From the NCBI RefSeq assembly GCF_036345255.1, contig NZ_CP107783.1, positions 7,805,001 through 7,869,000 on the forward strand: DNA of 64,000 nt. Reading direction: 5' to 3'. The translations under genes were made by a program, and so were the position numbers. The notes below the pieces were generated by a model. That model saw nothing but the letters and a program-made list of their open reading frames with translations, was not told where the DNA came from and made no database searches. Origin of the DNA: Streptomyces sp. NBC_00569. GTDB taxonomy: Bacteria; Actinomycetota; Actinomycetes; Streptomycetales; Streptomycetaceae. Numbering within the stretch: the first letter of the stretch is position 1; each line of letters begins with the position of its first letter. Of the stretch, positions 1-64,000 are shown one piece after another.

Positions 1-14
1 CCGAAGGTGAGTTC

Positions 15-857
15 ATGGTCGGCCCCGAGTTGATCTCCCCCAAGTCGTCCCGCGTCAGTGCCGCGCGGCGGCTTGCCAAGCGGAACTTCCGGGGCAAGGA
101 GCGGCTGTTCCTGGCCGAGGGGCCGCAGGCCGTGCGGGAGGCCGCCGGGCACGCGGACACCCTCGTCGAGCTGTTCGCCACCCTCGACGCCGCCGAGCGC
201 TACGCCGACATCCTCGCGGAGGCGCGCGACGCCGGCGCCCGGGTGCACCTCGCCGACGAGGACGTCATCGCCGACATCTCGACGACCGTCACCCCGCAGG
301 GTCTCGTCGGGGTCTGCCGCTTCCTGGACACCCCGTTCGAGGACGTCCTCGCCGCCCGGCCCCAGCTCGTCGCGGTCCTCGCCAACGTCCGCGACCCCGG
401 CAACGCCGGCACCGTCCTGCGCTGCGCCGACGCCGCGGGCGCCGACGCCGTCGTCCTGACCGACGCGTCCGTCGACCTGTACAACCCCAAGTCGGTGCGG
501 GCGTCCGTCGGTTCGCTGTTCCACCTGCCGGTCGCCGTCGGCGTGCCCGTGGAGCGGGCCGTACAGGGGCTCAAGGACGCGGGCGTACGCATCCTCGCCG
601 CCGACGGCGCGGGGGAGCACGACCTCGACACCGAGCTCGACCGCGGCACCATGGGCACCCCCACCGCCTGGATCTTCGGCAACGAGGCCTGGGGGCTCCC
701 CGAGGAGACCCGCGAGCTCGCGGACGCCGTCGTGCGGGTCCCGATCCACGGCAAGGCCGAGAGCCTGAACCTCGCCACGGCCGCCGCCGTCTGCCTGTAC
801 GCCTCCGCGCGCGCACAGCGAGCCCCCGGAGGGTGCCGCTCCGTCACCCCCAGCTAG
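15..857 (+). CDS. TrmH/SpoU-family RNA 2'-O-methyltransferase
   Basis: A 280-aa SPOUT methyltransferase predicted to transfer a methyl group from SAM to a ribose 2'-OH of rRNA or tRNA; the exact target nucleotide cannot be told from sequence. An N-terminal substrate-binding part (about residues 1-110, with a LFLAEGPQAV stretch) precedes the knotted catalytic domain. The three family motifs are visible: NVRDPGNAGTVLR, then GNEAWGLPEE, then ESLNLATAAAV. The ATG at 15 is used because the nearby GTG at 7 is out of frame. The sensor kinase follows directly. In Streptomyces this gene usually sits between the infC-rpmI-rplT ribosomal operon and pheST, so it is probably the tail of that operon. A second SpoU paralogue lies at the other end of the window. 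Confidence 0.9.
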   Translation: MVGPELISPKSSRVSAARRLAKRNFRGKERLFLAEGPQAVREAAGHADTLVELFATLDAAERYADILAEARDAGARVHLADEDVIADISTTVTPQGLVGVCRFLDTPFEDVLAARPQLVAVLANVRDPGNAGTVLRCADAAGADAVVLTDASVDLYNPKSVRASVGSLFHLPVAVGVPVERAVQGLKDAGVRILAADGAGEHDLDTELDRGTMGTPTAWIFGNEAWGLPEETRELADAVVRVPIHGKAESLNLATAAAVCLYASARAQRAPGGCRSVTPS

Positions 858-912
858 TAGTGTGGCGAGCTCGGAAGCCACAACATCCTTCCGAGAGGTG
901 GGATACGGGGAT

Positions 913-2067
913 ATGAGCGTCGGCACGAGCAGAGCACCGGGGGCACGGGACACCCTGCGCAGGCCCGCGCCCCGATGCGGCCCCGACGACCTCACCACCT
1001 TCGCCGACAGCGGCCTCCACCCGGACGACCTGCCCGACGGACTCGTCGTCGCCGACGAGACCGGGCACGTCATCTGCTTCAACGCGGCGGCCGTCCGCAT
1101 CACCGCAGTGCCCGCCGCCGACGCCCTCGGTCACCCCCTGGAGCGCGCGCTCCCCTTAGAGGACCTCGAAGGCCGCCGCTGGTGGCAGCTGACCGACCCG
1201 TACGGGGGCCTCGCCACCCGCTTCGCCCAGCCCGAGCGCAATCTGCTGCTGCCCGGGGGCCGTGAGGTGCTCGTCTCCGCGCGCTACGTGCGCACCGCGC
1301 CCACCGGCCCCGTCCACCGCGTCGTCGTCTCCATCCGTGACACCGAGGCCCGCCGCCGCACCGAGCGCAGCCACGCCGAGCTGATCGCGACCGTCGCGCA
1401 CGAGCTGCGCTCGCCGCTCACGTCGGTGAAGGGCTTCACCGCGACCTTGCTCGCGAAGTGGGAGCGGTTCACCGACGACCAGAAGAAGCTGATGCTGGAG
1501 ACCGTCGACGCCGACGCGAACCGCGTCACGCGGCTCATCGCCGAGCTCCTCGACATCTCCCGCATCGACTCCGGCCGCCTCGAGGTGCGCCGCCAGCCCG
1601 TCGACATCGGCGCCGCCGTGGCCCGCCACATCCAGGCCCACGTCGCCTCGGGACAGCCGGCCGACCGCTTCCTCGTCCGGGTGGAACAGCCCCTGCCCGA
1701 CCTCTGGGCCGACCCGGACAAGATCGACCAGGTGCTCAGCAACCTCCTGGAAAATGCCGTGCGCCACGGCGAGGGAACGGTCACCATCGACGTCATGCCC
1801 TCGGCATCACCCCGCGAGCGGGAGTGCGCCGGCACGTCGGTCACCGTGAGCGACGAGGGGCCCGGCATCCCGGAGGAGTCCATGAACCGCGTCTTCACCC
1901 GCTTCTGGCGGGGCAGCAAGCGCGGTGGCACCGGACTCGGCCTGTACATCGTCAAGGGCATCGTCGAGGCCCACGGCGGGACCATCACGGTCGGCCGCGC
2001 GCCCGGCGGCGGCGCCCAGTTCCGATTTACGTTGCCCGTGGGGGCCCCGGCGTACCTGAACGCCTGA
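913..2067 (+). CDS. PAS-domain sensor histidine kinase
   Basis: A 384-aa histidine kinase without obvious membrane segments, so probably cytosolic. A PAS-like sensor fold spans about residues 35-150 (DGLVVADETGHVICFN). It is followed by the dimerisation and phosphoacceptor helix with H163 in the H-box TVAHELRSPL, an N-box (LLENAVRHG), and the ATP lid motifs DEGPGIPEE and GTGLGLYIV. No response regulator gene is adjacent, so it is an orphan kinase. I chose the ATG at 913, preceded by purine-rich sequence. An in-frame GTG at 862, four bases after the methyltransferase stop, would add 17 residues but has no ribosome binding site. The stop codon lies inside a hairpin that probably ends this transcript before pheS. 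Confidence 0.85.
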   Translation: MSVGTSRAPGARDTLRRPAPRCGPDDLTTFADSGLHPDDLPDGLVVADETGHVICFNAAAVRITAVPAADALGHPLERALPLEDLEGRRWWQLTDPYGGLATRFAQPERNLLLPGGREVLVSARYVRTAPTGPVHRVVVSIRDTEARRRTERSHAELIATVAHELRSPLTSVKGFTATLLAKWERFTDDQKKLMLETVDADANRVTRLIAELLDISRIDSGRLEVRRQPVDIGAAVARHIQAHVASGQPADRFLVRVEQPLPDLWADPDKIDQVLSNLLENAVRHGEGTVTIDVMPSASPRERECAGTSVTVSDEGPGIPEESMNRVFTRFWRGSKRGGTGLGLYIVKGIVEAHGGTITVGRAPGGGAQFRFTLPVGAPAYLNA

Positions 2068-2083
2068 GCGGGCCCCCACGGGC
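2034..2083 (+). terminator. Hairpin overlapping the kinase stop codon
   Basis: A perfect 14-bp stem, GCCCGTGGGGGCCC at 2034-2047 against its complement at 2070-2083, with a 22-nt loop. The left arm is still inside the kinase coding sequence and the stop codon (2065-2067) is in the loop. There is no T tract, as is common for Streptomyces terminators. It may separate the upstream transcript from pheST. Confidence 0.6.
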
Positions 2084-2106
2084 GCATCGGCACACCCCAC
2101 CCCCGT

Positions 2107-2162
2107 TAGACTCGGTCTTTGGCACTTTGCGTCCCAATCCTGAGACGAATCGTCTCCGAGTC
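2107..2162 (+). promoter_or_regulatory. pheS leader: -10-like box and nested inverted repeat
   Basis: The 140-nt gap before pheS holds a TAGACT -10-like box (2107-2112) and a nested structure. An outer stem GACTCG (2109-2114) pairs with CGAGTC (2157-2162), and an inner hairpin GAGACG-AAT-CGTCTC lies at 2142-2156. I found no convincing -35 box, no phenylalanine-rich leader peptide and no T-box features. The structure could act in the 5' UTR or as a binding site; its function is unknown. Confidence 0.35.
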
Positions 2163-2207
2163 GTGGACGGGGACCATCCGCCAAACCAACCGGAAGCACG
2201 GGAAGAG

Positions 2208-3344
2208 ATGTCGGCACCGAATAAGTCGTACGACCCTGTTGAGGTCGAGGCCTTGAAACCGGAAGAGATCGAGCGCATGCGGGACGAGGCGCTCGCCGCC
2301 TTCGCGGCCGCGGACTCCCTCGGCGCGCTCCAGGAGGCCAAGGTCGCCCACACCGGCGGCACCTCGCCCCTGTCGCTCGCCAACCGCGAGATCGGCGCCC
2401 TGCCCCCGCAGGCCAAGGCCGAGGCCGGCAAGCGCGTCGGCATGGCCCGCGGCGCCGTCAGCAAGGCGCTGGCCGCCCGCCAGTCGGAGCTCGAGGCCGA
2501 GCGCGACGCGCGCGTCCTGGTCGAGGAGGCCGTGGATGTCACGCTGCCCTACGACCGGATCCCGGCCGGCGCCCGCCACCCCCTGACGACGCTCTCCGAG
2601 CGCATCGAGGACGTCTTCGTGGCCATGGGCTACGAGGTCGCCGAGGGCCCCGAGGTCGAGGCGGAGTGGTTCAACTTCGACGCCCTGAACATCGGCCCCG
2701 ACCACCCGGCGCGCGGCACGCAGGACACCTTCTTCGTCGAGGGCCCCCAGGGACCGAAGGGGGAAGGTGCGACCGAGTCGAACGTCGTGCTGCGCACCCA
2801 CACGTCCCCCGTGCAGATCCGGTCCATGCTCGACCGCGAGCCGCCGGTCTACGTGATCTGCCCGGGCCGCGTCTACCGCTCCGACGAGCTGGACGCCACG
2901 CACACCCCCGTCTTCATGCAGGTCGAGCTCCTCGCCATCGACGAGGGCCTGACCATGGCCGACCTCAAGGGCACCCTCGACCACATGGTCCAGGCGCTCT
3001 TCGGTGAGGGCATGAAGACCCGGCTGCGCCCGAACTTCTTCCCGTTCACCGAGCCGTCCGCCGAGATGGACATGGTCTGCTACGTGTGCCGCGGCGAGTC
3101 CGTCGGCAACCCGGACCGGCCGTGCCGCACCTGCTCCTCCGAGGGCTGGATCGAGCTCGGCGGCTGCGGCATGGTCAACCCCAAGGTGCTGACCGCGGCG
3201 GGCATCGACCCCGAGAAGTACAGCGGATTCGCCTTCGGGTTCGGCATCGAGCGGATGCTGATGTTCCGCCACAACGTCGAAGACATGCGAGACATGGTTG
3301 AGGCTGACGTCCGGTTCACCCGGCCGTTCGGGATGGAGATCTGA
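2208..3344 (+). CDS. pheS: Phenylalanyl-tRNA synthetase alpha subunit
   Basis: A 378-aa catalytic alpha subunit of the (alpha-beta)2 class II enzyme that charges tRNA-Phe. An N-terminal coiled coil (about residues 15-100) precedes the class II core. Motif 2 reads [17 protein letters not shown] and motif 3 reads [15 protein letters not shown]...CRTC cysteine set within the catalytic domain looks like a structural metal site, as in many actinobacterial PheS proteins. The reading frame is open far upstream because of GC bias. The ATG at 2208 is preferred: it follows GGAAG-rich sequence and gives the normal family length and N-terminus ([10 protein letters not shown]). It overlaps pheT by one base (TGATG), so the two subunits are translationally coupled. 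Confidence 0.97.
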
Positions 3345-5857
3345 TGCGTATCCCGCTTTCCTGGCTGCGGGAGTACGTCGATCTCCCCGCCACCGAGACC
3401 GGCCGCGACCTGCAGGCCAAGCTCGTCGACAGCGGCCTCGAGGTCGAGACCGTCGAGCAGCTCGGCGCCGGCCTCAAGGGCCCCCTCGTCGTCGGTCAGG
3501 TGCTGACCATCGAGGAGCTGGAGGGCTTCAAGAAGCCCATCCGCTTCTGCACCGTCGACGTCGGCCGGGCCAACGGCACGGGCGAGCCGCAGGAGATCGT
3601 CTGCGGCGCCCGTAACTTCGCCGTCGGCGACAAGGTCGTCGTGGTGCTGCCGGGCGCAGTCCTGCCCGGCGACTTCGCGATCGCCGCGCGCAAGACGTAC
3701 GGCAAGACCTCGCACGGCATGATCTGCTCCGGCGACGAGCTGGGCATGGGCGACGACGGAAGCCACGGCATCATCGTGCTGCCGCCGGAGCACGAGGTCG
3801 GTACCGACGCCATCGAGCTGCTCGAACTGGTCGACGAGGTCCTCGACATCGCCGTCACCGCCAACCGCGGCGACTGCCTGTCGATCCGCGGCGTCGCCCG
3901 CGAGGCGGCCATCGCGTACGGGCTCCCGCTGCGCGACCCGGCGCTCATCGACGTTCCCGGGCCGAACGAGTACGGCTACCCCGTGCAGATCTCCGAGCCC
4001 GTCGGCTGCGACCGCTTCACCGCGCGCACCGTCACCGGCCTCAGCCCCGAGGCGCGCTCCCCGATCTGGCTGCAGCGCCGTCTGCAGAAGGTCGGCATGC
4101 GTCCGATCTCGCTCGCCGTCGACATCACCAACTACGTGATGATGGAGATCGGCCAGCCGATCCACGCGTACGACCGCTCCCTCCTCCAGGGTGCGATCGG
4201 TGTGCGCAGGGCCGAGCAGGGCGAGAAGCTCACCACTCTCGACGGGGCCAAGCGCGTCCTGGACGCCGGGGACCTGGTGATCACCGACGAGCGCGGTCCG
4301 ATCGGCCTCGCCGGGGTCATGGGCGGCGCCAACACGGAGATCGCGGACCACGACAACACGGCCGGTGCCACCACCGAGGTCGTCGTCGAGGCCGCACACT
4401 TCGACGCCGTCTCCATCGCCCGCACCGCGCGCCACCACAAGCTGTTGTCCGAGGCGTCCAGGCGCTTCGAGCGCGGCGTCGACCCGCAGGCCACGTCGGC
4501 CGCAGCCCAGCGCGTTGTGGACCTGCTCGTGCTGCTCGCGGGCGGCACCGCCGACGCCGGCGTCACCGAGGTCATCGCGCCCTCCGCGCCGCACACCATC
4601 AGGATCCCGGCCGACCACGCCGACAAGGTCGCGGGTGTCGTGTACGGCCGCGAGACCGTCGTGCGCCGCCTCCAGCAGGTCGGCTGCGACGTCTACGGGC
4701 AGGACACCCTGACCGTCACCGTGCCGTCCTGGCGGCCCGACCTCGTGGAGCCGAACGACCTGGCCGAAGAGGTCATCCGCCTGGAGGGCTACGAGAACCT
4801 GCCCTCCACGCTGCCCCGGCCCCCGGCCGGCCGCGGCCTCACCGAGCGCCAGAGGCTGCACCGCCGCGTCGGCCGCGCCCTGGCGGGCGCCGGTTACGTC
4901 GAGGCGCTGAACTACCCGTTCATCAGCGACGAGACGCTCGGCAAGCTCGGCATCGAGCAGGACGACCCGCGCCGCACCACGGTCAAGCTGGTCAACCCGC
5001 TCTCCGACGAGGAGCCCGCGCTCCGCACGACGATGCTGCCGGGCCTCCTGGAGGCGCTGCGACGCAACGACGGCCGTGGCTCGCACGACCTGGCGCTCTT
5101 CGAGACCGGCCTGGTCTTCCGGCCGACCGGTGAGGAGACCGCGGCGGCCCGTCTGCCCGTCGACCGGCGTCCCACGGACGAGGAGATCGCCGGCCTCGAC
5201 GCCGCGCTGCCGCGTCAGCCGCGCCGCGCCGCCGTCGTCCTCGCGGGCGCCCGGGAGCAGGACGGCTGGTGGGGCAAGGGCCGGCAGGGCGACTGGGCGG
5301 ACGCCGTCGAGGCGGCCCGCACCGTCGCCCGCGAGGCGCGCGTCGAGCTGATCGTCCGCAACGACCAGCACGCGCCGTGGCACCCGGGCCGGTGCGCCGC
5401 GCTGTACGTCGTGCTTGACGGCGAGGAGACCCTCGTCGGCCACGCCGGTGAGCTGCACCCGCGCGTCATCAAGGCGCTGCACCTGCCCGAGCGCAGCTGC
5501 GCCATGGAGGTCGACCTCGACCTCGTCGAGCGGGCCGGCACCGGCGCGCTCCGGGCGCCGCGGATCTCCACGTTCCCCGTGGCCACGCAGGACGTCGCGC
5601 TCGTCGTCGACGCCTCCGTGCCGGCCGCCGACGTGGAGAAGGCGCTGCGCGAGGGGGCGGGTGAACTCCTCGAGTCCCTCCGCCTGTTCGACGTGTTCAC
5701 GGGTGAGCAGCTCGGTGAGGGCCACAAGTCCCTCGCCTACGCGCTGCGCTTCCGCGCCACTGACCGCACGCTGACCGTCGACGAGGCCTCCGCGGCCCGC
5801 GACGCGGCGGTGGCGCTGGCCGCCGAGCGCACCGGGGCGGTGCTGCGCGGGGCCTGA
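3344..5857 (+). CDS. pheT: Phenylalanyl-tRNA synthetase beta subunit
   Basis: An 837-aa beta subunit, slightly longer than the roughly 800 residues usual in E. coli. The order of parts is normal: an N-terminal segment, an EMAP-like tRNA-binding OB domain (about 40-155), the B3/B4 editing domain that clears mischarged Tyr-tRNA, the B5 DNA-binding-like domain ([20 protein letters not shown]), a catalytic-like core, and a C-terminal ferredoxin-fold anticodon-binding domain ([18 protein letters not shown] onward). The start shares the A of the pheS stop. A strong hairpin follows 20 bases downstream. Together with pheS it gives a complete enzyme. Confidence 0.97.
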
Positions 5858-5876
5858 TCCCGGCAGAGCGAGACGC

Positions 5877-5916
5877 AGTGAGGGGCACCTCCGGACCACC
5901 GGAGGTGCCCCTCACT
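5877..5916 (+). terminator. pheST terminator
   Basis: A perfect 18-bp stem (5877-5894 against 5899-5916) closed by an ACCA tetraloop, 20 bases after the pheT stop. It lacks a clear T tract. Its length and symmetry make it the strongest terminator in this part of the window. Confidence 0.85.
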
Positions 5917-6027
5917 CGTTCGGGTGAGAAGTGGCGGTGATCCGCTCCGCTGGGGGCCGGCGGTCGACAGAATCGTTGCGGCCGTAGGGCCGACCGCGCT
6001 GAACAGGGCCTTAGGGAGGCCGTCGGC

Positions 6028-7167
6028 ATGATCCGTAACCATCCGAGGACGCCCTCCCGACCACCCCGCACCCCCTTCAGGTCCCGGCTCACCCGCTCCC
6101 GCGCCCGATCCCTTCGTGTGCGCCGCGCGCTCGATCTGGCGCTGCCCACGGCCTGGGGCGCCGTGGCGATCACCTTCAAGCTGGCCTGCCCGCTCGCGCA
6201 GGAGAACGGACTCGGCGCGCGCATCGCGTCGAGCGCCGTGTTCTTCGCCGTCGGTACGGGTCTGATACTCCATGTGCGGCGCGGCCTCCGGCGCGAGGTG
6301 CGCCAGCTGCGCAGGATCGCGGGGGCCGCACAGAACGTGCTGCTGCGCCCGCTGCCGCCCCGTATCGACGGCCTGGCCATCGCGGCGGGGCAGCTCTCGG
6401 CCGACCGGGGCGCCACCGTGGGCGGTGACCTCTACGAGGTCATCGCCACCGACCACGGTGTGCGGGTCGTCATGGGGGACGTCCGCGGGCACGGCCTCGC
6501 CGCCCTCGCGACCGTCGCCGCCGTCCTCGGGAGCTTCCGCGAGGCCGCGCACGACGAGGCCGAACTGACCTGCGTGCTGAGGCGGCTCGAGCGGGCCATG
6601 GCCCGGCATCTGCGCGAGCGGTCGCGGGACGAGCACCCCGCGGCCGGCGGCGCCGAACCGGTCAGTCCGGTCGCGGAGGAGTTCGTCACCGTTCTGCTCC
6701 TGGAGATCCGGCAGGACGGGGAGGTGCTCGCGCTCAACTGCGGGCACCCCTGGCCGTATCTGCTCCGGAGCCATACGGGTCCCGCAGCCGTGGCGCGTGG
6801 ATACGCCGAGTTGGTCGTGGGCGGTGAACCCCTGCCGCCGCTCGGCCCGTTCCCGCTGCCGGCCGAACTGCCCGTCGTCGCGTGCGGGCGGCTTCTTCCC
6901 GGAGAGGGGCTGCTGCTCCACACCGACGGGCTCGAGGACGCGCGGGACGCCCGTGGCCGGTTCTTCCCGCTGCCCGCCGCGCTCGCCGAGGCCGTACGCG
7001 TCCAGCCGGTCGTCCCCGAGGCCGTCATCCGTGCCGTGTGCGCCCAACTCCTTCGCCACACGGGCGGGTTGCCGAACGACGACGCCGCGCTCCTCGTCGT
7101 GCGCAACGACCGCAGGCGAGTTCCCCTGCAGCACGGGGAGCCCCGCGTTCACAGCGCTGCCAAGTGA
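6028..7167 (+). CDS. Membrane-anchored SpoIIE-type PP2C protein phosphatase
   Basis: A 379-aa PPM-family Ser/Thr phosphatase. A basic N-terminus is followed by two hydrophobic segments (about residues 38-60 and 68-88) that should anchor it in the membrane with the catalytic domain inside. The metal-binding motifs of the SpoIIE/RsbU class are intact: GGDLYEV, MGDVRGHG, NCGHPWP, TDGLEDARD and NDDAALL. Such proteins usually dephosphorylate anti-anti-sigma factors, but no partner anti-sigma or STAS gene is nearby. The ATG at 6028 follows an AGGGAGG ribosome binding site. A short GC hairpin follows the gene. Confidence 0.87.
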   Translation: MIRNHPRTPSRPPRTPFRSRLTRSRARSLRVRRALDLALPTAWGAVAITFKLACPLAQENGLGARIASSAVFFAVGTGLILHVRRGLRREVRQLRRIAGAAQNVLLRPLPPRIDGLAIAAGQLSADRGATVGGDLYEVIATDHGVRVVMGDVRGHGLAALATVAAVLGSFREAAHDEAELTCVLRRLERAMARHLRERSRDEHPAAGGAEPVSPVAEEFVTVLLLEIRQDGEVLALNCGHPWPYLLRSHTGPAAVARGYAELVVGGEPLPPLGPFPLPAELPVVACGRLLPGEGLLLHTDGLEDARDARGRFFPLPAALAEAVRVQPVVPEAVIRAVCAQLLRHTGGLPNDDAALLVVRNDRRRVPLQHGEPRVHSAAK

Positions 7168-7189
7168 ACGGGGCCACCGGGTGACCTGA

Positions 7190-7211
7190 CCCCGGGGCTC
7201 CCGCCCCGGGG
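7190..7211 (+). terminator. GC hairpin after the phosphatase gene
   Basis: A 9-bp stem CCCCGGGGC / GCCCCGGGG with a TCCC loop, 22 bases after the phosphatase stop. It is a plausible but short terminator. The remaining bases to 7451 hold no recognisable gene. Confidence 0.5.
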
Positions 7212-7451
7212 CGCGCCGTCCGCCGGCCACGGAGTGTCGGGCAGGCGGCCGGTCGGACGGCGCAAAACGGGCCGCCGCACTGTACGAGGGGGAGCCGGCG
7301 GCCCGGCCGGCCTCTTGCGAGGCAGTTCAGTCAATCGAGTTGCATCACGCCACAAAAGAGAGCGCACCACCCGGATTCGGGCACTCCGTTCACACCCCGT
7401 GTGAAGCCCGCTCCACTACGCTGACGGCACCGAGCCACCGGAGGGCCCTCC

Positions 7452-8792
7452 ATGCAGCCCAACACCTTGCTCGACGCGATCCTCGACGAGGCCGGGATCT
7501 CCCATGCGGGCCTCGCCGCACATGTGAACCAGGCGGGCCGCGCCAGGGGACTCGCCCTGCGCTACGAACACACTGCCGTCGCACGGTGGTTGAAGGGCCA
7601 GCGGCCACGGGGCCAGGTGCCCGACCTCATCTGCGAGGTCCTCGCCGCCCGCCTGCACCGCCCCGTCACCCTCGACGACATCGGCCTGGGCATGCCCGGC
7701 GAACCGGCCACCCCGCACGGCCAGAGCCTGTCCGGATTCGTCGAGCGGGCCACCGCCCTGTGGCGTTCGGACGAACAGCAGCGGCCCCACATACTGGGCG
7801 CCCCCGCGGTCACCGGCACTCCGGCCGTGATGCCCGTGTGGGAGTGGGAGAACCCGCCCGAGGACACCGATGTGTCGCGCGGCGGGCGCCACCGGGTCAG
7901 CGCCGCCGACCTGGAGATGATGCGCTCGGCCCGTACGCACTACGAGCAGATGTACCGCAAGGCCGGCGGCATCGCGACGCGCACCCGCATCGTCGGCTTC
8001 CTCAACGCGGAGGCGGCGCCCCTGCTGCGCGGCAGCTACACCGACGAGACGGGCCGCCAACTGCACCGCGCCACCGGCGGGTTGGTCGCCATCGCGGGCA
8101 TCTGTGCCTACGACTCCGACGCGCACGGCCTCGCCCAGCGCTACTTCCACCAGGCCCTGCGCCTCGCCAAGGCGAGCGGTGACCGGGGTCTCGGCGCCTA
8201 TGTCATCGCCCTCCTGGTCAACCAGTCGCTCCACATGCGGCAGTACCGGCAGTCGGTGGCCTTCGCGGAGGCCGCGCTGCGGGCCGCCGGACGGCACATC
8301 ACACCCGCGCTCGCCTCGGATCTGTACGCGATGCAGGCCAAGGCGTACGCACATCTCGGCGACGGCAGCGGCGCCCTGTCCTGTATCCGGCGAGCCGAGT
8401 CGGCCGCCGACCGCATCCGGCGCGGCCATGAACCGGACGAGACGGGCTATGTCCAGCCCGGACTGGTCAACGTGCAGGTGGCAGAGGCCCTGTTGAGCCT
8501 CGGCGACCTCACCTCGGCGCGTGAACACGCGGCGGCGGCCGTGCACAACCCCGCCCACGACCGGGGGCGGGTGCACCGCCTCGCCATGCTCAGCCAGATC
8601 GAGCTGAGACAGGGAAACGCCGAGAAGGCCGTCGCGATCGCCGTCGAGATGGCCGAACGGGCGCGGGGAATGGAGTCTCAGCGGCTGCGCGACAGACTCC
8701 GGGCGGTGCGCGAACACCTGGTGCGCAACGGCTGTGCCGGCACGGCCGAGGCCGCCGAACTCATCGACGGGGCACTGCGCGTACCGCTCTGA
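7452..8792 (+). CDS. NsdA-like TPR transcriptional regulator
   Basis: A 446-aa protein with an N-terminal winged or lambda-type helix-turn-helix region (about residues 1-75, ISHAGLAAHVNQAGRARG and AVARWLKGQRPRG) and a C-terminal array of tetratricopeptide-like helices (about 200-430, with recognisable repeats around YFHQALRLAKASGDRG and ALSCIRRAESA). The arrangement resembles the Streptomyces NsdA group of negative regulators of sporulation and antibiotic production, though it may be a paralogue of unknown target. The family assignment is from recall, not a search. It is monocistronic between the phosphatase gene and the NUDIX gene. The start is an ATG with GGAGG-like sequence (ACCGGAGGGCCCTCC) just upstream. 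Confidence 0.72.
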   Translation: MQPNTLLDAILDEAGISHAGLAAHVNQAGRARGLALRYEHTAVARWLKGQRPRGQVPDLICEVLAARLHRPVTLDDIGLGMPGEPATPHGQSLSGFVERATALWRSDEQQRPHILGAPAVTGTPAVMPVWEWENPPEDTDVSRGGRHRVSAADLEMMRSARTHYEQMYRKAGGIATRTRIVGFLNAEAAPLLRGSYTDETGRQLHRATGGLVAIAGICAYDSDAHGLAQRYFHQALRLAKASGDRGLGAYVIALLVNQSLHMRQYRQSVAFAEAALRAAGRHITPALASDLYAMQAKAYAHLGDGSGALSCIRRAESAADRIRRGHEPDETGYVQPGLVNVQVAEALLSLGDLTSAREHAAAAVHNPAHDRGRVHRLAMLSQIELRQGNAEKAVAIAVEMAERARGMESQRLRDRLRAVREHLVRNGCAGTAEAAELIDGALRVPL

Positions 8793-8866
8793 GCCCGACC
8801 TGCACCGCTCTCTCACGCTCCGCTGCTGCGATATTGCCATCTAACTCGGCGGAAGGTGGCAGAACC

Positions 8867-9412
8867 GTGCAGTGGACGAAACAGAACGAACAAACGGTGT
8901 ATGAAAACCGCTGGTTCCGGGTCAATCTCGCGGATGTGGAGCTCCCGGACGGCCGGCATCTCGACCACTTCGTCATACGGCTGCGGCCGGTCGCCGTGGC
9001 CACCGTGGTCAACGAGACCAACGAGGTGCTGCTCCTGTGGCGGCACCGCTTCATCACCGACAGCTGGGGCTGGGAGCTCCCGGCGGGAGTGGTCGAGGAC
9101 GGCGAGGACATCGCCGCCGCGGCCGCCAGGGAACTGGAGGAGGAGACCGGCTGGCGGCCGGGACCCTTACGCCATCTGATGAGCGTGGAGCCGTCCAACG
9201 GTCTCGAGGACGCCAGGCACCACGTCTACTGGGCCGAGGAGGGTTCGTACATCGGCCGTCCCGAGGACGACTTCGAGTCGGACCGCAGGGAGTGGGTCCC
9301 TCTCAAGCTCGTCCCTGACATGGTCGCCCGCGGCGAGGTCCCGGCCGCCAACATGGCGGCCGCGCTGCTGATGCTGCACCATCTCAGGCTGGGGCAGGAT
9401 GCCCCGGCCTGA
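8867..9412 (+). CDS. NUDIX hydrolase
   Basis: A 181-aa NUDIX pyrophosphohydrolase, probably of the ADP-ribose pyrophosphatase-like subgroup. The full NUDIX box is present: GVVEDGE, seven residues, then RELEEETGW. The substrate is a nucleoside diphosphate linked to another moiety and cannot be fixed from sequence. The start is GTG 8867, ten bases after a GGAAGG ribosome binding site; a TTG at 8834 is in frame but has no such site. It follows the TPR regulator by 74 bases and converges with a small minus-strand gene. Confidence 0.88.
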   Translation: MQWTKQNEQTVYENRWFRVNLADVELPDGRHLDHFVIRLRPVAVATVVNETNEVLLLWRHRFITDSWGWELPAGVVEDGEDIAAAAARELEEETGWRPGPLRHLMSVEPSNGLEDARHHVYWAEEGSYIGRPEDDFESDRREWVPLKLVPDMVARGEVPAANMAAALLMLHHLRLGQDAPA

Positions 9413-9427
9413 CCCGGACGAACGGCG

Positions 9428-9685
9428 CTAGCGTCCGAACGCCTGCCAGACGGCAAGGGCGAGCGCGCCCGCCGCGGTGATCGCGGCGACGGCCTGCAGT
9501 GGCCATCGGGCGTGCTCGAGCTGGGCGACCCGGGTGCTCAGTTCGTCCTGGTCCTTGACGCTCTGTTCATCGCGCTGGGTGAGCAACGCCAGCTTGCCGT
9601 CGACGCGGGCGAGACCCACATCGAGGCTGCGGCGTAACTCCGCGAGTTCTTCCGGGACCACGGGACGCTCGGGGTCGGCGGTCAC
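9428..9685 (-). CDS. Small tail-anchored coiled-coil protein, unknown
   Basis: An 85-aa protein I do not recognise. It begins with an acidic/proline stretch (MTADPERPVVPEELAE), continues as a heptad-rich coiled coil (about residues 12-60, ending in TRVAQLEHAR) and ends in one membrane helix (QAVAAITAAGALALAVW) with a very short tail. That layout would place the coiled coil in the cytoplasm with a C-terminal anchor, recalling small phage-type holin-accessory or DUF-type membrane proteins. GTG 9685 is chosen because an AAAGGAG site lies just upstream; a start 15 codons earlier is also open. An inverted repeat CGCACACGGTGTGCG (9795-9809) lies about 110 bases upstream of the start. Confidence 0.6.
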   Translation of the reverse strand: MTADPERPVVPEELAELRRSLDVGLARVDGKLALLTQRDEQSVKDQDELSTRVAQLEHARWPLQAVAAITAAGALALAVWQAFGR

Positions 9686-9813
9686 GGGTCGGCTCCTTTC
9701 CGTAGTCGGCACATCCGTTGCCTTACGCACGGAAAGTCAACTCGCCTGGTGGGCACGGCGGGAGAGTGTGCGATGGGCATATGCGGGCCCGGTGCGCACA
9801 CGGTGTGCGAATG

Positions 9814-9851
9814 GTTCGGGCCCGGCACTCCGAAGAGTGCCGGGCCCGAAC
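9814..9851 (-). terminator. Strong hairpin downstream of the hydroxybutyryl-CoA dehydrogenase
   Basis: A perfect 17-bp stem (9814-9830 against 9835-9851) with a CGAA loop, 43 bases beyond the stop of the minus-strand dehydrogenase gene. It should end that transcript before the small tail-anchored protein gene, which then needs its own promoter. Confidence 0.8.
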
Positions 9852-9893
9852 TTGCGACTACGCAGAGTCAACGCGGCGTGGAACCGCGCGGGG

Positions 9894-10766
9894 TCATGAG
9901 TACTGGTAGAAACCCGACCCCGTCTTGCGGCCGAGACGGCCCGCGTCGACCATCCGCTGGAGCAGCGGGGGAGCGGCGTACAGCGGCTCCTTGAACTCGG
10001 CGTACATCGAGTCGGCGACCGAGGCGACGGTGTCGAGGCCGATGAGGTCGGAGAGCTTGAGCGGGCCCATGGGGTGGGCGCAGCCGAGCTCCATGCCGTT
10101 GTCGATGTCCTCGCGGCTGGCGATGCCCGACTCGAACATCCGGATCGCGGAGAGCAGATACGGGATCAGCAGCGCGTTGACCACGAAGCCCGAGCGGTCC
10201 TGGGCGCGGATCGCGTGCTTGCCGAGGATCTTCTCGACGAGGGCCTGGGCGCGGCTGATGGTGCCCTCGGAGGTGGTGAGGGCCGGGATCAGCTCGACGA
10301 GCTTCTGCACGGGCGCCGGGTTGAAGAAGTGGATACCGATGACGTGGTCGGGGCGCGAGGTCGCCACGGCCAGCTTGACCAGCGGGATCGAGGAGGTGTT
10401 GGAGGCCAGGATGGCGTCCTGCCGGGTGACGACCTGGTCGAGGACCTGGAAGATCTCGGTCTTGACCTGCTCGTTCTCGACGACGGCCTCGATGACGAGG
10501 TCCCGGTCGGAGAACTCCCCGAGGTCGGTGGTGAAGCTCAGGCGGGCCAGGGTCTCGGCCAGCTCCTCCGCGCTGATCTTGCCGCGCTCGGCCGCCTTGG
10601 AGAGGGAGTTGTGCAGCCGGGTACGGCCGATCTCCAGGGCTTCTCCGGTGGTCTCCGCCACCATGACGTCCAGACCGGCGCGGGCGCAGACCTCTGCGAT
10701 CCCGGCTCCCATCTGGCCGCAGCCCACCACTCCGACGCGCTGGATGTCCCCCATAGGGTCGGTCAC
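9894..10766 (-). CDS. 3-hydroxybutyryl-CoA dehydrogenase
   Basis: A 290-aa soluble NAD(P)-dependent dehydrogenase that interconverts acetoacetyl-CoA and 3-hydroxybutyryl-CoA, feeding butyryl-CoA and ethylmalonyl-CoA metabolism in Streptomyces. The Rossmann motif GVVGCGQMGAGIAEV is near the N-terminus. The family stretches EAVVENEQVK, ASNTSSIPL and IGIHFFNPAPV (with the catalytic His) and the C-terminal helical domain (GFVVNALLIPYL, HPMGPLKLSDLIGLD) are complete. GTG 10766 is taken as the start because AAAGG lies six bases upstream; ATG 10754, four codons later, is an alternative. It stands alone, with a strong terminator behind it. Confidence 0.92.
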   Translation of the reverse strand: MTDPMGDIQRVGVVGCGQMGAGIAEVCARAGLDVMVAETTGEALEIGRTRLHNSLSKAAERGKISAEELAETLARLSFTTDLGEFSDRDLVIEAVVENEQVKTEIFQVLDQVVTRQDAILASNTSSIPLVKLAVATSRPDHVIGIHFFNPAPVQKLVELIPALTTSEGTISRAQALVEKILGKHAIRAQDRSGFVVNALLIPYLLSAIRMFESGIASREDIDNGMELGCAHPMGPLKLSDLIGLDTVASVADSMYAEFKEPLYAAPPLLQRMVDAGRLGRKTGSGFYQYS

Positions 10767-10929
10767 CTCGTGCCTTTCGCTGTTCTCCGGCCGGCAGGAC
10801 CCCCGGGTTCCGGCGCCTGCCTCGGCCCTGCACGTTACTCGGAACCTCCCGTAGATGGCGGGCCGGGTCGGGCATGCTGTCCCCAGTGCGGCCCGGGACG
10901 GCTGGGCCCGTTGGTCAGTGGGTGGCTGG

Positions 10930-12138
10930 ATGAGGCATTTGTCACGCAGGGGCTTCACGGTCGCGGCGGCGGCCGCGCTGACCGGGCTCGCCGCGGGGGA
11001 CGCGGCCGCCTCGGGGTCCCGTCACGCGCCGGTGGCCCGCGACATGCGGGGCACGTGGCTGGCGACGGTGGCCAACCGGGACTGGCCGTCGAAGCCGGGA
11101 CTGAGCGCGGCCCAGCAGCGTGCGGAGCTCATCGCCCACCTCGACACGGCGGTGGGCCGGCACCTGAACGCCGTGGTCTTCCAGGTCCGGCCGACGGCCG
11201 ACGCGCTGTGGCCCTCCCCGTACGAGCCCTGGTCGAACGTCCTCACGGGGGTGCAGGGCAAGAGTCCGGGCTGGGACCCGCTCGGCACGGCCGTCACGGA
11301 GGCGCACCGGCGCGGGCTCGAACTGCACGCCTGGTTCAACCCCTACCGGATCGCGAACCACACGGACCTCTCCCGTCTCGTGTCCACGCACCCGGCCCGC
11401 CTGCACCCCGACTGGGTCGTCCCCTACGGCGGGAAGCTCTACTACAACCCGGGCCTGCCCGATGTGCGCAAGTTCGTCCAGGACGCGATGCTCGACGCCG
11501 TCCGCCGCTACGACATCGACGCCGTGCACTGGGACGACTACTTCTACCCGTATCCGGTCGCGGGCCAGGTCTTCGACGACGACGAGGCCTACGCGGCGTA
11601 CGGCGGGGGCTTCCCGGACCGGGCGTCATGGCGGCGCGACAACACCGACCGGCTCGTGCGCGAGATGGCCGCGAGCGTGAAGCGGATCAGGCCGCGCACC
11701 CAGTTCGGGATCAGCCCCTTCGGCGTGTGGCGCAACGCGGCGACGGACCCGCTCGGCTCGGACACCCGGGCCGGGGTGCAGACGTACGACGACCTGCACG
11801 CCGACACCCGCAAGTGGGTGCGCGAGCGCTGGATCGACTACATCTGCCCGCAGATCTACTGGAACATCGGCTTCGCCGCCGCCGACTACGCGAAGCTCGT
11901 GCCGTGGTGGTCGGACGTCGCACGCGGGACGGGGGTGCGCCTCTACGCGGGCGAGGCCCTCTACAAGGCGGGCGATCCGGCGCAGCCCGCCCCGTGGCAG
12001 GATCCGGCCGAACTCTCCCGCCACCTCACCTTCGCCGAGCGCTATCCGCAGGTGAACGGACATGTGTTCTTCTCGGCGAAGGAGGTGGGCGCCGACCGGA
12101 TCGGCGCGATGGCCCGGGTGGTCGAGGACCACTACTGA
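10930..12138 (+). CDS. Tat-exported GHL10-type glycoside hydrolase
   Basis: A 402-aa secreted protein with a twin-arginine signal (SRRGFTVAAAAALTGLAAG) followed by a TIM-barrel domain of the DUF187/GHL10 family (YngK-like). It begins MRGTWLATVANRDWP and contains the conserved VHWDDYFYPYP segment with the likely acidic catalytic residues, plus YDDLHADTRKWV and ICPQIYWNIGF. Family members are thought to act on cell-surface or peptidoglycan-linked sugars; the substrate here is unknown. ATG 10930 is preferred because it places the twin-arginine motif at the N-terminus. The frame is open a further 25 codons upstream. No strong ribosome binding site is visible. Confidence 0.87.
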   Translation: MRHLSRRGFTVAAAAALTGLAAGDAAASGSRHAPVARDMRGTWLATVANRDWPSKPGLSAAQQRAELIAHLDTAVGRHLNAVVFQVRPTADALWPSPYEPWSNVLTGVQGKSPGWDPLGTAVTEAHRRGLELHAWFNPYRIANHTDLSRLVSTHPARLHPDWVVPYGGKLYYNPGLPDVRKFVQDAMLDAVRRYDIDAVHWDDYFYPYPVAGQVFDDDEAYAAYGGGFPDRASWRRDNTDRLVREMAASVKRIRPRTQFGISPFGVWRNAATDPLGSDTRAGVQTYDDLHADTRKWVRERWIDYICPQIYWNIGFAAADYAKLVPWWSDVARGTGVRLYAGEALYKAGDPAQPAPWQDPAELSRHLTFAERYPQVNGHVFFSAKEVGADRIGAMARVVEDHY

Positions 12139-12153
12139 GAGGGCCGGATGTGA

Positions 12154-12348
12154 CTAGGGGGCCGGCTCCTCGTGCTGCACGACAGAGTCGGGACCCGGTG
12201 ACATCACCGCCTCGTGGCCGTCCTGGAAGCGGACCCTGAACGGCGGCTCGCCGTCGTGGCCCATGATTTCGACGATTTCGGCGACCCGGTCGTGCTCGCC
12301 CACGGTCCTGCCGTGCACCCGCAGATGGTCGCCCTTGGTGGCACGCAT
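12154..12348 (-). CDS. DUF1918 small SH3-like protein
   Basis: A 64-aa protein of the DUF1918 family, predicted to form a small beta-barrel. The hallmark stretch is present: ATKGDHLRVHGRTVGE, then RVAEIVEIMGHDGEPPFRVRF and DGHEAVMSPGPDS. These proteins are common in actinobacteria and have no established function. The ATG follows a GGAGG site by eight bases. The gene converges with the glycoside hydrolase gene, with a 15-base gap and no room for a separate terminator. Confidence 0.85.
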   Translation of the reverse strand: MRATKGDHLRVHGRTVGEHDRVAEIVEIMGHDGEPPFRVRFQDGHEAVMSPGPDSVVQHEEPAP

Positions 12349-12419
12349 CGTGAGTGACCTCCTCGTCCCTCGTCGACCCGTATCTCAAGGGTAGGACCGA
12401 GTCCCGGAGTCGGGGACCC

Positions 12420-13388
12420 TCAGCCGCGGGACCGTTGCGTCACGGCGATGCACACGAGCACGGCCGCCGCGGTCAGCGGCGCGGCGGGGGAGAGGTGCTC
12501 GCCGAGCAGGAACACCGACCAGACCAGGGTGAGCAGCGGCTGGGCCAGCTGGAGCTGGCTCGCCTTGGGGATGCCGATGACGGCCATGCCGCGGTACCAG
12601 ACGACCAGGCCCACGAACTGCGAGCCCGCGGCCACCCAGAGCAGCCCCGCGACGGCGTGCCCCGTCAGGTGCACCGGCTCGTGGCTCAGCGCGACGAGCG
12701 CACCCGGCACGGCGACCGGCAGACACATCACGAGTGCCCAGGCGATGACCTGCCAGCCCGGCATCACGCGGGCCAGGCGGCCGCCCTCCGTGTAACCGGC
12801 GGCGCAGATGAGGAGTGCGCCGAAGAGGTACAGGTCGGCGGTCGTGAGCGTGCCGCCGCTCTGCTGCACGGTGAACGCGATCACGGCGGCGGCGCCCGCG
12901 CATGCCGCGATCCAGAAGCTCCGCGAGGGCCGCGCGCCGGTGCGCAGCGCAGAGAGCAGGGCGGTCGTCAGGGGCAGCAGGCCGACGACGACGGCGGAGT
13001 GCGCGGTGGTGGCCGTCTCCAGGGCGAGCGTCGTGAGCAACGGGAACCCGAGCACGACGCCCGCGCCGACCACGGCGAGACCGGCCCAGTGGCGGCGCTC
13101 GGGGACGGCGACGCGCAGCGCGAGCAGACAGGAGCCGGCGATCACGGCGGCGAGGACGCTCCGCACCGTGACGAGACTCCACGGCCCGAACCCTTCGAGC
13201 CCCCAGGCGGTGGCGGGGAAGGTGAGCGAGAAGGCGGTGACACCGAGCGCGGCGAGGACGGTCCCGCCACGGGTCGCCTTCGCCGTCAGGGGGGTGGGTC
13301 CAGGACGTGCCGCGGTGTCCGCGGCGGGGGCCGCGCCGGCGTCAACTGCTATCCCAGTGGCGGTAGTAGCGCTACTCTCTGTCCTCAT
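12420..13388 (-). CDS. EamA/DMT-family membrane exporter
   Basis: A 322-aa drug/metabolite transporter with about ten membrane helices in two EamA repeats (first from about residue 42, second from about 185). The second repeat ends with the typical PLLTLVWSVFLLGEHLSP. The N-terminal 40 residues are hydrophilic and poorly conserved in appearance. The start codon overlaps that of the divergent MocR regulator by two bases (CATG shared), and no ribosome binding site precedes it. A TACGCT -10-like box six bases upstream suggests a leaderless mRNA. The exported compound is unknown; by analogy with other MocR-EamA pairs it could be an amino acid or a pyridoxal-related metabolite. Confidence 0.87.
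   Translation of the reverse strand: MRTESSATTATGIAVDAGAAPAADTAARPGPTPLTAKATRGGTVLAALGVTAFSLTFPATAWGLEGFGPWSLVTVRSVLAAVIAGSCLLALRVAVPERRHWAGLAVVGAGVVLGFPLLTTLALETATTAHSAVVVGLLPLTTALLSALRTGARPSRSFWIAACAGAAAVIAFTVQQSGGTLTTADLYLFGALLICAAGYTEGGRLARVMPGWQVIAWALVMCLPVAVPGALVALSHEPVHLTGHAVAGLLWVAAGSQFVGLVVWYRGMAVIGIPKASQLQLAQPLLTLVWSVFLLGEHLSPAAPLTAAAVLVCIAVTQRSRG
13365..13376. promoter_or_regulatory. Palindromic operator candidate of the MocR-EamA pair
   Basis: A perfect 12-bp palindrome, AGTAGCGCTACT, lies 10 bases before the regulator start and inside the first codons of the exporter. It overlaps a TACTCT -10-like box (13373-13378) for the regulator. A further GTAGC copy at 13397-13401 is 31 bases (about three helical turns) from the GTAGC in the palindrome. 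This is a good site for the regulator to control both genes. Confidence 0.5.
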
Positions 13389-14823
13389 GCATGAGCGTAG
13401 CAGTGTGGGCGAGCTGGCGGAAAGGCTGCGGGAGGAGCTGGATCGCTACTCTCCAGGTGGAAAGCTGCCGTCCAGTCGGGCGCTCGTCGAACGGTTCCGG
13501 GTGAGCCCGGTGACCGTGTCGCGCGCGCTCGCGCAGCTCGCCGCGGAGGGGCTCGTCGTGACGCGTCCGGGGGCCGGGGCGTTCCGCGCGGAGCCCCGTG
13601 CCGCGGCACAGCCGGCCGGTGACATCTCCTGGCAGGCGCTCGCGTTGAGCGCCGACTCCGCGACGGAGGTGGTGCCGCGGGCCGTGGACGCCTCGGGAGT
13701 CCTGGTCACGCTCTCCGCCCCGCCACCGGGAGTCGTCGAGTTCAACGGCGGCTATCTGCACCCCTCGCTCCAGCCGGAACGCGCCATGGCCGCCGCTCTG
13801 GCCCGCGCGGGCCGCCGCCCCGGCGCGTGGGGGCGGCCCCCGGTCGACGGCATCCCCGAACTGCGCGAGTGGTTCGCCCGCGGCATCGGCGGCGCCATCA
13901 CCGCCGCCGAGGTGCTGATCGCGTCCGGTGGCCAGTCCGCCCTGGCCACCGCGCTGCGCGCCCTCGCCCCGCCCGGCGCCCCCGTCCTCGTGGAATCACC
14001 CACGTATCCGGGCATGCTGGCGATCGCGCGTGCGGCGGGGCTGCGGCCCGTGCCCGTGCCGGTCGACACGGACGGGGTGCGTCCTGAGCTGCTCGCCGAG
14101 GCGTTCCGGGCGACGGGGGCGCGTGTGTTCGTGTGCCAGCCGCTGTTCCAGAACCCCACGGGCGCGGTCCTCTCCGCGCAGCGGCGCCCCGAGGTGCTGC
14201 GGATCGCGCGCGAGGCAGGGGCGTTCATCGTCGAGGACGACTTCGCGCGCCGTCTCGTCCACGAGGACGCGGGGCCGCTGCCCAGGCCGCTGGCCACCGA
14301 CGACCACGACGGCGTCGTCGTCCATGTCTGTTCCCTGACCAAGGCGACCTCGCCGAGCTTCCGCATCGGCTGCCTCGCCGCGCGTGGCCCCGTCCTCGAA
14401 CGGCTGCGCGCGATTCAGGTCGTCGACCACTTCTTCGCGCCGCGCCCGCTCCAGGAGGCCGCCCTCGAACTGGTCGGCTCACCTGCCTGGCCGCGCCATC
14501 TGCGCACCGTGGCCGCCCACTTGACGCTGCGCCGCGACACGATGACGGCGGCCCTGCGCGCCACCCTGCCCGAACTCGCGGTCGGGCACGTGCCGTTGGG
14601 CGGCTATCTGCTGTGGCCGCGGCTGCCCGACGGCACGGACGAGGCGGCGCTCGTCACGGGGGCGCTGCGCGCGGGTGTCGCCGTCGCGCCAGGCCGCCCC
14701 TACTTCTCCGCCGAGCCCCCGGCCCCGCACATCCGGCTGAGCTTCGCGGCGGTCGCCGGGCCCGCGGAGATCACGGAGGGCATCCGCCGGCTGCGGGCCG
14801 TGTGCGACGAGGTGCTCCAGTAG
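13387..14823 (+). CDS. MocR-family regulator (GntR HTH plus aminotransferase domain)
   Basis: A 478-aa MocR/PdxR-type regulator. Residues 1-75 form a GntR winged helix (GELAERLREELDRYSPGGKL, VSPVTVSRALAQLAAEGLV). From about residue 110 there is a fold-type I aminotransferase domain with GGQSALATALRAL, ESPTYPGML, QPLFQNPTGAVLS, and K319 in SLTKATSPSFRIG as the probable PLP-binding lysine. Such proteins sense PLP or an amino acid through this domain rather than acting as enzymes. It is transcribed divergently from the EamA exporter. The first ATG is shared with the exporter start; a second ATG lies out of frame four bases later. It probably controls the exporter. Confidence 0.88.
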   Translation: MHERSSVGELAERLREELDRYSPGGKLPSSRALVERFRVSPVTVSRALAQLAAEGLVVTRPGAGAFRAEPRAAAQPAGDISWQALALSADSATEVVPRAVDASGVLVTLSAPPPGVVEFNGGYLHPSLQPERAMAAALARAGRRPGAWGRPPVDGIPELREWFARGIGGAITAAEVLIASGGQSALATALRALAPPGAPVLVESPTYPGMLAIARAAGLRPVPVPVDTDGVRPELLAEAFRATGARVFVCQPLFQNPTGAVLSAQRRPEVLRIAREAGAFIVEDDFARRLVHEDAGPLPRPLATDDHDGVVVHVCSLTKATSPSFRIGCLAARGPVLERLRAIQVVDHFFAPRPLQEAALELVGSPAWPRHLRTVAAHLTLRRDTMTAALRATLPELAVGHVPLGGYLLWPRLPDGTDEAALVTGALRAGVAVAPGRPYFSAEPPAPHIRLSFAAVAGPAEITEGIRRLRAVCDEVLQ

Positions 14824-14890
14824 ACGACGGGAGGGAGCAGCGCCCGAAACCCGCTCGACGGGCACAGGACCCGCCTGCGAATCTCGCGTC

Positions 14891-15340
14891 ATGACCGACA
14901 CGCCCACCACGGCCCCGGCGCTCCCCGGCGGCTACGAGATCTCGACCGACGCCTCCCGAGTCGACGCCGCCCGCGTGCACCGCTGGCTCTCGACGGACGC
15001 CTACTGGGCCATGGGCCGCGCCCGCGAACACCAGGACCGGGCGATCGCGGGCTCGCTGAACTTCGGGGTGTACGACACCGCATCGGGTGAGCAGGTCGCG
15101 TACGCCCGTGTCGTGACCGACCAGGCCACCTTCGCCTGGCTCTGCGACGTCTACGTGGACCGGGCCGTCCGCGGCAAGCACGTGGGCACCGCGCTCGTCG
15201 CCGCCGTCCGCGGCCACCTGGAGCCGCTCGGCCTGCGCCGCATCATGCTCGCCACCCGGGACGCGCACGGGGTGTACGACAAGGTGGGCTTCGCGGCGCT
15301 CGCCGAGCCGGAGAACTGGATGGTGCTCACCCTGCGGTGA
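14891..15340 (+). CDS. GNAT-family N-acetyltransferase
   Basis: A 149-aa single-domain GNAT protein. The acetyl-CoA-binding region is around WLCDVYVDRAVRGKHVGTAL, with the R/Q-x-x-G-x-G/A signature in the form RGKHVG, and a C-terminal VYDKVGFAAL strand typical of the fold. The N-terminal YWAMGRAREHQDRAI matches the ElaA/YjdJ-like small GNAT group often found in Streptomyces. The substrate is unknown. No ribosome binding site is visible in front of the ATG, so the mRNA may be leaderless. Confidence 0.85.
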   Translation: MTDTPTTAPALPGGYEISTDASRVDAARVHRWLSTDAYWAMGRAREHQDRAIAGSLNFGVYDTASGEQVAYARVVTDQATFAWLCDVYVDRAVRGKHVGTALVAAVRGHLEPLGLRRIMLATRDAHGVYDKVGFAALAEPENWMVLTLR

Positions 15341-15419
15341 GCGCGCGGCGGGGCGCATGCGGCGGACATACGCCCCGTGGACTCTTGACCGCAGCCGTGG
15401 CACGCCCCACGATCACCGC

Positions 15420-15995
15420 ATGCCCGTTCGCGTGACGCTTCTCGCCGCCGCGCGCAGCGCCTCGCTGCTCGCCGAGCGCTTCGACGACGACCGGCCCCTC
15501 GACCACACCGGATGGCACGAGGTGGAGCTGGCCTCGCCCGCGCTGGTGCCGCTCGCCGCGGCGGAGCTGCGCTACTGCGCGCCCACCGCCCGCAGCCGCG
15601 GCACCGCCGAGGCGCTCGGACTCGCGCCCCTGGCCCAACTCGCCCTGAGGGACTGTGACATGGGCCGCTGGCGCGGGCGCACGCTCGCCGAGGTGACGGC
15701 CGTCGAGCCGGGCGCCGTCGACGCCTGGCTGCGCGACCCGCGATCGGCGCCGCACGGCGGGGAGTCGCTGCTCGCGTTCATATCGCGGGTCGGCGGCTGG
15801 CTCGACACGCGGCCGAACGACGACGGCGCGACCGTTGTGGCGGTCGCCGAGCCGGCCGTCGTGCGGGCGGCGCTCGTCTACGCGCTCAAGGCGCCCCCGT
15901 CGACGTACTGGAACATCGACGTACGCCCCCTGTCGGCCGCCGTCCTCACGGGCGGCGCGGGCCGCTGGAGCGTGCGGCTCGACGCCGCGGTGTGA
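15420..15995 (+). CDS. Histidine-phosphatase-fold protein lacking catalytic histidines
   Basis: A 191-aa protein with the layout of the histidine phosphatase (phosphoglycerate mutase-like) superfamily: an N-terminal strand VRVTLLAAARSASLLAERF, LRYCAPTARSRGTAEALG, DMGRWRGRTLAEV, and HGGESLLAFISRVGGWLD. The catalytic RHG near the N-terminus is replaced by residues without histidine (LLAAARSAS). The second conserved histidine, normally in a SHGG or THAG context, is replaced in VVAVAEPAVVRAAL. It is therefore probably not a phosphatase but a binding or regulatory relative. The ATG at 15420 fits the fold start; the frame is open 21 codons further upstream. It ends one base before the convergent DUF6314 gene. 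Confidence 0.75.
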   Translation: MPVRVTLLAAARSASLLAERFDDDRPLDHTGWHEVELASPALVPLAAAELRYCAPTARSRGTAEALGLAPLAQLALRDCDMGRWRGRTLAEVTAVEPGAVDAWLRDPRSAPHGGESLLAFISRVGGWLDTRPNDDGATVVAVAEPAVVRAALVYALKAPPSTYWNIDVRPLSAAVLTGGAGRWSVRLDAAV

Positions 15996-15996
15996 G

Positions 15997-16443
15997 TCAG
16001 GGCGCGGCGCGCGTGTACGCGGTGGTGAGCACCAGGTCCTTCGCCGGGCCCCTGACCCGCCACTCCATCCGCCACCGGTCCGGCCCTGTCACCTCGAACT
16101 CGCCGCGGTAGAGGTCCGCCGCGCAGGGATGGTCCGCCGTGTGACGGCCGGTGCGCAGGTCCAGGTCGTGGAAGAAGCGGCCGTCGGAGAACCGCACGAC
16201 GGCCGTGCCGGGGGCCTCGCCCGGCAGGAACCGCAGATTGCGCTCGGCGGGCCGGGCGGTGCCGTGCCACACGAAGGTGCCCGCCTCGTGGTGCAGCAGC
16301 CCGCCCGCGTCGTCCGACGTGAAGTCCGTGGTGCCGGAGAAGGTGCCGACCGCGTCGCCGGCGAGGTCGCGCACCGTCCGCTCGACGTGCCACCGGCCCG
16401 CCAGATGGGCCAGCACGTCGGGGACCGGCCAGGCCTCACTCAT
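15997..16443 (-). CDS. DUF6314 family protein
   Basis: A 148-aa soluble protein of the DUF6314 type, probably a lipocalin-like beta-barrel. It begins VLAHLAGRWHVERTVRDLAG and is rich in paired strands with aromatic residues (FVWHGTARPAERNLRF, FHDLDLRTGRHTADHPC, WRMEWRVRGPAKDLVL). No enzymatic function is established for the family. The stop codon is adjacent to that of the histidine-phosphatase-like gene, with only one base between them. Confidence 0.75.
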   Translation of the reverse strand: MSEAWPVPDVLAHLAGRWHVERTVRDLAGDAVGTFSGTTDFTSDDAGGLLHHEAGTFVWHGTARPAERNLRFLPGEAPGTAVVRFSDGRFFHDLDLRTGRHTADHPCAADLYRGEFEVTGPDRWRMEWRVRGPAKDLVLTTAYTRAAP

Positions 16444-16532
16444 CTCGTCCCACCCATCTCGTCGCCCGTGCTCCCCATCTTGCCGCCTGGCGCGACCCCG
16501 CCCGGCGACGGGGTCGAGCCGTCGGAAATCCC

Positions 16533-16859
16533 TTGCGCCACGCCGGGCATCTCCGCGAGCCGAGGCGCTCCGACCGGCGGCGCGTCCCCGCTGCCGGGAT
16601 CGAGCTCCTGCGCAGCGCCGCGGGCGGCAATCCGCACACCCTTGTCGCGGACGAGGGCGCCTGCCACTGGACGGACCGCGTCGTCGACCCCACGGGCCTC
16701 GCGCTCGGCATGATCGAGAACACCGCCGTCGCCTGTCTCATCCACCCCGAACACGGCGGCACCGGCATCGCCCCCGGCCGCTACCTCGTACGCCGCCGGC
16801 GTGAGCGGGCCGCATCACGCCACGGCCTGCGCGGCGGGAATCAGCTGATCGCCGACTGA
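16533..16859 (+). pseudogene. Possible remnant of a small unknown protein gene
   Basis: An open frame of 108 codons from a TTG start. The first 25 codons are arginine-rich and look non-coding. The later part (IELLRSAAGGNPHTLVADE, then AVACLIHPEHGGTGIAPGRY and LVRRRRERA) resembles a small family I recall with a TGHAHA / HEEH / LPPGxYxVxxQREY pattern, here degraded. No ribosome binding site or normal start is visible. It may be a decayed copy or a chance frame. The flanking stretch 16444-16532 shows nothing recognisable. Confidence 0.3.
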
Positions 16860-16897
16860 TCGCCGACTGACGGGACCGAGGCTCGGCGATCACTCGC

Positions 16898-18068
<1,171 letters not shown>

Positions 18069-18072
<4 letters not shown>

Positions 18073-19220
18073 GTGTGACGGCAGCCAAGGGATTCACGGC
18101 CGCGGGCATCGCCGCCGGGATCAAGCAGAACGGCAACCCGGACCTGGCCCTCGTGGTCAACAGCGGGCCCCGCCTGGCCGCCGCCGGCGTCTTCACCTCC
18201 AACCGCGTGAAGGCCGCGCCGGTGCTCTGGTCGGAGCAGGTCCTCAAGGGCGGGCTCGTGTCCGCCGTCGTCCTCAACTCCGGTGGCGCCAATGCCTGTA
18301 CCGGCCCCAAGGGCTTCCAGGACACCCACGCCACGGCGGAGAAGGTCGCGGAGGCGCTCGGCCTGAACGCGGGCGAGGTCGCCGTCGCCTCGACCGGCCT
18401 CATCGGTGAACTGCTCCCCATGGACAAGCTCCTGCCCGGCGTCGACACGGCGGTCGCGCAGCTCGGCCCGCACGGCGGTGAGAAGGCCGCCGTCGCCATC
18501 AAGACCACCGACTCCGTGCACAAGACCGCGGTGTTCGAGGGCGACGGCTGGACGGTCGGCGGCATGGCCAAGGGCGCGGGCATGCTCGCCCCCGGCCTCG
18601 CCACCATGCTCGTCGTCCTGACGACGGACGCCGACCTGGAGGCCGGCGTCCTGGACAAGGCCCTGCGGGACGCCACCAAGGTCACCTTCGACCGCGTCGA
18701 CTCCGACGGCTGCATGTCGACGAACGACACCGTGCTGCTCCTGGCCTCCGGTGCCGCCGAAGTCACCCCCGAATACGCCGAGTTCGCCGAGGCCGTCCGC
18801 ACGGTCTGCGACGACCTCGGACGGCAGCTCATCGGCGACGCCGAAGGCGCCAGCAAGGACATCAGGGTCGACGTCGTCAACGCCGCGACCGAGGACGACG
18901 CCGTCGAGGTGGGCCGCTCCATCGCCCGTAACAACCTCCTCAAGTGCGCGATCCACGGCGAGGACCCCAACTGGGGCCGGGTGCTGTCGGCGATCGGCAC
19001 GACGTCCGCCGCCTTCGAGCCCGACCGGCTGAACGTCGCCATCAACGGCGTCTGGGTCTGCAAGAGCGGTGGCGTCGGCGAGGACCGCGAGCTCGTCGAC
19101 ATGCGCTTCCGGGAGGTCGTCATCACCGCCGACCTGGCGGCCGGCTCCGAGACCGCGACGATCTGGACGAACGACCTGACCGCGGACTACGTCCACGAGA
19201 ACAGCGCGTACAGCTCATGA
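18069..19220 (+). CDS. argJ: Ornithine acetyltransferase, ArgJ
   Basis: A 383-aa enzyme that moves the acetyl group from N-acetylornithine to glutamate, making the arginine pathway cyclic; the bifunctional form also acts as N-acetylglutamate synthase. ArgJ cleaves itself into two chains, and the nucleophile T179 is in [13 protein letters not shown]. The oxyanion-type region SGGANACTG and the C-terminal [13 protein letters not shown] are conserved. Bifunctionality cannot be decided by eye. The GTG start has GAGGAG five bases upstream; GTG 18075 is also in frame. Its last four bases overlap argB (ATGA). Confidence 0.96.
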
Positions 19221-20152
19221 GCACGACACGGAAGCACACGGCGCTGCCCAAGGCGCAGATCCTCATCGAGGCGCTGCCCTGGCTCACCCGGCACCAGGGC
19301 AAGACCGTCGTCATCAAGTTCGGCGGCAACGCCATGATCGACGAGGACCTCAAGGCCGCCTTCGCGCAGGACGTCGTCTTCCTGCACCACGCGGGCCTCA
19401 AGCCCGTCGTCGTGCACGGCGGCGGACCGCAGATCAGCAAGGCCCTCGACCGGCACGGCATCGTCAGCGAGTTCAAGGCGGGCCTGCGGGTCACCACCGA
19501 GGACGCGATGGACGTCGTGCGGATGGTCCTGGCCGGCCAGGTGCAGCGCGAGCTCGTCGGGCTCCTCAACGAGCACGGCCCGCTCGCCATCGGCCTCACC
19601 GGCGAGGACGCGCACACCATCACCGCCACCAAGCACAAGCCCGAGATCGGCGGCGAACTGATCGACATCGGCCGGGTCGGCGAGATCACCGAGATCGACA
19701 CCGGCGCCATCGAGGCCCTGCTCGCGGACGGCCGTATCCCCGTCGTCTCCTCGATCGCCCGCTCCCAGGACGACGGACACGTCTACAACGTCAATGCCGA
19801 TACGGCGGCTGCGGCCCTCGCCGCGGCGCTGGGCGCCGAGACCTTGATGGTCCTGACCGACGTCGAGGGCCTCTACGAGGACTGGCCGAACTCCGACGAG
19901 GTCATCAGCAGGCTCACCGCGAGCGAGCTGGAGAAGCTCCTTCCCGAGCTGGCCAGCGGCATGGTGCCCAAGATGGAGGGCTGCCTGCACGCCGTGCGGG
20001 GCGGCGTGACGACCGCCCGCGTCATCGACGGCCGGGTCCCGCACTCGATCCTGCTGGAGATCTTCACCGACGAGGGCATCGGCACGATGGTCGTGCCGGA
20101 CGCCCCCGAGGCCACCGACGTGAGCGCCATCGACGCACAGGGGGAGTCATGA
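19217..20152 (+). CDS. argB: Acetylglutamate kinase
   Basis: A 311-aa amino-acid kinase that phosphorylates N-acetylglutamate. Phosphate-binding motifs KFGGNAMID and VHGGGPQIS are present, with [17 protein letters not shown] in the nucleotide half. An N-terminal extension of about 30 residues ([20 protein letters not shown]) precedes the kinase core. In other bacteria this helix goes with hexameric, arginine-inhibited enzymes, so feedback control is likely. The start is ATG 19217, inside the argJ stop (ATGA); the frame remains open far upstream through argJ only because of base bias. It overlaps argD by four bases. Confidence 0.96.
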
Positions 20153-21351
20153 GCAACCAGGAGCTGACCGCGCGCTGGCAGGGCGCGCTCATGGACAACT
20201 ACGGCACGCCCCGGCTGCCCCTCGTCCGCGGCGCGGGCGCCAAGGTGTGGGACGCCGACGGCAAGGAGTACGTCGACTTCGTCGGCGGCATCGCGGTCAA
20301 CGCCCTCGGCCACGCGCACCCCGCGGTCGTCCAGGCGGTCACCGAGCAGATCGCCTCCCTCGGCCATGTCTCGAACCTCTTCGTCGCCGAGCCGCCCGTC
20401 GAGCTCGCCGAGCGGCTCCTCCAGCTCTTCGGCCGGTCCGGCCGCGTGTACTTCTGCAACTCGGGCGCCGAGGCCAACGAGGGTGCCTTCAAGATCGGCC
20501 GCCTGACGGGCCGTTCGCACATGGTCGCCACCCAGGGCGGCTTCCACGGCCGGACGATGGGCTCCCTCGCGCTGACGGGCCAGCCCGGCAAGCAGGAGCC
20601 GTTCGTACCGCTGCCCGGCGACGTCACGCATGTCCCGTACGGCGATGCCGAGGCGCTGCGGGCGGCGGTCACGGAAGAGACCGCGCTCGTGATCATCGAG
20701 CCGATCCAGGGCGAGAACGGCGTCGTCGTCCCGCCCGCCGGCTACCTCAGGGCGGCCAGGGAGATCACCCGGGCCACCGGCACCCTGCTCGTCCTCGACG
20801 AGGTGCAGACCGGTATCGGCAGGACCGGCCACTGGTTCGCGTACCAGGCGGAGGAGGGCATCGCCCCCGACGTCGTCACGCTCGCCAAGGGGCTCGGCGG
20901 CGGACTGCCCATCGGCGCGACCGTCGCGTTCGGTGAGACGGCCGAGCTGCTCAAGCCCGGTCACCACGGCACGACGTTCGGCGGGAATCCCGTCGCCTGC
21001 GCGGCCGGCCTCGCGGTGCTCGACACCGTCGCGGGCGAGGGCCTCCTGGGCAACGTCAAGCGTGCCGAGGCGCGGCTGAGGGACGGAATCACGTCACTCG
21101 GGCACCCGCTCGTCGGCCACGTAAGGGGCGCCGGGCTCCTCCTGGGTATCGTGCTCACCGAGCCGCTCGCGCCCCAGGTGCAGCAGGCGGCTCAGGACGC
21201 AGGCCTCCTGGTGAACGCGCCCGCCCCAGATGTCGTACGGCTCATGCCGCCGCTCAACCTCCACGACGACGAGGTGGACACCCTCCTCCAGGCGCTGCCC
21301 GGCGTCCTGGACAAGGCCCTCGAAGCGGCCGACGGGGAAGGACGATCCTGA
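20149..21351 (+). CDS. argD: Acetylornithine aminotransferase
   Basis: A 400-aa PLP enzyme of the class III aminotransferases that converts N-acetylglutamate semialdehyde to N-acetylornithine. It has the family stretches [32 protein letters not shown] and [14 protein letters not shown]247 in [14 protein letters not shown] is the Schiff-base lysine, and [15 protein letters not shown] follows. The start overlaps the argB stop (ATGA). It is followed after 17 bases by the arginine repressor gene, keeping enzyme and regulator in one transcript. Confidence 0.96.
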
Positions 21352-21368
21352 GGAATGGGACGACGACG

Positions 21369-21908
21369 ATGAGTCAGGCGCAGGACAACGAGCATGCCGC
21401 GGGACCCGCCGTGCCGCAGACCCGCACCGCGCGCCACCGCCGGATCGTGGACATCCTCAACCGGCAGCCGGTGCGCTCGCAGAGCCAGCTGGCGAAGCTC
21501 CTCGCCGACGACGGCCTCACGGTCACGCAGGCGACGCTCTCCCGGGACCTGGACGAGCTGGGCGCGGTCAAGATCCGCAACACCGGCGGCGAGCTGATCT
21601 ACGCGGTGCCCAGCGAGGGCGGATTCCGCACCCCGCAGGCCCCGCTCGGCGGCTCCGCCAAGGAGGAGCGGATGCGGCGGCTCGCGGGGGAACTGCTGAT
21701 CTCCGCGGAGGCCTCGGCGAACCTCGTGGTCCTGCGCACCCCGCCCGGCGCCGCCCAGTTCCTCGCCTCGGCGATCGACCAGGCGGAACTCCAGGTCATC
21801 CTCGGCACGATCGCGGGTGACGACACCTTGATGCTGATCAGCCGCGACCCGGCCGGCGGGCAGGCGCTCGCCGACCATCTGCTGCGGCTCGCCCAGAACG
21901 ACCACTGA
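21369..21908 (+). CDS. argR: Arginine repressor
   Basis: A 179-aa ArgR with an N-terminal winged helix (about 20-85; [34 protein letters not shown]) and a C-terminal oligomerisation and arginine-binding domain with [14 protein letters not shown] and [12 protein letters not shown], including the GDD aspartates that contact arginine. It should form hexamers that bind the ARG boxes seen before argC and argH. Being last in the operon it is itself under that control. A strong bidirectional terminator follows. Confidence 0.95.
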
Positions 21909-21930
21909 GCGCGCTGAATCGTCCGGGCTC

Positions 21931-21969
21931 GCGCCCCGGACCGCCCGATGCACGGGCGGTCCGGGGCGC
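21931..21969. terminator. Bidirectional terminator after argR
   Basis: A perfect 17-bp stem (21931-21947 against 21953-21969) with an ATGCA loop, followed by TTTCGCGTT on the plus strand. It sits between the ends of argR and the convergent transporter gene and can serve both. Confidence 0.88.
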
Positions 21970-21981
21970 TTTCGCGTTCTC

Positions 21982-22953
21982 TCAGGCCTGCTCGGCGCGG
22001 CGAGCCCGGTACGACATCCAGGCGGCGACCAGGGCGCCCGACACGTTGTGCCACACGGAGAACACCGCCGCGGGGAGCGCCGCGAGCGGGCTGAAGTGGG
22101 CTGTGGCGAGCGACGCGGCGAGCCCCGAGTTCTGCATGCCGACCTCGAACGCCATCGCGCGGGACGCGGGCGCCCCGAGGCGGGCCAGCTTTCCGGCGCC
22201 GTAGCCGAGTGCGAGGCCGAGGCCGTTGTGGAGGACGACGGCGAGCAGGACGAGCCCGGCCGCCGACTTGATCGCCGTCGCGCTGCCCGCGACGACCACG
22301 GCCACGATGACGGCGATCGTCAGCGCCGACAGCCAGGGCAGGAAGCCGAGCACCCGGTCGACGTACCGGCCGAGGACCAGGCGCACGACGAGTCCGGCGA
22401 TGACCGGCAGCAGCACGGTCTTGAGGATGTCCGTGACCATCGATCCCGCGTCCACGGGCAGGAACTCGCCCGCGAGGAGCAGGGTCAGCGGCGGCGTGAC
22501 GAGCGGGGCGAGCACGGTCGAGACGGTGGCGACGGAGACGGACAGGGCCACGTCGCCGCGCGCCAGATACGTCACCACGTTGGAGGCCGTGCCGCTGGGG
22601 GCGCAGCCCACGAGGATCACGCCCGCCGCCAACTGGGGCGGCAGGTCGAGGGCGTTGGCTATCAGCCAGCCGAGCCCCGGCATGATCACGTAGTGCGCGA
22701 CGAGTCCGAGGCCGACGGCCCAGGGCCGCTTCGCGACGCCCTTGAAGTCGTGCGGGGTCATCGTGAGCCCCATGCAGAACATCACCACACCCAGCAGGTA
22801 CGGGACGTTCGTCTTCCAGCTCACGAAGGCGTCCGGCAGGGCGAGCCCGATACCGCCCGCCGCGAGCACGAGTACGGGGAACACGGTCACGGCCAGGCGC
22901 GCGGCGCGGTTGCCGGTGTCCGTCGGCTGAGGGATCAATTGTTCGGTCTGCAC
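21982..22953 (-). CDS. Bile acid:sodium symporter (BASS)-family transporter
   Basis: A membrane protein of about 323 residues with nine or ten helices in the BASS fold. Family features are GVVMFCMGLTMTPHDF, the GCAPSGTASNVVTYLARGD crossover region that binds sodium, and FEVGMQNSGLAASLATAHF in the second repeat. Bacterial members carry various organic acids; the substrate here is not known. GTG 22953 (MQTEQLIPQP) is chosen as the likely start. A TTG at 22989 is the furthest in-frame start, and neither has a clear ribosome binding site. It converges with the arginine operon and shares its terminator. Confidence 0.82.
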   Translation of the reverse strand: MQTEQLIPQPTDTGNRAARLAVTVFPVLVLAAGGIGLALPDAFVSWKTNVPYLLGVVMFCMGLTMTPHDFKGVAKRPWAVGLGLVAHYVIMPGLGWLIANALDLPPQLAAGVILVGCAPSGTASNVVTYLARGDVALSVSVATVSTVLAPLVTPPLTLLLAGEFLPVDAGSMVTDILKTVLLPVIAGLVVRLVLGRYVDRVLGFLPWLSALTIAVIVAVVVAGSATAIKSAAGLVLLAVVLHNGLGLALGYGAGKLARLGAPASRAMAFEVGMQNSGLAASLATAHFSPLAALPAAVFSVWHNVSGALVAAWMSYRARRAEQA

Positions 22954-23051
22954 CGGGTGATGCAACGCCGCCGCCCGGCCCGCCCGCAACCGCGTCTCGT
23001 TATGTGGTCCTTACATCTTCATGGGGCCGTCACATCTTCCCCCTGTCCTCG

Positions 23052-23783
23052 TCAGGGGGTCACCGACCAGGTCTCCCCGTCCGCCGTCACCGCGAACGCC
23101 GTGACCCCGGGCTGCGCCTCCAGCCACGCCCGCGCCCCCGGACCCATCGCGTACGCGGCGGTCGCCCAGGTGTCCGCGTCGGTGAGCCCCTCGTGGACGA
23201 CGGTCAGGGAGGCGAGACCGCCGACGGGTGCCTGCCCGGTGTGCGGGTCGACGACGTGGCAGCCGCGCTCCGCGGGACCCGACGTGGCCACCGCGAGCGC
23301 GCCCTGCCGGGACTCGACGACCGCCGCCACCCGACCCGGGCGCAGCGGATGCGCGACGCCCACGCGCCACGGGCCGCCGTGGAGCTGGACGTCGCCGCCG
23401 CCGTTCAGACAGACGCCGGTCGCGCCCGCGGCGAGCAGCCCCTCGGCCGCGCGTTCCACCGCCCACCCCTTGACGAGGCCGCTCGGGTCGAAGCCGCCGG
23501 AGTGCCCCGCGGTGAACCAGCCGCCGGTGTGCTCCCGCGCCCGCTCGCACCGTCGCAGCACCTCGCGGACCTCGGGCGCACAGTCCTGGGGCGCGAGCTC
23601 GCCCCGGGCGATCCGGCTGACCGCGCTGTCCTCTCGGTACGTCGAGAAGACGGCGTCCACATGACGCAGCCACGCCTCCGCCTCGTCGAGCGCCCGCGGA
23701 TCCACGTCCGTGCCGCGCACGGTGATCGAGAACACCGTGCCCATGGTGTGCACGACCCGGTGCAGCCCGGCCGCCTCACCCAC
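23052..23783 (-). CDS. FAD:protein FMN transferase (ApbE-like)
   Basis: A 243-aa ApbE/flavin-transferase that attaches FMN covalently to a threonine of partner proteins outside the membrane. It contains GTVFSITVRG near the start, the conserved SGGFDPSGLVKGWAVE, the NGGGDVQLHG segment and the C-terminal DADTWATAAYAMG Mg/FAD site. It is shorter than the usual 300-350 residues and has no signal peptide, so it may modify its partner before export. GTG 23783 overlaps the stop of the FMN-binding protein gene by eight bases. The partner carrying the SGAT target is that immediately upstream gene. Confidence 0.87.
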   Translation of the reverse strand: MGEAAGLHRVVHTMGTVFSITVRGTDVDPRALDEAEAWLRHVDAVFSTYREDSAVSRIARGELAPQDCAPEVREVLRRCERAREHTGGWFTAGHSGGFDPSGLVKGWAVERAAEGLLAAGATGVCLNGGGDVQLHGGPWRVGVAHPLRPGRVAAVVESRQGALAVATSGPAERGCHVVDPHTGQAPVGGLASLTVVHEGLTDADTWATAAYAMGPGARAWLEAQPGVTAFAVTADGETWSVTP

Positions 23784-24240
23784 GGGCCTGGTCCAGCGCG
23801 CTCTGCAGCGACGAGATGTAGCCCTCGCTGGTGAACGTGGCGCCGGAGACGGTGTCGATCCGGGCGCTCTGGGCGTCCAGGGTCTCCTGCACGAGGGTCG
23901 GGACCGAGGACGAGGCGATGTCCTGGCTGCGCCGGTCGCCCGACGGGGTCTTGACGGCACGGACGGCGGTGATCTTCGCGCCGTCGACGGTGATCTCGAC
24001 CTGGACGGGGCCGTAACGCGTCTGCACGGTCTCGCCGGTGAGAGTCCGCTTCCCGCTCGCGCTGCCGGACCCGGTGCCGCCCGGGACCGCCGGGGACCGG
24101 CTGGACGCCGGGGTCCGCGGGGCCGCCGTGGCCGGCGGAGAGTGCGGCTTGAGTGCGAGCGCCAGCGTCGTCACGGAGACGGTCGCGACGCAGGTCAGGA
24201 CGGTACGGCGGATCGGATGGGCTCTCATGGCGCGGCTCAC
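23776..24240 (-). CDS. Exported FMN-binding domain protein
   Basis: A 154-aa protein with an N-terminal hydrophobic signal or anchor (TVLTCVATVSVTTLALAL), a proline/serine linker and one FMN-binding domain (about residues 68-150). The flavinylation motif DTVSGATFTSEGY is complete, with T135 the expected site for covalent FMN. The protein should carry electrons on the outer face of the membrane. GTG 24240 overlaps the stop of the ferric-reductase-like gene (GTGA), which indicates translational coupling; ATG 24228 is a second option. The downstream ApbE is its likely modifying enzyme. Confidence 0.85.
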   Translation of the reverse strand: MSRAMRAHPIRRTVLTCVATVSVTTLALALKPHSPPATAAPRTPASSRSPAVPGGTGSGSASGKRTLTGETVQTRYGPVQVEITVDGAKITAVRAVKTPSGDRRSQDIASSSVPTLVQETLDAQSARIDTVSGATFTSEGYISSLQSALDQARG

Positions 24241-25604
24241 AGCTCGAACGACTCGTAGTGGACACGGGAAGCGGGCACTCCGGCCTCGCGCAGGGCGTCG
24301 TACGAGGCGAGCGCGAGGCCGTGCGGCCCGCACAGGTAGACGTCGTGGGCCGCGATGTCCGGGAGCATCCGGCGCAGTCCGTCCGCGGTGACGTCCGTCC
24401 GGGTGCCGTCGGCGTCGTTCAGGGCGTACACGAGGCGGGCGCCGCGGCCGGCCGCGATCGACTCCAGTTCACCGCGCAGCGCCAACTCCTCGGCGGTGCG
24501 CGCCCGGTAGAGCAGCGTCAGGTCGCCCGGCGCCGCCGGCAGCGTCTCGAAGAGCGTGCGCAGGGGGGTGATGCCCGTGCCACCCGCGAGCAGCAGCACC
24601 CGGCGCGAGCGCCGCAGCCCCGCCGTCAGCGCCCCGTACGGCCCCTCCGCCCACACCCGCGTACCCCGCGTCAGGCCCGCGACGGACGCGCTGTGGTCGC
24701 CCAGCGCCTTCACCGTGATCCGCAGGAACCCGCCGCGCGGCACCGCCGACAGGGAGTACGGGTGCGAGGCTCCCCACATGCCGGGCGTGAAAAAGCGCCA
24801 GCGGAAGAACTGACCCGGTTCCGCGCCGAGCGCCTCCAGCCGTCGGCCGCCCACCCACACCGACGTCACCCCCGGCGCCTCCCGCACGACGGCCTCGACG
24901 CGCAGCCGGTGCCGGACGTTGAGCCGCACCGGCACCAGCACCCGGAACCACAGCACGAGCGCGGCCACCCCCAGATAGAGGGCGTACCAGGCCGCACGGG
25001 CGGCCGCCCCGCCCGTGAAGTCGGCGCCGAGCGCCAGTTGGTGCCCGAACGCGAGGAAGATCGCCGCGTACGTCAGGACGTGCAGGTAGTACCAGGTCTC
25101 GTACCGCATTCGGCGGCGCACCGCGCGTGCCGACACGAAGCCCACGAGCACGAGCACGGCCGCGCCCACCGTGCCCTTCAGCATCTCCGGGTAGTCGAGG
25201 ACGATCGTGCCGAGCTCCGACACCGGGTCGGTACGGCTCTGCGCCGCGTAGCCGAGAGTGATCAGGAGGATGTGGCCGAGGAGCAGACCGACCGTCCAGC
25301 GGCCGGCCGAGGCGTGCCAGCGCGCCGTCCTGTCGCTGCCGAGCCCCTTCTCCAGAAGCGGCACGCGCGCCATCAGGGCGACGAGGAGCGCGCACATGTA
25401 GCCGCACATCAGGCCCATGATCCGGCCCGCCCCCGTCAGCCAGCCGTCGGCGCCGGACACGACGCCGGTACCCTGCCACCACAGGGCGAGCACCGCGGCC
25501 CCGCCCGCGCCCGCGGCGGCCAGCAGGGGCACCGCGGGGGAGCGGCGGCGCGCCGGGCGCGGGGCTCGGTGGCGCAGCGGCGGGGGGCTGTGCGTGGTGG
25601 TCAC
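24237..25604 (-). CDS. Ferric-reductase-like transmembrane flavoprotein
   Basis: A 455-aa protein with about six membrane helices of the ferric reductase/NOX type (residues about 22-225, containing histidines such as WHASAGRWTVGLLLGH and YYLHVLTYAAIFLAFGH that could ligate heme). A cytosolic ferredoxin-reductase-like module follows: an FAD-binding HPYSLSAVPRGG motif and NAD-binding LLLAGGTGITPLRTLFE and VYLCGPHG. It probably passes electrons from NAD(P)H across the membrane to the flavinylated partner encoded next. GTG start with GAGGAG eight bases upstream. It is first in the three-gene cassette and divergent from the two-component system. Confidence 0.87.
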   Translation of the reverse strand: MTTTHSPPPLRHRAPRPARRRSPAVPLLAAAGAGGAAVLALWWQGTGVVSGADGWLTGAGRIMGLMCGYMCALLVALMARVPLLEKGLGSDRTARWHASAGRWTVGLLLGHILLITLGYAAQSRTDPVSELGTIVLDYPEMLKGTVGAAVLVLVGFVSARAVRRRMRYETWYYLHVLTYAAIFLAFGHQLALGADFTGGAAARAAWYALYLGVAALVLWFRVLVPVRLNVRHRLRVEAVVREAPGVTSVWVGGRRLEALGAEPGQFFRWRFFTPGMWGASHPYSLSAVPRGGFLRITVKALGDHSASVAGLTRGTRVWAEGPYGALTAGLRRSRRVLLLAGGTGITPLRTLFETLPAAPGDLTLLYRARTAEELALRGELESIAAGRGARLVYALNDADGTRTDVTADGLRRMLPDIAAHDVYLCGPHGLALASYDALREAGVPASRVHYESFEL

Positions 25605-25668
25605 CGGAGCGGCTCCTCGTCGGATCAGGTCGGGCGGGCCGGACAGGACGCAACTGTGCGGCCCGAAC

Positions 25669-25690
25669 CTCTGAGCGGGCTCTGAACGGG
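25669..25690. promoter_or_regulatory. Tandem 11-bp direct repeat, operator candidate
   Basis: Two abutting copies, CTCTGAGCGGG (25669-25679) and CTCTGAACGGG (25680-25690), lie between the divergent ferric-reductase-like and response-regulator genes. An 11-bp period is one helical turn, which is the usual spacing of the two half-sites bound by a dimer of an OmpR-type regulator. The likeliest binder is the adjacent response regulator. Confidence 0.55.
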
Positions 25691-25748
25691 CGGCCCCGCA
25701 CCTTCTTCAGAGCGAACTCACAGCAATCCGAGAGAGCCTTGCGACGAG

Positions 25749-26477
25749 ATGAACGAACGCCCCGCACTCACCCGCCCCGACGGCACCCCCGTGCGCGTGC
25801 TCGTCGTCGACGACGAACCCGACATCGCCGAGGTCGTGACCGGAGTCCTGCGCTACGAGGGCTGGGACGTCCGCACCGCCGGGACCGGCCGTGACGCCGT
25901 GCGCGAAGGACTCGACTTCCGTCCCGACGCCGTCGTCCTCGACATCATGCTGCCGGACCGTGACGGCCTGTCCGTCCTGCGCGAACTGCGCGCCGCGCAG
26001 CCGCACGTCTGCGTGCTCTTCCTCACGGCCCGCGACACCGTCGAGGACCGGGTCACCGGCATCACCGCGGGCGGCGACGACTACGTGACCAAGCCGTTCA
26101 GCCTGGAGGAACTGGTGGCGCGGCTGCGCGGCCTGCTGCGCCGGGCCGGCATGACCAGGGAACTCGCCGCGAGCGCCCAGCTCACCGTCGGTGACCTGGT
26201 GATGGACGAGGACGCCCGCGAGGTCACGCGCGGCGGCACGGGCATCGACCTGTCGCCGACCGAGTTCGAGCTCCTGCGCTGCCTGATGCGCAACCCACGC
26301 CGCGTCCTCAGCAAGACCCAGCTCCTCGACCGCGTCTGGTCCTACGACTTCGGCGGCCAGGCCCATGTCGTCGAGCTCTACGTCTCCTACCTGCGCAAGA
26401 AGATCGACGCCGGCCGCGAACCCATGATCCACACGGTGCGCGGCGCCGGGTACGTCCTGAAGCCGGCCGGCCGATGA
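25749..26477 (+). CDS. OmpR-family response regulator
   Basis: A 242-aa regulator with an N-terminal receiver domain (DDE at residues about 21-23, phosphoacceptor D65 in VVLDIMLPDRDG, switch lysine in YVTKPFSLEEL) and a C-terminal winged helix (IDLSPTEFELLRCLMRNP, VVELYVSYLRKKID, HTVRGAGYVL). Start ATG 25749. Its last four bases overlap the sensor kinase gene (ATGA). It is divergent from the extracytoplasmic flavin cassette and probably controls it through the tandem repeat in between. Confidence 0.92.
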   Translation: MNERPALTRPDGTPVRVLVVDDEPDIAEVVTGVLRYEGWDVRTAGTGRDAVREGLDFRPDAVVLDIMLPDRDGLSVLRELRAAQPHVCVLFLTARDTVEDRVTGITAGGDDYVTKPFSLEELVARLRGLLRRAGMTRELAASAQLTVGDLVMDEDAREVTRGGTGIDLSPTEFELLRCLMRNPRRVLSKTQLLDRVWSYDFGGQAHVVELYVSYLRKKIDAGREPMIHTVRGAGYVLKPAGR

Positions 26478-27952
26478 ACCGGCCGCGCCCGCGCATCCCG
26501 CACACCCTGCGCGCCCGGCTCACCGCCGGGCTCGTCCTGCTGCTCGCCGTCAGCTGCGCGGCCGTCGGTGTGGCCGCGGTCGTCGAACTGCGCGGCTTTC
26601 TCACCGGGCGGCTCGACCAGCAGCTCCACGAGGCCGGCAGCGCCCTGCCCGCCAGCCTCGAACACAGCGGCCGGGCGCCCGACGATCACGACGGGGACGA
26701 GCACGCCGACACCCGCCGCCAGGCCACCGGCACCCTCGGCGTCCGGCTCCTCGGCGGCGCCGTCACCAGCGCCGCCGTCGTCCGGGCGGGCGCAGTCTCC
26801 GATGGCCCTGCCGACCTGGGCGTGCGCCTGTCGGGTGCGGACCGCAGGACCCTCGCCCGCCTGCCCGTCGACGGGCGCGGTCACACCGTGCGGCTGTCGT
26901 CCCTGGACCGCTACCGGGTCGAGGCCTTCGAGGGGAGGGACGGCGACGTCCTCGTCACGGGCCTGCCGCTGGAGCCCCTCGAAGCCACCGTGCACCGCCT
27001 CGAACTCGTGTCGGCGGGCGTCTTCGGGATCGCGCTCGCCGCCACCGGCGTCGCCGGCGCCCTCTGGGTGCGCTGGTCCCTGCGCCCGCTGAGCCGGGTC
27101 GCCGCGACCGCCACCCGCGTCAGTGAACTGTCGCTCGCGAGCGGCGCGGTGGTCCTGCCGCCGCGCGCCCCCGAGTCCGACCCGCGCAGCGAGGTCGGCC
27201 AGGTGGCGTCCGCCTTCAACCGCATGCTCGGCCACGTCGAGGACGCGCTCACCCGCCGGCACGCCTCCGAGGAACGCCTGCGCAGCTTCTCCGCCGACGC
27301 GAGCCACGAATTGCGCACCCCCGTCGCCTCCATCCGCGGCCACGCGGAACTCGCCCTCCTGCACCGGGGCCCCGTACCCGCCGAGGTCCGCCGTGCGCTG
27401 GAGCGCATCGCCGCGGAGTCCGGACGGATGGGCGAGGTGGTCGAGGACCTGCTCCTGCTCGCCCGCCTGGACGCGGGCCGACCCCTGGAACGCGAGCCGG
27501 TCGACCTCACGCGCCTCGTGCTCGACGCGGTCACCGACGCCCGGGCGGCGGGTCCGGACCACCGCTGGGTCATGGAGCTCCCGGAAGAACCGGTCACCGT
27601 CACGGGCGACGCGCACCGCCTCCACCAGGCCGTCGCCAACCTCCTGGCCAACGCCCGCCTGCACACCCCGCCCGGCACCCGGGTCACCGCCCGCATCGAC
27701 GCCGACGAGCTCGGGGTGTCGCTGTCGGTACGGGACGACGGTCCCGGCGTCCCGGAGGAGATCCGCGACGGGATCTTCGAACGCTTCACCCACGGCGACC
27801 GGCCCAGGCCGGCCGGGGCGGGCGGCGGCACCGGACTCGGCCTCGCCATCGTGACGGCGGTCGCGGAGGCACACGGCGGCACCGCGACGCTGCGCAGCGA
27901 GCCGGGCGAGACCGTGTTCACGGTCCGCCTGCCGAAGGCGCCGCCTCAGTAG
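26474..27952 (+). CDS. Membrane sensor histidine kinase
   Basis: A 492-aa kinase with two membrane helices (about 16-38 and 180-200) enclosing an extracytoplasmic sensor loop, then a HAMP linker, H278 in SADASHELRTPVASIRGH, the N-box VANLLANARLHTP, and ATP-site motifs VRDDGPGVPEEI and GGGTGLGLAIV. The loop includes a short histidine/aspartate stretch (APDDHDGDEHADTRR) that could bind a metal ion, although that is inference. It is coupled to the response regulator and overlaps the end of the convergent L,D-transpeptidase-like gene by seven bases. Confidence 0.91.
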   Translation: MNRPRPRIPHTLRARLTAGLVLLLAVSCAAVGVAAVVELRGFLTGRLDQQLHEAGSALPASLEHSGRAPDDHDGDEHADTRRQATGTLGVRLLGGAVTSAAVVRAGAVSDGPADLGVRLSGADRRTLARLPVDGRGHTVRLSSLDRYRVEAFEGRDGDVLVTGLPLEPLEATVHRLELVSAGVFGIALAATGVAGALWVRWSLRPLSRVAATATRVSELSLASGAVVLPPRAPESDPRSEVGQVASAFNRMLGHVEDALTRRHASEERLRSFSADASHELRTPVASIRGHAELALLHRGPVPAEVRRALERIAAESGRMGEVVEDLLLLARLDAGRPLEREPVDLTRLVLDAVTDARAAGPDHRWVMELPEEPVTVTGDAHRLHQAVANLLANARLHTPPGTRVTARIDADELGVSLSVRDDGPGVPEEIRDGIFERFTHGDRPRPAGAGGGTGLGLAIVTAVAEAHGGTATLRSEPGETVFTVRLPKAPPQ

Positions 27953-28656
27953 CGCGTGATCGCGGTCGCGCCGCTCGCCGTTCCGATTGCGATGTGCGGC
28001 CGCCGGCCCGGCTCGGCCCAGCGCAGGATGCGCCGCATCGCGTCCGCCGGGACCGACACGCATCCGGCCGTCGCCCCGCGCCCGTTCACGTGCAGGAAGA
28101 TCCCCGCTCCGCGTCCGCGCACCGGCCGGTCGTAGTTGTAGGCGACGACGAAGGCGTGCGCGTACTGGGTCGCGTACGACACGAGGTGTTCGGACTCGGC
28201 GGCGCGGCAGTCGGCCGGACGCGGCTCGGTCCAGCGGTTGTAGGACCGCGAGTCGTTGTCCTGGCACCACCAGGAGTCCTGGTGCACGCGCCGGTAGGCG
28301 GCGGTCGTACCGGCCGGGGCGGGCTCGGTCCCGAAGGCGAACGGCAGGCCGTACAGCCCCGTGGGTGTCGTGTACGTGCCCTGCTTGCGCGAGCCGCCGT
28401 CGGTGAGGCCCTTCGCGCCGAACCGCGCCGCCGCCGAACCTGCCGCGACCCACCGGCCGTCGCGCCGGTCCCACCAGGTGACGGTGCCGGTGATGGAGCC
28501 CGTGCGCGCGGCCTGCGCGGTGACGAGCTGGGAGCCGCCGCCCGTGTCGGCCATCCGGGCGGGCAGCGGCGCGGGCCCGCCGGGCGGTGCCGCGCCCAGG
28601 ATCAGCAGGGCGGTCGTCGCGGCCAGGGACGCGATGGTGACAGGTCGTGAGCGCAT
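27946..28656 (-). CDS. Secreted L,D-transpeptidase-like (YkuD-fold) protein
   Basis: A 236-aa protein with a Sec signal peptide (TIASLAATTALLILGAA) and a mature domain with the L,D-transpeptidase core. The strand GIFLHVNGRGATAGCVSVP contains the histidine and catalytic cysteine in the usual T-x-G-C-V-S arrangement. The preceding YNYDRPVRGRGAG and YTTPTGLYGLPFAFG are typical of actinobacterial relatives. It may cross-link or trim peptidoglycan. Its stop overlaps the end of the sensor kinase gene. It starts three bases after the PNPOx-like gene, so the two are likely co-transcribed. Confidence 0.8.
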   Translation of the reverse strand: MRSRPVTIASLAATTALLILGAAPPGGPAPLPARMADTGGGSQLVTAQAARTGSITGTVTWWDRRDGRWVAAGSAAARFGAKGLTDGGSRKQGTYTTPTGLYGLPFAFGTEPAPAGTTAAYRRVHQDSWWCQDNDSRSYNRWTEPRPADCRAAESEHLVSYATQYAHAFVVAYNYDRPVRGRGAGIFLHVNGRGATAGCVSVPADAMRRILRWAEPGRRPHIAIGTASGATAITRY

Positions 28657-28659
28657 GTG

Positions 28660-29247
28660 TCAGACGGTAGTCGGAGGCAGCGGGAGCGGCAGCCCCGGAA
28701 GTCCGTCGATGCTGTGCTCGATGTGTTCCTTCTTCTTGAAGTACTCGCTCAGGGAGGCGTCGTCCTCGCGCGCGAACCGCCTCCCGTGCAGGTCGCGGTC
28801 CGCGTCGTACGACATGAAGGGCACCGCGTATCCGCAGCTGTCGCGGATGAGGTCTGCGGTCACGACGACGATGGCGCGCAGGCCGTGGAGGCTGGGGTCG
28901 ATGTCGGGGAAGTGTTCGAGCAGGTCCCTGAACCGTGGGTCGTCACGGAAGACGGGTTCTCCGTGGCCGTGCACCCGGACGATGTTCGGAGGACCCTGGA
29001 AAGCGCACCACATGAGGGTGATGCGGCCGTTCTCGCGCAGGTGCGCGATGGTCTCGGCGGTGCTGCCGGCGAAGTCGAGGTAGGCGACGGTCCGCTCGTC
29101 GAGCACGGCGAAGGATCCCCTCAGTCCTTTGGGTGAGAGGTTCACCGTGCCGTCCTCGGAGAGGGGCGCGGTCGCGGTGAAGAACATCGGCTGCTCCTCG
29201 ATGAAGGTGCGCAGCCTGCCGTCTATGCGTTCGTAGGTCTTTCCCAT
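28660..29247 (-). CDS. Pyridoxamine 5'-phosphate oxidase-like flavoprotein
   Basis: A 195-aa protein of the PNPOx-like split-barrel fold, which binds FMN or F420. It has the typical MFFTATAPLSEDGTVNLSPKG and VAYLDFAGSTAETIAHLREN stretches. The C-terminal CGYAVPFMSYDADRDLHGRRF resembles members annotated as general stress or FMN-binding proteins. The substrate is unknown. The gene is upstream of, and probably co-transcribed with, the L,D-transpeptidase-like gene. Confidence 0.8.
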   Translation of the reverse strand: MGKTYERIDGRLRTFIEEQPMFFTATAPLSEDGTVNLSPKGLRGSFAVLDERTVAYLDFAGSTAETIAHLRENGRITLMWCAFQGPPNIVRVHGHGEPVFRDDPRFRDLLEHFPDIDPSLHGLRAIVVVTADLIRDSCGYAVPFMSYDADRDLHGRRFAREDDASLSEYFKKKEHIEHSIDGLPGLPLPLPPTTV

Positions 29248-29333
29248 GGTTCTGGATTATCGACCCGAGATCGTTCGCCTGTCTAAGGATTTCGCGCGCG
29301 TCTCGGTCCATGGGTGGTCGATCGACGGGCCGA

Positions 29334-29370
29334 TTGACGAATCATGCAGTGCAATGCATACTCATGCATG
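29334..29370 (+). promoter_or_regulatory. argH promoter overlapped by an ARG box
   Basis: A promoter TTGACG (29334-29339), 17 bases, CATACT (29357-29362) is overlapped by an ARG box at 29353-29370 with both half-sites perfect (TGCAT and ATGCA). A second, weaker site overlaps it upstream (about 29340-29357). ArgR should therefore repress argH with the main arg operon. The leader of about 130 nt contains an 8-bp hairpin GGGGCGGG/CCCGCCCC (29445-29475) close to the ribosome binding site. Confidence 0.78.
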
Positions 29371-29429
29371 ACGTCATCGACGTCTTCGCCCTGTCCTCGA
29401 AGAGCGCGGCGAAGCGCGACCTCGCCTGA

Positions 29430-30929
<1,500 letters not shown>

Positions 30930-30940
30930 CCTGCCTTTTG

Positions 30941-30972
30941 TGCGGCCCGGCCCTTCAGGGGGCCGGGCCGCA
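30941..30972 (+). terminator. argH terminator
   Basis: A 13-bp stem TGCGGCCCGGCCC (30941-30953) against 30960-30972, 12 bases after the argH stop. It separates argH from the DUF4132 operon, which must have its own promoter in the following 145 bases. Confidence 0.8.
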
Positions 30973-31118
30973 CCGCGTTGTCAGTGGCTGCCCCTAAAGT
31001 CTCCTGCAGTTGATCAACACCGGCTCACAACCGGTGCTCGTGACGCGTGCCTTCGGCGCGCGCCCACGACCGATGGTCGACATCTGGGGAACGGGAAGCG
31101 ACTGTCGGGGAGGCAGTG

Positions 31119-31976
31119 GTGGGGTGGATGCGCGCGGGCGACTATGAAGTCGCCCTGGACGACGGAGGCAAGGTCGTCTGCCGCAACAGCAAGGGGCGGC
31201 TCCTGAAGTCGGTGCCGCCGAAGATCGCCGACGAGCAGGCCGTCATCGGGCTCCGGCAGCTCACCGAGTGGCTGGAGCGGCACGAGCGCGACTGCCGGGA
31301 GCGGGCCGAGCGCTGGATGACCCGCTCCCTTCCTGTACCGGCGGCGGTGCTCGCCGAGGTCTGGCCCGACCCGGCCTGGCGCGCCGCCCTGAAGGACCTG
31401 GTCGTCACCGGCGACGACGGGACGGTCGCCGGGTTCCTGCGCGACGCCGACCCCGAGCGCGGCATCGGCCTCGTCGACCTCGACGGGGACACCGTGCGCA
31501 TCCGCCCGCGGCAGATCAGCATTCCCCACCCGGTCCTCCTGGACGACCTCGGCGAACTGCGCGAATTCGCCGTCGAGTTGGGGGTCGACCAAGGCGTCCA
31601 GCAGCTGTTCCGCGAGATCTGGACCCGCGGCGCCGACCGCGACCCGGCAGCCCAGGCGGTCGACGACTACGAGGGCGGCGCCTTCAAGGAACTCCGCTTC
31701 CTCGCCGGCCGCGCCACTTCCCTCGGCTATCGGGTGCGCGGCGGCCACGCCGTCCAGCCCGTGCTCGAAGCCGGACGCACCGTCGAGGCCCGCGTCTGGA
31801 TCGGCGACTACGAGGGCTACGCCGAGACGGAGACCGGACCGCTCACCTGGACCACCGAGGGCGGACAGGCCCTGGCCCTCGCCGAAGTCGGGCCGGTGGC
31901 CTGGTCGGAGGGCCTGCGCATGGCCGCCGCCCTCTACGCGGGCCGCGAGCTCGAGGACGGGGAGCAGGCGGCGTGA
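31119..31976 (+). CDS. DUF4132 domain protein, first gene of a YehI/L/M/P/Q-like operon
   Basis: A 285-aa protein that matches what I know of the DUF4132 domain, the domain found in E. coli YehI. It begins with the short strand-rich segment AGDYEVALDDGGKVVCRN, followed by a helical part (VIGLRQLTEWLERHERDC) and DUF4132-like elements (QQLFREIWTRGADRD, FLAGRATSLGYRVRGGH, ARVWIGDYEGYAETE). The domain has no assigned activity. GTG 31119, five bases from a GGGAGG site, is chosen; GTG 31116 and ATG 31128 are also possible. Its stop overlaps the next gene (GTGA). It starts a run of coupled genes ending at 44953. Confidence 0.72.
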   Translation: MGWMRAGDYEVALDDGGKVVCRNSKGRLLKSVPPKIADEQAVIGLRQLTEWLERHERDCRERAERWMTRSLPVPAAVLAEVWPDPAWRAALKDLVVTGDDGTVAGFLRDADPERGIGLVDLDGDTVRIRPRQISIPHPVLLDDLGELREFAVELGVDQGVQQLFREIWTRGADRDPAAQAVDDYEGGAFKELRFLAGRATSLGYRVRGGHAVQPVLEAGRTVEARVWIGDYEGYAETETGPLTWTTEGGQALALAEVGPVAWSEGLRMAAALYAGRELEDGEQAA

Positions 31977-34900
31977 ACACGGCGGTGAGCGGCGCGGGCA
32001 CGGGTCCGGGCGCGGCAGACACGACCAGCACAGCGGGTACGGCGGCTTCGGCGGGCGAGGCAGCGGGGGAGCGGGGCACGATGGGCACGGGCGACGGCAC
32101 GGTCGACACGGGAGCACTCCTGGAGGCGGGCGCCGTCCTGCTCCCCGGCGCGCACAGCGGCGAGGACGCCGACGACCTCACGGCCCGCACGTACACCCAC
32201 CCCGTCCTCGAAGGGCGCACTGTCGTGCGCCTCGTGCCGGGCACGCTCGGCGACGCCGAGGACCTCGCCCTGGACTTCCTCGGGCTGCGGCGCGAGAGCG
32301 TCCGTGACGGGCTCGGCCAGGTACGCCGCGAAACCCTCGGTTTCCCCGCCTGGGCCCTGGTGAACGACCCGGAGAACGGGCACCACGCCCTCGCCCTCGT
32401 CAAGGACGTCGAGCGCCTCGCCCGCATGGCCAAGGCCCGCGCGGGCGCCGCCAAGGACGGGTTCGAGGAGCTCGGCGAGCGCCTCGGGCGCTCCGTCCCG
32501 CACTTCCTGCCCACGTACTACGAGGAGGCGGGCCGCGCCTTCCTCCGGCACGAGAACACCACCTATGCGGCTGCCCTCTTCGGCAAGGCACGCGAGGCCG
32601 AGCGCGTCCACAGCCTCGTCGTGGACGAGCAGCGGCAGCGCGCGGTGTTCCTCGAGTTCGCCTTCGCCGGCGCGCTCACCGTCAAGGCGCTCAAGGACCA
32701 TGTGCGGGACCTGACACAGCGTCTCGCGCCGCAGGCGGCCTGGGAGCAGTACCGCAGGCTCATCGTCGAGCGCTGCGGCGCCGGGATGCCGCCGTACGCC
32801 GCCCTGCCGCAGGATGCCCGCAAGCTCATCAAGGCCGCCGGACTTGACCGGGTCGAGGAGGAGTGCCGACTGCTCGCGGACCTCCTGGCGTCCCCTGCGG
32901 TGGTACGCGCGCCCGGCACGTTCTGGACGGCGTACCGGCCCACCCTCCTGGTCCTCGCGGCGCAGGAACCCGCCGTCCGTGAGCGGCTGCTGGAGATCAT
33001 GCCGACCGGGTTCGGACACGACAACGGCTCCGAGGGCGACTGGCTGGAGCTGCTCGCCGAGACCGGCGCCGATCAGCTCCTCACCGACCCGGCCCCGGAC
33101 GCGGCCGTCGACGCGGGGGACTGGCTGGCGCGCTGGTCCACCCACCTGAAGGGCGGCTGGCGCGGGGTGCGCCGCTCCCCGATGACGTACGGCCTCGTGG
33201 AGCGCATGGCGGCCCGCCTGCGCGCCGAGGGGCGGCCGGTCGACCTGTTCCGCGGGCGCGGCTGGCGCAGTTGGGCCGACCTGGACCTCATCGACGTGTG
33301 CCTCGCGTCGGGCGTCGCCGTGGCGGACCCCGCGCCCCGCACGGACGGTCACGGGATCGGCCTCGACGACTGGTTCGGCGGACCCGACACAGGCCGCAGC
33401 GACCTCGCCGCGGTGGCCGCCGACGCGCGGTTCAGGCCCCTGCTCAAGGAAGCGATCGGCGGCAACTCCCACCGCAGCGTGGGCGGTCGCAAGACCCTCG
33501 CCGTCGCGGAACACCCGGTCCTGCGCCCGCTCCTGGCCGAGTGGCTCACCGAACAGGCCGAGGCGTTCACCGCGGCGGCGGGCCTGCCCGGCGCCCGCTC
33601 GGCACTCCAGCACCTCAGGCGCTTCCGGTCGGTCGCGGCGGACGTGGCGCCCGACGCCGTCGCCCGCGTCCGCGCCCACGACCTCAGCGGCAACCTCGGC
33701 CGCACCCTGCGCGCGGGCATCGTCGACGAACTGGGCTGGCCCGCGCTCGAAGAGGCCATGCAACTGCTCGGGCCCGTGCCCGAGCAGCGCCACGGCGGCG
33801 GGCTCACCGTCCAGGAGGCCTGGCCCGCGCTGATCGTCGCCCACCGGGACAAGGCCGTCGTCGCGGGACCCGACGGCATCCTCCTCGAACACGACCTGCG
33901 TATCCCCGGCAAGCCCGACCACTGGCGGCAGCCCGCCTTCCGCTTCGTCGGCGGTGAACTTCTCGTCACCTGGTGGCACGAGGGCAAGCAGCGCGCCTAC
34001 TGGTCCTCGCGCCCCGCCGACGTCTTCCACCTCGGCGGCGAGTCGGCCACCCAGTGGCGCGCACACACCCTGGACGCCTCCCTGCCCCTCCCCGACGGCG
34101 GCCGCAGCACCGGCGCCCGCCCCCTGCACGCGGGCGACACCACCCTGCCCAAGGAACACCGGGTCAGCGGCGACGGCGTGAACCACTGGCGGCTGCGCAC
34201 CACGAGCACGGCCAGCACATGGATCGAGTACGACCCCGCCACCGGCGCCACCGGCCGCTCCTCGCTGCCGCCGCTCCTCGCGGGCGCCGTGCATGACGAA
34301 GGACGGCTGCGGCAGGCCGACTGCCAGGTACTGCCCCTCCAGGCGGGCCTGGAGAACAGCCCCCTGGGCACCGACGGCACGGTCGTCGGCCGTTGGGTCC
34401 GCAGCGACGGCGCCGCAGACGGCGTGGAGGAGCGGCTGACGGCGGGTACGCCCGACGGTCGCGAGGTCACGCTGCCCGCCCGCTTCAGCGGCGGCGGCGC
34501 CCCCGTGCCGCTCGGCGCGCTGCGCCTGCCCGGCGGCGCGGAGCCCGTACTCGCCGTCGCCGGAACCCAGTTGGGCCTCTACGCGGACGGCGCCGGGCCG
34601 GCCGAGGGATCCTTCGGCGACATCGTGACGTCCCGCGCGGGCGCGCAATACGCGGCCGGCACGCCGCTCGTCCCGCCCGCGCCGTTCTGGCACGCCATGC
34701 GGGCCCGCGACGCGGACGGTTCCAAGGCACTGCGCGCGTTCGCCGACGGGCAGGCCGCCGCACTGGCGGACGACGCGGCGGCAGCGCTGGCACAGCACCG
34801 GAGGAAGACCACGGGCGAGGCCAGGACCGGCCTCACGGACGAGCAGAAGCAGGCTGCGTCCGACCAGTTCGGCCGCGACCTGCTCGCCGCGACCGAGCGC

Positions 34901-37138
34901 GCCCTGCCCGCGATCGGGCACCCGTCGCTGCATGCGGGCATCGGCGCCATCACGCTCGCCATGGTCCAACTCCGCGAATCCGTGGCCGAGTTCACCGACC
35001 CTCAGGCGGCGGCCGCACGGCCCGTCGCGGCGCGCAGGCAGGAGATGTTCCACGACTTCTCGCCCCACGACGGCGACGACCGGACCCTGCTCAGCGCGAT
35101 CCGCGGCGTCCTCGGCCACACCGTTCACGGCCACTGGAGCCCCGGCACCTGGAGCACACTGCGCCAGATCAGGTCCGTCGGCCACGTCATCGCGGGCAAG
35201 GCTGCCGAAGGCACCCCGCTGCCCGGCGGGCACGACCTCACGAAGCTCACCGGCGGCTGGACCACGGACGAACTCACCATCCCGAGCTGCACGTCCACCT
35301 GGCTGAGCGTCCTGCGCCACCTGCCCGCGCTGGCGTACCGCGCCACCGTCCCCGGCATGGACGAGACCGACAGATCCGCGCTCCTGCACCTCCTGGACGC
35401 CGTCGCCGAAGGCGCCCTCGCGGATCCGCACCGTCAGCTGCGCAGCGTGGAACTCCGAGAGAAGGGCGCCTACCGGCCACGCGCCGGCCAGGTCCTCCGC
35501 CTGGGCGACCGCACCGTCGCGATCCTCGCTGCGGTCCGCACGCGCAGTCACGACGACGGGGTGGACTGGCTGGCCCTCGACCACGACCCTTCGGGCGTGT
35601 TCGGGCCGGTCGCCCACTTCATCACCGGTGAGGCACAGCGGATCCCCGGCACACTCACCGGCGACCGGATCGCGTCGCTCGCCGCCCTCGTTCGTGAGCG
35701 CGGTGCCACGCCCTGGCACGCGGAGAACGCGACCGCACTGGCGGCCGCGCCAGGCTGCGGCCCGGTCCAGGCGGCGCTGCTCCTCGCGGGGCGCCCCTCC
35801 GGCGTCCTCGCCGACGACGTCGCATCCGCCGAGTGCCAGGCCCGCTCCGGGCTCACCCGCACGCAAGTGGAGGCGGGTCACGACCGCCTGACCGCCCTCC
35901 CATGGCAGGACCGCGTCGATGTGGTCACCGCGCTGCTCCCCGAGACCGTCGCCGACCTCTGGGAGACCGGGCCGGCCGTCGAGGCCGCCCGCAAGGTCTG
36001 GACGGAGCGGTTCGGCACCCTCGTACGCCTCCCCGAGGACATGGAGATCTCGCTGAACGGGGTCTCCACCATCGGCAACGCCGAGGCCGTGCTCAACCCC
36101 CGGCACACCCCGTGGCTCAGCCGCACCACCGTCCAGCGACTCCACACGGACGGCCGGTTGACGGGCGATGACGCCACCGCGGTACCGCACGTCAGGGACC
36201 TGGTGCCCGCTGTGTCCGCCCTCGGCGCGCTCGCCTACGGCTTGCCGTACGGGCACCCGCTGCGCGCCGCCCTGCCCGTCGCCCTCGAGGCCCTGCGCAC
36301 CCGGCTCGCCGACCCCGGGCTGCTGCTCCAGCTCGGCCTCGCCTGGACCGAGAAGGGCGACGCCACCGCCCCCGAACTGCGCAAGGCGTACGGCATGCCC
36401 GAGGCGGGCGGCGCCGGAGCGGACGGGCTGACGCGGGTGGGCGCGGCGTTCGTGGTCCACCCCTGGCACCGGCAGGAGGCCGTCCTCCTGCGCCCGGCCG
36501 GCCTCACCGGCCCCGACGACCCGGCGCTCGGCCTGATCGAGGGCCTCACCGGATACCGCGCGGACGCCCCACTACGGGCGATCAGGGCGGTACTGGGAGA
36601 CGGGCTCGGCCGCGCGGTGTCGGCGGGCGCGCCGGGTGTGGACGGGCCGGGTGCGGGTGGACGGGAGGCAGGACGTGAGGGCTACGCGCAGGACCCCACG
36701 CGCAGTGTCCCCGGCCTGGTCACCGAGGTCGCCGAGGCGCACGGCATCGGCGAGGACGCCGCCGCCCTCTACCTGCAACTGCTCGCCCTGCCCGACCCGA
36801 CCGACCGCAACAGCGCACGCTGGACCGGCTGGAAGTCCACCCGCATGAAGAAGGCCCGCGCCGAACTCGCCGCGACCGCACTGGTGGTGCAGGCGAAGCG
36901 CACCCGCGCGGGCCGCGGTCTGTTCCTGCCCGGCGCCTGGCTGGCGCTCAAGGCGCCCGCGCTGCCCGTCGAGTCCTGGAAGCGGGACCTGTACGACATC
37001 CCTGGCCACACCGCGACGGTCCCGCTGCGGCCCGTCCCGGAACTGTTCACCCGAGCGTGGGACCGGGTGCGCGCCGGCGACGTCCCGGCCTTCGAAGAAC
37101 TCACGACCCGCGCGACCCGGAAGGGGCGGCGCCGATGA
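31973..37138 (+). CDS. Very large (1721 aa) uncharacterised operon protein
   Basis: A giant protein in which I recognise no catalytic domain. Residues 1-45 are a low-complexity Gly/Ala/Thr tail. Then comes a mostly helical region with HEAT- or TPR-like character (for instance LPTYYEEAGRAFLRHENTTYAAALFGKAREAERV). A middle segment of beta-rich, WG- or propeller-like sequence follows (PDGILLEHDLRIPGKPDHW, RAYWSSRPADVFHLGG), and the C-terminus is again helical. No membrane segments or signal are present. The N-terminal domain resembles proteins found with DUF4132 genes in other actinobacteria, where it probably serves as a scaffold. It starts at a GTG overlapping the DUF4132 stop. An open frame reaches back 235 codons within that gene but is not used. 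Confidence 0.72.
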   Translation: MNTAVSGAGTGPGAADTTSTAGTAASAGEAAGERGTMGTGDGTVDTGALLEAGAVLLPGAHSGEDADDLTARTYTHPVLEGRTVVRLVPGTLGDAEDLALDFLGLRRESVRDGLGQVRRETLGFPAWALVNDPENGHHALALVKDVERLARMAKARAGAAKDGFEELGERLGRSVPHFLPTYYEEAGRAFLRHENTTYAAALFGKAREAERVHSLVVDEQRQRAVFLEFAFAGALTVKALKDHVRDLTQRLAPQAAWEQYRRLIVERCGAGMPPYAALPQDARKLIKAAGLDRVEEECRLLADLLASPAVVRAPGTFWTAYRPTLLVLAAQEPAVRERLLEIMPTGFGHDNGSEGDWLELLAETGADQLLTDPAPDAAVDAGDWLARWSTHLKGGWRGVRRSPMTYGLVERMAARLRAEGRPVDLFRGRGWRSWADLDLIDVCLASGVAVADPAPRTDGHGIGLDDWFGGPDTGRSDLAAVAADARFRPLLKEAIGGNSHRSVGGRKTLAVAEHPVLRPLLAEWLTEQAEAFTAAAGLPGARSALQHLRRFRSVAADVAPDAVARVRAHDLSGNLGRTLRAGIVDELGWPALEEAMQLLGPVPEQRHGGGLTVQEAWPALIVAHRDKAVVAGPDGILLEHDLRIPGKPDHWRQPAFRFVGGELLVTWWHEGKQRAYWSSRPADVFHLGGESATQWRAHTLDASLPLPDGGRSTGARPLHAGDTTLPKEHRVSGDGVNHWRLRTTSTASTWIEYDPATGATGRSSLPPLLAGAVHDEGRLRQADCQVLPLQAGLENSPLGTDGTVVGRWVRSDGAADGVEERLTAGTPDGREVTLPARFSGGGAPVPLGALRLPGGAEPVLAVAGTQLGLYADGAGPAEGSFGDIVTSRAGAQYAAGTPLVPPAPFWHAMRARDADGSKALRAFADGQAAALADDAAAALAQHRRKTTGEARTGLTDEQKQAASDQFGRDLLAATERALPAIGHPSLHAGIGAITLAMVQLRESVAEFTDPQAAAARPVAARRQEMFHDFSPHDGDDRTLLSAIRGVLGHTVHGHWSPGTWSTLRQIRSVGHVIAGKAAEGTPLPGGHDLTKLTGGWTTDELTIPSCTSTWLSVLRHLPALAYRATVPGMDETDRSALLHLLDAVAEGALADPHRQLRSVELREKGAYRPRAGQVLRLGDRTVAILAAVRTRSHDDGVDWLALDHDPSGVFGPVAHFITGEAQRIPGTLTGDRIASLAALVRERGATPWHAENATALAAAPGCGPVQAALLLAGRPSGVLADDVASAECQARSGLTRTQVEAGHDRLTALPWQDRVDVVTALLPETVADLWETGPAVEAARKVWTERFGTLVRLPEDMEISLNGVSTIGNAEAVLNPRHTPWLSRTTVQRLHTDGRLTGDDATAVPHVRDLVPAVSALGALAYGLPYGHPLRAALPVALEALRTRLADPGLLLQLGLAWTEKGDATAPELRKAYGMPEAGGAGADGLTRVGAAFVVHPWHRQEAVLLRPAGLTGPDDPALGLIEGLTGYRADAPLRAIRAVLGDGLGRAVSAGAPGVDGPGAGGREAGREGYAQDPTRSVPGLVTEVAEAHGIGEDAAALYLQLLALPDPTDRNSARWTGWKSTRMKKARAELAATALVVQAKRTRAGRGLFLPGAWLALKAPALPVESWKRDLYDIPGHTATVPLRPVPELFTRAWDRVRAGDVPAFEELTTRATRKGRRR

Positions 37139-37830
37139 GGAGGAGGACGCGCCGGGTCACCTCGGCGGTGCGTGGCTTGTGGCGTCGGATCGCGCAGCGG
37201 GCAGTGATGACCGGGGTAGTCCGGGTCGCCCCGGCGGTGCCTGGCTTGTGGCGTTGGGGCGTGCGGCGGGCAGTGACGACCGGGGTAGTTCGGGTCACCT
37301 CGGCGGTGCGACACATGCGACGGCCGGTCACGCAACCGTCGCTGGCCACCACCGAACCCGTCCCCACCGCGCCGAGCGGGCCCACCGCGCCGAGCGGGCC
37401 CACCGCGCCGAGCGCGCCGACCGTCCCGACCGCGCCGAGCGGACGGTTCCGGGGCACGCGGCTGCGGGGTTGCCGCCTGATGAGCACGACGACCGAATCG
37501 GTCCTGGCGGCGCACTGGGGAGACCGTGCAGCCTCGGGTGTCCTGGCGACGCCGACCACGACCGTCCCTGTTCCGACCGCCTCGACCACGCCGACCGTCC
37601 CGAGCGCGCCGACCACGACCGTCCCTGTTCCGGCCGTCTCGGCTACGCCGACCGTCTCGACCATTCCGAGCGCGCCGACCATCCCGAGCGGGGCGACCGC
37701 GCCGACCGTCCCCCGCGCGCGGTGTCGGGGTGCGCGGCTGCGGGAGCGTCGCCCGATGAGTACGACCACCACCGAGTCCGTCCCGGCCGCGCAGTGCGGG
37801 GCCACGCAGCCGCGGGAGCGCCGCCGATGA
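37135..37830 (+). CDS. Repeat-built 231-aa frame between the giant gene and the ATPase gene
   Basis: An open frame coupled on both sides: ATG 37135 overlaps the giant gene stop and its own stop overlaps the ATPase start (ATGA each time). The product is a Pro/Thr/Ala/Arg-rich, low-complexity chain with no homology I can name. It contains two in-frame copies of the ATPase N-terminus (MSTTTESVLAAHWG from ATG 37480, MSTTTTESVPAAQ from ATG 37756), each preceded by the same arginine-rich junction. It also contains 69-bp, 18-bp and 57-bp tandem repeats. It looks like expansion of the junction between two genes rather than an ancient gene. Whether it is a functional protein is unknown. Confidence 0.45.
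   Translation: MRRRTRRVTSAVRGLWRRIAQRAVMTGVVRVAPAVPGLWRWGVRRAVTTGVVRVTSAVRHMRRPVTQPSLATTEPVPTAPSGPTAPSGPTAPSAPTVPTAPSGRFRGTRLRGCRLMSTTTESVLAAHWGDRAASGVLATPTTTVPVPTASTTPTVPSAPTTTVPVPAVSATPTVSTIPSAPTIPSGATAPTVPRARCRGARLRERRPMSTTTTESVPAAQCGATQPRERRR
37153..37670 (+). repeat. Tandem repeats inside the junction frame
   Basis: Three families of direct repeats follow each other. A 69-bp unit (37153-37221, 37222-37290, partial from 37291) encodes RVxxAVxGLWR-type peptides of 23 residues. An 18-bp unit, CCCACCGCGCCGAGCGGG, starts at 37363 and 37381, with a third, altered copy at 37399. A 57-bp unit starting at 37551 and 37608 encodes 19-residue peptides beginning PTTTVPVP. All periods are multiples of three, so the frame stays open. 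Confidence 0.85.
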
Positions 37831-39011
37831 GCACCACGACCGACACCGTCCTGGGCACGATGCCCGCCGCGCCGCGGCAGATCGTGCCCCCCGAGGAGTT
37901 GTACGCCGACGAGCTCGCGTTCCTCGCCGCCCATGACTCCGGCCCGCGCCCTCCCGGCTGGCGGCTCACCCCGCGCGCCGTCGTCACGTTCGTGATGGGC
38001 GCCGACGAACCGCTGCGCCTGCCCGAAGGCGCCGACCCCGGCGAGGGCGTGCCGCGCCGGCTCGCCGTCCGGCGGAAGTTCGTCGGTGAGCGCGCCCTCG
38101 TGGAACGCTGCGTCGTCACGCTCGCCGGCGAGCGCGGACTGCTCCTGGTCGGCGAGCCCGGCACCGCCAAGTCGATGCTGTCGGAACTGCTCGCCGCCGC
38201 CGTGAGCGGCACCAGCGCGCTCACTGTCCAGGGCACCGCCGGCACCACCGAGGACCAGCTCAAGTACGGCTGGAACTACGCCCTGCTGCTCGCCCAGGGT
38301 CCGAGCCTGAAGGCACTCGTACCCTCACCCGTGCTCGCGGCCATGACCCAGGGCGCCGTCGCACGCGTGGAGGAGGTCACCCGTTGCCTCCCCGAGGTGC
38401 AGGACGCCCTGATCTCCCTCCTCTCCGAACGGCGCATCGCCGTCCCCGAGCTGGCAGGCACGGACGCGGCCCAGGCCCACGCGGCCCCCGGGTTCAACGT
38501 CATCGCCACCGCGAACCTCCGCGACAAGGGCGTCTCCGAGATGTCCGCCGCGCTCAAGCGCCGCTTCAACTTCGAGACGGTCGGCCCCATCGGCGACTTC
38601 GACGCCGAACTCGACCTCGTACGCCGCCAGTCGAAGGCAGCCGTCGAACGGGCGGGAGCCGTGTACCAGCTCGACGACATGGTCCTCGACGTCCTGGTCA
38701 CCGCTTTTCGCGAGCTGCGGTCGGGCCGCTCGGCCGAGGGCTGGGAGGTGGAGCGGCCGTCCACCGTGATGAGTACGGCCGAGGCCGTCTCCGTCGCGAC
38801 GGCGCTCGGCGTCGCCGCCGCCTACTTCCCCGGTGACCGCGACGCCCTCGCCCTCCTGCCGGGCCACCTCACCGGCGTGGTCCGCAAGGACGATCCGGCG
38901 GACGCGGCGCGGCTGCTCGGCTATTGGGACGGTGCGGTGCGGCGCCGTGCCGAGGAAGGTTCCGCGACCTGGCGCACGCTGTGGGACCTGCGCTCCGTCC
39001 TGGAGGGCTGA
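37827..39011 (+). CDS. MoxR-type AAA+ ATPase (YehL-like)
   Basis: A 394-aa AAA+ ATPase. The Walker A motif is GEPGTAKS (residues 109-116); the Walker B region is VARVEEVTRCLPEVQDALIS; sensor 1 is NVIATANLRDKG. The arginine-finger/sensor region SAALKRRFNFETV follows. It matches the MoxR class, whose members work with VWA-domain partners as chaperone-like remodelling machines. The N-terminal 60 residues (QIVPPEELYADELAFLAAHD) are specific to this subgroup. ATG 37827 overlaps the preceding frame's stop. E. coli YehL is the natural comparison, since the next genes match its neighbours. Confidence 0.87.
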   Translation: MSTTTDTVLGTMPAAPRQIVPPEELYADELAFLAAHDSGPRPPGWRLTPRAVVTFVMGADEPLRLPEGADPGEGVPRRLAVRRKFVGERALVERCVVTLAGERGLLLVGEPGTAKSMLSELLAAAVSGTSALTVQGTAGTTEDQLKYGWNYALLLAQGPSLKALVPSPVLAAMTQGAVARVEEVTRCLPEVQDALISLLSERRIAVPELAGTDAAQAHAAPGFNVIATANLRDKGVSEMSAALKRRFNFETVGPIGDFDAELDLVRRQSKAAVERAGAVYQLDDMVLDVLVTAFRELRSGRSAEGWEVERPSTVMSTAEAVSVATALGVAAAYFPGDRDALALLPGHLTGVVRKDDPADAARLLGYWDGAVRRRAEEGSATWRTLWDLRSVLEG

Positions 39012-39017
39012 CCCACC

Positions 39018-42000
39018 ATGACCACCGACGCGGGCGCGGCCGTCGACGCGCTCACCGATCCCGACGGGCCCTACCTCATCGGCGTACGCCACCACGCGCC
39101 GTCGCTGGCCGCGGTCGTCCCCCGACTCCTCGACGAGGCGGCCCCGGACGTCCTGCTGGTCGAACTCCCTTCCGAGACACAGGAGTTGCTGCCCTGGCTG
39201 GCGCACGAGGAGACGGTGGCGCCGGTCGCGCTCGCGGCGGTGCTCGACGGGGAGGCGGAGTCGGGCCCGGCGTTCTACCCGTTCGCGGACTTCTCGCCGG
39301 AGCTCGCGGCGTTGCGCTGGGCCGCACGGAACAGCGTCCCGGTGCTGGCCTGTGATCTGCCACTGGCGGAACGGGCCTGGCGGGAGCCGCGCGTAACGCG
39401 CCCGGCGGAACAGGCATCCGCCCCCGCCGGACGCAGGCGGAGTCTGCACGACGCGGTGCGTGGACGGCTGACCGGCCGCGACGGCGACGACCTCTGGGAC
39501 CGCCTCGTGGAGGCACCCGCCCCGGGCGCCACCCCACAGGCCCTGCGCCGCGCGGCGCTCCTCACCGGCTGGGCCCTGCGCCGCGACGCACAGGACGGCC
39601 CGGGAATCGACCCGCTCGACCTCGCCAGGGAAGAGTGGATGCGGGCCCGCCTGCGGGAGGCGGCACGAGGCGGGCGCAGGGCGGCGGCGGTGATCGGGGC
39701 GTTCCACGCGCCCGCGTTGAGCGCGCGGGCGCTGAGGGACGAGGAGCCGGGGGAGTCGGTCGCGGGGCCGTCGGCGGGGGTGCTCGGCGGGCCGGTCGCG
39801 GAGGCGTCGGCCGGGGCACCCGCAGAGTCGCCGGAGACCAGGCCCGGCGCCGGACCGTCGGCAGCCGCCCCGCCGTCGGTCGAGTCGCAGGCCCGGGTGC
39901 CCGCCGAGCCGCACGCGGAAGCCCCGGCGGGGGCGGCATCGCGGGCGGCGGCCACCTGCGCCGTCTCCTTGATCCCGTACACGTACGCGCTGTTGGACGC
40001 CCGTTCCGGGTATCCGGCCGGGATCCGTGACCCCGAGTGGCAGCACCAGGTCCTGGAGTCGGCGGGGGACCCGGCCGCGGTCGGTGAGACGGCCCTGCGC
40101 TGCGCCGTCCGCGTCACCGGCGAACTGCGCGCCCAGGGCCACCCGTCGGGTCCGGCGGACGCCCGCGAGATCCGCCGCGTGGCGGGCGACCTCGCAAGCC
40201 TGCGCGGGCTGCCCGCGCCGGGCCGGAGCGAGTTCGTCGAGGCCGTGCAGACCGTGCTGGCCCAGGGCGAGCCGCTGGGTCGCGGACGCGCCGTCGCCCG
40301 CGCGCTGGAGCGGGTCCTCGTCGGCGAGCGCACGGGCCGCGCCGCCCCCGGCGCACCCCGGGGCGGACTCGCACCGGCCGTCGAGGCGGAGCTGGCCGCG
40401 CTCGGTCTGCCGGGCCCGGCGAGTGGCGGGCGGGAGAAGGAGCTTCGGCTCGACCCCCTGCGTTCCGACCCGGACCGCAGGCGCGAGGTGCTGCTGCGCC
40501 GCCTCGCGCTGTGCGGCATCCCGTACGCGCAGGAGACCACTGTCGGCGGGGCAGGCGGGGCCGACGCGCTCACCACGCGCTGGACCGTGCGCTGGACGCC
40601 CGCCACGGCGGCGGTCCTCACCACGGCGACCACCCGGGGCGTCACCCCGGCGCAGGTGGCGGAGGGCGTGCTCCGCGCACGCCTCCGTGCCGCCCACGCG
40701 GAGGGCGGCCCGACCGCGGCGCAGGCGCTGACCACGCTCGGTGAGGCGGCCGCATGCGCGCTGTCCGCACTCGCGGCCGAATCCCTGGCAGAGGTCACCA
40801 CGGTGCTGCCCGCCATCGGCACCCTCCCGGAACTCCTCAGGGGCCTCGACCTCACCGACCGCCTCACCTCGGGCCACATCGCGGGCCTGGCCGTGCCGGA
40901 CGCCGCCACTGACCCTGCCGACGCCCCCACCGCAGACCTCACCGCCGCCCCCACCCCCTGGCCCCACGCGCTCGCCGATTGCGCCGACCTCCTCACCGTC
41001 GCCGCCGTCCGCAGCCTCGACGGGCTCGCCGGCTCCGAGGACCCGGACGACGCCCGCGCTCTGGTCGAACTCGCGCGGCGTGCCGACGTGTTCGGGGGAA
41101 TGCGGCTCGCCGACTCGCTGGCGCGGCTGGCCGACGGCGGAACGCCGCTCATGCGTGGCGCCGCGGCCGCGGTGCGCGTTCTGCTCGGGCACACCCCCGC
41201 CACCGTCTTCGGCGCACGCGCGGCGTCCTGGGTCGACACGGCCACCGATCCCGGCACCCGCGCGGAGCTCACCGCCCAGCTGACCGGCCTGCTCACCGCT
41301 GCCGGATCCCTCCTGGAGACGGCTCCCGAGGCGCTCGCCCCGCTGCTCGACCGCGTCGGCGAACTGCCCGACAGCCCCTTCCTCGAACGGCTCCCCGCCC
41401 TGCGCGGCGGGTTCGACACGCTCAGCCCGGCCGCCCGCGACCGGCTGCTCACCGTCATCGAGGAACGCATCGACGGCACCCTCGATGCCGACCTCCCCCC
41501 GGACACGGACGCGCGGACCCTGGCCGCGTGGACCACCGCGGATCTCGCCGCCCGAGAGGCGCTGGCCGCGCTCGGCCTCCTGCCCACGGCGCCGGACACG
41601 CACGACCGCCCTCACCCCGTACCCCCATCCGCTCCCACGCCCGTGACCGCTCCCGTTCCCGTCCCCCCGACCGGCGACGCCCGGATCGCCCCCGCCGAGC
41701 GATGGCGCCTCGTCCTCGGCCGGCGAGGAGATCAACTCCCTCAGGGCATCGCCCCGTTGGCGACCGCCTTGGACGAGCTGTACGGGAAGGGCCGAGGCGA
41801 AGGCGCGCGCGGCGATCTGCCCGGCGGCGCGGGCGGCCGGGGCGGGCGCGAGGCGCCCTACCCCGGTGTACGCGAATGGGCCGAGGAACTCACGGCGCTC
41901 TTCGGCCCCGGCATCCGCGAAGAGGTCCTCGCCGCCGCGGCCACCCGCGGCCGCACGGACGTCGTGTCCGCGCTCGACCCCGAAGCCGTACGCCCCTCCG

Positions 42001-42791
42001 TGGAACTGCTGCGCACCGTCCTCCAGCACGCGGGCGGCCTGCCCGAGGCCAAGCTCGCCGCCCTGCGCCCCCTCGTAAGGCGACTCGTCGACGAGCTCAC
42101 CCGCACCCTCGCCACCCGCCTGCGCCCCGCACTCACCGGCGCGGCGACCGCCCGCCCGACCCGGCGACCCGGCGGCAGACTCGACCTCGCCCGCACCCTG
42201 CGCGCCAACCTCGCGACGGCCCGGCGCACCGACGACGGACGGATCCACGTCGTCCCCGAGCGCCCCGTGTTCCACGGAAGGGCCCAGCGCTCGGCGGACT
42301 GGCGGCTGATCATCCTCACGGACGTGTCCGGCTCGATGGAGGCCTCCACCATCTGGTCGGCGCTCACCGCGTCGGTCCTGGCCGGCGTGCCCGCGCTGTC
42401 CACGCACTTCCTGGCGTTCTCGACGACAGTCCTCGACCTGACCGACCACGTCCACGACCCGCTGGCCCTCCTCCTGGAGGCACGTGTCGGCGGCGGCACC
42501 CACATCGCCGCCGGACTGCGCCACGCGCGCACGCTCGTCACCGCGCCCTCGCGCACCCTCGTCGTCGTGGTCAGCGACTTCGAGGAGGGCTACCCCGTCG
42601 GCGGCATGCTCGCCGAGGTACGCGAACTCGTCGGCGCGGGCTGCCATGTACTGGGCTGCGCGAGCCTCGACGACGCCGGGCGCCCCCGCTACTCCACCGG
42701 CATCGCGGGACAGCTCGTCGCCGCGGGCATGCCGGTCGCCGCACTCAGCCCGCTCGAACTCGCCCGCTGGGTAGGGGAGAAGATCCGTTGA
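39018..42791 (+). CDS. DUF5682-VWA fusion protein (YehM and YehP in one chain)
   Basis: A 1257-aa fusion. The N-terminal part matches DUF5682: LIGVRHHAPSLAAVV, DVLLVELPSE, GAFHAPAL (about residue 227) and LIPYTYALLDARSGYPAGI. A Pro/Ala-rich insert of about 70 residues splits it. After a long helical middle region there is a C-terminal VWA domain whose MIDAS is complete (DVSGS at 1102-1106, GGTH, VVSDFEEG), so it should bind a metal ion and a partner. In E. coli the two parts are separate (YehM, YehP). The VWA domain is expected to contact the MoxR ATPase encoded just before. GTG start, seven bases after the ATPase stop. Confidence 0.82.
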   Translation: MTTDAGAAVDALTDPDGPYLIGVRHHAPSLAAVVPRLLDEAAPDVLLVELPSETQELLPWLAHEETVAPVALAAVLDGEAESGPAFYPFADFSPELAALRWAARNSVPVLACDLPLAERAWREPRVTRPAEQASAPAGRRRSLHDAVRGRLTGRDGDDLWDRLVEAPAPGATPQALRRAALLTGWALRRDAQDGPGIDPLDLAREEWMRARLREAARGGRRAAAVIGAFHAPALSARALRDEEPGESVAGPSAGVLGGPVAEASAGAPAESPETRPGAGPSAAAPPSVESQARVPAEPHAEAPAGAASRAAATCAVSLIPYTYALLDARSGYPAGIRDPEWQHQVLESAGDPAAVGETALRCAVRVTGELRAQGHPSGPADAREIRRVAGDLASLRGLPAPGRSEFVEAVQTVLAQGEPLGRGRAVARALERVLVGERTGRAAPGAPRGGLAPAVEAELAALGLPGPASGGREKELRLDPLRSDPDRRREVLLRRLALCGIPYAQETTVGGAGGADALTTRWTVRWTPATAAVLTTATTRGVTPAQVAEGVLRARLRAAHAEGGPTAAQALTTLGEAAACALSALAAESLAEVTTVLPAIGTLPELLRGLDLTDRLTSGHIAGLAVPDAATDPADAPTADLTAAPTPWPHALADCADLLTVAAVRSLDGLAGSEDPDDARALVELARRADVFGGMRLADSLARLADGGTPLMRGAAAAVRVLLGHTPATVFGARAASWVDTATDPGTRAELTAQLTGLLTAAGSLLETAPEALAPLLDRVGELPDSPFLERLPALRGGFDTLSPAARDRLLTVIEERIDGTLDADLPPDTDARTLAAWTTADLAAREALAALGLLPTAPDTHDRPHPVPPSAPTPVTAPVPVPPTGDARIAPAERWRLVLGRRGDQLPQGIAPLATALDELYGKGRGEGARGDLPGGAGGRGGREAPYPGVREWAEELTALFGPGIREEVLAAAATRGRTDVVSALDPEAVRPSVELLRTVLQHAGGLPEAKLAALRPLVRRLVDELTRTLATRLRPALTGAATARPTRRPGGRLDLARTLRANLATARRTDDGRIHVVPERPVFHGRAQRSADWRLIILTDVSGSMEASTIWSALTASVLAGVPALSTHFLAFSTTVLDLTDHVHDPLALLLEARVGGGTHIAAGLRHARTLVTAPSRTLVVVVSDFEEGYPVGGMLAEVRELVGAGCHVLGCASLDDAGRPRYSTGIAGQLVAAGMPVAALSPLELARWVGEKIR

Positions 42792-44953
42792 CGACGCCAC
42801 ACTCTCAGCCGCGGTCTCACCCGACGCCGCAACTTCCTCCGGTACCGCCAGAGGTCACCGCCGCCGTCGTGGCCGCGCTCTCCCCGCGCCTGCGCAAGCG
42901 CCTCGACGCGGCTGTCGAGAAGCTCGCCGCGCGACCGGTGACGTCCGACGGCGGCATCTGCCGTATCGCGGTCGACGACGAGACCTTCGTCGAACTGCAC
43001 GCACCCGGAGGCACGGTCACGGCCGAGGACGCGATCCGCTGCGGCTGCCTGCTCGCCCCGGCCTGCGTGCACCGGGCCGCGGCGGCGGCCCTCGCACCGA
43101 TCGCGGACGACACATCCGCACCCGCCCCCTCCGACGCGCCCGATCAGCCGTCCCCGCCGGCCCCGGACGAGGCGGACGCAACCGCACCCCCCACCGAGCC
43201 GACCGAAGCCCGCACCTCACCGCCGCCCGCCTCTGAGCCCACGAGGGTTGCGCCGCCCACCCCTGGGCCGCCCGCCTCTGAGCCCACGAGCTCTGCGCTG
43301 CCCACTTCTGCGCCGCCCGCCTCTGAGCCCACGAGCTCTGCGCCGCCTACCTCTGGGCCGCCCGCCTCTGAGCCCACGAGCTCTGCGCCGCCTACCTCTG
43401 GGCCGCCCGCCTCTGAGCCCACGAGCTCTGCGCTGCCCACTTCTGCGCCGCCCACTTCTGCGCCCACCACCCTTCCGCCCACCACCTCCGCGCCCACCAC
43501 CCTTCCGTTCACCGGCTCCGCGCCCACCACCCCGTCCCAGGCAGCCGCCGCCGAAGCCCTGTGGCAGGCCGCCGTTCTCGTCCTCGACGCCGGTGTCGAC
43601 GGCGCCGGTGCCGTGCTCCAGGCCGGTCTGCTCAGGGCCGCCCACACAGCCCGCCTCGCGGCCCTGCCCCGGCCCGCGGCCGCCGCGATCCGTACGGTGA
43701 ACGGCCTGCGCGCGGCCCGCGCCGCCGAACCCGGCCACCGAACAGCCGAACTGGCCGACGCCCTGGCGGAGTTGCTCGCCACCGCGTACGGGCTGCGCCG
43801 ACCCGGGACCCCGGACGCGCACGCCGCCCTGCGGGGAACGGCGCGCCGCGCCTACGCGCCGGGCGGCTCGCTGCGGCTCTACGGACTGTTCACCGAACCC
43901 GTCCTCACCTCGACCGGCCACGCGGGCGTGGTCACCTGGACCGCCGACGCCGCCGGCCGCCTCTACACCGTTCCCGACGTGGCCCCCGGGGGACCGGCGA
44001 GGGCCAGGAACGCCGGTGACCGAGCCGTCAGGATGGGCGACACCGCACTCACGCACCGGGACCTGGCCCGCGCCGGGCTCGTGGTCTCCGGGGCGACCGT
44101 CTCCGCCGACGGGCGGCTCGGCGCGGGCCGGGGCGTGCGGGCCGCGGCCGCCGCGGGAGCCGACTGGACCGCGGAACCGCTCGCGGCTCTGTGGTCCGTC
44201 CCCGTGGCTCACCAGGTGGCGCGCGCCCTCGCCGCTGGAGCCGCCAAAGCCCCCCGGGCCACGGGAGAGGACCTGCTGTTCCTCGACGCCACGCTCACCG
44301 GCGTGGCCCGCGAGGCCGGCGGTGACTGCCTCCTGGCCGAGTGCGACGGGCTCACCGTGCGGCTGACCGCCGCCGACGACCACCCCGAGCTGGCCCACCG
44401 CGAGAACCTCGCCCTCCTCGCCACGGCCTCCGGGACCAGAGTCCGTGCGGTCGCGCGCCTCGTGCCCGCCGGGCATCCCCGGGCCGCCCTCCTCGCCGTC
44501 CGTCTCCCCACGGGCCGGTACGACCTCGGCCTGGACCGCCTCCAACGCCAGGACGTGACCCCCACATCACCCCTGCCGGAACCCGCACCCGGCCCAGTCC
44601 GCCCCACCCCCTCCGCTCCCCTCCACATCCTGCGCCGCCGCACGGAACAGGTGGTTGTCGCGGGCCGCCGAGCTCTGACGCACGCAGCACCGGCCCGTCC
44701 GCACACCACGGCACGGCACACCACGGCACCGCACGCCACCACACCCGACACCGCGCTCCTGCGGCGTGCCGGCCTGTCCACCGCCGCCGAGCTCCTCGAC
44801 GCGATGCGCAGATCCGCGGCCGAGCGGGGCCGCGACGGGTTCGGCCGCCTCGTCTCGGCGGACACCGACGCCTTCGCCCGTGCCTGGCTCGCCACGGCCC
44901 GATACCTCGACGAGGCGTCCACAGCCCTGTGCCGCGAGGCCTGGCGGACCTGA
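42788..44953 (+). CDS. SWIM zinc-finger protein (YehQ-like)
   Basis: A 721-aa protein. The SWIM zinc-binding motif CGCLLAPACVH is at residues 85-95 (C85, C87, C93, H95) after the typical short strand region. SWIM modules bind nucleic acid or protein. Residues 147-221 are a 15-residue Pro/Ser/Thr repeat, followed by a degenerate extension. The remaining 480 residues include FVELHAPGG upstream and RLYGLFTEPVLTSTGHAGV downstream, and have no other named domain. It starts with TTG 42788 overlapping the DUF5682-VWA stop (TTGA), with GGGGAG upstream; the frame is open much further back inside that gene but this start fits the coupling. Confidence 0.82.
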   Translation: MTTPHSQPRSHPTPQLPPVPPEVTAAVVAALSPRLRKRLDAAVEKLAARPVTSDGGICRIAVDDETFVELHAPGGTVTAEDAIRCGCLLAPACVHRAAAAALAPIADDTSAPAPSDAPDQPSPPAPDEADATAPPTEPTEARTSPPPASEPTRVAPPTPGPPASEPTSSALPTSAPPASEPTSSAPPTSGPPASEPTSSAPPTSGPPASEPTSSALPTSAPPTSAPTTLPPTTSAPTTLPFTGSAPTTPSQAAAAEALWQAAVLVLDAGVDGAGAVLQAGLLRAAHTARLAALPRPAAAAIRTVNGLRAARAAEPGHRTAELADALAELLATAYGLRRPGTPDAHAALRGTARRAYAPGGSLRLYGLFTEPVLTSTGHAGVVTWTADAAGRLYTVPDVAPGGPARARNAGDRAVRMGDTALTHRDLARAGLVVSGATVSADGRLGAGRGVRAAAAAGADWTAEPLAALWSVPVAHQVARALAAGAAKAPRATGEDLLFLDATLTGVAREAGGDCLLAECDGLTVRLTAADDHPELAHRENLALLATASGTRVRAVARLVPAGHPRAALLAVRLPTGRYDLGLDRLQRQDVTPTSPLPEPAPGPVRPTPSAPLHILRRRTEQVVVAGRRALTHAAPARPHTTARHTTAPHATTPDTALLRRAGLSTAAELLDAMRRSAAERGRDGFGRLVSADTDAFARAWLATARYLDEASTALCREAWRT
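43226..43450 (+). repeat. Five 45-bp tandem repeats in the SWIM protein gene
   Basis: Units start at 43226, 43271, 43316, 43361 and 43406 and encode PASEPTSSAPPTSGP and close variants; a degenerate sixth unit follows at 43451. The near-identity of units 2-5 at DNA level suggests recent slippage or conversion. They form a disordered linker between the zinc finger and the C-terminal part. Confidence 0.9.
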
Positions 44954-45020
44954 CCCGAGCCCGCGAACCCCTCTGGCGCGCCCGCCCCGCCCCGATTCGC
45001 CCCTGTATAGCCAGCCCCTG

Positions 45021-45078
45021 TGAGACGTCTACGGCCTGCATGAGACAAACATGTCTCACATGGTCTATCCTCGTCTCA
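45021..45078 (+). promoter_or_regulatory. Nested inverted-repeat operator before the TetR gene
   Basis: An inner palindrome TGAGACA-AACA-TGTCTCA (45041-45058) is flanked by a wider pair TGAGACG (45021-45027) and CGTCTCA (45072-45078). A TATCCT -10-like box (45066-45071) lies six bases before the ATG at 45078, suggesting a leaderless mRNA. The sites overlap the promoter and first codon and should be bound by the TetR protein itself. Confidence 0.62.
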
Positions 45079-45629
45079 TGTCAGTCGACCGAGACCAGGT
45101 GCTGCGCACCGCAGCCGCCCTGCTCACCCGCAAGGCCACGGCCACGATGGACGAGGTGGCCAGGGCGGCCGGTCTCAGCCGCGCCACGCTGCACCGGCAC
45201 TTCGCGGGCCGGGACGCACTCGTCCGGGCCCTCGAGGAGTTGGGGATCCAGGAGTGCGAAGCGGCTCTCGACGCCGCCCGGCTCGACGAGGGCAGCGCCG
45301 ACGACGCCGTACGCCGGCTCGTGGCGGAGGTCCAGCCGTGCGCCGGACTCCTCGCCTTCCTCGTCACGGAGAACCAGCTCTTCGAGGGCGAGTCGCAGAA
45401 CGAGGGCTGGGCCCGGCTCGACGCCCGTATCGCCGGGCTGTTCACGCGCGGCCAGGAGCGCGGCGAGTTCCGTATCGACCTGACACCCGCGTGGCTCACG
45501 GAGGCGCTCTACAGCCTGATCGGCGGGGGCGCTTGGGCCGTACAGGACGGCCGTGTGGCCGCCAAGGACTTCCAACACATGATCGTCGAGCTTCTGCTCG
45601 GCGGCGCCAGACGGAGAGTGGAACCATGA
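45078..45629 (+). CDS. TetR-family transcriptional regulator
   Basis: A 183-aa TetR regulator with an N-terminal helix-turn-helix (VLRTAAALLTRKATATMDEV, ARAAGLSRATLHRHFAGRDAL) and a C-terminal ligand-binding helical domain. It is co-transcribed with a MFS exporter, its stop overlapping the exporter start (ATGA), so it most likely represses this operon until the exporter's substrate binds. The ATG at 45078 gives the normal N-terminus; an ATG at 45051 is in frame but lies inside the operator. The inducing compound is unknown. Confidence 0.88.
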   Translation: MSVDRDQVLRTAAALLTRKATATMDEVARAAGLSRATLHRHFAGRDALVRALEELGIQECEAALDAARLDEGSADDAVRRLVAEVQPCAGLLAFLVTENQLFEGESQNEGWARLDARIAGLFTRGQERGEFRIDLTPAWLTEALYSLIGGGAWAVQDGRVAAKDFQHMIVELLLGGARRRVEP

Positions 45630-47176
45630 CCAGCACACACCAGCGCACATTCGCGGCGGAGGTGGAGCCGAGGCCCGGACGAGGACGATGGCTCGCGCTC
45701 TCCGTCCTCGTGCTCGCGGTGCTCCTGGTCGCGGTCGACGCGACGGTGCTCGGTCTCGCGACGCCGTACATCAGCGAGGACCTGGAGCCGACCGGTACGC
45801 AGCTCCTGTGGATCGGCGACGTCTACTCGTTCGTGATCGCGGGACTCCTGGTCTCCATGGGCAGCCTCGGCGACCGCATCGGCCGTAAGAAGCTGCTGCT
45901 CACCGGCGCGGTTGCGTTCGGTGCCGTCTCGGTGCTCAACGCGTACGCGACGAGCCCCGAAATGATGATCCTGGCCCGGGCGCTGCTCGGTGTCGCGGGT
46001 GCCACCCTGATGCCCTCGACCCTCGCCCTGATCCGCAACATCTTCACCGACCCGCGCGAGCGTTCCCTCGCCGTCGGCATCTGGGGTGCGGCGGCCTCGG
46101 CGGGCGCGGCCGTGGGTCCCGTCGTCGGCGGTTTCCTGCTCGAACACTTCTGGTGGGGCTCGGTCTTCCTGATCAACCTGCCCGTGATGGCGGTCCTCGT
46201 CGTCGTCGGCGTCAAGCTGCTGCCCGAGTCGAAGAACCCGGCGGGCGGCCCGTGGGACCTGATCAGCGTCGTCCTGTCCCTCGTCGGCATGATCGGCGTC
46301 GTCTACGCGGTCAAGGAGGCCGCGTCGCACGGCCTCGGCTGGCAGGTGCCGGCGTCCGGCGTGCTCGGACTGGCCGCTCTGGCGTGGTTCGTCCGACGCC
46401 AGCTCACGCTGCCCGCGCCGCTCCTCGACATGCGCCTGTTCCGCCACCGCGGATTCTCGGCCGCGGTCCTGGCCGACCTGCTCACCATCCTCGGTCTTTC
46501 GGGTCTGGTGTTCTTCCTCTCCCAGTTCCTGCAACTGGTCCAGGGGCGCGGTCCGTTCGAGGCCGGTCTCGCCGAACTGCCCGCCGCCATCGGCGCGGTG
46601 GCGGCCGGGCTGGTCGCCGGCAGGGTCGCGCGCCGGTTCTCCGTGCGCTCCGTCGTCGCGGGCGGCCTCGCCGCGGTGGGCCTCGCCCTGGCCGGGCTGA
46701 CCGGGCTGAGCCAGTCGACCGGTTATCCGCTGCTCGGGTCGGTGCTTTTGATCGTCGGCGTCGGCGCGGGGTTCTCGTTCACCGTCACGGCCGACGTGAT
46801 CCTCTCCAACGTGCCGAAGGAGCAGGCGGGCTCGGCCTCGGCGGTCTCCGAGACGGCGTACGAGCTGGGCGCGGCCCTCGGTATCGCCCTGCTCGGCTCC
46901 ATCGTCACGGGCGTCTACCGGGACTTCACGGCCCCGGCCGGCACCCCGTCCGAGGTGGCGTCGGCCGCCCACGAATCCCTGGGCGGCGCGGTCGATTCCG
47001 TCTCGGCGCTGCCCGCGCACAGCGCGAGCGAACTGATCTCGGCGGCGCAGGACGCCTTCGTCGACGGGCTGCGGGCGGCCGCGGGGGTCGGCGCGGCGGT
47101 ACTCCTCGCGACGGCGGTGGCGGCGTGGTTCCTGCTGCGCGGCCAGAAGCTGGAGGACGGCGTCGAACACCCGTGA
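45626..47176 (+). CDS. MFS multidrug exporter, DHA2 (14-helix) family
   Basis: A 516-aa proton-coupled exporter with about 14 membrane helices. It has motif A (GSLGDRIGRKKLLL), motif C-like GIWGAAASAGAAVGPVVGG, and the DHA2-typical VDATVLGLATPYISEDL in helix 1. It resembles QacA/SmvA-like pumps for cationic drugs and antiseptics; the true substrate is unknown. ATG 45626 overlaps the TetR stop, so regulator and pump are made together. A strong terminator follows. Confidence 0.9.
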   Translation: MTSTHQRTFAAEVEPRPGRGRWLALSVLVLAVLLVAVDATVLGLATPYISEDLEPTGTQLLWIGDVYSFVIAGLLVSMGSLGDRIGRKKLLLTGAVAFGAVSVLNAYATSPEMMILARALLGVAGATLMPSTLALIRNIFTDPRERSLAVGIWGAAASAGAAVGPVVGGFLLEHFWWGSVFLINLPVMAVLVVVGVKLLPESKNPAGGPWDLISVVLSLVGMIGVVYAVKEAASHGLGWQVPASGVLGLAALAWFVRRQLTLPAPLLDMRLFRHRGFSAAVLADLLTILGLSGLVFFLSQFLQLVQGRGPFEAGLAELPAAIGAVAAGLVAGRVARRFSVRSVVAGGLAAVGLALAGLTGLSQSTGYPLLGSVLLIVGVGAGFSFTVTADVILSNVPKEQAGSASAVSETAYELGAALGIALLGSIVTGVYRDFTAPAGTPSEVASAAHESLGGAVDSVSALPAHSASELISAAQDAFVDGLRAAAGVGAAVLLATAVAAWFLLRGQKLEDGVEHP

Positions 47177-47251
47177 CGGACGCGGCCGTACGGATGACGA
47201 CACGGCCGTACGGATGACGCACCATCACCTGGCGTCGAGGCGTCCATATGT

Positions 47252-47292
47252 ATGACGAAGGGCCGCACCCACCGGGTGCGGCCCTTCGTCAT
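47252..47292. terminator. Terminator after the MFS exporter gene
   Basis: A perfect 19-bp stem (47252-47270 against 47274-47292) with an ACC loop, between the exporter gene and the convergent plsC-like gene; it can serve both. Just upstream a 17-bp sequence is repeated directly (47183-47199 and 47203-47219), which looks like a small duplication. Confidence 0.9.
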
Positions 47293-47309
47293 GTTCCAGT
47301 GCGACCCGC

Positions 47310-47981
47310 TCAGGCGGCCTTCGCCTTGGTCGCGTACATGTCCACGTACTCCTGGCCGGACAGGCGCATGACCTCCGCCATCACCGAGTCCGTCACGGCG
47401 CGCAGCACGTAGCGGTCGCGGCCCATGCCGTCGTAGCGGGAGAACTCCATCGGCTCGCCGAAGCGGACCGTGACGCGGCCGGGCCGCGGGAGGCCACTGC
47501 CGCCCGGCTGGAGCTTGTCCGTGCCGATCATCGCGAACGGGACGACGGGCGCGCCCGTCATCAGGGTCAGCCGGGCGATGCCGGTGCGGCCGCGGTAGAG
47601 CCGGCCGTCGGGGGAGCGGGTGCCCTCGGGGTAGATGCCGAAGACCTGGCCCTCCTCCAGGACGCGACGGCCTGTCATGAGCGCCGCGACACCGCCGTTC
47701 GCGCCGTCCCGGTCGACCGGGATCATGCCGACGCCGGTGAAGAACCACGCCATGACGCGGCCCTTGACGCCCTTGCCGGTGACGTACTCGTCCTTGCCGA
47801 TGAACAGGACCTGACGGTCACAGACGATCGGCAGCACGATCGAGTCGATGAAGGTCAGGTGGTTGCCCGCGAGAATGACCGGACCGGTGCCCGGGATGTT
47901 CTCGGCGCCCTCCACACGGGGGCGGAACATCAGGCGCATGATCGGTGAGAGCACTGCCTTGATGAACGCGAAACGGGACAA
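47310..47981 (-). CDS. plsC: 1-acyl-sn-glycerol-3-phosphate acyltransferase
   Basis: A 223-aa membrane-associated PlsC-type acyltransferase that makes phosphatidic acid. The NHLTFID motif (the NHxxxxD catalytic pair), VDRDGANGGVAALMTG, IYPEGTRSPDGRLYRGRTG and the APVVPFAMIGTDK motifs are all present. The start is TTG 47981, five bases after GGAGG, giving MSRFAFIKAVL. The frame is open 46 codons further upstream but that part does not look like this family. Paralogues are frequent in Streptomyces, so the symbol names the family activity. It is divergent from glpQ. Confidence 0.85.
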   Translation of the reverse strand: MSRFAFIKAVLSPIMRLMFRPRVEGAENIPGTGPVILAGNHLTFIDSIVLPIVCDRQVLFIGKDEYVTGKGVKGRVMAWFFTGVGMIPVDRDGANGGVAALMTGRRVLEEGQVFGIYPEGTRSPDGRLYRGRTGIARLTLMTGAPVVPFAMIGTDKLQPGGSGLPRPGRVTVRFGEPMEFSRYDGMGRDRYVLRAVTDSVMAEVMRLSGQEYVDMYATKAKAA

Positions 47982-48267
47982 CGGGCCCTCCGGTGTCAAG
48001 GGGTGGCGGCCTAAGCCGTGGTTGATGAGCTGAAGTCTGTGCAGGTGAGGACGATACTCGCGGCCCCCGGCCCGTTGCACATCGGGTTCACGCACTCGAT
48101 ACGCAGTGTTGACCCGCATTTACGCTCCGTTGGCCGTCATCCGGCGCACAGGAGTCACCCCGCATCACCCTTCCGTTCGGCCCAGGGTCTCCCACTGGTC
48201 ACTCCCGCACACCTACGATCGGTTGCGCTTTGACAGGTGCAAGGCAGCGATGTGGGAGGAGTGCTCA

Positions 48268-49449
48268 ATGGGGATGCGGAAGTCTCAGGAGTCCCGGGGG
48301 TCGCAGCTCGGCCGCCGTTCGGTACTGGGTGCGGCGGTGCTCGGCGCGGGCGGAGCCGTCCTGGGCGCGCCCGGCGTGGCGAGCGCCGACGAGCGCAGCG
48401 GTGGCGGACATCACGGTGGCGGTGGCTACAAGAGCCTGCCCGCGCCGACCGTCATCGCCCACCGCGGTACGAGCGGCTACCGACCGGAGCACACCTTCGG
48501 CTCGTACCAGCTGGCCCTGGACATGGGTGCGCACGTCATCGAGGCGGGCGACCTCGTGCCCACCAAGGACGGTCACCTCGTATGCCGTCACGAGCCGGAG
48601 ATCGGCGGGACGACCGACGTTTCCGCGCACCCCGAGTTCGCCGGCCGCAAGACCACGAAGAGCCTTGACGGGGTCGCCACCACCGGTTGGTTCACCGAGG
48701 ACTTCACGCTCGCCGAGCTGAAGACCCTGCGCGCCAAGGAGCGCATCCCCGGCAACCGCCAGCGCAACACCCTCTACGACGGCCGCTGGGAGATCCCCAC
48801 CTTCGAAGAGGTCCTCAAGTGGCGGGAGCGGCAGAGCCGCGAGCGCGGCAAGGAGGTGTGGATCCACGTCGAGACCAAGCACCCCACCTACTTCCGCAAG
48901 CTCGGCCTCGGCCTGGAGGAGCGCGTCGCCACGCTCCTGCGCAAGTACGGCGTCAACAAGAAGAACTCGCCGGTCTTCCTCCAGTCCTTCGAGCCGACCA
49001 GCATCCAGCGCCTGAACAAGCTGGTCGACAACCCGCTCGTCGTGCTCCTGTCGACGGCGAACTCCCGCCCCTGGGACTTCGTCGACGCGGGTGACCCGCG
49101 CACCGTCGCCGACCTCATCACCCCCGAGGGCCTCGACGAGATCGCCTCGTACGCCCAGGGCATCGGCCCCACGCTCGACCTCGTCATTCCCAAGGACAAG
49201 GACGGCAAGCTCCTCGCGCCCACCACGCTCGTCAAGGACGCGCACGCCGCGGGCCTGATCCTGCACCCGTACACGATGCGCAACGAGAACACCTTCCTGC
49301 CCGCCGACTTCAAGAAGGGCACCGACCCGAACGCCTACGGCGACGCGTTCGGCGCCTTCAAGGCCTACCTGGCCACCGGCATCGACGGCATCTTCTCGGA
49401 CAACTGCGACACGGCGCTCCTCGCCCGCGAGGACTTCCTGAAGGCCTGA
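48268..49449 (+). CDS. glpQ: Tat-exported glycerophosphodiester phosphodiesterase
   Basis: A 393-aa secreted GDPD that hydrolyses glycerophosphodiesters (from phospholipids or teichoic acids) to glycerol-3-phosphate and an alcohol. A Tat signal (LGRRSVLGAAVLGAGGAVLG) precedes a His-rich linker and the TIM barrel with VIAHRGTSGYRPEHT (H65, R66), the metal residues of VIEAGDLVPTKDGHLVCRHEP, and the usual DGIFSDN near the end. It is like Streptomyces GlpQ1, known to be phosphate-regulated; no PHO box could be confirmed by eye in the 286-base divergent region. ATG 48268 with GGAGGA seven bases upstream; ATG 48274 is a near alternative. Confidence 0.92.
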   Translation: MGMRKSQESRGSQLGRRSVLGAAVLGAGGAVLGAPGVASADERSGGGHHGGGGYKSLPAPTVIAHRGTSGYRPEHTFGSYQLALDMGAHVIEAGDLVPTKDGHLVCRHEPEIGGTTDVSAHPEFAGRKTTKSLDGVATTGWFTEDFTLAELKTLRAKERIPGNRQRNTLYDGRWEIPTFEEVLKWRERQSRERGKEVWIHVETKHPTYFRKLGLGLEERVATLLRKYGVNKKNSPVFLQSFEPTSIQRLNKLVDNPLVVLLSTANSRPWDFVDAGDPRTVADLITPEGLDEIASYAQGIGPTLDLVIPKDKDGKLLAPTTLVKDAHAAGLILHPYTMRNENTFLPADFKKGTDPNAYGDAFGAFKAYLATGIDGIFSDNCDTALLAREDFLKA

Positions 49450-49502
49450 CCTCCGTCAGCGCGCCGTCAACACCGCGCACCCCGGCCCCGGTTGGGGTGA
49501 CG

Positions 49503-49540
49503 CGCGGCCGCCCCGGCAACCACACGCCCGGGCGGCCGCG
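49503..49540 (+). terminator. Hairpin after glpQ
   Basis: An 11-bp GC stem CGCGGCCGCCC (49503-49513) against 49530-49540 with a 16-nt loop, 54 bases after the glpQ stop and 12 bases before the next ATG. It may end the glpQ transcript. Confidence 0.5.
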
Positions 49541-49551
49541 TCCCGCCCGGC

Positions 49552-50070
49552 ATGACGTACGACCTGGTCATCGACACCCTGCGCCCGCTCATCGCCGCCG
49601 AGGTCTCGGCGGAGGCCCACGCCGGCGCGGGTGAACCCGGCGACCTCGAACAGGCCGTCTGGCTGCGCCTGCTGGAGCGTATCGACTCCGACGGCCCGCC
49701 CGCCGACCCCGTCGCCTGGCTCACAGCCGCCGTCAGTTCCGAGGCCCGCCGCACCCGCCACGCCGCGCTGCGGGAGATTTCGTACGTCACCGAGCCCGCC
49801 GACGACTTCGAACACGGCCCGGAACAGCGAGCACTGACCGGTGACCGCCACCGCGCGCTGCACGCCGCAGTGCGCCGGCTGCCCGGGCGCTGCCCCCGCG
49901 TCGTGGCCGCCTTCCTGTCGCCGCAGGACCTCACCTACCGCGAGATCGCAGGCGAGTTGGGTATCTCACAGGGCAGCCTCGGTCCGGAACGTTCCAGATG
50001 TCTGGGATGCCTGCGCAGAATGCTGGCAGCGGAGGTTGCGGCTCCTGAACCCTGGGGAAAGGAGCGATAG
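49552..50070 (+). CDS. Small sigma-70-like (ECF-type) protein
   Basis: A 172-aa protein with a weak region 2 (DLEQAVWLRLLERIDSDG, then AWLTAAVSSEARRTRH) and a clearer region 4 helix-turn-helix (LTYREIAGELGISQGSLGPERSRCLGCLRRML). It resembles short ECF-like sigma factors of Streptomyces. No anti-sigma gene is adjacent. It may recognise promoters independently or be a degenerate regulator, since region 2.4 is short. It is followed 37 bases later by a GNAT gene with its own ribosome binding site. Confidence 0.75.
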   Translation: MTYDLVIDTLRPLIAAEVSAEAHAGAGEPGDLEQAVWLRLLERIDSDGPPADPVAWLTAAVSSEARRTRHAALREISYVTEPADDFEHGPEQRALTGDRHRALHAAVRRLPGRCPRVVAAFLSPQDLTYREIAGELGISQGSLGPERSRCLGCLRRMLAAEVAAPEPWGKER

Positions 50071-50107
50071 ACAACCGGCGGAGCAGGTGAGCGGGAGGCA
50101 TGCACAC

Positions 50108-50605
50108 ATGGGCATGAGCGTGATCATCTCTGCGGCGACCGAGCAGGACGCCGAGAAGATCCTCAAACTTCAGTACCTGTGCTACCAGAGCGAGGCCGAG
50201 CTCTACGGCGACTACTCGATCGAGCCGCTGACGGAACCGCTCGACTCCGTCAGGGCCGAACTCGCGGGCGGCACGGTCCTGGTGGCCCGGCTCGGGGAGG
50301 AAGTCGTGGCCGCGGTGCGGGGCACCATCGACGCGGACGGCACGGCCCGGATAGGCAAGCTCGTCGTGCACCCGCGCATGCAGCGCCACGGCCTGGGCGG
50401 GCGGCTGCTCGACGCTGTCGAGACGAAGCTCGGCGCGGACGGTGCCGCCAAGCGTTTCCAGCTGTTCACCGGCCACCGCAGCGAGCACAACCTGCGGCTC
50501 TACCGGAAGCACGGCTACGCGGCCGTGTCCACGAAGCGCGTCGACGAGCGGCTCACCGTGGTGACGCTCGCCAAGGACGCGGAAGCGGGTGCCTTCGTCG
50601 CTTAG
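50108..50605 (+). CDS. GNAT-family N-acetyltransferase
   Basis: A 165-aa GNAT enzyme. The acetyl-CoA loop is in KLVVHPRMQRHGLGGRLLDAV (R-x-x-G-x-G form RHGLGG), and LFTGHRSEHNLRLYRKHGY is the following strand-helix. The substrate is unknown. ATG 50108 has GGGAGG nine bases upstream; ATG 50114 is also in frame. A hairpin lies just beyond its stop. Confidence 0.87.
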   Translation: MGMSVIISAATEQDAEKILKLQYLCYQSEAELYGDYSIEPLTEPLDSVRAELAGGTVLVARLGEEVVAAVRGTIDADGTARIGKLVVHPRMQRHGLGGRLLDAVETKLGADGAAKRFQLFTGHRSEHNLRLYRKHGYAAVSTKRVDERLTVVTLAKDAEAGAFVA

Positions 50606-50608
50606 AGG

Positions 50609-50636
50609 GCCGGCAGTTCCCTAGGGCCCTGCCGGC
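50609..50636. terminator. Hairpin between convergent genes
   Basis: An 8-bp stem GCCGGCAG (50609-50616) against CTGCCGGC (50629-50636). It starts three bases after the GNAT stop and overlaps the last codons of the convergent membrane protein gene. Confidence 0.5.
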
Positions 50637-51073
50637 AAGCCCTGGGCGGCAGTCCTGCGCGCCTTGTTGAGCCAGAACATGGCAGTCACCGGGAGCAGTA
50701 CCGGAATGAACAGATAGCCCATGCCGTAGTCCGACCAGACCGTGGCGTCCGGGAACGCCGACGGGTCCGCCAGTGTCCACGTCCCCACGGTCAGTACGCC
50801 CACGAGCTCGGCGGCGCAGCACACCAGCGCCGCCCTGCGGGCCTTCTCCCCACCGCGCACGAGTGAGTACGTGATGAAGCCGTACACGATGCCCGCGAGC
50901 GCCGACAGTGAGTAGGCGAGCGGCGCGTGGCCGAACTCCGTCGAGATCTGGACGGCCGAGCGCGAGACCGCGCCGACCACCATCACGCCGTACAGCCACA
51001 CCAGCAGCGTGCCGGGGCCGCTGGTCAGTCTCTGCGGCTTGCTGCCGCTCTCGCTCTGTGAGGTCACGGACAC
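50621..51073 (-). CDS. Small integral membrane protein, unknown
   Basis: A 150-aa protein with four predicted membrane helices (about residues 22-42, 53-75, 80-102 and 117-137). It starts with a polar segment (MSVTSQSESGSKPQR). The sequence resembles uncharacterised Streptomyces membrane proteins and has no active-site motif. It follows another small membrane protein gene with a one-base gap, so the two are probably made as a pair. The start could be GTG 51073 or GTG 51067. Confidence 0.75.
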   Translation of the reverse strand: MSVTSQSESGSKPQRLTSGPGTLLVWLYGVMVVGAVSRSAVQISTEFGHAPLAYSLSALAGIVYGFITYSLVRGGEKARRAALVCCAAELVGVLTVGTWTLADPSAFPDATVWSDYGMGYLFIPVLLPVTAMFWLNKARRTAAQGLPAGP

Positions 51074-51074
51074 C

Positions 51075-51434
51075 TCAGCCTCCCCAGATGTCGTAGAGCC
51101 GCACTTGCAGGACGGCCAGCACGATGCCGCCGGCCGCCACCGTCGCCGAACCCCAGCGGGTGCGCTCGGCGAGCGACATGAAGCCGGCCGCCGGAATGCA
51201 CGCGAAGGCGCCGATCAGATAGGCCACGAAGATCGTCGTGCCCTGGTCGGGCTTCTCGCCGCGCGCCAGCTGCACGATGCCGACGATCAGCTGGACCGTG
51301 GCGAGCAGCGACACCACGGCCATGCCGATGAAGTGCCAGTCCTTGGTCGGCTGGTCGCGGTAGGCGGCGAAGCCGCACCAGGCGGCGAGCGCGAGCGCGG
51401 CGACAGCGGTCGCGACCGTCAGGGCATCAAGCAT
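51075..51434 (-). CDS. Small integral membrane protein, unknown
   Basis: A 119-aa protein with four predicted membrane helices (TVATAVAALALAAWCGFAAY, then AVVSLLATVQLIVGIVQL, YLIGAFACIPAAGFMSL and VAAGGIVLAVLQV). It has no recognisable domain. It is upstream of, and almost touching, the second membrane protein gene, which suggests a two-component membrane complex. ATG start. Confidence 0.75.
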   Translation of the reverse strand: MLDALTVATAVAALALAAWCGFAAYRDQPTKDWHFIGMAVVSLLATVQLIVGIVQLARGEKPDQGTTIFVAYLIGAFACIPAAGFMSLAERTRWGSATVAAGGIVLAVLQVRLYDIWGG

Positions 51435-51616
51435 GCCGAGACCCTATTACGGCCGAAAAGGCCCGCTGCGCGCGGCCCCGCCACCGTGGCGTTGGCCACA
51501 GCGCGCCGGGTGCCGGGCCGGGCGTGGAGGACGGCGGGAACCACCTCCTGCCCCTGCCCGCACTGGCCGCACGGGTCACTCGGGCGGGGGCCGGGCCGGG
51601 CAGTCCACTGTCCAGG

Positions 51617-51637
51617 GCTGTCCGCTATTCGGACAGC
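51617..51637. promoter_or_regulatory. Inverted repeat upstream of the met leader
   Basis: GCTGTCCG (51617-51624) and CGGACAGC (51630-51637) form an 8-bp inverted repeat with a five-base spacer, 40 bases before the Cys/Met leader peptide. An extra TGTCC lies just upstream. A TACTTT -10-like box (51667-51672) lies between the repeat and the leader start. The repeat is a good operator candidate for control of the methionine importer. Confidence 0.45.
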
Positions 51638-51676
51638 GGTTCGGGGATCCGGGCGCACTTCTGCTTTACTTTTCGC

Positions 51677-51763
51677 ATGACCACGACGAGCAGCCGCACC
51701 CTTGCGACCGAGGCGACGATGACGCCCGGTGCTCGTTGTATGTGTCGAATGTGCGCCTTCTGA
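51677..51763 (+). CDS. Cys/Met-rich leader peptide of the methionine importer
   Basis: A 28-codon frame, MTTTSSRTLATEATM followed by TPGARCMCRMCAF, ending 196 bases before metN. An internal ATG gives a 14-residue form. Three Cys and two Met codons fall within six positions (CMCRMC) just before the end, which is the layout of a peptide that senses charged Cys- or Met-tRNA through ribosome stalling. No ribosome binding site precedes the first ATG; with the TACTTT box four bases upstream the mRNA may be leaderless. No clean terminator hairpin could be seen by eye between it and metN. Confidence 0.6.
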   Translation: MTTTSSRTLATEATMTPGARCMCRMCAF

Positions 51764-51959
51764 GGGCCCCCGCACCGCCTGTTCTCGCGCCCCGAAGCGA
51801 AACGCCGCGCCCTGTCCGTGCTCATTCCGTACGTGACCGGGCCGCCCCGCGCACAGTCTCCCCCCGGTTCCACCGCCACAGCGAGAACCGTGCTGCGCCC
51901 AGGCCGATCCCGACCATGAATGCCCGCCGCAGGCGCTCACCCGCGCCGCGCAATCGACA

Positions 51960-53012
51960 GTGACGGAATCCCACGTGATCACCACCCAGGGCCTCACCAA
52001 GGTCTACCGCTCGAGCGGTCGAGAGGTCACCGCCCTCGACGGCGTCGATCTGCACGTCCGCGAGGGCGAGGTGTACGGCGTCATCGGCCAGTCCGGCGCC
52101 GGCAAGTCCTCCCTCATCCGCTGCGTCAACCTCCTGGAGCGTCCCACCTCCGGCACCGTGACGGTCGCCGGACAGGACCTCACCGCCCTCGTCGGCCGCG
52201 GCTCCCGCGCCGGCAAGGAGCTGCGCGAGGCACGCAGCCGTATCGGCATGGTCTTCCAGCACTTCAACCTGCTGTCCTCGCGCACGGTCCAGGACAACAT
52301 CGAGCTGCCGCTCGAGATCCTCGGCAAGTCGGGCAAGGAACGCTCCCGCAAGGCGCTGGAGCTCCTCGACCTGGTCGGGCTCGCCGACAAGGCCAAGGCC
52401 TACCCGGCCCAGCTCTCCGGCGGCCAGAAGCAGCGCGTCGGCATCGCCCGCGCCCTGGCCGGCGACCCGAAGGTGCTGCTCTCCGACGAGGCCACCAGCG
52501 CCCTCGACCCCGAGACCACCCGCTCGATTCTCCAGCTCCTGCGCGACCTCAACCAGCAGCTCGGCCTGACCGTCCTGCTCATCACGCACGAGATGGACGT
52601 CGTCAAGACGGTCTGCGACTCCGCCGCCCTCATGGAGCGCGGACAGATCGTCGAGTCCGGCACGGTCGGCGAGCTGCTCGCGACGCCCGGCTCCGAGCTC
52701 GCCGCCGCGCTCTTCCCGGTCAGCGGTGACGCCTCCGGCGCGGACCGCACGGTCATCGACGTCACCTTCCACGGGGAGTCGACGACCCAGCCGGTCATCT
52801 CGCAGCTGTCGCGCACCTACAACATCGACATCTCGATCCTCGGCGCCGCGATGGACACCGTCGCGGGCAAGCAGGTCGGCCGCATGCGCATCGAGCTGCC
52901 CGGCCGATTCGACGAGAACGTCGTGCCGATCGGGTTCCTGCGCGAGCAGGGCCTCCAGGTCGAGATCCAGGGTCACGAGCCCGTACTGCTGAAGGAAGGT
53001 GTCACCAAGTGA
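51960..53012 (+). CDS. metN: Methionine ABC transporter ATP-binding protein
   Basis: A 350-aa ATPase of the MUT/MetNI importer. Walker A GQSGAGKS, Q-loop VFQHFNLLSSRT, signature LSGGQKQR, and Walker B VLLSDEATSALDPE are complete. A C-terminal NIL (ACT-like) domain (about 265-340; ISQLSRTYNIDISILGAAMD) binds methionine and lets it inhibit its own uptake. GTG 51960 is the furthest start; GTG 51975 (MITTQGLTKVYR) better matches the usual N-terminus. Its stop overlaps metI (GTGA). Confidence 0.95.
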   Translation: MTESHVITTQGLTKVYRSSGREVTALDGVDLHVREGEVYGVIGQSGAGKSSLIRCVNLLERPTSGTVTVAGQDLTALVGRGSRAGKELREARSRIGMVFQHFNLLSSRTVQDNIELPLEILGKSGKERSRKALELLDLVGLADKAKAYPAQLSGGQKQRVGIARALAGDPKVLLSDEATSALDPETTRSILQLLRDLNQQLGLTVLLITHEMDVVKTVCDSAALMERGQIVESGTVGELLATPGSELAAALFPVSGDASGADRTVIDVTFHGESTTQPVISQLSRTYNIDISILGAAMDTVAGKQVGRMRIELPGRFDENVVPIGFLREQGLQVEIQGHEPVLLKEGVTK

Positions 53013-53758
53013 CCTGGTCGGAGATGCAGCCGCTGCTGTCCCAGGCGTGTTGGGACACCCTCTACATGGTCGGCTGGTCCACGCTGATCGCGGTCGTGGT
53101 GGGCCTGCCCCTCGGCGTCCTGCTGGTCCTCACGGACCGCGGCGGCCTGCTGCAGAACGCCGTGGTGAACAAGGTCATCGGGCAGATCGTGAACATCGTC
53201 CGCTCGATGCCGTTCCTCATCCTGATGGTCGCCCTGATGGGCTTCACGCGCTGGATCGTCGGCACCACCATCGGCCGCGAGGCCGCCATCGTGCCGCTCG
53301 CCATCGGCGCCATCCCGTTCTTCGCGCGACTCGTCGAGACCTCCGTGCGCGAGGTCGACGGCGGTCTGGTCGAGGCCGTGCAGTCGATGGGCGGCAACAC
53401 CTGGACCGTGGTCCGCAAGGTCCTCGTGCCGGAGTCGCTGCCGTCGCTGATCTCGGCCACCACCACGACGATCATCGCGATCATCGGCTACTCCGCGATG
53501 GCCGGCACGGTCGGCGCGGGCGGCCTCGGCGACCTCGCGATCCGCTACGGCTACCAGCGCTTCGAGGCCGAGCTGATGTGGATCATCGTGGCGATCCTCG
53601 CCGTCGTGATCGCACTGATCCAGTTCGCCGGCGACAGCGGAGCCCGCGTCCTGCACCGCCGGAGCGGCAAGGGCGGCGAACCGCTCCGCTTCCGCGCCTT
53701 CGCCGGTCTGCTGGGCGGTGTCGCCACCGCGGAGGCCACCCCGGCCAAGACCCGCTGA
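53009..53758 (+). CDS. metI: Methionine ABC transporter permease
   Basis: A 249-aa inner-membrane permease with five helices. The EAA-type loop that docks MetN is EAVQSMGGNTWTVVRKVLVP, and the last helices contain IIAIIGYSAMAGTVGAGGLG and MWIIVAILAVVIALIQF. GTG start overlapping metN. A short 6-bp hairpin (53785-53802) lies in the 74-base gap before metQ and might adjust the relative level of the binding proteins. Confidence 0.95.
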   Translation: MTWSEMQPLLSQACWDTLYMVGWSTLIAVVVGLPLGVLLVLTDRGGLLQNAVVNKVIGQIVNIVRSMPFLILMVALMGFTRWIVGTTIGREAAIVPLAIGAIPFFARLVETSVREVDGGLVEAVQSMGGNTWTVVRKVLVPESLPSLISATTTTIIAIIGYSAMAGTVGAGGLGDLAIRYGYQRFEAELMWIIVAILAVVIALIQFAGDSGARVLHRRSGKGGEPLRFRAFAGLLGGVATAEATPAKTR

Positions 53759-53832
53759 CCCCCTGACCCGCTGATCACTGTCTCCCCGCCCCACCCGGCG
53801 GGTTGCACCACCCATGGAGAAAGGCACTTTTC

Positions 53833-54663
53833 GTGCGTAACACCACCAAGATCACCGCTGCTGTCCTCGCCACCGGCGCCCTCACCCTGGGCCTGACCGC
53901 CTGCGGCTCCGACAAGGGCGACACCAAGGCCAAGGCCTCCGACCCGCTCGTCGTCGCGGCGACCCCCGTCCCGCACGCCGAGATCCTCGAGTACGTGAAG
54001 GCCCACCTGGCGAAGAAGGCCGGCCTCAACCTCGAGGTCAAGGAGTTCACCGACTACGTCACGCCGAACACGGCGACCGAGGACGGGTCCGTGGACGCCA
54101 ACTACTTCCAGACCCAGCCGTACCTGGAAGACTTCAACAAGAAGAACGCCACGCACCTCGAGTCCGTCGCCACGGTCCACCTCGAGCCGCTCGGCCTCTA
54201 CTCCCAGAAGGCCAAGGCGCTCGGCGACCTGAAGAAGGGCGGCACCATCGCCCTCCCGAACGACGCCGACAACGAGAGCCGCGCCCTGCGCTTCCTCGCC
54301 GCCAACAAGCTCATCACGCTCAAGAGCGGCTCCGAGGCCACCGCGACCCCGCAGGACATCGCGAAGAACCCGAAGGACCTCCAGTTCAAGGAGGTCGAGG
54401 CGGCCCAGACCCCGCGCTCCCTGCAGGACGTCGACGCCGCGGTGATCAACGGCAACTACGCGATCGGTGCCCACCTCAACCCCGCCAAGGACTCCCTCGC
54501 CCTGGAGTCCACGAAGAACAACGCGTACAACAACGTCCTCGCCGTGAAGAAGGGCAACGAGGACGACCCGCGCGTCAAGAAGCTCGCGAAGCTGCTGACG
54601 TCGCCCGAGGTGAAGAAGTTCATCGAGGACAAGTACAAGGGCTCCGTGCTCCCCTCCTTCTGA
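53833..54663 (+). CDS. metQ: Methionine-binding lipoprotein
   Basis: A 276-aa NlpA/MetQ-type substrate-binding lipoprotein anchored outside the membrane by the lipobox LTAC in ALTLGLTACGS. Family stretches: VVAATPVPHAEILEYVKAHL, LEVKEFTDYVTPN, DANYFQTQPYLEDFN, and VAATVHLEPLGLYS-type contact region. GTG 53833 is the start, with GGAGAAAGG just upstream. A TTG ten codons earlier is in frame but the resulting N-terminus would spoil the signal. It is followed by a second, similar gene. Confidence 0.93.
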   Translation: MRNTTKITAAVLATGALTLGLTACGSDKGDTKAKASDPLVVAATPVPHAEILEYVKAHLAKKAGLNLEVKEFTDYVTPNTATEDGSVDANYFQTQPYLEDFNKKNATHLESVATVHLEPLGLYSQKAKALGDLKKGGTIALPNDADNESRALRFLAANKLITLKSGSEATATPQDIAKNPKDLQFKEVEAAQTPRSLQDVDAAVINGNYAIGAHLNPAKDSLALESTKNNAYNNVLAVKKGNEDDPRVKKLAKLLTSPEVKKFIEDKYKGSVLPSF

Positions 54664-54685
54664 GCCGGGACACGAGCACCTACTG

Positions 54686-55519
54686 ATGCGCGCCGTCACG
54701 ATCCCCGCAGCCGTCATCGCCGGAGCCCTCGCGCTCGGCCTGACGGCCTGCGGGTCCGGCGACCCGGGGTCCGGCTCCGGCGACAGGAGCGGCAAGCTCG
54801 TCGTCGGCGCCACCCCGACGCCGGCCGGTGAAGTCCTCGCGTACGTACAGCAGCACCTGGCGAAGAAGGCCGGACTCGACCTGGAGATCAAGGAGTTCAC
54901 GGACTACGTCCTGCCGGACACCGCCCTCCAGGACGGCACCCTCGACGCCAACCTGTACCAGCACAAGCCCTACCTGGACGACTTCAACAAGTCCAAGGGC
55001 ACCACCCTGAGCGCGGTGGCCGAGGTGTACCTGCCGCCCATGGGCGTCTACTCCGAGAAGACCGACGACGTCACCGGCCTCCGTCACGGGGCGACCGTGG
55101 CACTGCCGAACGACACCACCAACGAGGGCAGGGCGCTCGAACTCCTGGCCTCCAAGGGCGTCATCGGGCTCAAGAAGGGCGCAGGCGCGAACGCGAGCCC
55201 GCAGGACATCGCGTCCAACCCGAAGAAGCTCGTCTTCAAGGAGCTCGAACCGGCCCAGCTGCCCCGCTCGTTGGGGGACGTCGACGCGGCGGTCATCAAC
55301 AACAACTACGCGCTCGACGCGAACCTGAGCCCCGAGAAGGACGCCATTCTCGTGGAGTCCGTGAAGGGCAACCCGTACAACAACGTCCTCGCCGTCAAGC
55401 AGGGCAACGAGGACGACCCCCGGGTCAAGAAGCTTGCCGGGCTGCTGACTTCGCCCGAGGTGAAGAGGTTCATCGAGGACACGTACAAGGGCTCGGTGCT
55501 TCCGGTCGCCGCCGGCTGA
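54686..55519 (+). CDS. Second methionine-binding lipoprotein (tandem paralogue)
   Basis: A 277-aa MetQ/NlpA-family lipoprotein with lipobox LTAC in GALALGLTACGSGD and the same domain order as the preceding protein (LVVGATPTPAGEVLAYVQQH, LEIKEFTDYVLPD, DANLYQHKPYLDDFN, NNYALDANLSPEKD). The two are clearly homologous along their whole length but differ at many positions, so this is an old tandem duplication. It may have a different ligand preference (D-methionine, sulfoxide or another amino acid). It starts 22 bases after metQ and a strong terminator follows. Confidence 0.9.
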   Translation: MRAVTIPAAVIAGALALGLTACGSGDPGSGSGDRSGKLVVGATPTPAGEVLAYVQQHLAKKAGLDLEIKEFTDYVLPDTALQDGTLDANLYQHKPYLDDFNKSKGTTLSAVAEVYLPPMGVYSEKTDDVTGLRHGATVALPNDTTNEGRALELLASKGVIGLKKGAGANASPQDIASNPKKLVFKELEPAQLPRSLGDVDAAVINNNYALDANLSPEKDAILVESVKGNPYNNVLAVKQGNEDDPRVKKLAGLLTSPEVKRFIEDTYKGSVLPVAAG

Positions 55520-55533
55520 CACCACCCGCAGCC

Positions 55534-55587
55534 ACCGCACCTGCACGGGGTCCTCTTCCGCACCGGGAGAGGACCCCGTGGTGCGGT
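55534..55587 (+). terminator. Terminator of the met operon
   Basis: A long hairpin: inner 13-bp stem CACGGGGTCCTCT (55544-55556) against 55568-55580 and an outer 7-bp stem ACCGCAC (55534-55540) against GTGCGGT (55581-55587), with a three-base bulge. It ends the metN-metI-metQ-metQ transcript. Confidence 0.85.
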
Positions 55588-55649
55588 TACGTGCCTTCAT
55601 GCTGCATGCTGGGCACTTCACCAGGCCATGAAGGTTACGGAGCGGCGCC

Positions 55650-56297
55650 ATGACGACTGGTACTCGGGGCTTCCCGGACATCTCCATCAGCACGGAGCGG
55701 CTGGTCCTGCGTGCCCTCGAGGAGGACGACGCCCCCGCCCTCGCCGAGATGATGAACGACGAGATGGTCGCCGCCTGGACGTCGGTGCCCCAGCCCTTCG
55801 GTGAGGACCAGGCCCGCACCTGGATCACCCGGTACGCCCCCACCGAGCGCATCGCGGGCCGCGGCCTCGACCTGGCCGTCACCGAGTTCCTCACCCAGCG
55901 CCTGGTCGGGATCGTCCAGCTCGGCAAGACGAACTGGCACGTGGGCTCCACCGAGCTGTCGTACATCATCGCGCCCTGGGCCCGCGGCGAGGGCTACGCG
56001 TCCGAGGCGGCGCTCGCCACCGCCCGCTGGCTCTTCCGCGAGCAGGGCCTGGAGCGCCTGGAGCTGCGCACCGCGGCCGACAACACCGCCTCCCAGCAGG
56101 TCGCCCAGAAGATCGGCTGCATCAGCGAGGGCGTCCTGCGCAACGCGTGCATAGCGCGTACCCGTACCGAGGACGGCGGCTGGGAGGACCTGCGGACCGA
56201 CTTCATCGTGTGGAGCCTGCTGCCCGAGGACCTCGACGGCGTCTCCGACGAGTTCGCCGAGACCGGCGGATACACGACCTTTCCGGACTGGAACTGA
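55650..56297 (+). CDS. RimJ/RimL-type GNAT acetyltransferase
   Basis: A 215-aa GNAT enzyme of the RimJ/RimL group. It begins ISTERLVLRALEEDDAPAL; the acetyl-CoA region is ELSYIIAPWARGEGYASEAAL (R-G-E-G-Y form) and LELRTAADNTASQQVAQKIG carries the conserved asparagine. Likely targets are protein N-termini, aminoglycosides or small amines. The start is ATG 55650 with GGAG upstream. It is separated by a terminator from the met operon. Confidence 0.88.
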   Translation: MTTGTRGFPDISISTERLVLRALEEDDAPALAEMMNDEMVAAWTSVPQPFGEDQARTWITRYAPTERIAGRGLDLAVTEFLTQRLVGIVQLGKTNWHVGSTELSYIIAPWARGEGYASEAALATARWLFREQGLERLELRTAADNTASQQVAQKIGCISEGVLRNACIARTRTEDGGWEDLRTDFIVWSLLPEDLDGVSDEFAETGGYTTFPDWN

Positions 56298-56378
56298 CCC
56301 CGAAGGTCGCACCCAGGTACACCAGGTACGCTCACCGAGCCCGTTCGACCCGCGAGAACCCCCAGGAGACTGACGACG

Positions 56379-57590
56379 ATGGCCGACCGGGTCACGGTGA
56401 TCGGCTGGGACGGCTCGCCCCTGACCGCGGCGGCACGCTCCGCCCTCGGTGCCGCCACCCTCGTGGCGGGCGCGGGCCACCACCTCGCCCTTCCCGAGCT
56501 CCCGGGCCGCGCCGAGCGGATCAGGCTCGGCAGTGTGTCGCTCGCCGCCCGCCGCATCGCCGCCCACCGCGGCACCGCCGTCGTCCTCGCCGACGGAGAC
56601 CCCGGCTTCTTCGGAGTCGTACGCACTCTGCGCGCGCCCGAGTTCGGCCTCGAGGTCGAAGTGGTCCCCGCCGTCTCCTCCGTGGCCCAGGCCTTCGCCC
56701 GCGCCGGCATGCCCTGGGATGACGCCCAGGTCGTCGTCGCCCAACGCCGCACCCTGCGCCGCGCCGTCAACGTCTGCCGCGCCCACCCCAAGGTCGCCGT
56801 CCTCACCTCGCCCGGAGCGGGCCCCGCCGAACTCGGACTGCTCCTCGAAGGCGTCCACCGCACCTTCGTCATCTGCGAGGAGCTCGGCACCGACCGCGAG
56901 CAGGTCACCGTTGTGACCAGCGACAATGCCGCCGACCACACCTGGCGCGACCCGAACGTCGTCATCGTCATCGGCGGCCCGACCGCCCCGTCCGACGACA
57001 GCGCCTGGCTCGCCGGCGGCGCCCCTTCGGCCACCCCGCGCGGCTGGGCACTGCCCGCCGCCGAGTACGGCGGCCGCCTCGGCGAGGGCGAGACCGAGCC
57101 CCTGCGCGCCGCCCAACTCGCCCGCACCGGGCCGCGCGTGGGCGACCTCGTCTGGGACATCGGCTGCGGCAACGGAGCCTTCACCGCGGAGGCCGCCCGC
57201 TTCGGCGCCGCCGTCATCGCCGTCGACCGGGACGCCGACGCCTGCGCCCGCACGCTCGCCACCGCCCGCCGCTTCGGCGTGCAGCCGCAGATCGTGCACG
57301 GCACGGCGCCCCACATCCTCGAAGACCTGCCCGAACCCGATGTCGTACGCATCGGGGGCGGGGGAGCGGCCGTCGTCTCCGCCGTCGCGGACCGCCGTCC
57401 CCGACGCATCGTGACGCACGCCGCGACACGCGATGCCGCCGAACTCATCGGCCGGGACCTGACGGAGCACGGCTACCGGGTCGAGTGTTCGCTCCTGCAG
57501 TCCGTCGAGCTGGACACTCGCGCCTGGACCGAGAAGGAGCGGACCGTGGGGTTCCTGCTCTCCGGGGAGTTGCCCGACCGCAACCCGTGA
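56379..57590 (+). CDS. cobL: Precorrin-6Y C5,15-methyltransferase, CbiE-CbiT fusion
   Basis: A 403-aa bifunctional corrin enzyme. The N-terminal CbiE-type tetrapyrrole methylase (about 1-205; VTVIGWDGSPLT, VLADGDPGFFG, VEVVPAVSSVAQAFARAG) and the C-terminal CbiT-type methylase/decarboxylase (about 210-400, with the SAM motif VWDIGCGNGAFTAEAARFG) together methylate C5 and C15 and remove the C12 acetate carboxyl. ATG 56379 start. It precedes the BluB-CobT gene, which supports a local cobalamin role. Confidence 0.92.
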   Translation: MADRVTVIGWDGSPLTAAARSALGAATLVAGAGHHLALPELPGRAERIRLGSVSLAARRIAAHRGTAVVLADGDPGFFGVVRTLRAPEFGLEVEVVPAVSSVAQAFARAGMPWDDAQVVVAQRRTLRRAVNVCRAHPKVAVLTSPGAGPAELGLLLEGVHRTFVICEELGTDREQVTVVTSDNAADHTWRDPNVVIVIGGPTAPSDDSAWLAGGAPSATPRGWALPAAEYGGRLGEGETEPLRAAQLARTGPRVGDLVWDIGCGNGAFTAEAARFGAAVIAVDRDADACARTLATARRFGVQPQIVHGTAPHILEDLPEPDVVRIGGGGAAVVSAVADRRPRRIVTHAATRDAAELIGRDLTEHGYRVECSLLQSVELDTRAWTEKERTVGFLLSGELPDRNP

Positions 57591-57945
57591 CCCCGTCGCT
57601 CCGGGGCGCGCTGTAGGCTGGCCGATCGTTGTACTGCACCCGGACGTCCGGCTTTCCGTCGGTCAATGTCCGGAAAACGCGCCACTTTTGGGGTGCGTGT
57701 GGTACGGCAGGACCGGAGGATGCGCAACGTGGCGCAGTCCACAGCGGGCCGTGCCCGATCCAGGTGCGGTGGCAGCCGGCCGAGCGGGACAATACCTGTT
57801 GTCCTCAGCCGGCTCGTGCCGCACGGCACTCACGCTCGTTCTTCATGACGGGCGGTCGGTGCGCCGCTCCGGTCACTGGGGTCGCATCCCCGGCCGACGG
57901 CCGGGGGCTGCCGAAGAAGCACTAACCGATGGGCGAGGGGTACGC
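57591..57945 (+). other. 355-base leader of the BluB-CobT gene
   Basis: No gene is assigned here. It holds a TAGGCT -10-like box (57614-57619), a perfect 12-bp palindrome CCGGACGTCCGG (57640-57651) and an inverted repeat GGACAA/TTGTCC (57787-57804). I did not see the conserved elements of a cobalamin riboswitch. A 60-codon frame at 57666-57848 starts with ATG but lacks a good ribosome binding site, so I do not call it. Confidence 0.45.
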
Positions 57946-60900
57946 ATGACCGACACCGGCCAGGTTCCGGGCGAGGGGCTGCCGGAGAACGCAGGCACGG
58001 TGGAACAGCCGGGCGTCCCCGCCCCGGGTGCGTACACCTTCCTCGACCCCTCCGAAACCCCCACCGAAGACGACGATCTGCTGCTGATGCCGGGTTCGCA
58101 GGGCGCCTGGGGCGAGCCGCAGGCCGCCCCGATGCCCGCCCCGCACGAGCCGGGCCCCCACGAGACGGCGGGCCGGGACAGCGGCCAGGTCGACCTGAAC
58201 GGCGTCCGAGTGCCGGGGCCCTCGCCCGCCCCGCACCCCGGGCCCGCGCGTCGCCCGCTGCACATGGGCCCGCCGGTGCCGGACGGCACGGGCAGCCCCG
58301 TCCGTTCGCTCGCCGACCGAGGCCCCGCGCACACACCGCCGAACCCCATGCCGGTACGTCAGGCGGGCCCGCCCACCACGGAGCCCGAGTACCTCGACAT
58401 CCCGCGCGACGAGACGGGCGCCCCGGCGCCGCAGCTCGGTGAGATCCCGCCGCAGGGCGCCGCTCCCTGGGGCGTGCAGGAGCCGCAGCAGGACTTCGAG
58501 GCGCCCACCGCGGAGGTCGCACAGGAGCTCGCGCCGGAGGCCGCAGCAGAAACGGTCGTCCCGGACGCCACTCCCGTCGCACCGGCCGCCCCGACGCAGC
58601 AGACCGTCGGCGACGCCCCCGTGTTCGCCCCGGCGCCGCAGCAAGCGCAGGACCTGCAGGACCCGCACGCCGCGCAGGCCGAGCAGCCGGCGGAGGCCAC
58701 GGTGGCCCCGGAGTTCGCCGTCCCCGAGGAGGTGCCGGTGTACGCGGCGGCTCCCGACGCTGTCCTGTTCGCCGAGGAGCAGGCCGCGCCGGCCGAGTAC
58801 GCCGTCGACTACTCCTCCGCTCCGAACGGTGTGCAGTTCGCGCCGGTCGGGCAGGGCCCCGAGAGCGCCCAGTTCGCGGTGCAGCCCGAGCCGGTGGCCG
58901 CCTACGCGGGGCATCAGCAGATGGCCGCGCACCCCGGTGAGCTCCCCGTCGACCCGCACTCCGGCCAGTTCGCCATGGCACCCGAGGCGGTCCAGGGCCG
59001 GCATTTCCCGCAGGCTCCCTCCGAGGGTCCGGCGGACCAGGCGGCGCAGCCGCTCGGCCAGTTCGTGCCCGTCGAGGGGACGATCCCGACCACGCCGCAC
59101 CTCGCGCCGACGCCGCCGCAGCACATGGTCGTGCCGCCGCTGCCGGAACCCGCGGCCGAGTCGCCCGAACAGGCGGCGCCCGCCGCCCCGGCCCCCGTCC
59201 TCATCGACGAGGCCCTCGAAACACCCGACGCGGACCAGGTCCCCCAAGCGCAAGAAGCACACGAAGTCCACGTGGTACCCGAGACACATGACGCGCACGC
59301 GGTCGACGACGCGGCGCACGCGATGAACGAAACGCACGCGACGAACGAGCCGCAGGCAACGCACGAAGCCCCTGAGATCCCTGAGGTGACTGAGATCCCC
59401 GAGGCGGCTGAGCTCTACGCGACCGCCGGGGTGAACGAGGCGCCCGAGGCGTTCGAGGCGCCCGCCGAGGCATCTCCCGTGCTCCCCGTCGCCGTCGCCG
59501 AGACCCCCGTCCCGGCCGAAGCGCCGCAGATCGCCCCTGAGGCCGCCGAGCCCGTCGCGGAGACCGGGCAGACGCTCGTGGAGGCTGCGCCGGAGACCCT
59601 CGTCCCCGCCGCCCGCGAGGCCGACCCCGCCCCTCAGGACGTGACGGACGCGACCCCCGAGACGCCGCCGGCCCCGGCCGACGACCACGCGGGCCCGGCC
59701 GCTCCCGGCTACGACGAGGCCGAGCGCGAGGCCGTCCTGCGAGTCATGCGCGAGCGCCGCGACATCCGTAACGGCTTCCGCAGCGACCCGATCCCGCACG
59801 ACGTGCTGCTCCGCGTCCTGGAGGCCGCCCACACGGCGCCGTCCGTCGGCCACTCGCAGCCCTGGGACTTCGTCGTCATCCGCTCCGCCGAGACCCGGCG
59901 CACGATGCACGAACTGGCCATGCGCCAGAAGGACGCGTACGCCAAGTCCCTGCCCAAGGGCCGCGCGAAGCAGTTCAAGGAACTGAAGATCGAGGCCATC
60001 CTCGACACCCCGGTGAACATCGTCGTCACCGCCGACCCGACGCGCGGCGGCCGCCACACCCTCGGCCGCCACACACAGCCGCAGATGGCCCCGTACTCCT
60101 CCGCGCTCGCCGTCGAGAACCTGTGGCTCGCGGCCCGCGCCGAAGGTCTCGGCGTCGGCTGGGTCAGCTTCTTCGACGAGCGCGAGATGGTCCGCACCCT
60201 CGGCCTGCCCGACCACCTCGAGGTCGTCGCCTACCTCTGCGTGGGCTACGTCGACGAGTTCCCGGACGAGCCCGAGCTGATGCAGGCCGGCTGGTCCAAG
60301 CGACGCCCGCTGTCCTGGGTCGTCCACGAGGAGACGTACGGCCGCCGCGCCCTGCCCGGCGAGGACCCGCACGACCTGCTCGCCGAGACCGTCTCCAACA
60401 TCCGCCCGCTGGACGCCAAGGCGCTCGGCGAGGCGTGGGAGCGGCAGAAGCGGATGACGAAGCCGGCCGGCGCGCTCGGCATGCTGGAGATCATCTCGGC
60501 CCAGCTCTCCGGCCTGTCCCGGATGTGCCCGCCCCCGATCCCCGAGCCCGCGGCCGTCGCGATCTTCGCGGGCGACCACGGCGTGCACGCCCAGGGTGTC
60601 ACCCCGTGGCCGCAGGAGGTCACGGCCCAGATGGTCGCCAACTTCCTGGGCGGCGGCGCGGTCTGCAACGCGTTCGCGAACCAGGTCGGCGCCGAGGTCT
60701 GCGTCATCGACGTGGGCGTGGCGAGCGAACTCCCGGCGACCCCGGGCCTGCTGCCCCGTAAGGTCCGGGCCGGCACCGCCGACATGACCACCGGGCCCGC
60801 GCTGAGCCGTGAGGACGTCAAGGCGGCCATCGAGGTCGGCATCGAGACGGCCCGTGACCTCGTCGCGGCCGGCAACAAGGCGCTCCTCACCGGCGAGATG

Positions 60901-61425
60901 GGCATCGCCAACACCACGGCGTCGGCCGCCCTGATCTCGGTCTACACGGGCGTCGACCCGTCCGAGGTGACCGGCCGGGGCACGGGCATCAACGACGAGA
61001 CCCACGCCCGCAAGGTCGAGGTCGTCCGTCGCGCGCTCGACCTCCACCAGCCGGACCCGGCCGACCCGATCGGCGTCCTCGCCGCGGTCGGCGGCCTGGA
61101 GCACGCGGCGATGGTCGGTCTCCTCCTGGGCGGCGCGTCGCTGCGCACCCCGGTGATCCTGGACGGCGTCAGCGCCGGCGCGGCCGCCCTGGTCGCCCGC
61201 GCCGTCGCCCCCGAGGTCCTCGCGGCCTGCATCGCCGGCCACCGCAGCGCGGAGCCCGGCCATGTGGCGGCCCTGAACAAGCTGGGCCTGCGCCCCCTGA
61301 TCGACCTGGACCTCCGCCTCGGAGAGGGCACGGGAGCGCTCCTCGCCCTGCCCATCGTCCAGAGCGCGGCCCGTGCGATGCACGAGGTGGCGACGTTCGA
61401 CTCGGCGGGCGTCACGGAGAAGTAG
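57946..61425 (+). CDS. cobT: BluB-CobT fusion: DMB synthase plus DMB phosphoribosyltransferase
   Basis: A 1159-aa protein. Residues 1-585 are Pro/Ala/Glu/Gln-rich and almost certainly disordered. Residues about 588-800 form a BluB-type nitroreductase (VMRERRDIRNGF with the key acidic residue, SQPWDFVVIRS, APYSSALAVENLWLAARAEG) that makes 5,6-dimethylbenzimidazole from FMN. Residues about 820-1155 form CobT, which transfers phosphoribose to DMB (KPAGALGMLE, FAGDHGVHAQGVTPWPQEV, GRGTGINDE, and the catalytic E1127 in RLGEGTGALL). One chain thus builds and activates the lower ligand of cobalamin. ATG 57946 follows GAGGGG; the frame is open for 86 codons further upstream. Confidence 0.9.
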   Translation: MTDTGQVPGEGLPENAGTVEQPGVPAPGAYTFLDPSETPTEDDDLLLMPGSQGAWGEPQAAPMPAPHEPGPHETAGRDSGQVDLNGVRVPGPSPAPHPGPARRPLHMGPPVPDGTGSPVRSLADRGPAHTPPNPMPVRQAGPPTTEPEYLDIPRDETGAPAPQLGEIPPQGAAPWGVQEPQQDFEAPTAEVAQELAPEAAAETVVPDATPVAPAAPTQQTVGDAPVFAPAPQQAQDLQDPHAAQAEQPAEATVAPEFAVPEEVPVYAAAPDAVLFAEEQAAPAEYAVDYSSAPNGVQFAPVGQGPESAQFAVQPEPVAAYAGHQQMAAHPGELPVDPHSGQFAMAPEAVQGRHFPQAPSEGPADQAAQPLGQFVPVEGTIPTTPHLAPTPPQHMVVPPLPEPAAESPEQAAPAAPAPVLIDEALETPDADQVPQAQEAHEVHVVPETHDAHAVDDAAHAMNETHATNEPQATHEAPEIPEVTEIPEAAELYATAGVNEAPEAFEAPAEASPVLPVAVAETPVPAEAPQIAPEAAEPVAETGQTLVEAAPETLVPAAREADPAPQDVTDATPETPPAPADDHAGPAAPGYDEAEREAVLRVMRERRDIRNGFRSDPIPHDVLLRVLEAAHTAPSVGHSQPWDFVVIRSAETRRTMHELAMRQKDAYAKSLPKGRAKQFKELKIEAILDTPVNIVVTADPTRGGRHTLGRHTQPQMAPYSSALAVENLWLAARAEGLGVGWVSFFDEREMVRTLGLPDHLEVVAYLCVGYVDEFPDEPELMQAGWSKRRPLSWVVHEETYGRRALPGEDPHDLLAETVSNIRPLDAKALGEAWERQKRMTKPAGALGMLEIISAQLSGLSRMCPPPIPEPAAVAIFAGDHGVHAQGVTPWPQEVTAQMVANFLGGGAVCNAFANQVGAEVCVIDVGVASELPATPGLLPRKVRAGTADMTTGPALSREDVKAAIEVGIETARDLVAAGNKALLTGEMGIANTTASAALISVYTGVDPSEVTGRGTGINDETHARKVEVVRRALDLHQPDPADPIGVLAAVGGLEHAAMVGLLLGGASLRTPVILDGVSAGAAALVARAVAPEVLAACIAGHRSAEPGHVAALNKLGLRPLIDLDLRLGEGTGALLALPIVQSAARAMHEVATFDSAGVTEK

Positions 61426-61590
61426 CAGGGCCGAGGGCGGCAGCCCTCACCGTCACAGGGGCGGGCCGGGACACGGGTCCCGCCCGCCCCGTACGCTGAA
61501 CCCGCACGTCAAAGGCCCGCTCCAGCGCCGAAGCGAGCCTCGTAGGCATCACCCGTCACACGCGCCACCCGCACGAGGAGCCGCACGCCC

Positions 61591-62826
61591 ATGGCCGCAG
61601 AACACCCCGCGTACCCCGTAGGCCTCCGTCTCACCGGCCGCCGCGTAGTCGTACTCGGCGGCGGCCAGGTCGCCCAGCGCCGCCTCCCGGCCCTCATCGC
61701 GGCGGGCGCCGACATCCACCTGGTCTCGCCCACCGCGACGCCCTCGGTGGAGGCCATGGCCGACGGCGGTGAACTCACCTGGTCGCGGCGCCCGTACGCG
61801 GAGGGGGACCTGGCCGACGCTTGGTACGCCCTCATCGCCACCGGCGACCGCACCGCGAACGAGGCGGCCTCCGCCGAGGCCGAACGCCACCGCGTCTGGT
61901 GCGTCCGCTCCGACGACGCCGACGCGGCCACCGCCTGGACACCGGCCACCGGCCGCTCCGAGGGCGTCACGGTCGCCGTCCTGACCACCGACGCCGCCGG
62001 GCGCGACCCCCGCCACACGGCGGCCGTGCGCGACGCGATCGTCGAGGGCCTGCGCGACGGCACGCTCGTCGCCCCGCACCACCGCACCCGCGCCACCGGT
62101 GTCTCCCTGGTCGGCGGCGGACCCGGCGACCCCGACCTGATCACCGTGCGCGGCCGCCGTCTCCTCGCCGAGGCGGACGTCGTCATCGCGGACCGGCTCG
62201 GCCCCCGCGACCTGCTCGACGAACTCCCGCCGCACGTCGAGGTGATCGACGCGGCGAAGATCCCGTACGGCCGTTACATGGCCCAGGAGGCCATCAACAA
62301 CGCGCTCATCGAGCACGCCAAGCAGGGCAAGGCCGTCGTACGCCTCAAGGGCGGCGACCCGTACGTCTTCGGCCGCGGCATGGAGGAGGCCATCGCGCTG
62401 GAGGCCGAGGGCATTCCGTACACGGTCGTCCCCGGCATCTCCAGCTCGATCTCCGTCCCCGGAGCGGCGGGCATCCCGGTCACCCACCGCGGCGTCGCCC
62501 ATGAGTTCACCGTGGTCAGCGGCCATGTCGCGCCCGACGACGAGCGCTCGCTCGTCGACTGGCCCGCCCTCGCCAAGCTGCGCGGCACCCTCGTCGTCCT
62601 CATGGGCGTCGACAAGATCGGCAGGATCGCCGAGACCCTCATCGCGCACGGCAAGTCCGCGCAGACGCCGGTCGCCCTGGTCCAGGAGGGCACCACCGCC
62701 GCCCAGCGCCGCGTGGACGCGACCCTGGAGACGGTCGAGGAGGCCGTCCGCACCCACGAGGTGCGGCCCCCGGCCGTCATCGTCATCGGCGACGTCGTCG
62801 CGGTGGGCCCGCGGCGCACCGCCTGA
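61591..62826 (+). CDS. cysG: CysG-type siroheme synthase / uroporphyrinogen-III methyltransferase
   Basis: A 411-aa fusion. Residues 1-155 are a precorrin-2 dehydrogenase-like Rossmann domain (VVVLGGGQVAQRRLPALIAAGAD). From residue 170 a SUMT domain follows (GVSLVGGGPGDPDLITVRG, VRLKGGDPYVFGRG, VVPGISSSISVPGAAGIPVT). The methylase makes precorrin-2, shared by siroheme and cobalamin; the first domain makes sirohydrochlorin. Whether the ferrochelatase activity of true CysG is present cannot be told by eye. It lies 165 bases after the BluB-CobT gene. Confidence 0.88.
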   Translation: MAAEHPAYPVGLRLTGRRVVVLGGGQVAQRRLPALIAAGADIHLVSPTATPSVEAMADGGELTWSRRPYAEGDLADAWYALIATGDRTANEAASAEAERHRVWCVRSDDADAATAWTPATGRSEGVTVAVLTTDAAGRDPRHTAAVRDAIVEGLRDGTLVAPHHRTRATGVSLVGGGPGDPDLITVRGRRLLAEADVVIADRLGPRDLLDELPPHVEVIDAAKIPYGRYMAQEAINNALIEHAKQGKAVVRLKGGDPYVFGRGMEEAIALEAEGIPYTVVPGISSSISVPGAAGIPVTHRGVAHEFTVVSGHVAPDDERSLVDWPALAKLRGTLVVLMGVDKIGRIAETLIAHGKSAQTPVALVQEGTTAAQRRVDATLETVEEAVRTHEVRPPAVIVIGDVVAVGPRRTA

Positions 62827-62914
62827 CCCGTCTCGAACCCCCACACGTAACCAGCGGTAACAGAACTCGCTCCGAGCCGTTGGCACCGCACCCAGGACAA
62901 GGCAGTATCAACCT

Positions 62915-63742
62915 GTGGCTGAAGCTCAAGGTCTCATCACCATCGAAGATCCCGACGACCCGCGCCTGCGCGACTACACGGGCCTGACCGACGTCGAGCT
63001 CCGCCGCAGGCGCGAGCCCGCCGAGGGCCTCTTCATCGCCGAGGGCGAGAAGGTGATCAGACGGGCCAAGCAGGCCGGGTACGAGATGCGCTCCATGCTG
63101 CTCTCCGCCAAGTGGGTCGACGTCATGCGCGACGTCATCGACGAGGTCCCGGCCCCGGTCTACGCCGTGAGCCCGGACCTCGCCGAGCGCGTCACCGGCT
63201 ACCACGTGCACCGCGGCGCCCTCGCCTCGATGCAGCGCAAGCCGCTCCCGACCGCCGGTGAACTCCTCGCCACGCAGCGCCGCGTCGTCGTCATGGAAGC
63301 GGTGAACGACCACACGAACATCGGCGCCATCTTCCGCAGCGCGGCCGCGCTCGGCATGGACGCGGTCCTGCTCTCCCCGGACTGCGCCGACCCGCTCTAC
63401 CGCCGCTCGGTGAAGGTCTCCATGGGCGCCGTCTTCTCGGTCCCCTACGCGCGCCTCGAATCCTGGCCCAAGTCACTGGAGTCGGTACGCGAGGCGGGCT
63501 TCAGCCTGCTCGCTCTCACCCCCGACGAGAAGGCGAAGAGCCTCGACGAGGTGGCCCCGCACAGGATGGACCGCGTGGCCCTGATGCTCGGCGCCGAGGG
63601 CGACGGCCTCTCCACCCAGGCCTTGGTCGCCGCCGACGAATGGGTGCGCATCCCGATGGCCCACGGCGTCGACTCGCTCAACGTGGGAGCGGCTGCCGCG
63701 GTCGCGTTCTACGCGGTGGCCACCGGCAGCCCCCGGTCCTGA
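62915..63742 (+). CDS. TrmH/SpoU-family RNA 2'-O-methyltransferase
   Basis: A 275-aa SPOUT methyltransferase. An N-terminal substrate-binding region (GLFIAEGEKVIRRAKQAGYE) precedes the knot domain. Motif 1 is NDHTNIGAIFRSAAALG, motif 2 MLGAEGDGLS and motif 3 DSLNVGAAAAVAFYA. The RNA target is unknown. It is a paralogue of, but clearly different from, the enzyme at the start of the window. Start GTG 62915. The stop is followed after seven bases by the stop of a convergent gene. Confidence 0.9.
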   Translation: MAEAQGLITIEDPDDPRLRDYTGLTDVELRRRREPAEGLFIAEGEKVIRRAKQAGYEMRSMLLSAKWVDVMRDVIDEVPAPVYAVSPDLAERVTGYHVHRGALASMQRKPLPTAGELLATQRRVVVMEAVNDHTNIGAIFRSAAALGMDAVLLSPDCADPLYRRSVKVSMGAVFSVPYARLESWPKSLESVREAGFSLLALTPDEKAKSLDEVAPHRMDRVALMLGAEGDGLSTQALVAADEWVRIPMAHGVDSLNVGAAAAVAFYAVATGSPRS

Positions 63743-63749
63743 CCGGACC

Positions 63750-64000
63750 TCAGAGGTAGGGGCGCGGCAGCGTCTCCTGCGCGTGCACGCCGTCGCGCGG
63801 CTCACCGAGCCCGCGCGACGGCCCCTGGCAGCCCTGCGCCGCCGCGATCGCGAGCGCCACGAGCAGCGTCACCACCACGAACACGAAGAGCCGCTGGCGC
63901 AGCAGCCGCGGATTGGCGGGCCGTCGCTTCCCGGTCCCCGTCGTACGCGGCCCCTGCCGCCCGCCGTTGCTGCGGGGAGCAGCGGGGCGCGAGCCCGAAC
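63750..64000 (-). CDS. Membrane-anchored protein, 5' end outside window (partial)
   Basis: The last 82 codons of a minus-strand gene. After a polar, arginine-rich N-terminal part (SGSRPAAPRSNGGRQGPRTT) there is one membrane helix (LFVFVVVTLLVALAIAAAQG) and a short outer tail ending in QETLPRPYL. The start codon lies beyond 64000. I do not recognise a family; the layout is a single-pass membrane protein with the C-terminus outside. It converges with the second SpoU gene. Confidence 0.65.
   Translation of the reverse strand, partial: SGSRPAAPRSNGGRQGPRTTGTGKRRPANPRLLRQRLFVFVVVTLLVALAIAAAQGCQGPSRGLGEPRDGVHAQETLPRPYL

Follow-up and report, generated by a model that had tools for sequence, protein, structure and literature searches.

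In Deinococcus deserti, ddrTUVWX is a five-gene operon with a SWIM protein and a CoxE-like VWA protein encoded at its ends, and it is controlled by a local DNA-damage regulator (PMC5552922); published Deinococcus relatives are induced by radiation or mitomycin. Although only the SWIM and VWA products are named for this operon (Deide_18730-18690), it is probably a MoxR-DUF5682-VWA gene set. A DUF4132 protein has been placed under DdrO control and the E. coli WGR protein MolR has been described as LexA-regulated (PMC8533742), so the link of such genes to DNA damage is partly in print already. Within the open-licence PMC literature, we found no mention of DUF5682 and, among the papers listed, none connecting DNA damage with the MoxR-DUF5682-VWA system of actinobacteria. 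Here we describe an operon of Streptomyces sp. NBC_00569 that combines these parts with a DUF4132 protein, a giant protein and a SWIM-like protein.

Operon organization and conservation

All five genes proposed by the first-pass annotation are present at 31119-44953 on the plus strand of the window, which is the whole stretch of 64,000 nucleotides analyzed. The first gene (31119-31976, GTG start) encodes a 285-aa protein with a DUF4132 domain at about 31194-31730 (Pfam PF13569, 88.8 bits versus a cut-off of 27). The gene for the giant protein (31973-37138, 1721 aa) starts in a 4-bp GTGA overlap with the DUF4132 gene. The remaining genes encode a YehL-type MoxR AAA+ ATPase (37827-39011, 394 aa, Pfam AAA_5 130 bits), a DUF5682-VWA fusion (39018-42791, 1257 aa) and a SWIM-like protein (42788-44953, 721 aa).

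The junctions reported before (GTGA, ATGA, ATGA, a 6-base gap and TTGA) stand, except that a further reading frame has to be added. At the end of the giant gene, ATGA opens a repeat-rich 231-aa ORF (37135-37830, plus strand), which bridges the giant and MoxR genes through two ATGA overlaps. Its stop overlaps the MoxR start ATG at 37827, and copies resembling the MoxR start (MSTTT..ES) lie inside it. This ORF is not a general feature, as the giant and MoxR genes overlap directly by 4 bp in 52 of the 87 complete loci. Overlaps of 4 bp also join the DUF4132 gene to the giant gene (82/87) and the DUF5682-VWA gene to the SWIM gene (70/87). The coupling of the genes is not due to chance, because these overlaps recur across the complete loci.

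The operon had been proposed to form a single co-conserved unit, and the neighbourhood survey bears this out: of 111 neighbourhoods, 87 contain exactly these five genes in identical order, and 16 of the remaining 24 run off contigs. There is no sixth conserved gene, the widest family in the 6-kb flanks being found at 18 of the 87 loci. Among the widest flank families are proteins that, judged by eye, resemble MFS, DinB and cold-shock proteins. The five-gene unit moves between genomes and megaplasmids; its spread is sporadic, it is carried on plasmids and its history is incongruent.

MoxR ATPase and DUF5682-VWA fusion

Profile comparison (hhalign) relates the MoxR protein to E. coli YehL (probability 100, E 6e-74), DUF5682 to YehM (probability 99.7) and the VWA domain to YehP (probability 100), thus this part of the suggested E. 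coli equivalence holds. The P-loop GEPGTAKS is present in all 101 MoxR sequences. In the fusion protein, DUF5682 covers 39117-42023 (Pfam 658 bits) and the VWA domain 42108-42773 (VWA_CoxE, 211 bits). The MIDAS motif is intact, as had been read from the window, with DxSxS in 90 of 90 sequences and DVSGS in 89 of them. The VWA match stops at residue 1252 of 1257, therefore the VWA protein carries no C-terminal beta-propeller.

TraB/TIKI-like domains have conserved GxxH, E and GxxH residues. The head of DUF5682 fits this pattern, as it is generally known, by G22/R24-H25-H26, E49 and G227/H230, and these residues (G22, R24-H25-H26, E49, G227, H230) are invariant in ten sequences, two of which are YehM and the DUF5682 protein of the core locus. 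A structure match puts the putative TraB-like domain at about 39057-39752; neither predicted model, for the DUF5682 protein or for the giant, has a Foldseek match at E <= 0.001. Among the matches listed, the head is covered by no VIA entry beyond three from Tetrahymena, and PDB sequence searches with the DUF5682 profile and with the head gave nothing useful. A TraB-like fold is probable for the N-terminal part of DUF5682.

Giant, DUF4132 and SWIM-like proteins

The giant protein was initially described as having no known function, and the searches assign it to no family: its sole Pfam match (E 0.23) is far below the cut-off, NCBIfam and PADLOC give none, and among 17 members Pfam produces only single-member matches (best E 0.013). 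The giant profile has no match among PDB sequences. The N-terminal and C-terminal blocks are highly conserved. A model of residues 576-1721 (pLDDT 85.8) has structural matches dominated by propellers, the match list being filled by the propeller region, and a beta-propeller is predicted at about 33806-34627. The giant was also considered as a split N-terminus of YehI, and hhalign comparison with YehI and a YehI-like alignment found nothing. Profile comparisons with DUF5691 (one sequence), SWIM, MoxR and DUF5682 proteins found nothing significant either.

The equivalence with YehI previously drawn for this operon is thus retained for the DUF4132 part (89% probability) and dropped for the giant, which has no detectable relation. 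The CxC-x5-CxH motif of the SWIM-like protein (43040-43072) is found in 28 of 29 sequences, the window protein included, but Pfam reports no match in the window protein and sub-threshold SWIM matches in three of six relatives scanned. Profile comparisons of the SWIM-like protein with single YehQ and core SWIM sequences are not significant, and the correspondence with YehQ is reduced to a shared SWIM-type motif.

Candidate DNA-damage promoter

An exact match to the RecA-NDp/PafBC-type promoter motif TTGTCRGTG-N8-TANNNT (consensus from PMC5656591) is located at 30978-31000 on the plus strand, 118 bases before the DUF4132 start. It is the only match in the window at one mismatch or fewer (0.04 expected). 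The strict motif, tTGTCRgtg-N8-TAnnnT, has 34 sites in the 10.3-Mb genome and the reversed pattern has none. Strict sites are also found at recA, uvrB, radA, xseA, ung, dnaX and a core DUF5682 locus of the same genome. For several of the 34 sites, the gene that follows has no obvious function in repair, and of 30 sites inspected, two lack a called gene within range. The motif recurs upstream of the operon in relatives. Its strict form is absent from 54 of 109 operon upstream regions, which belong to mutually related loci, and from 5 of the 22 core loci whose upstream region is long enough; looser patterns were defined once strict-motif misses had been seen.

LexA boxes were also sought, using their generally known patterns. 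The actinobacterial LexA-like box is found in none of 88 regions upstream of the operon, and the alphaproteobacterial box is not present near the start of a Rhizobium core operon. The LexA-like box before E. coli yehF is weak, because it agrees with 13 of 20 consensus positions and is tied with another place.

Judging by the upstream sequence, predicted control of the operon by DNA damage is well supported, and the stress role first put forward in general terms seems to narrow to DNA damage. The 34 genomic sites, several of them at repair genes, suggest that Streptomyces has a DNA-damage regulon of the PafBC type. This question was left open by PMC9380542, where an initial search found no conservation of the mycobacterial PafBC motif in S. 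venezuelae. The promoter type shared with several repair genes of this genome suggests that the system, which has received little study and is common to E. coli and Deinococcus, may help cells to cope with damaged DNA.

Proposed function and alternative explanations

The operon is likely to encode a DNA-damage-induced protein-remodelling machine, a horizontally moving accessory version of the MoxR-DUF5682-VWA system (YehL/M/P and probably DdrT-X). DNA damage would act through PafBC to start transcription at 30978-31000, and the operon would be switched on together with other site-bearing loci such as recA, uvrB and core DUF5682. The five co-conserved proteins, made by translational coupling, would form one complex. 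We infer a remodelling role for its MoxR-DUF5682-VWA biochemistry: as in other MoxR-VWA pairs, MoxR hexamers would power conformational work via the VWA domain. The giant (propeller and helical regions), DUF4132 and SWIM-like proteins may select the client, for which proteins located on damaged DNA are the most likely candidates, and the TraB-like head with its conserved H, E and H residues could cleave or hold it. It can be speculated further that DUF5682 is a TraB-like metallopeptidase, powered by MoxR-VWA and aimed by the giant, DUF4132 and SWIM-like proteins at proteins stuck on damaged DNA, the core set being distributed over several bacterial phyla and Streptomyces having a second, mobile one; we regard this extended version as unlikely.

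One alternative is an anti-phage or other conflict system like the MoxR-vWA ternary systems (Kaur et al. 2020), with MoxR-VWA setting a threshold and the giant as sensor or effector. This would fit the mobility of the unit, the propeller predicted in the giant, and the divergence of this protein, which is faster than that of the other four (pairwise identity averages 0.575, versus 0.851 for MoxR). GEPGTAKS agrees with the GXXXTAKS P-loop variant that the FtsH and beta-propeller types of ternary system possess, but YehL of E. coli carries it as well, and the window MoxR scores 22.9 bits with the bpMoxR family, below its cut-off of 27. No effector domain is seen by Pfam, the giant matches nothing in 50,697 phage records, and the promoter is of the kind found at DNA repair genes. 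A role in defence, raised in the first-pass annotation, gains no support from PADLOC: the five proteins have no family at a meaningful E-value, the one match being to a restriction enzyme model at E 0.019, and the flanks are not enriched, with 8 families versus 13 in an equal control (124 proteins each). Taken with this evidence, an anti-phage function appears improbable.

A metallo-cofactor insertion or complex-maturation chaperone similar to CoxD/CoxE, NorQ/NorD or RavA/ViaA would serve a damage-induced enzyme without direct action on DNA-bound proteins. This is the role described for well-studied MoxR-VWA pairs (PMC9976466, PMC13036017), and a CoxE-type VWA with intact DxSGS beside a YehL-type MoxR is in line with it. 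However, no dedicated client enzyme is seen beside the operon, its flank families within 6 kb varying among the loci, and we consider such a chaperone quite unlikely here. The operon could also encode a general stress chaperone with SWIM and DUF4132 proteins as regulators, a structural giant and incidental damage control, since the mycobacterial PafBC regulon includes a heat/oxidative-stress sigma factor (PMC8223512). This is very unlikely, as the Deinococcus relatives are damage-controlled under an unrelated regulator and the same kind of site is present at the core locus of this genome.

Comparison with known systems

The first-pass annotation did not include the candidate promoter, the additional core locus, the mobility of the unit or the probable TraB-like domain. 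As in the MoxR-vWA ternary conflict systems (PMC7159879), the window operon has a MoxR-VWA pair with a large partner, a GXXXTAKS P-loop and a propeller, but no effector domain, FtsH or known third component is detected by Pfam; the main text on these systems never mentions SWIM, yeh, MolR or WGR.

The proposed remodelling machine can be compared with the E. coli genes yehI-yehL-yehM-yehP-yehQ, which encode homologous MoxR, DUF5682 and VWA proteins, a DUF4132 domain and a SWIM protein. In E. coli, however, DUF4132 forms the last part of a protein of 1210 aa, the VWA protein is separate and there is no giant. By annotation, the D. taeanensis set SWIM-DUF5691-AAA-DUF5682-VWA shares the SWIM, AAA, DUF5682 and VWA parts, whereas the Deinococcus sets include DUF5691, lack DUF4132 and the giant, have a separate VWA gene and are regulated by DdrO/IrrE.

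DUF5682 of some kind is found in 147 of 150 genomes of the family. The Streptomyces core locus (L003, about 4.43 Mb in the same genome) has MoxR, DUF5682, VWA and SWIM parts and the same strict motif, but it differs in its DUF5691 partner, its divergent genes and its DUF5682, which shares about 34% identity with the one in the window. The DUF5691 partner is seen in one core locus each of Streptomyces, Deinococcus, Rhizobium and Hymenobacter, whereas annotation of the E. coli operon does not show it. Pfam finds no DUF5691 in the five window proteins, and because this partner is missing we classify the operon as a variant, not a core member, of the YehLMP/DdrT-X group.

E. coli yeh, Deinococcus ddrTUVWX and the Streptomyces DUF5682 loci are treated in separate literatures as uncharacterised genes, and DNA damage offers a concrete stress for probing the function of the MoxR-DUF5682-VWA system. 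The comparison links them as a single type of machine whose genes are controlled by different regulators of the response to DNA damage: a predicted PafBC-type site in Streptomyces, DdrO in Deinococcus as published, and LexA, which is weakly supported.

Organization and conservation of the accessory operon

The accessory operon occupies positions 31119-44953 of the forward strand in the window. Coding frames called from codon composition and domains assigned with Pfam confirmed the five-gene architecture proposed in the first-pass annotation: DUF4132, a 1721-aa giant, MoxR, DUF5682-VWA and a SWIM-like protein. The DUF4132 (31119-31976) and giant (31973-37138) genes overlap by GTGA, MoxR and DUF5682-VWA are separated by 6 bases, and the SWIM-like gene starts with a TTG inside TTGA. 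Between giant and MoxR lies a repeat-rich 231-aa ORF (37135-37830), whose ATG overlaps the stop of the giant and whose own stop overlaps the MoxR ATG at 37827. Several copies of the giant-end/MoxR-start junction (ATGAGCAC...) are found in the 688-bp repeat-rich stretch separating the two genes (37139-37826), an arrangement resembling a tandem duplication of this junction. By eye, tandem Pro/Ser/Thr-rich repeats (unit about PPASEPTSSAPPTSG) were seen in the SWIM-like protein C-terminal to its SWIM motif (43170-43540). The MIDAS and P-loop are intact in the operon proteins.

The giant has no Pfam family above cut-off and no match in NCBIfam or PADLOC. In the public records of two plasmid copies it is annotated as 'DNA-binding protein', and the product of the SWIM gene as 'hypothetical protein'. 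A free-standing protein of ~630-660 aa resembling its C-terminal region occurs in three loci (L083, at 6267-8246, L084 and L085); in L083 its neighbour is a UvrA-like ABC protein, and both a SNF2 helicase and a SWIM protein are encoded close by.

We surveyed 111 neighbourhoods, comprising 31 from same-family genomes (three chosen for the short 660-aa giant relative, five for a DUF5682 match and the rest via giant matches) and 80 more that ranked highest among the 446 stretches matched in a set of 84,980 species genomes. Exactly these five genes, in the order of the window and on one strand, were found in 87. The remaining 24 include the three short-relative loci and 16 that reach a contig end. 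The DUF5682 gene of L127 is broken at an assembly gap, SWIM sequence is detectable by tblastn in L162 and L184 (in the latter beside an assembly gap), and L157 and L170, each with ~10 kb of downstream sequence, possess only DUF4132 and the giant. A different AAA-VWA gene pair (18894-21463, by eye) lies a few kb downstream of these two genes in L157. The start/stop coupling noted earlier also recurs, with 4-base overlaps in 82 (DUF4132/giant), 52 (giant/MoxR) and 70 (DUF5682-VWA/SWIM) of the 87 complete loci, whose flanks contain no widely recurring sixth gene.

Distribution and mobility

Some form of DUF5682 is present in 147 of 150 genomes from the family. Matches to a 486-aa segment of the giant occur in 43/101 genomes, some of the matches being short relatives or fragments. 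Among 396 Actinomycetota genomes, 8 contain the N-terminus of the giant, and seven of these belong to its own genus. Identities of accessory-operon proteins and core DUF5682 proteins correlate at r = 0.41 to 0.49 (nine genomes); among themselves, the five operon proteins correlate at r = 0.95 to 0.98 (88 sequences, a different sample), both uncorrected for phylogeny. In one same-genus genome pair the core protein is 80% identical and the giant 40%, and in a pair from different genera the values are 70% and 65%. Judging by these identities, the accessory operon has a history different from that of its host genomes. The giant matches 11 plasmid records, five covering at least 80% of it, and no phage record; the two plasmid records examined, both linear megaplasmids, carry the entire operon, with transposase genes close by. 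In the window, argH (29502-30929) is immediately upstream of the operon. Since argH is near the operon in only 2/80 loci of the species-genome set (L145, L152) and 1/31 same-family loci (L070), insertion sites vary.

Damage-type promoter motif

A shared-word search upstream of DUF4132 identified CGTTGTCAG in 47 of 88 loci (best word in five shuffles, at most 9). This word is part of tTGTCRgtg-8 nt-TannnT, which is described upstream of LexA-independent damage-induced M. tuberculosis genes (PMC5656591); PafBC activates genes via the RecA-NDp motif (PMC6789036), which the PafBC motif resembles (PMC8223512). The exact motif occurs once in the window, at 30978-31000 (0.04 expected). The strict pattern is present in 55/109 operon upstream regions versus 2/1364 other genes in the same loci, a lenient control because genes internal to operons were counted. 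Patterns set after the misses were seen capture more upstreams: TTGTC-N12-TANNNT 93/109 versus 2/964 flanking genes, and a still looser one 109/109 versus 14/964. Two plasmid copies carry a loose-form site that also fits TGTCRGTG.

The whole genome contains 34 strict sites and none of the reversed pattern. Among 30 examined, 28 have a called same-strand gene in range; one falls within a called gene. Of ten downstream proteins scanned, RecA, UvrB, XseA, RadA, DnaX and Ung scored above curated cut-offs (the called dnaX start overlaps its site); a DinG/YoaA-like protein truncated by the locus end, a RarA-like protein and a helicase protein scored below theirs; and one had no match at E 1e-40. By eye, some sites precede genes without an evident repair role, such as ABC-transporter-like (L229, L235) or transposase-like (L221) ones; thyX (L227), rpsF (L236), a TerD-like gene (L242) and a lone VWA gene (L220) were also noted. 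The 34 sites (L219-L248 and four more) probably represent a Streptomyces PafBC-type regulon. Both DUF5682 loci of this genome belong to the set, as one site is at the window operon and one at the core locus (L003, C1:4420000-4439500, near 4.43 Mb), where separate MoxR, DUF5682 and VWA genes are divergent from SWIM-DUF5691. Core loci carry a strict site in 17/30 cases, i.e. 17 of the 22 in which the sequence upstream of MoxR spans 128 bases or more (limit chosen after looking), oriented away from MoxR and, in L003, towards the SWIM gene.

Damage control, defence and predicted function

Published work on Deinococcus lends independent support to damage control. In Deinococcus deserti, radiation induces, under IrrE/DdrO, a five-gene operon whose two end genes encode a SWIM protein and a CoxE-like VWA protein; it was designated ddrTUVWX, without an assigned function (PMC5552922). 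In D. radiodurans, DdrO controls the DUF4132 protein DRA0166, which increases with mitomycin C (PMC8533742). In D. taeanensis, a DdrO-motif match with two mismatches directly precedes the SWIM gene. It is the top match across 18 kb, against an expectation of 0.26 for each shuffled locus. Counting against damage control are the lack of a LexA-type box near the start of a Rhizobium core operon, the weakness of the box before E. coli yehF, and the statement in PMC9380542 that conservation of the mycobacterial PafBC motif in S. venezuelae was not seen in an initial search. A defence role, raised as possible in the first-pass annotation, was not borne out: PADLOC gave no useful-level match for any of the five proteins, and its families at 1e-10 numbered 8 among 124 flank proteins (28 loci) versus 13 among 124 controls (the leading 124 in a random sample of 140, taken out of the 153 proteins that were called across 20 arbitrary regions in related genomes). 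We consider it very probable that the operon is under DNA-damage control, and its induction by damage is likely.

The five proteins probably form one complex. The MoxR power stroke would be transmitted through the VWA domain, clients would be chosen by the giant, DUF4132 and SWIM proteins, and the targets may be proteins on damaged DNA. The DUF5682 head is likely TraB-like, and clients may be cleaved; a peptidase acting on DNA-bound proteins is a reading we regard as rather unlikely.

Comparison with known systems

The window MoxR shares a P-loop variant with the MoxR-vWA ternary systems (PMC7159879), but defining features of those systems were not found in the operon. The equivalence to E. 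coli Yeh proposed earlier holds in part: profile comparison matched MoxR to YehL, DUF5682 to YehM, VWA to YehP and DUF4132 to the end of YehI-like proteins (probability 89%), but the giant matched nothing in the yeh region. Related gene sets are annotated as SWIM-DUF5691-AAA-DUF5682-VWA in Rhizobium etli and, with a small extra gene, in Deinococcus taeanensis, and as DUF5691-AAA-DUF5682-VWA plus an extra gene in a Hymenobacter.
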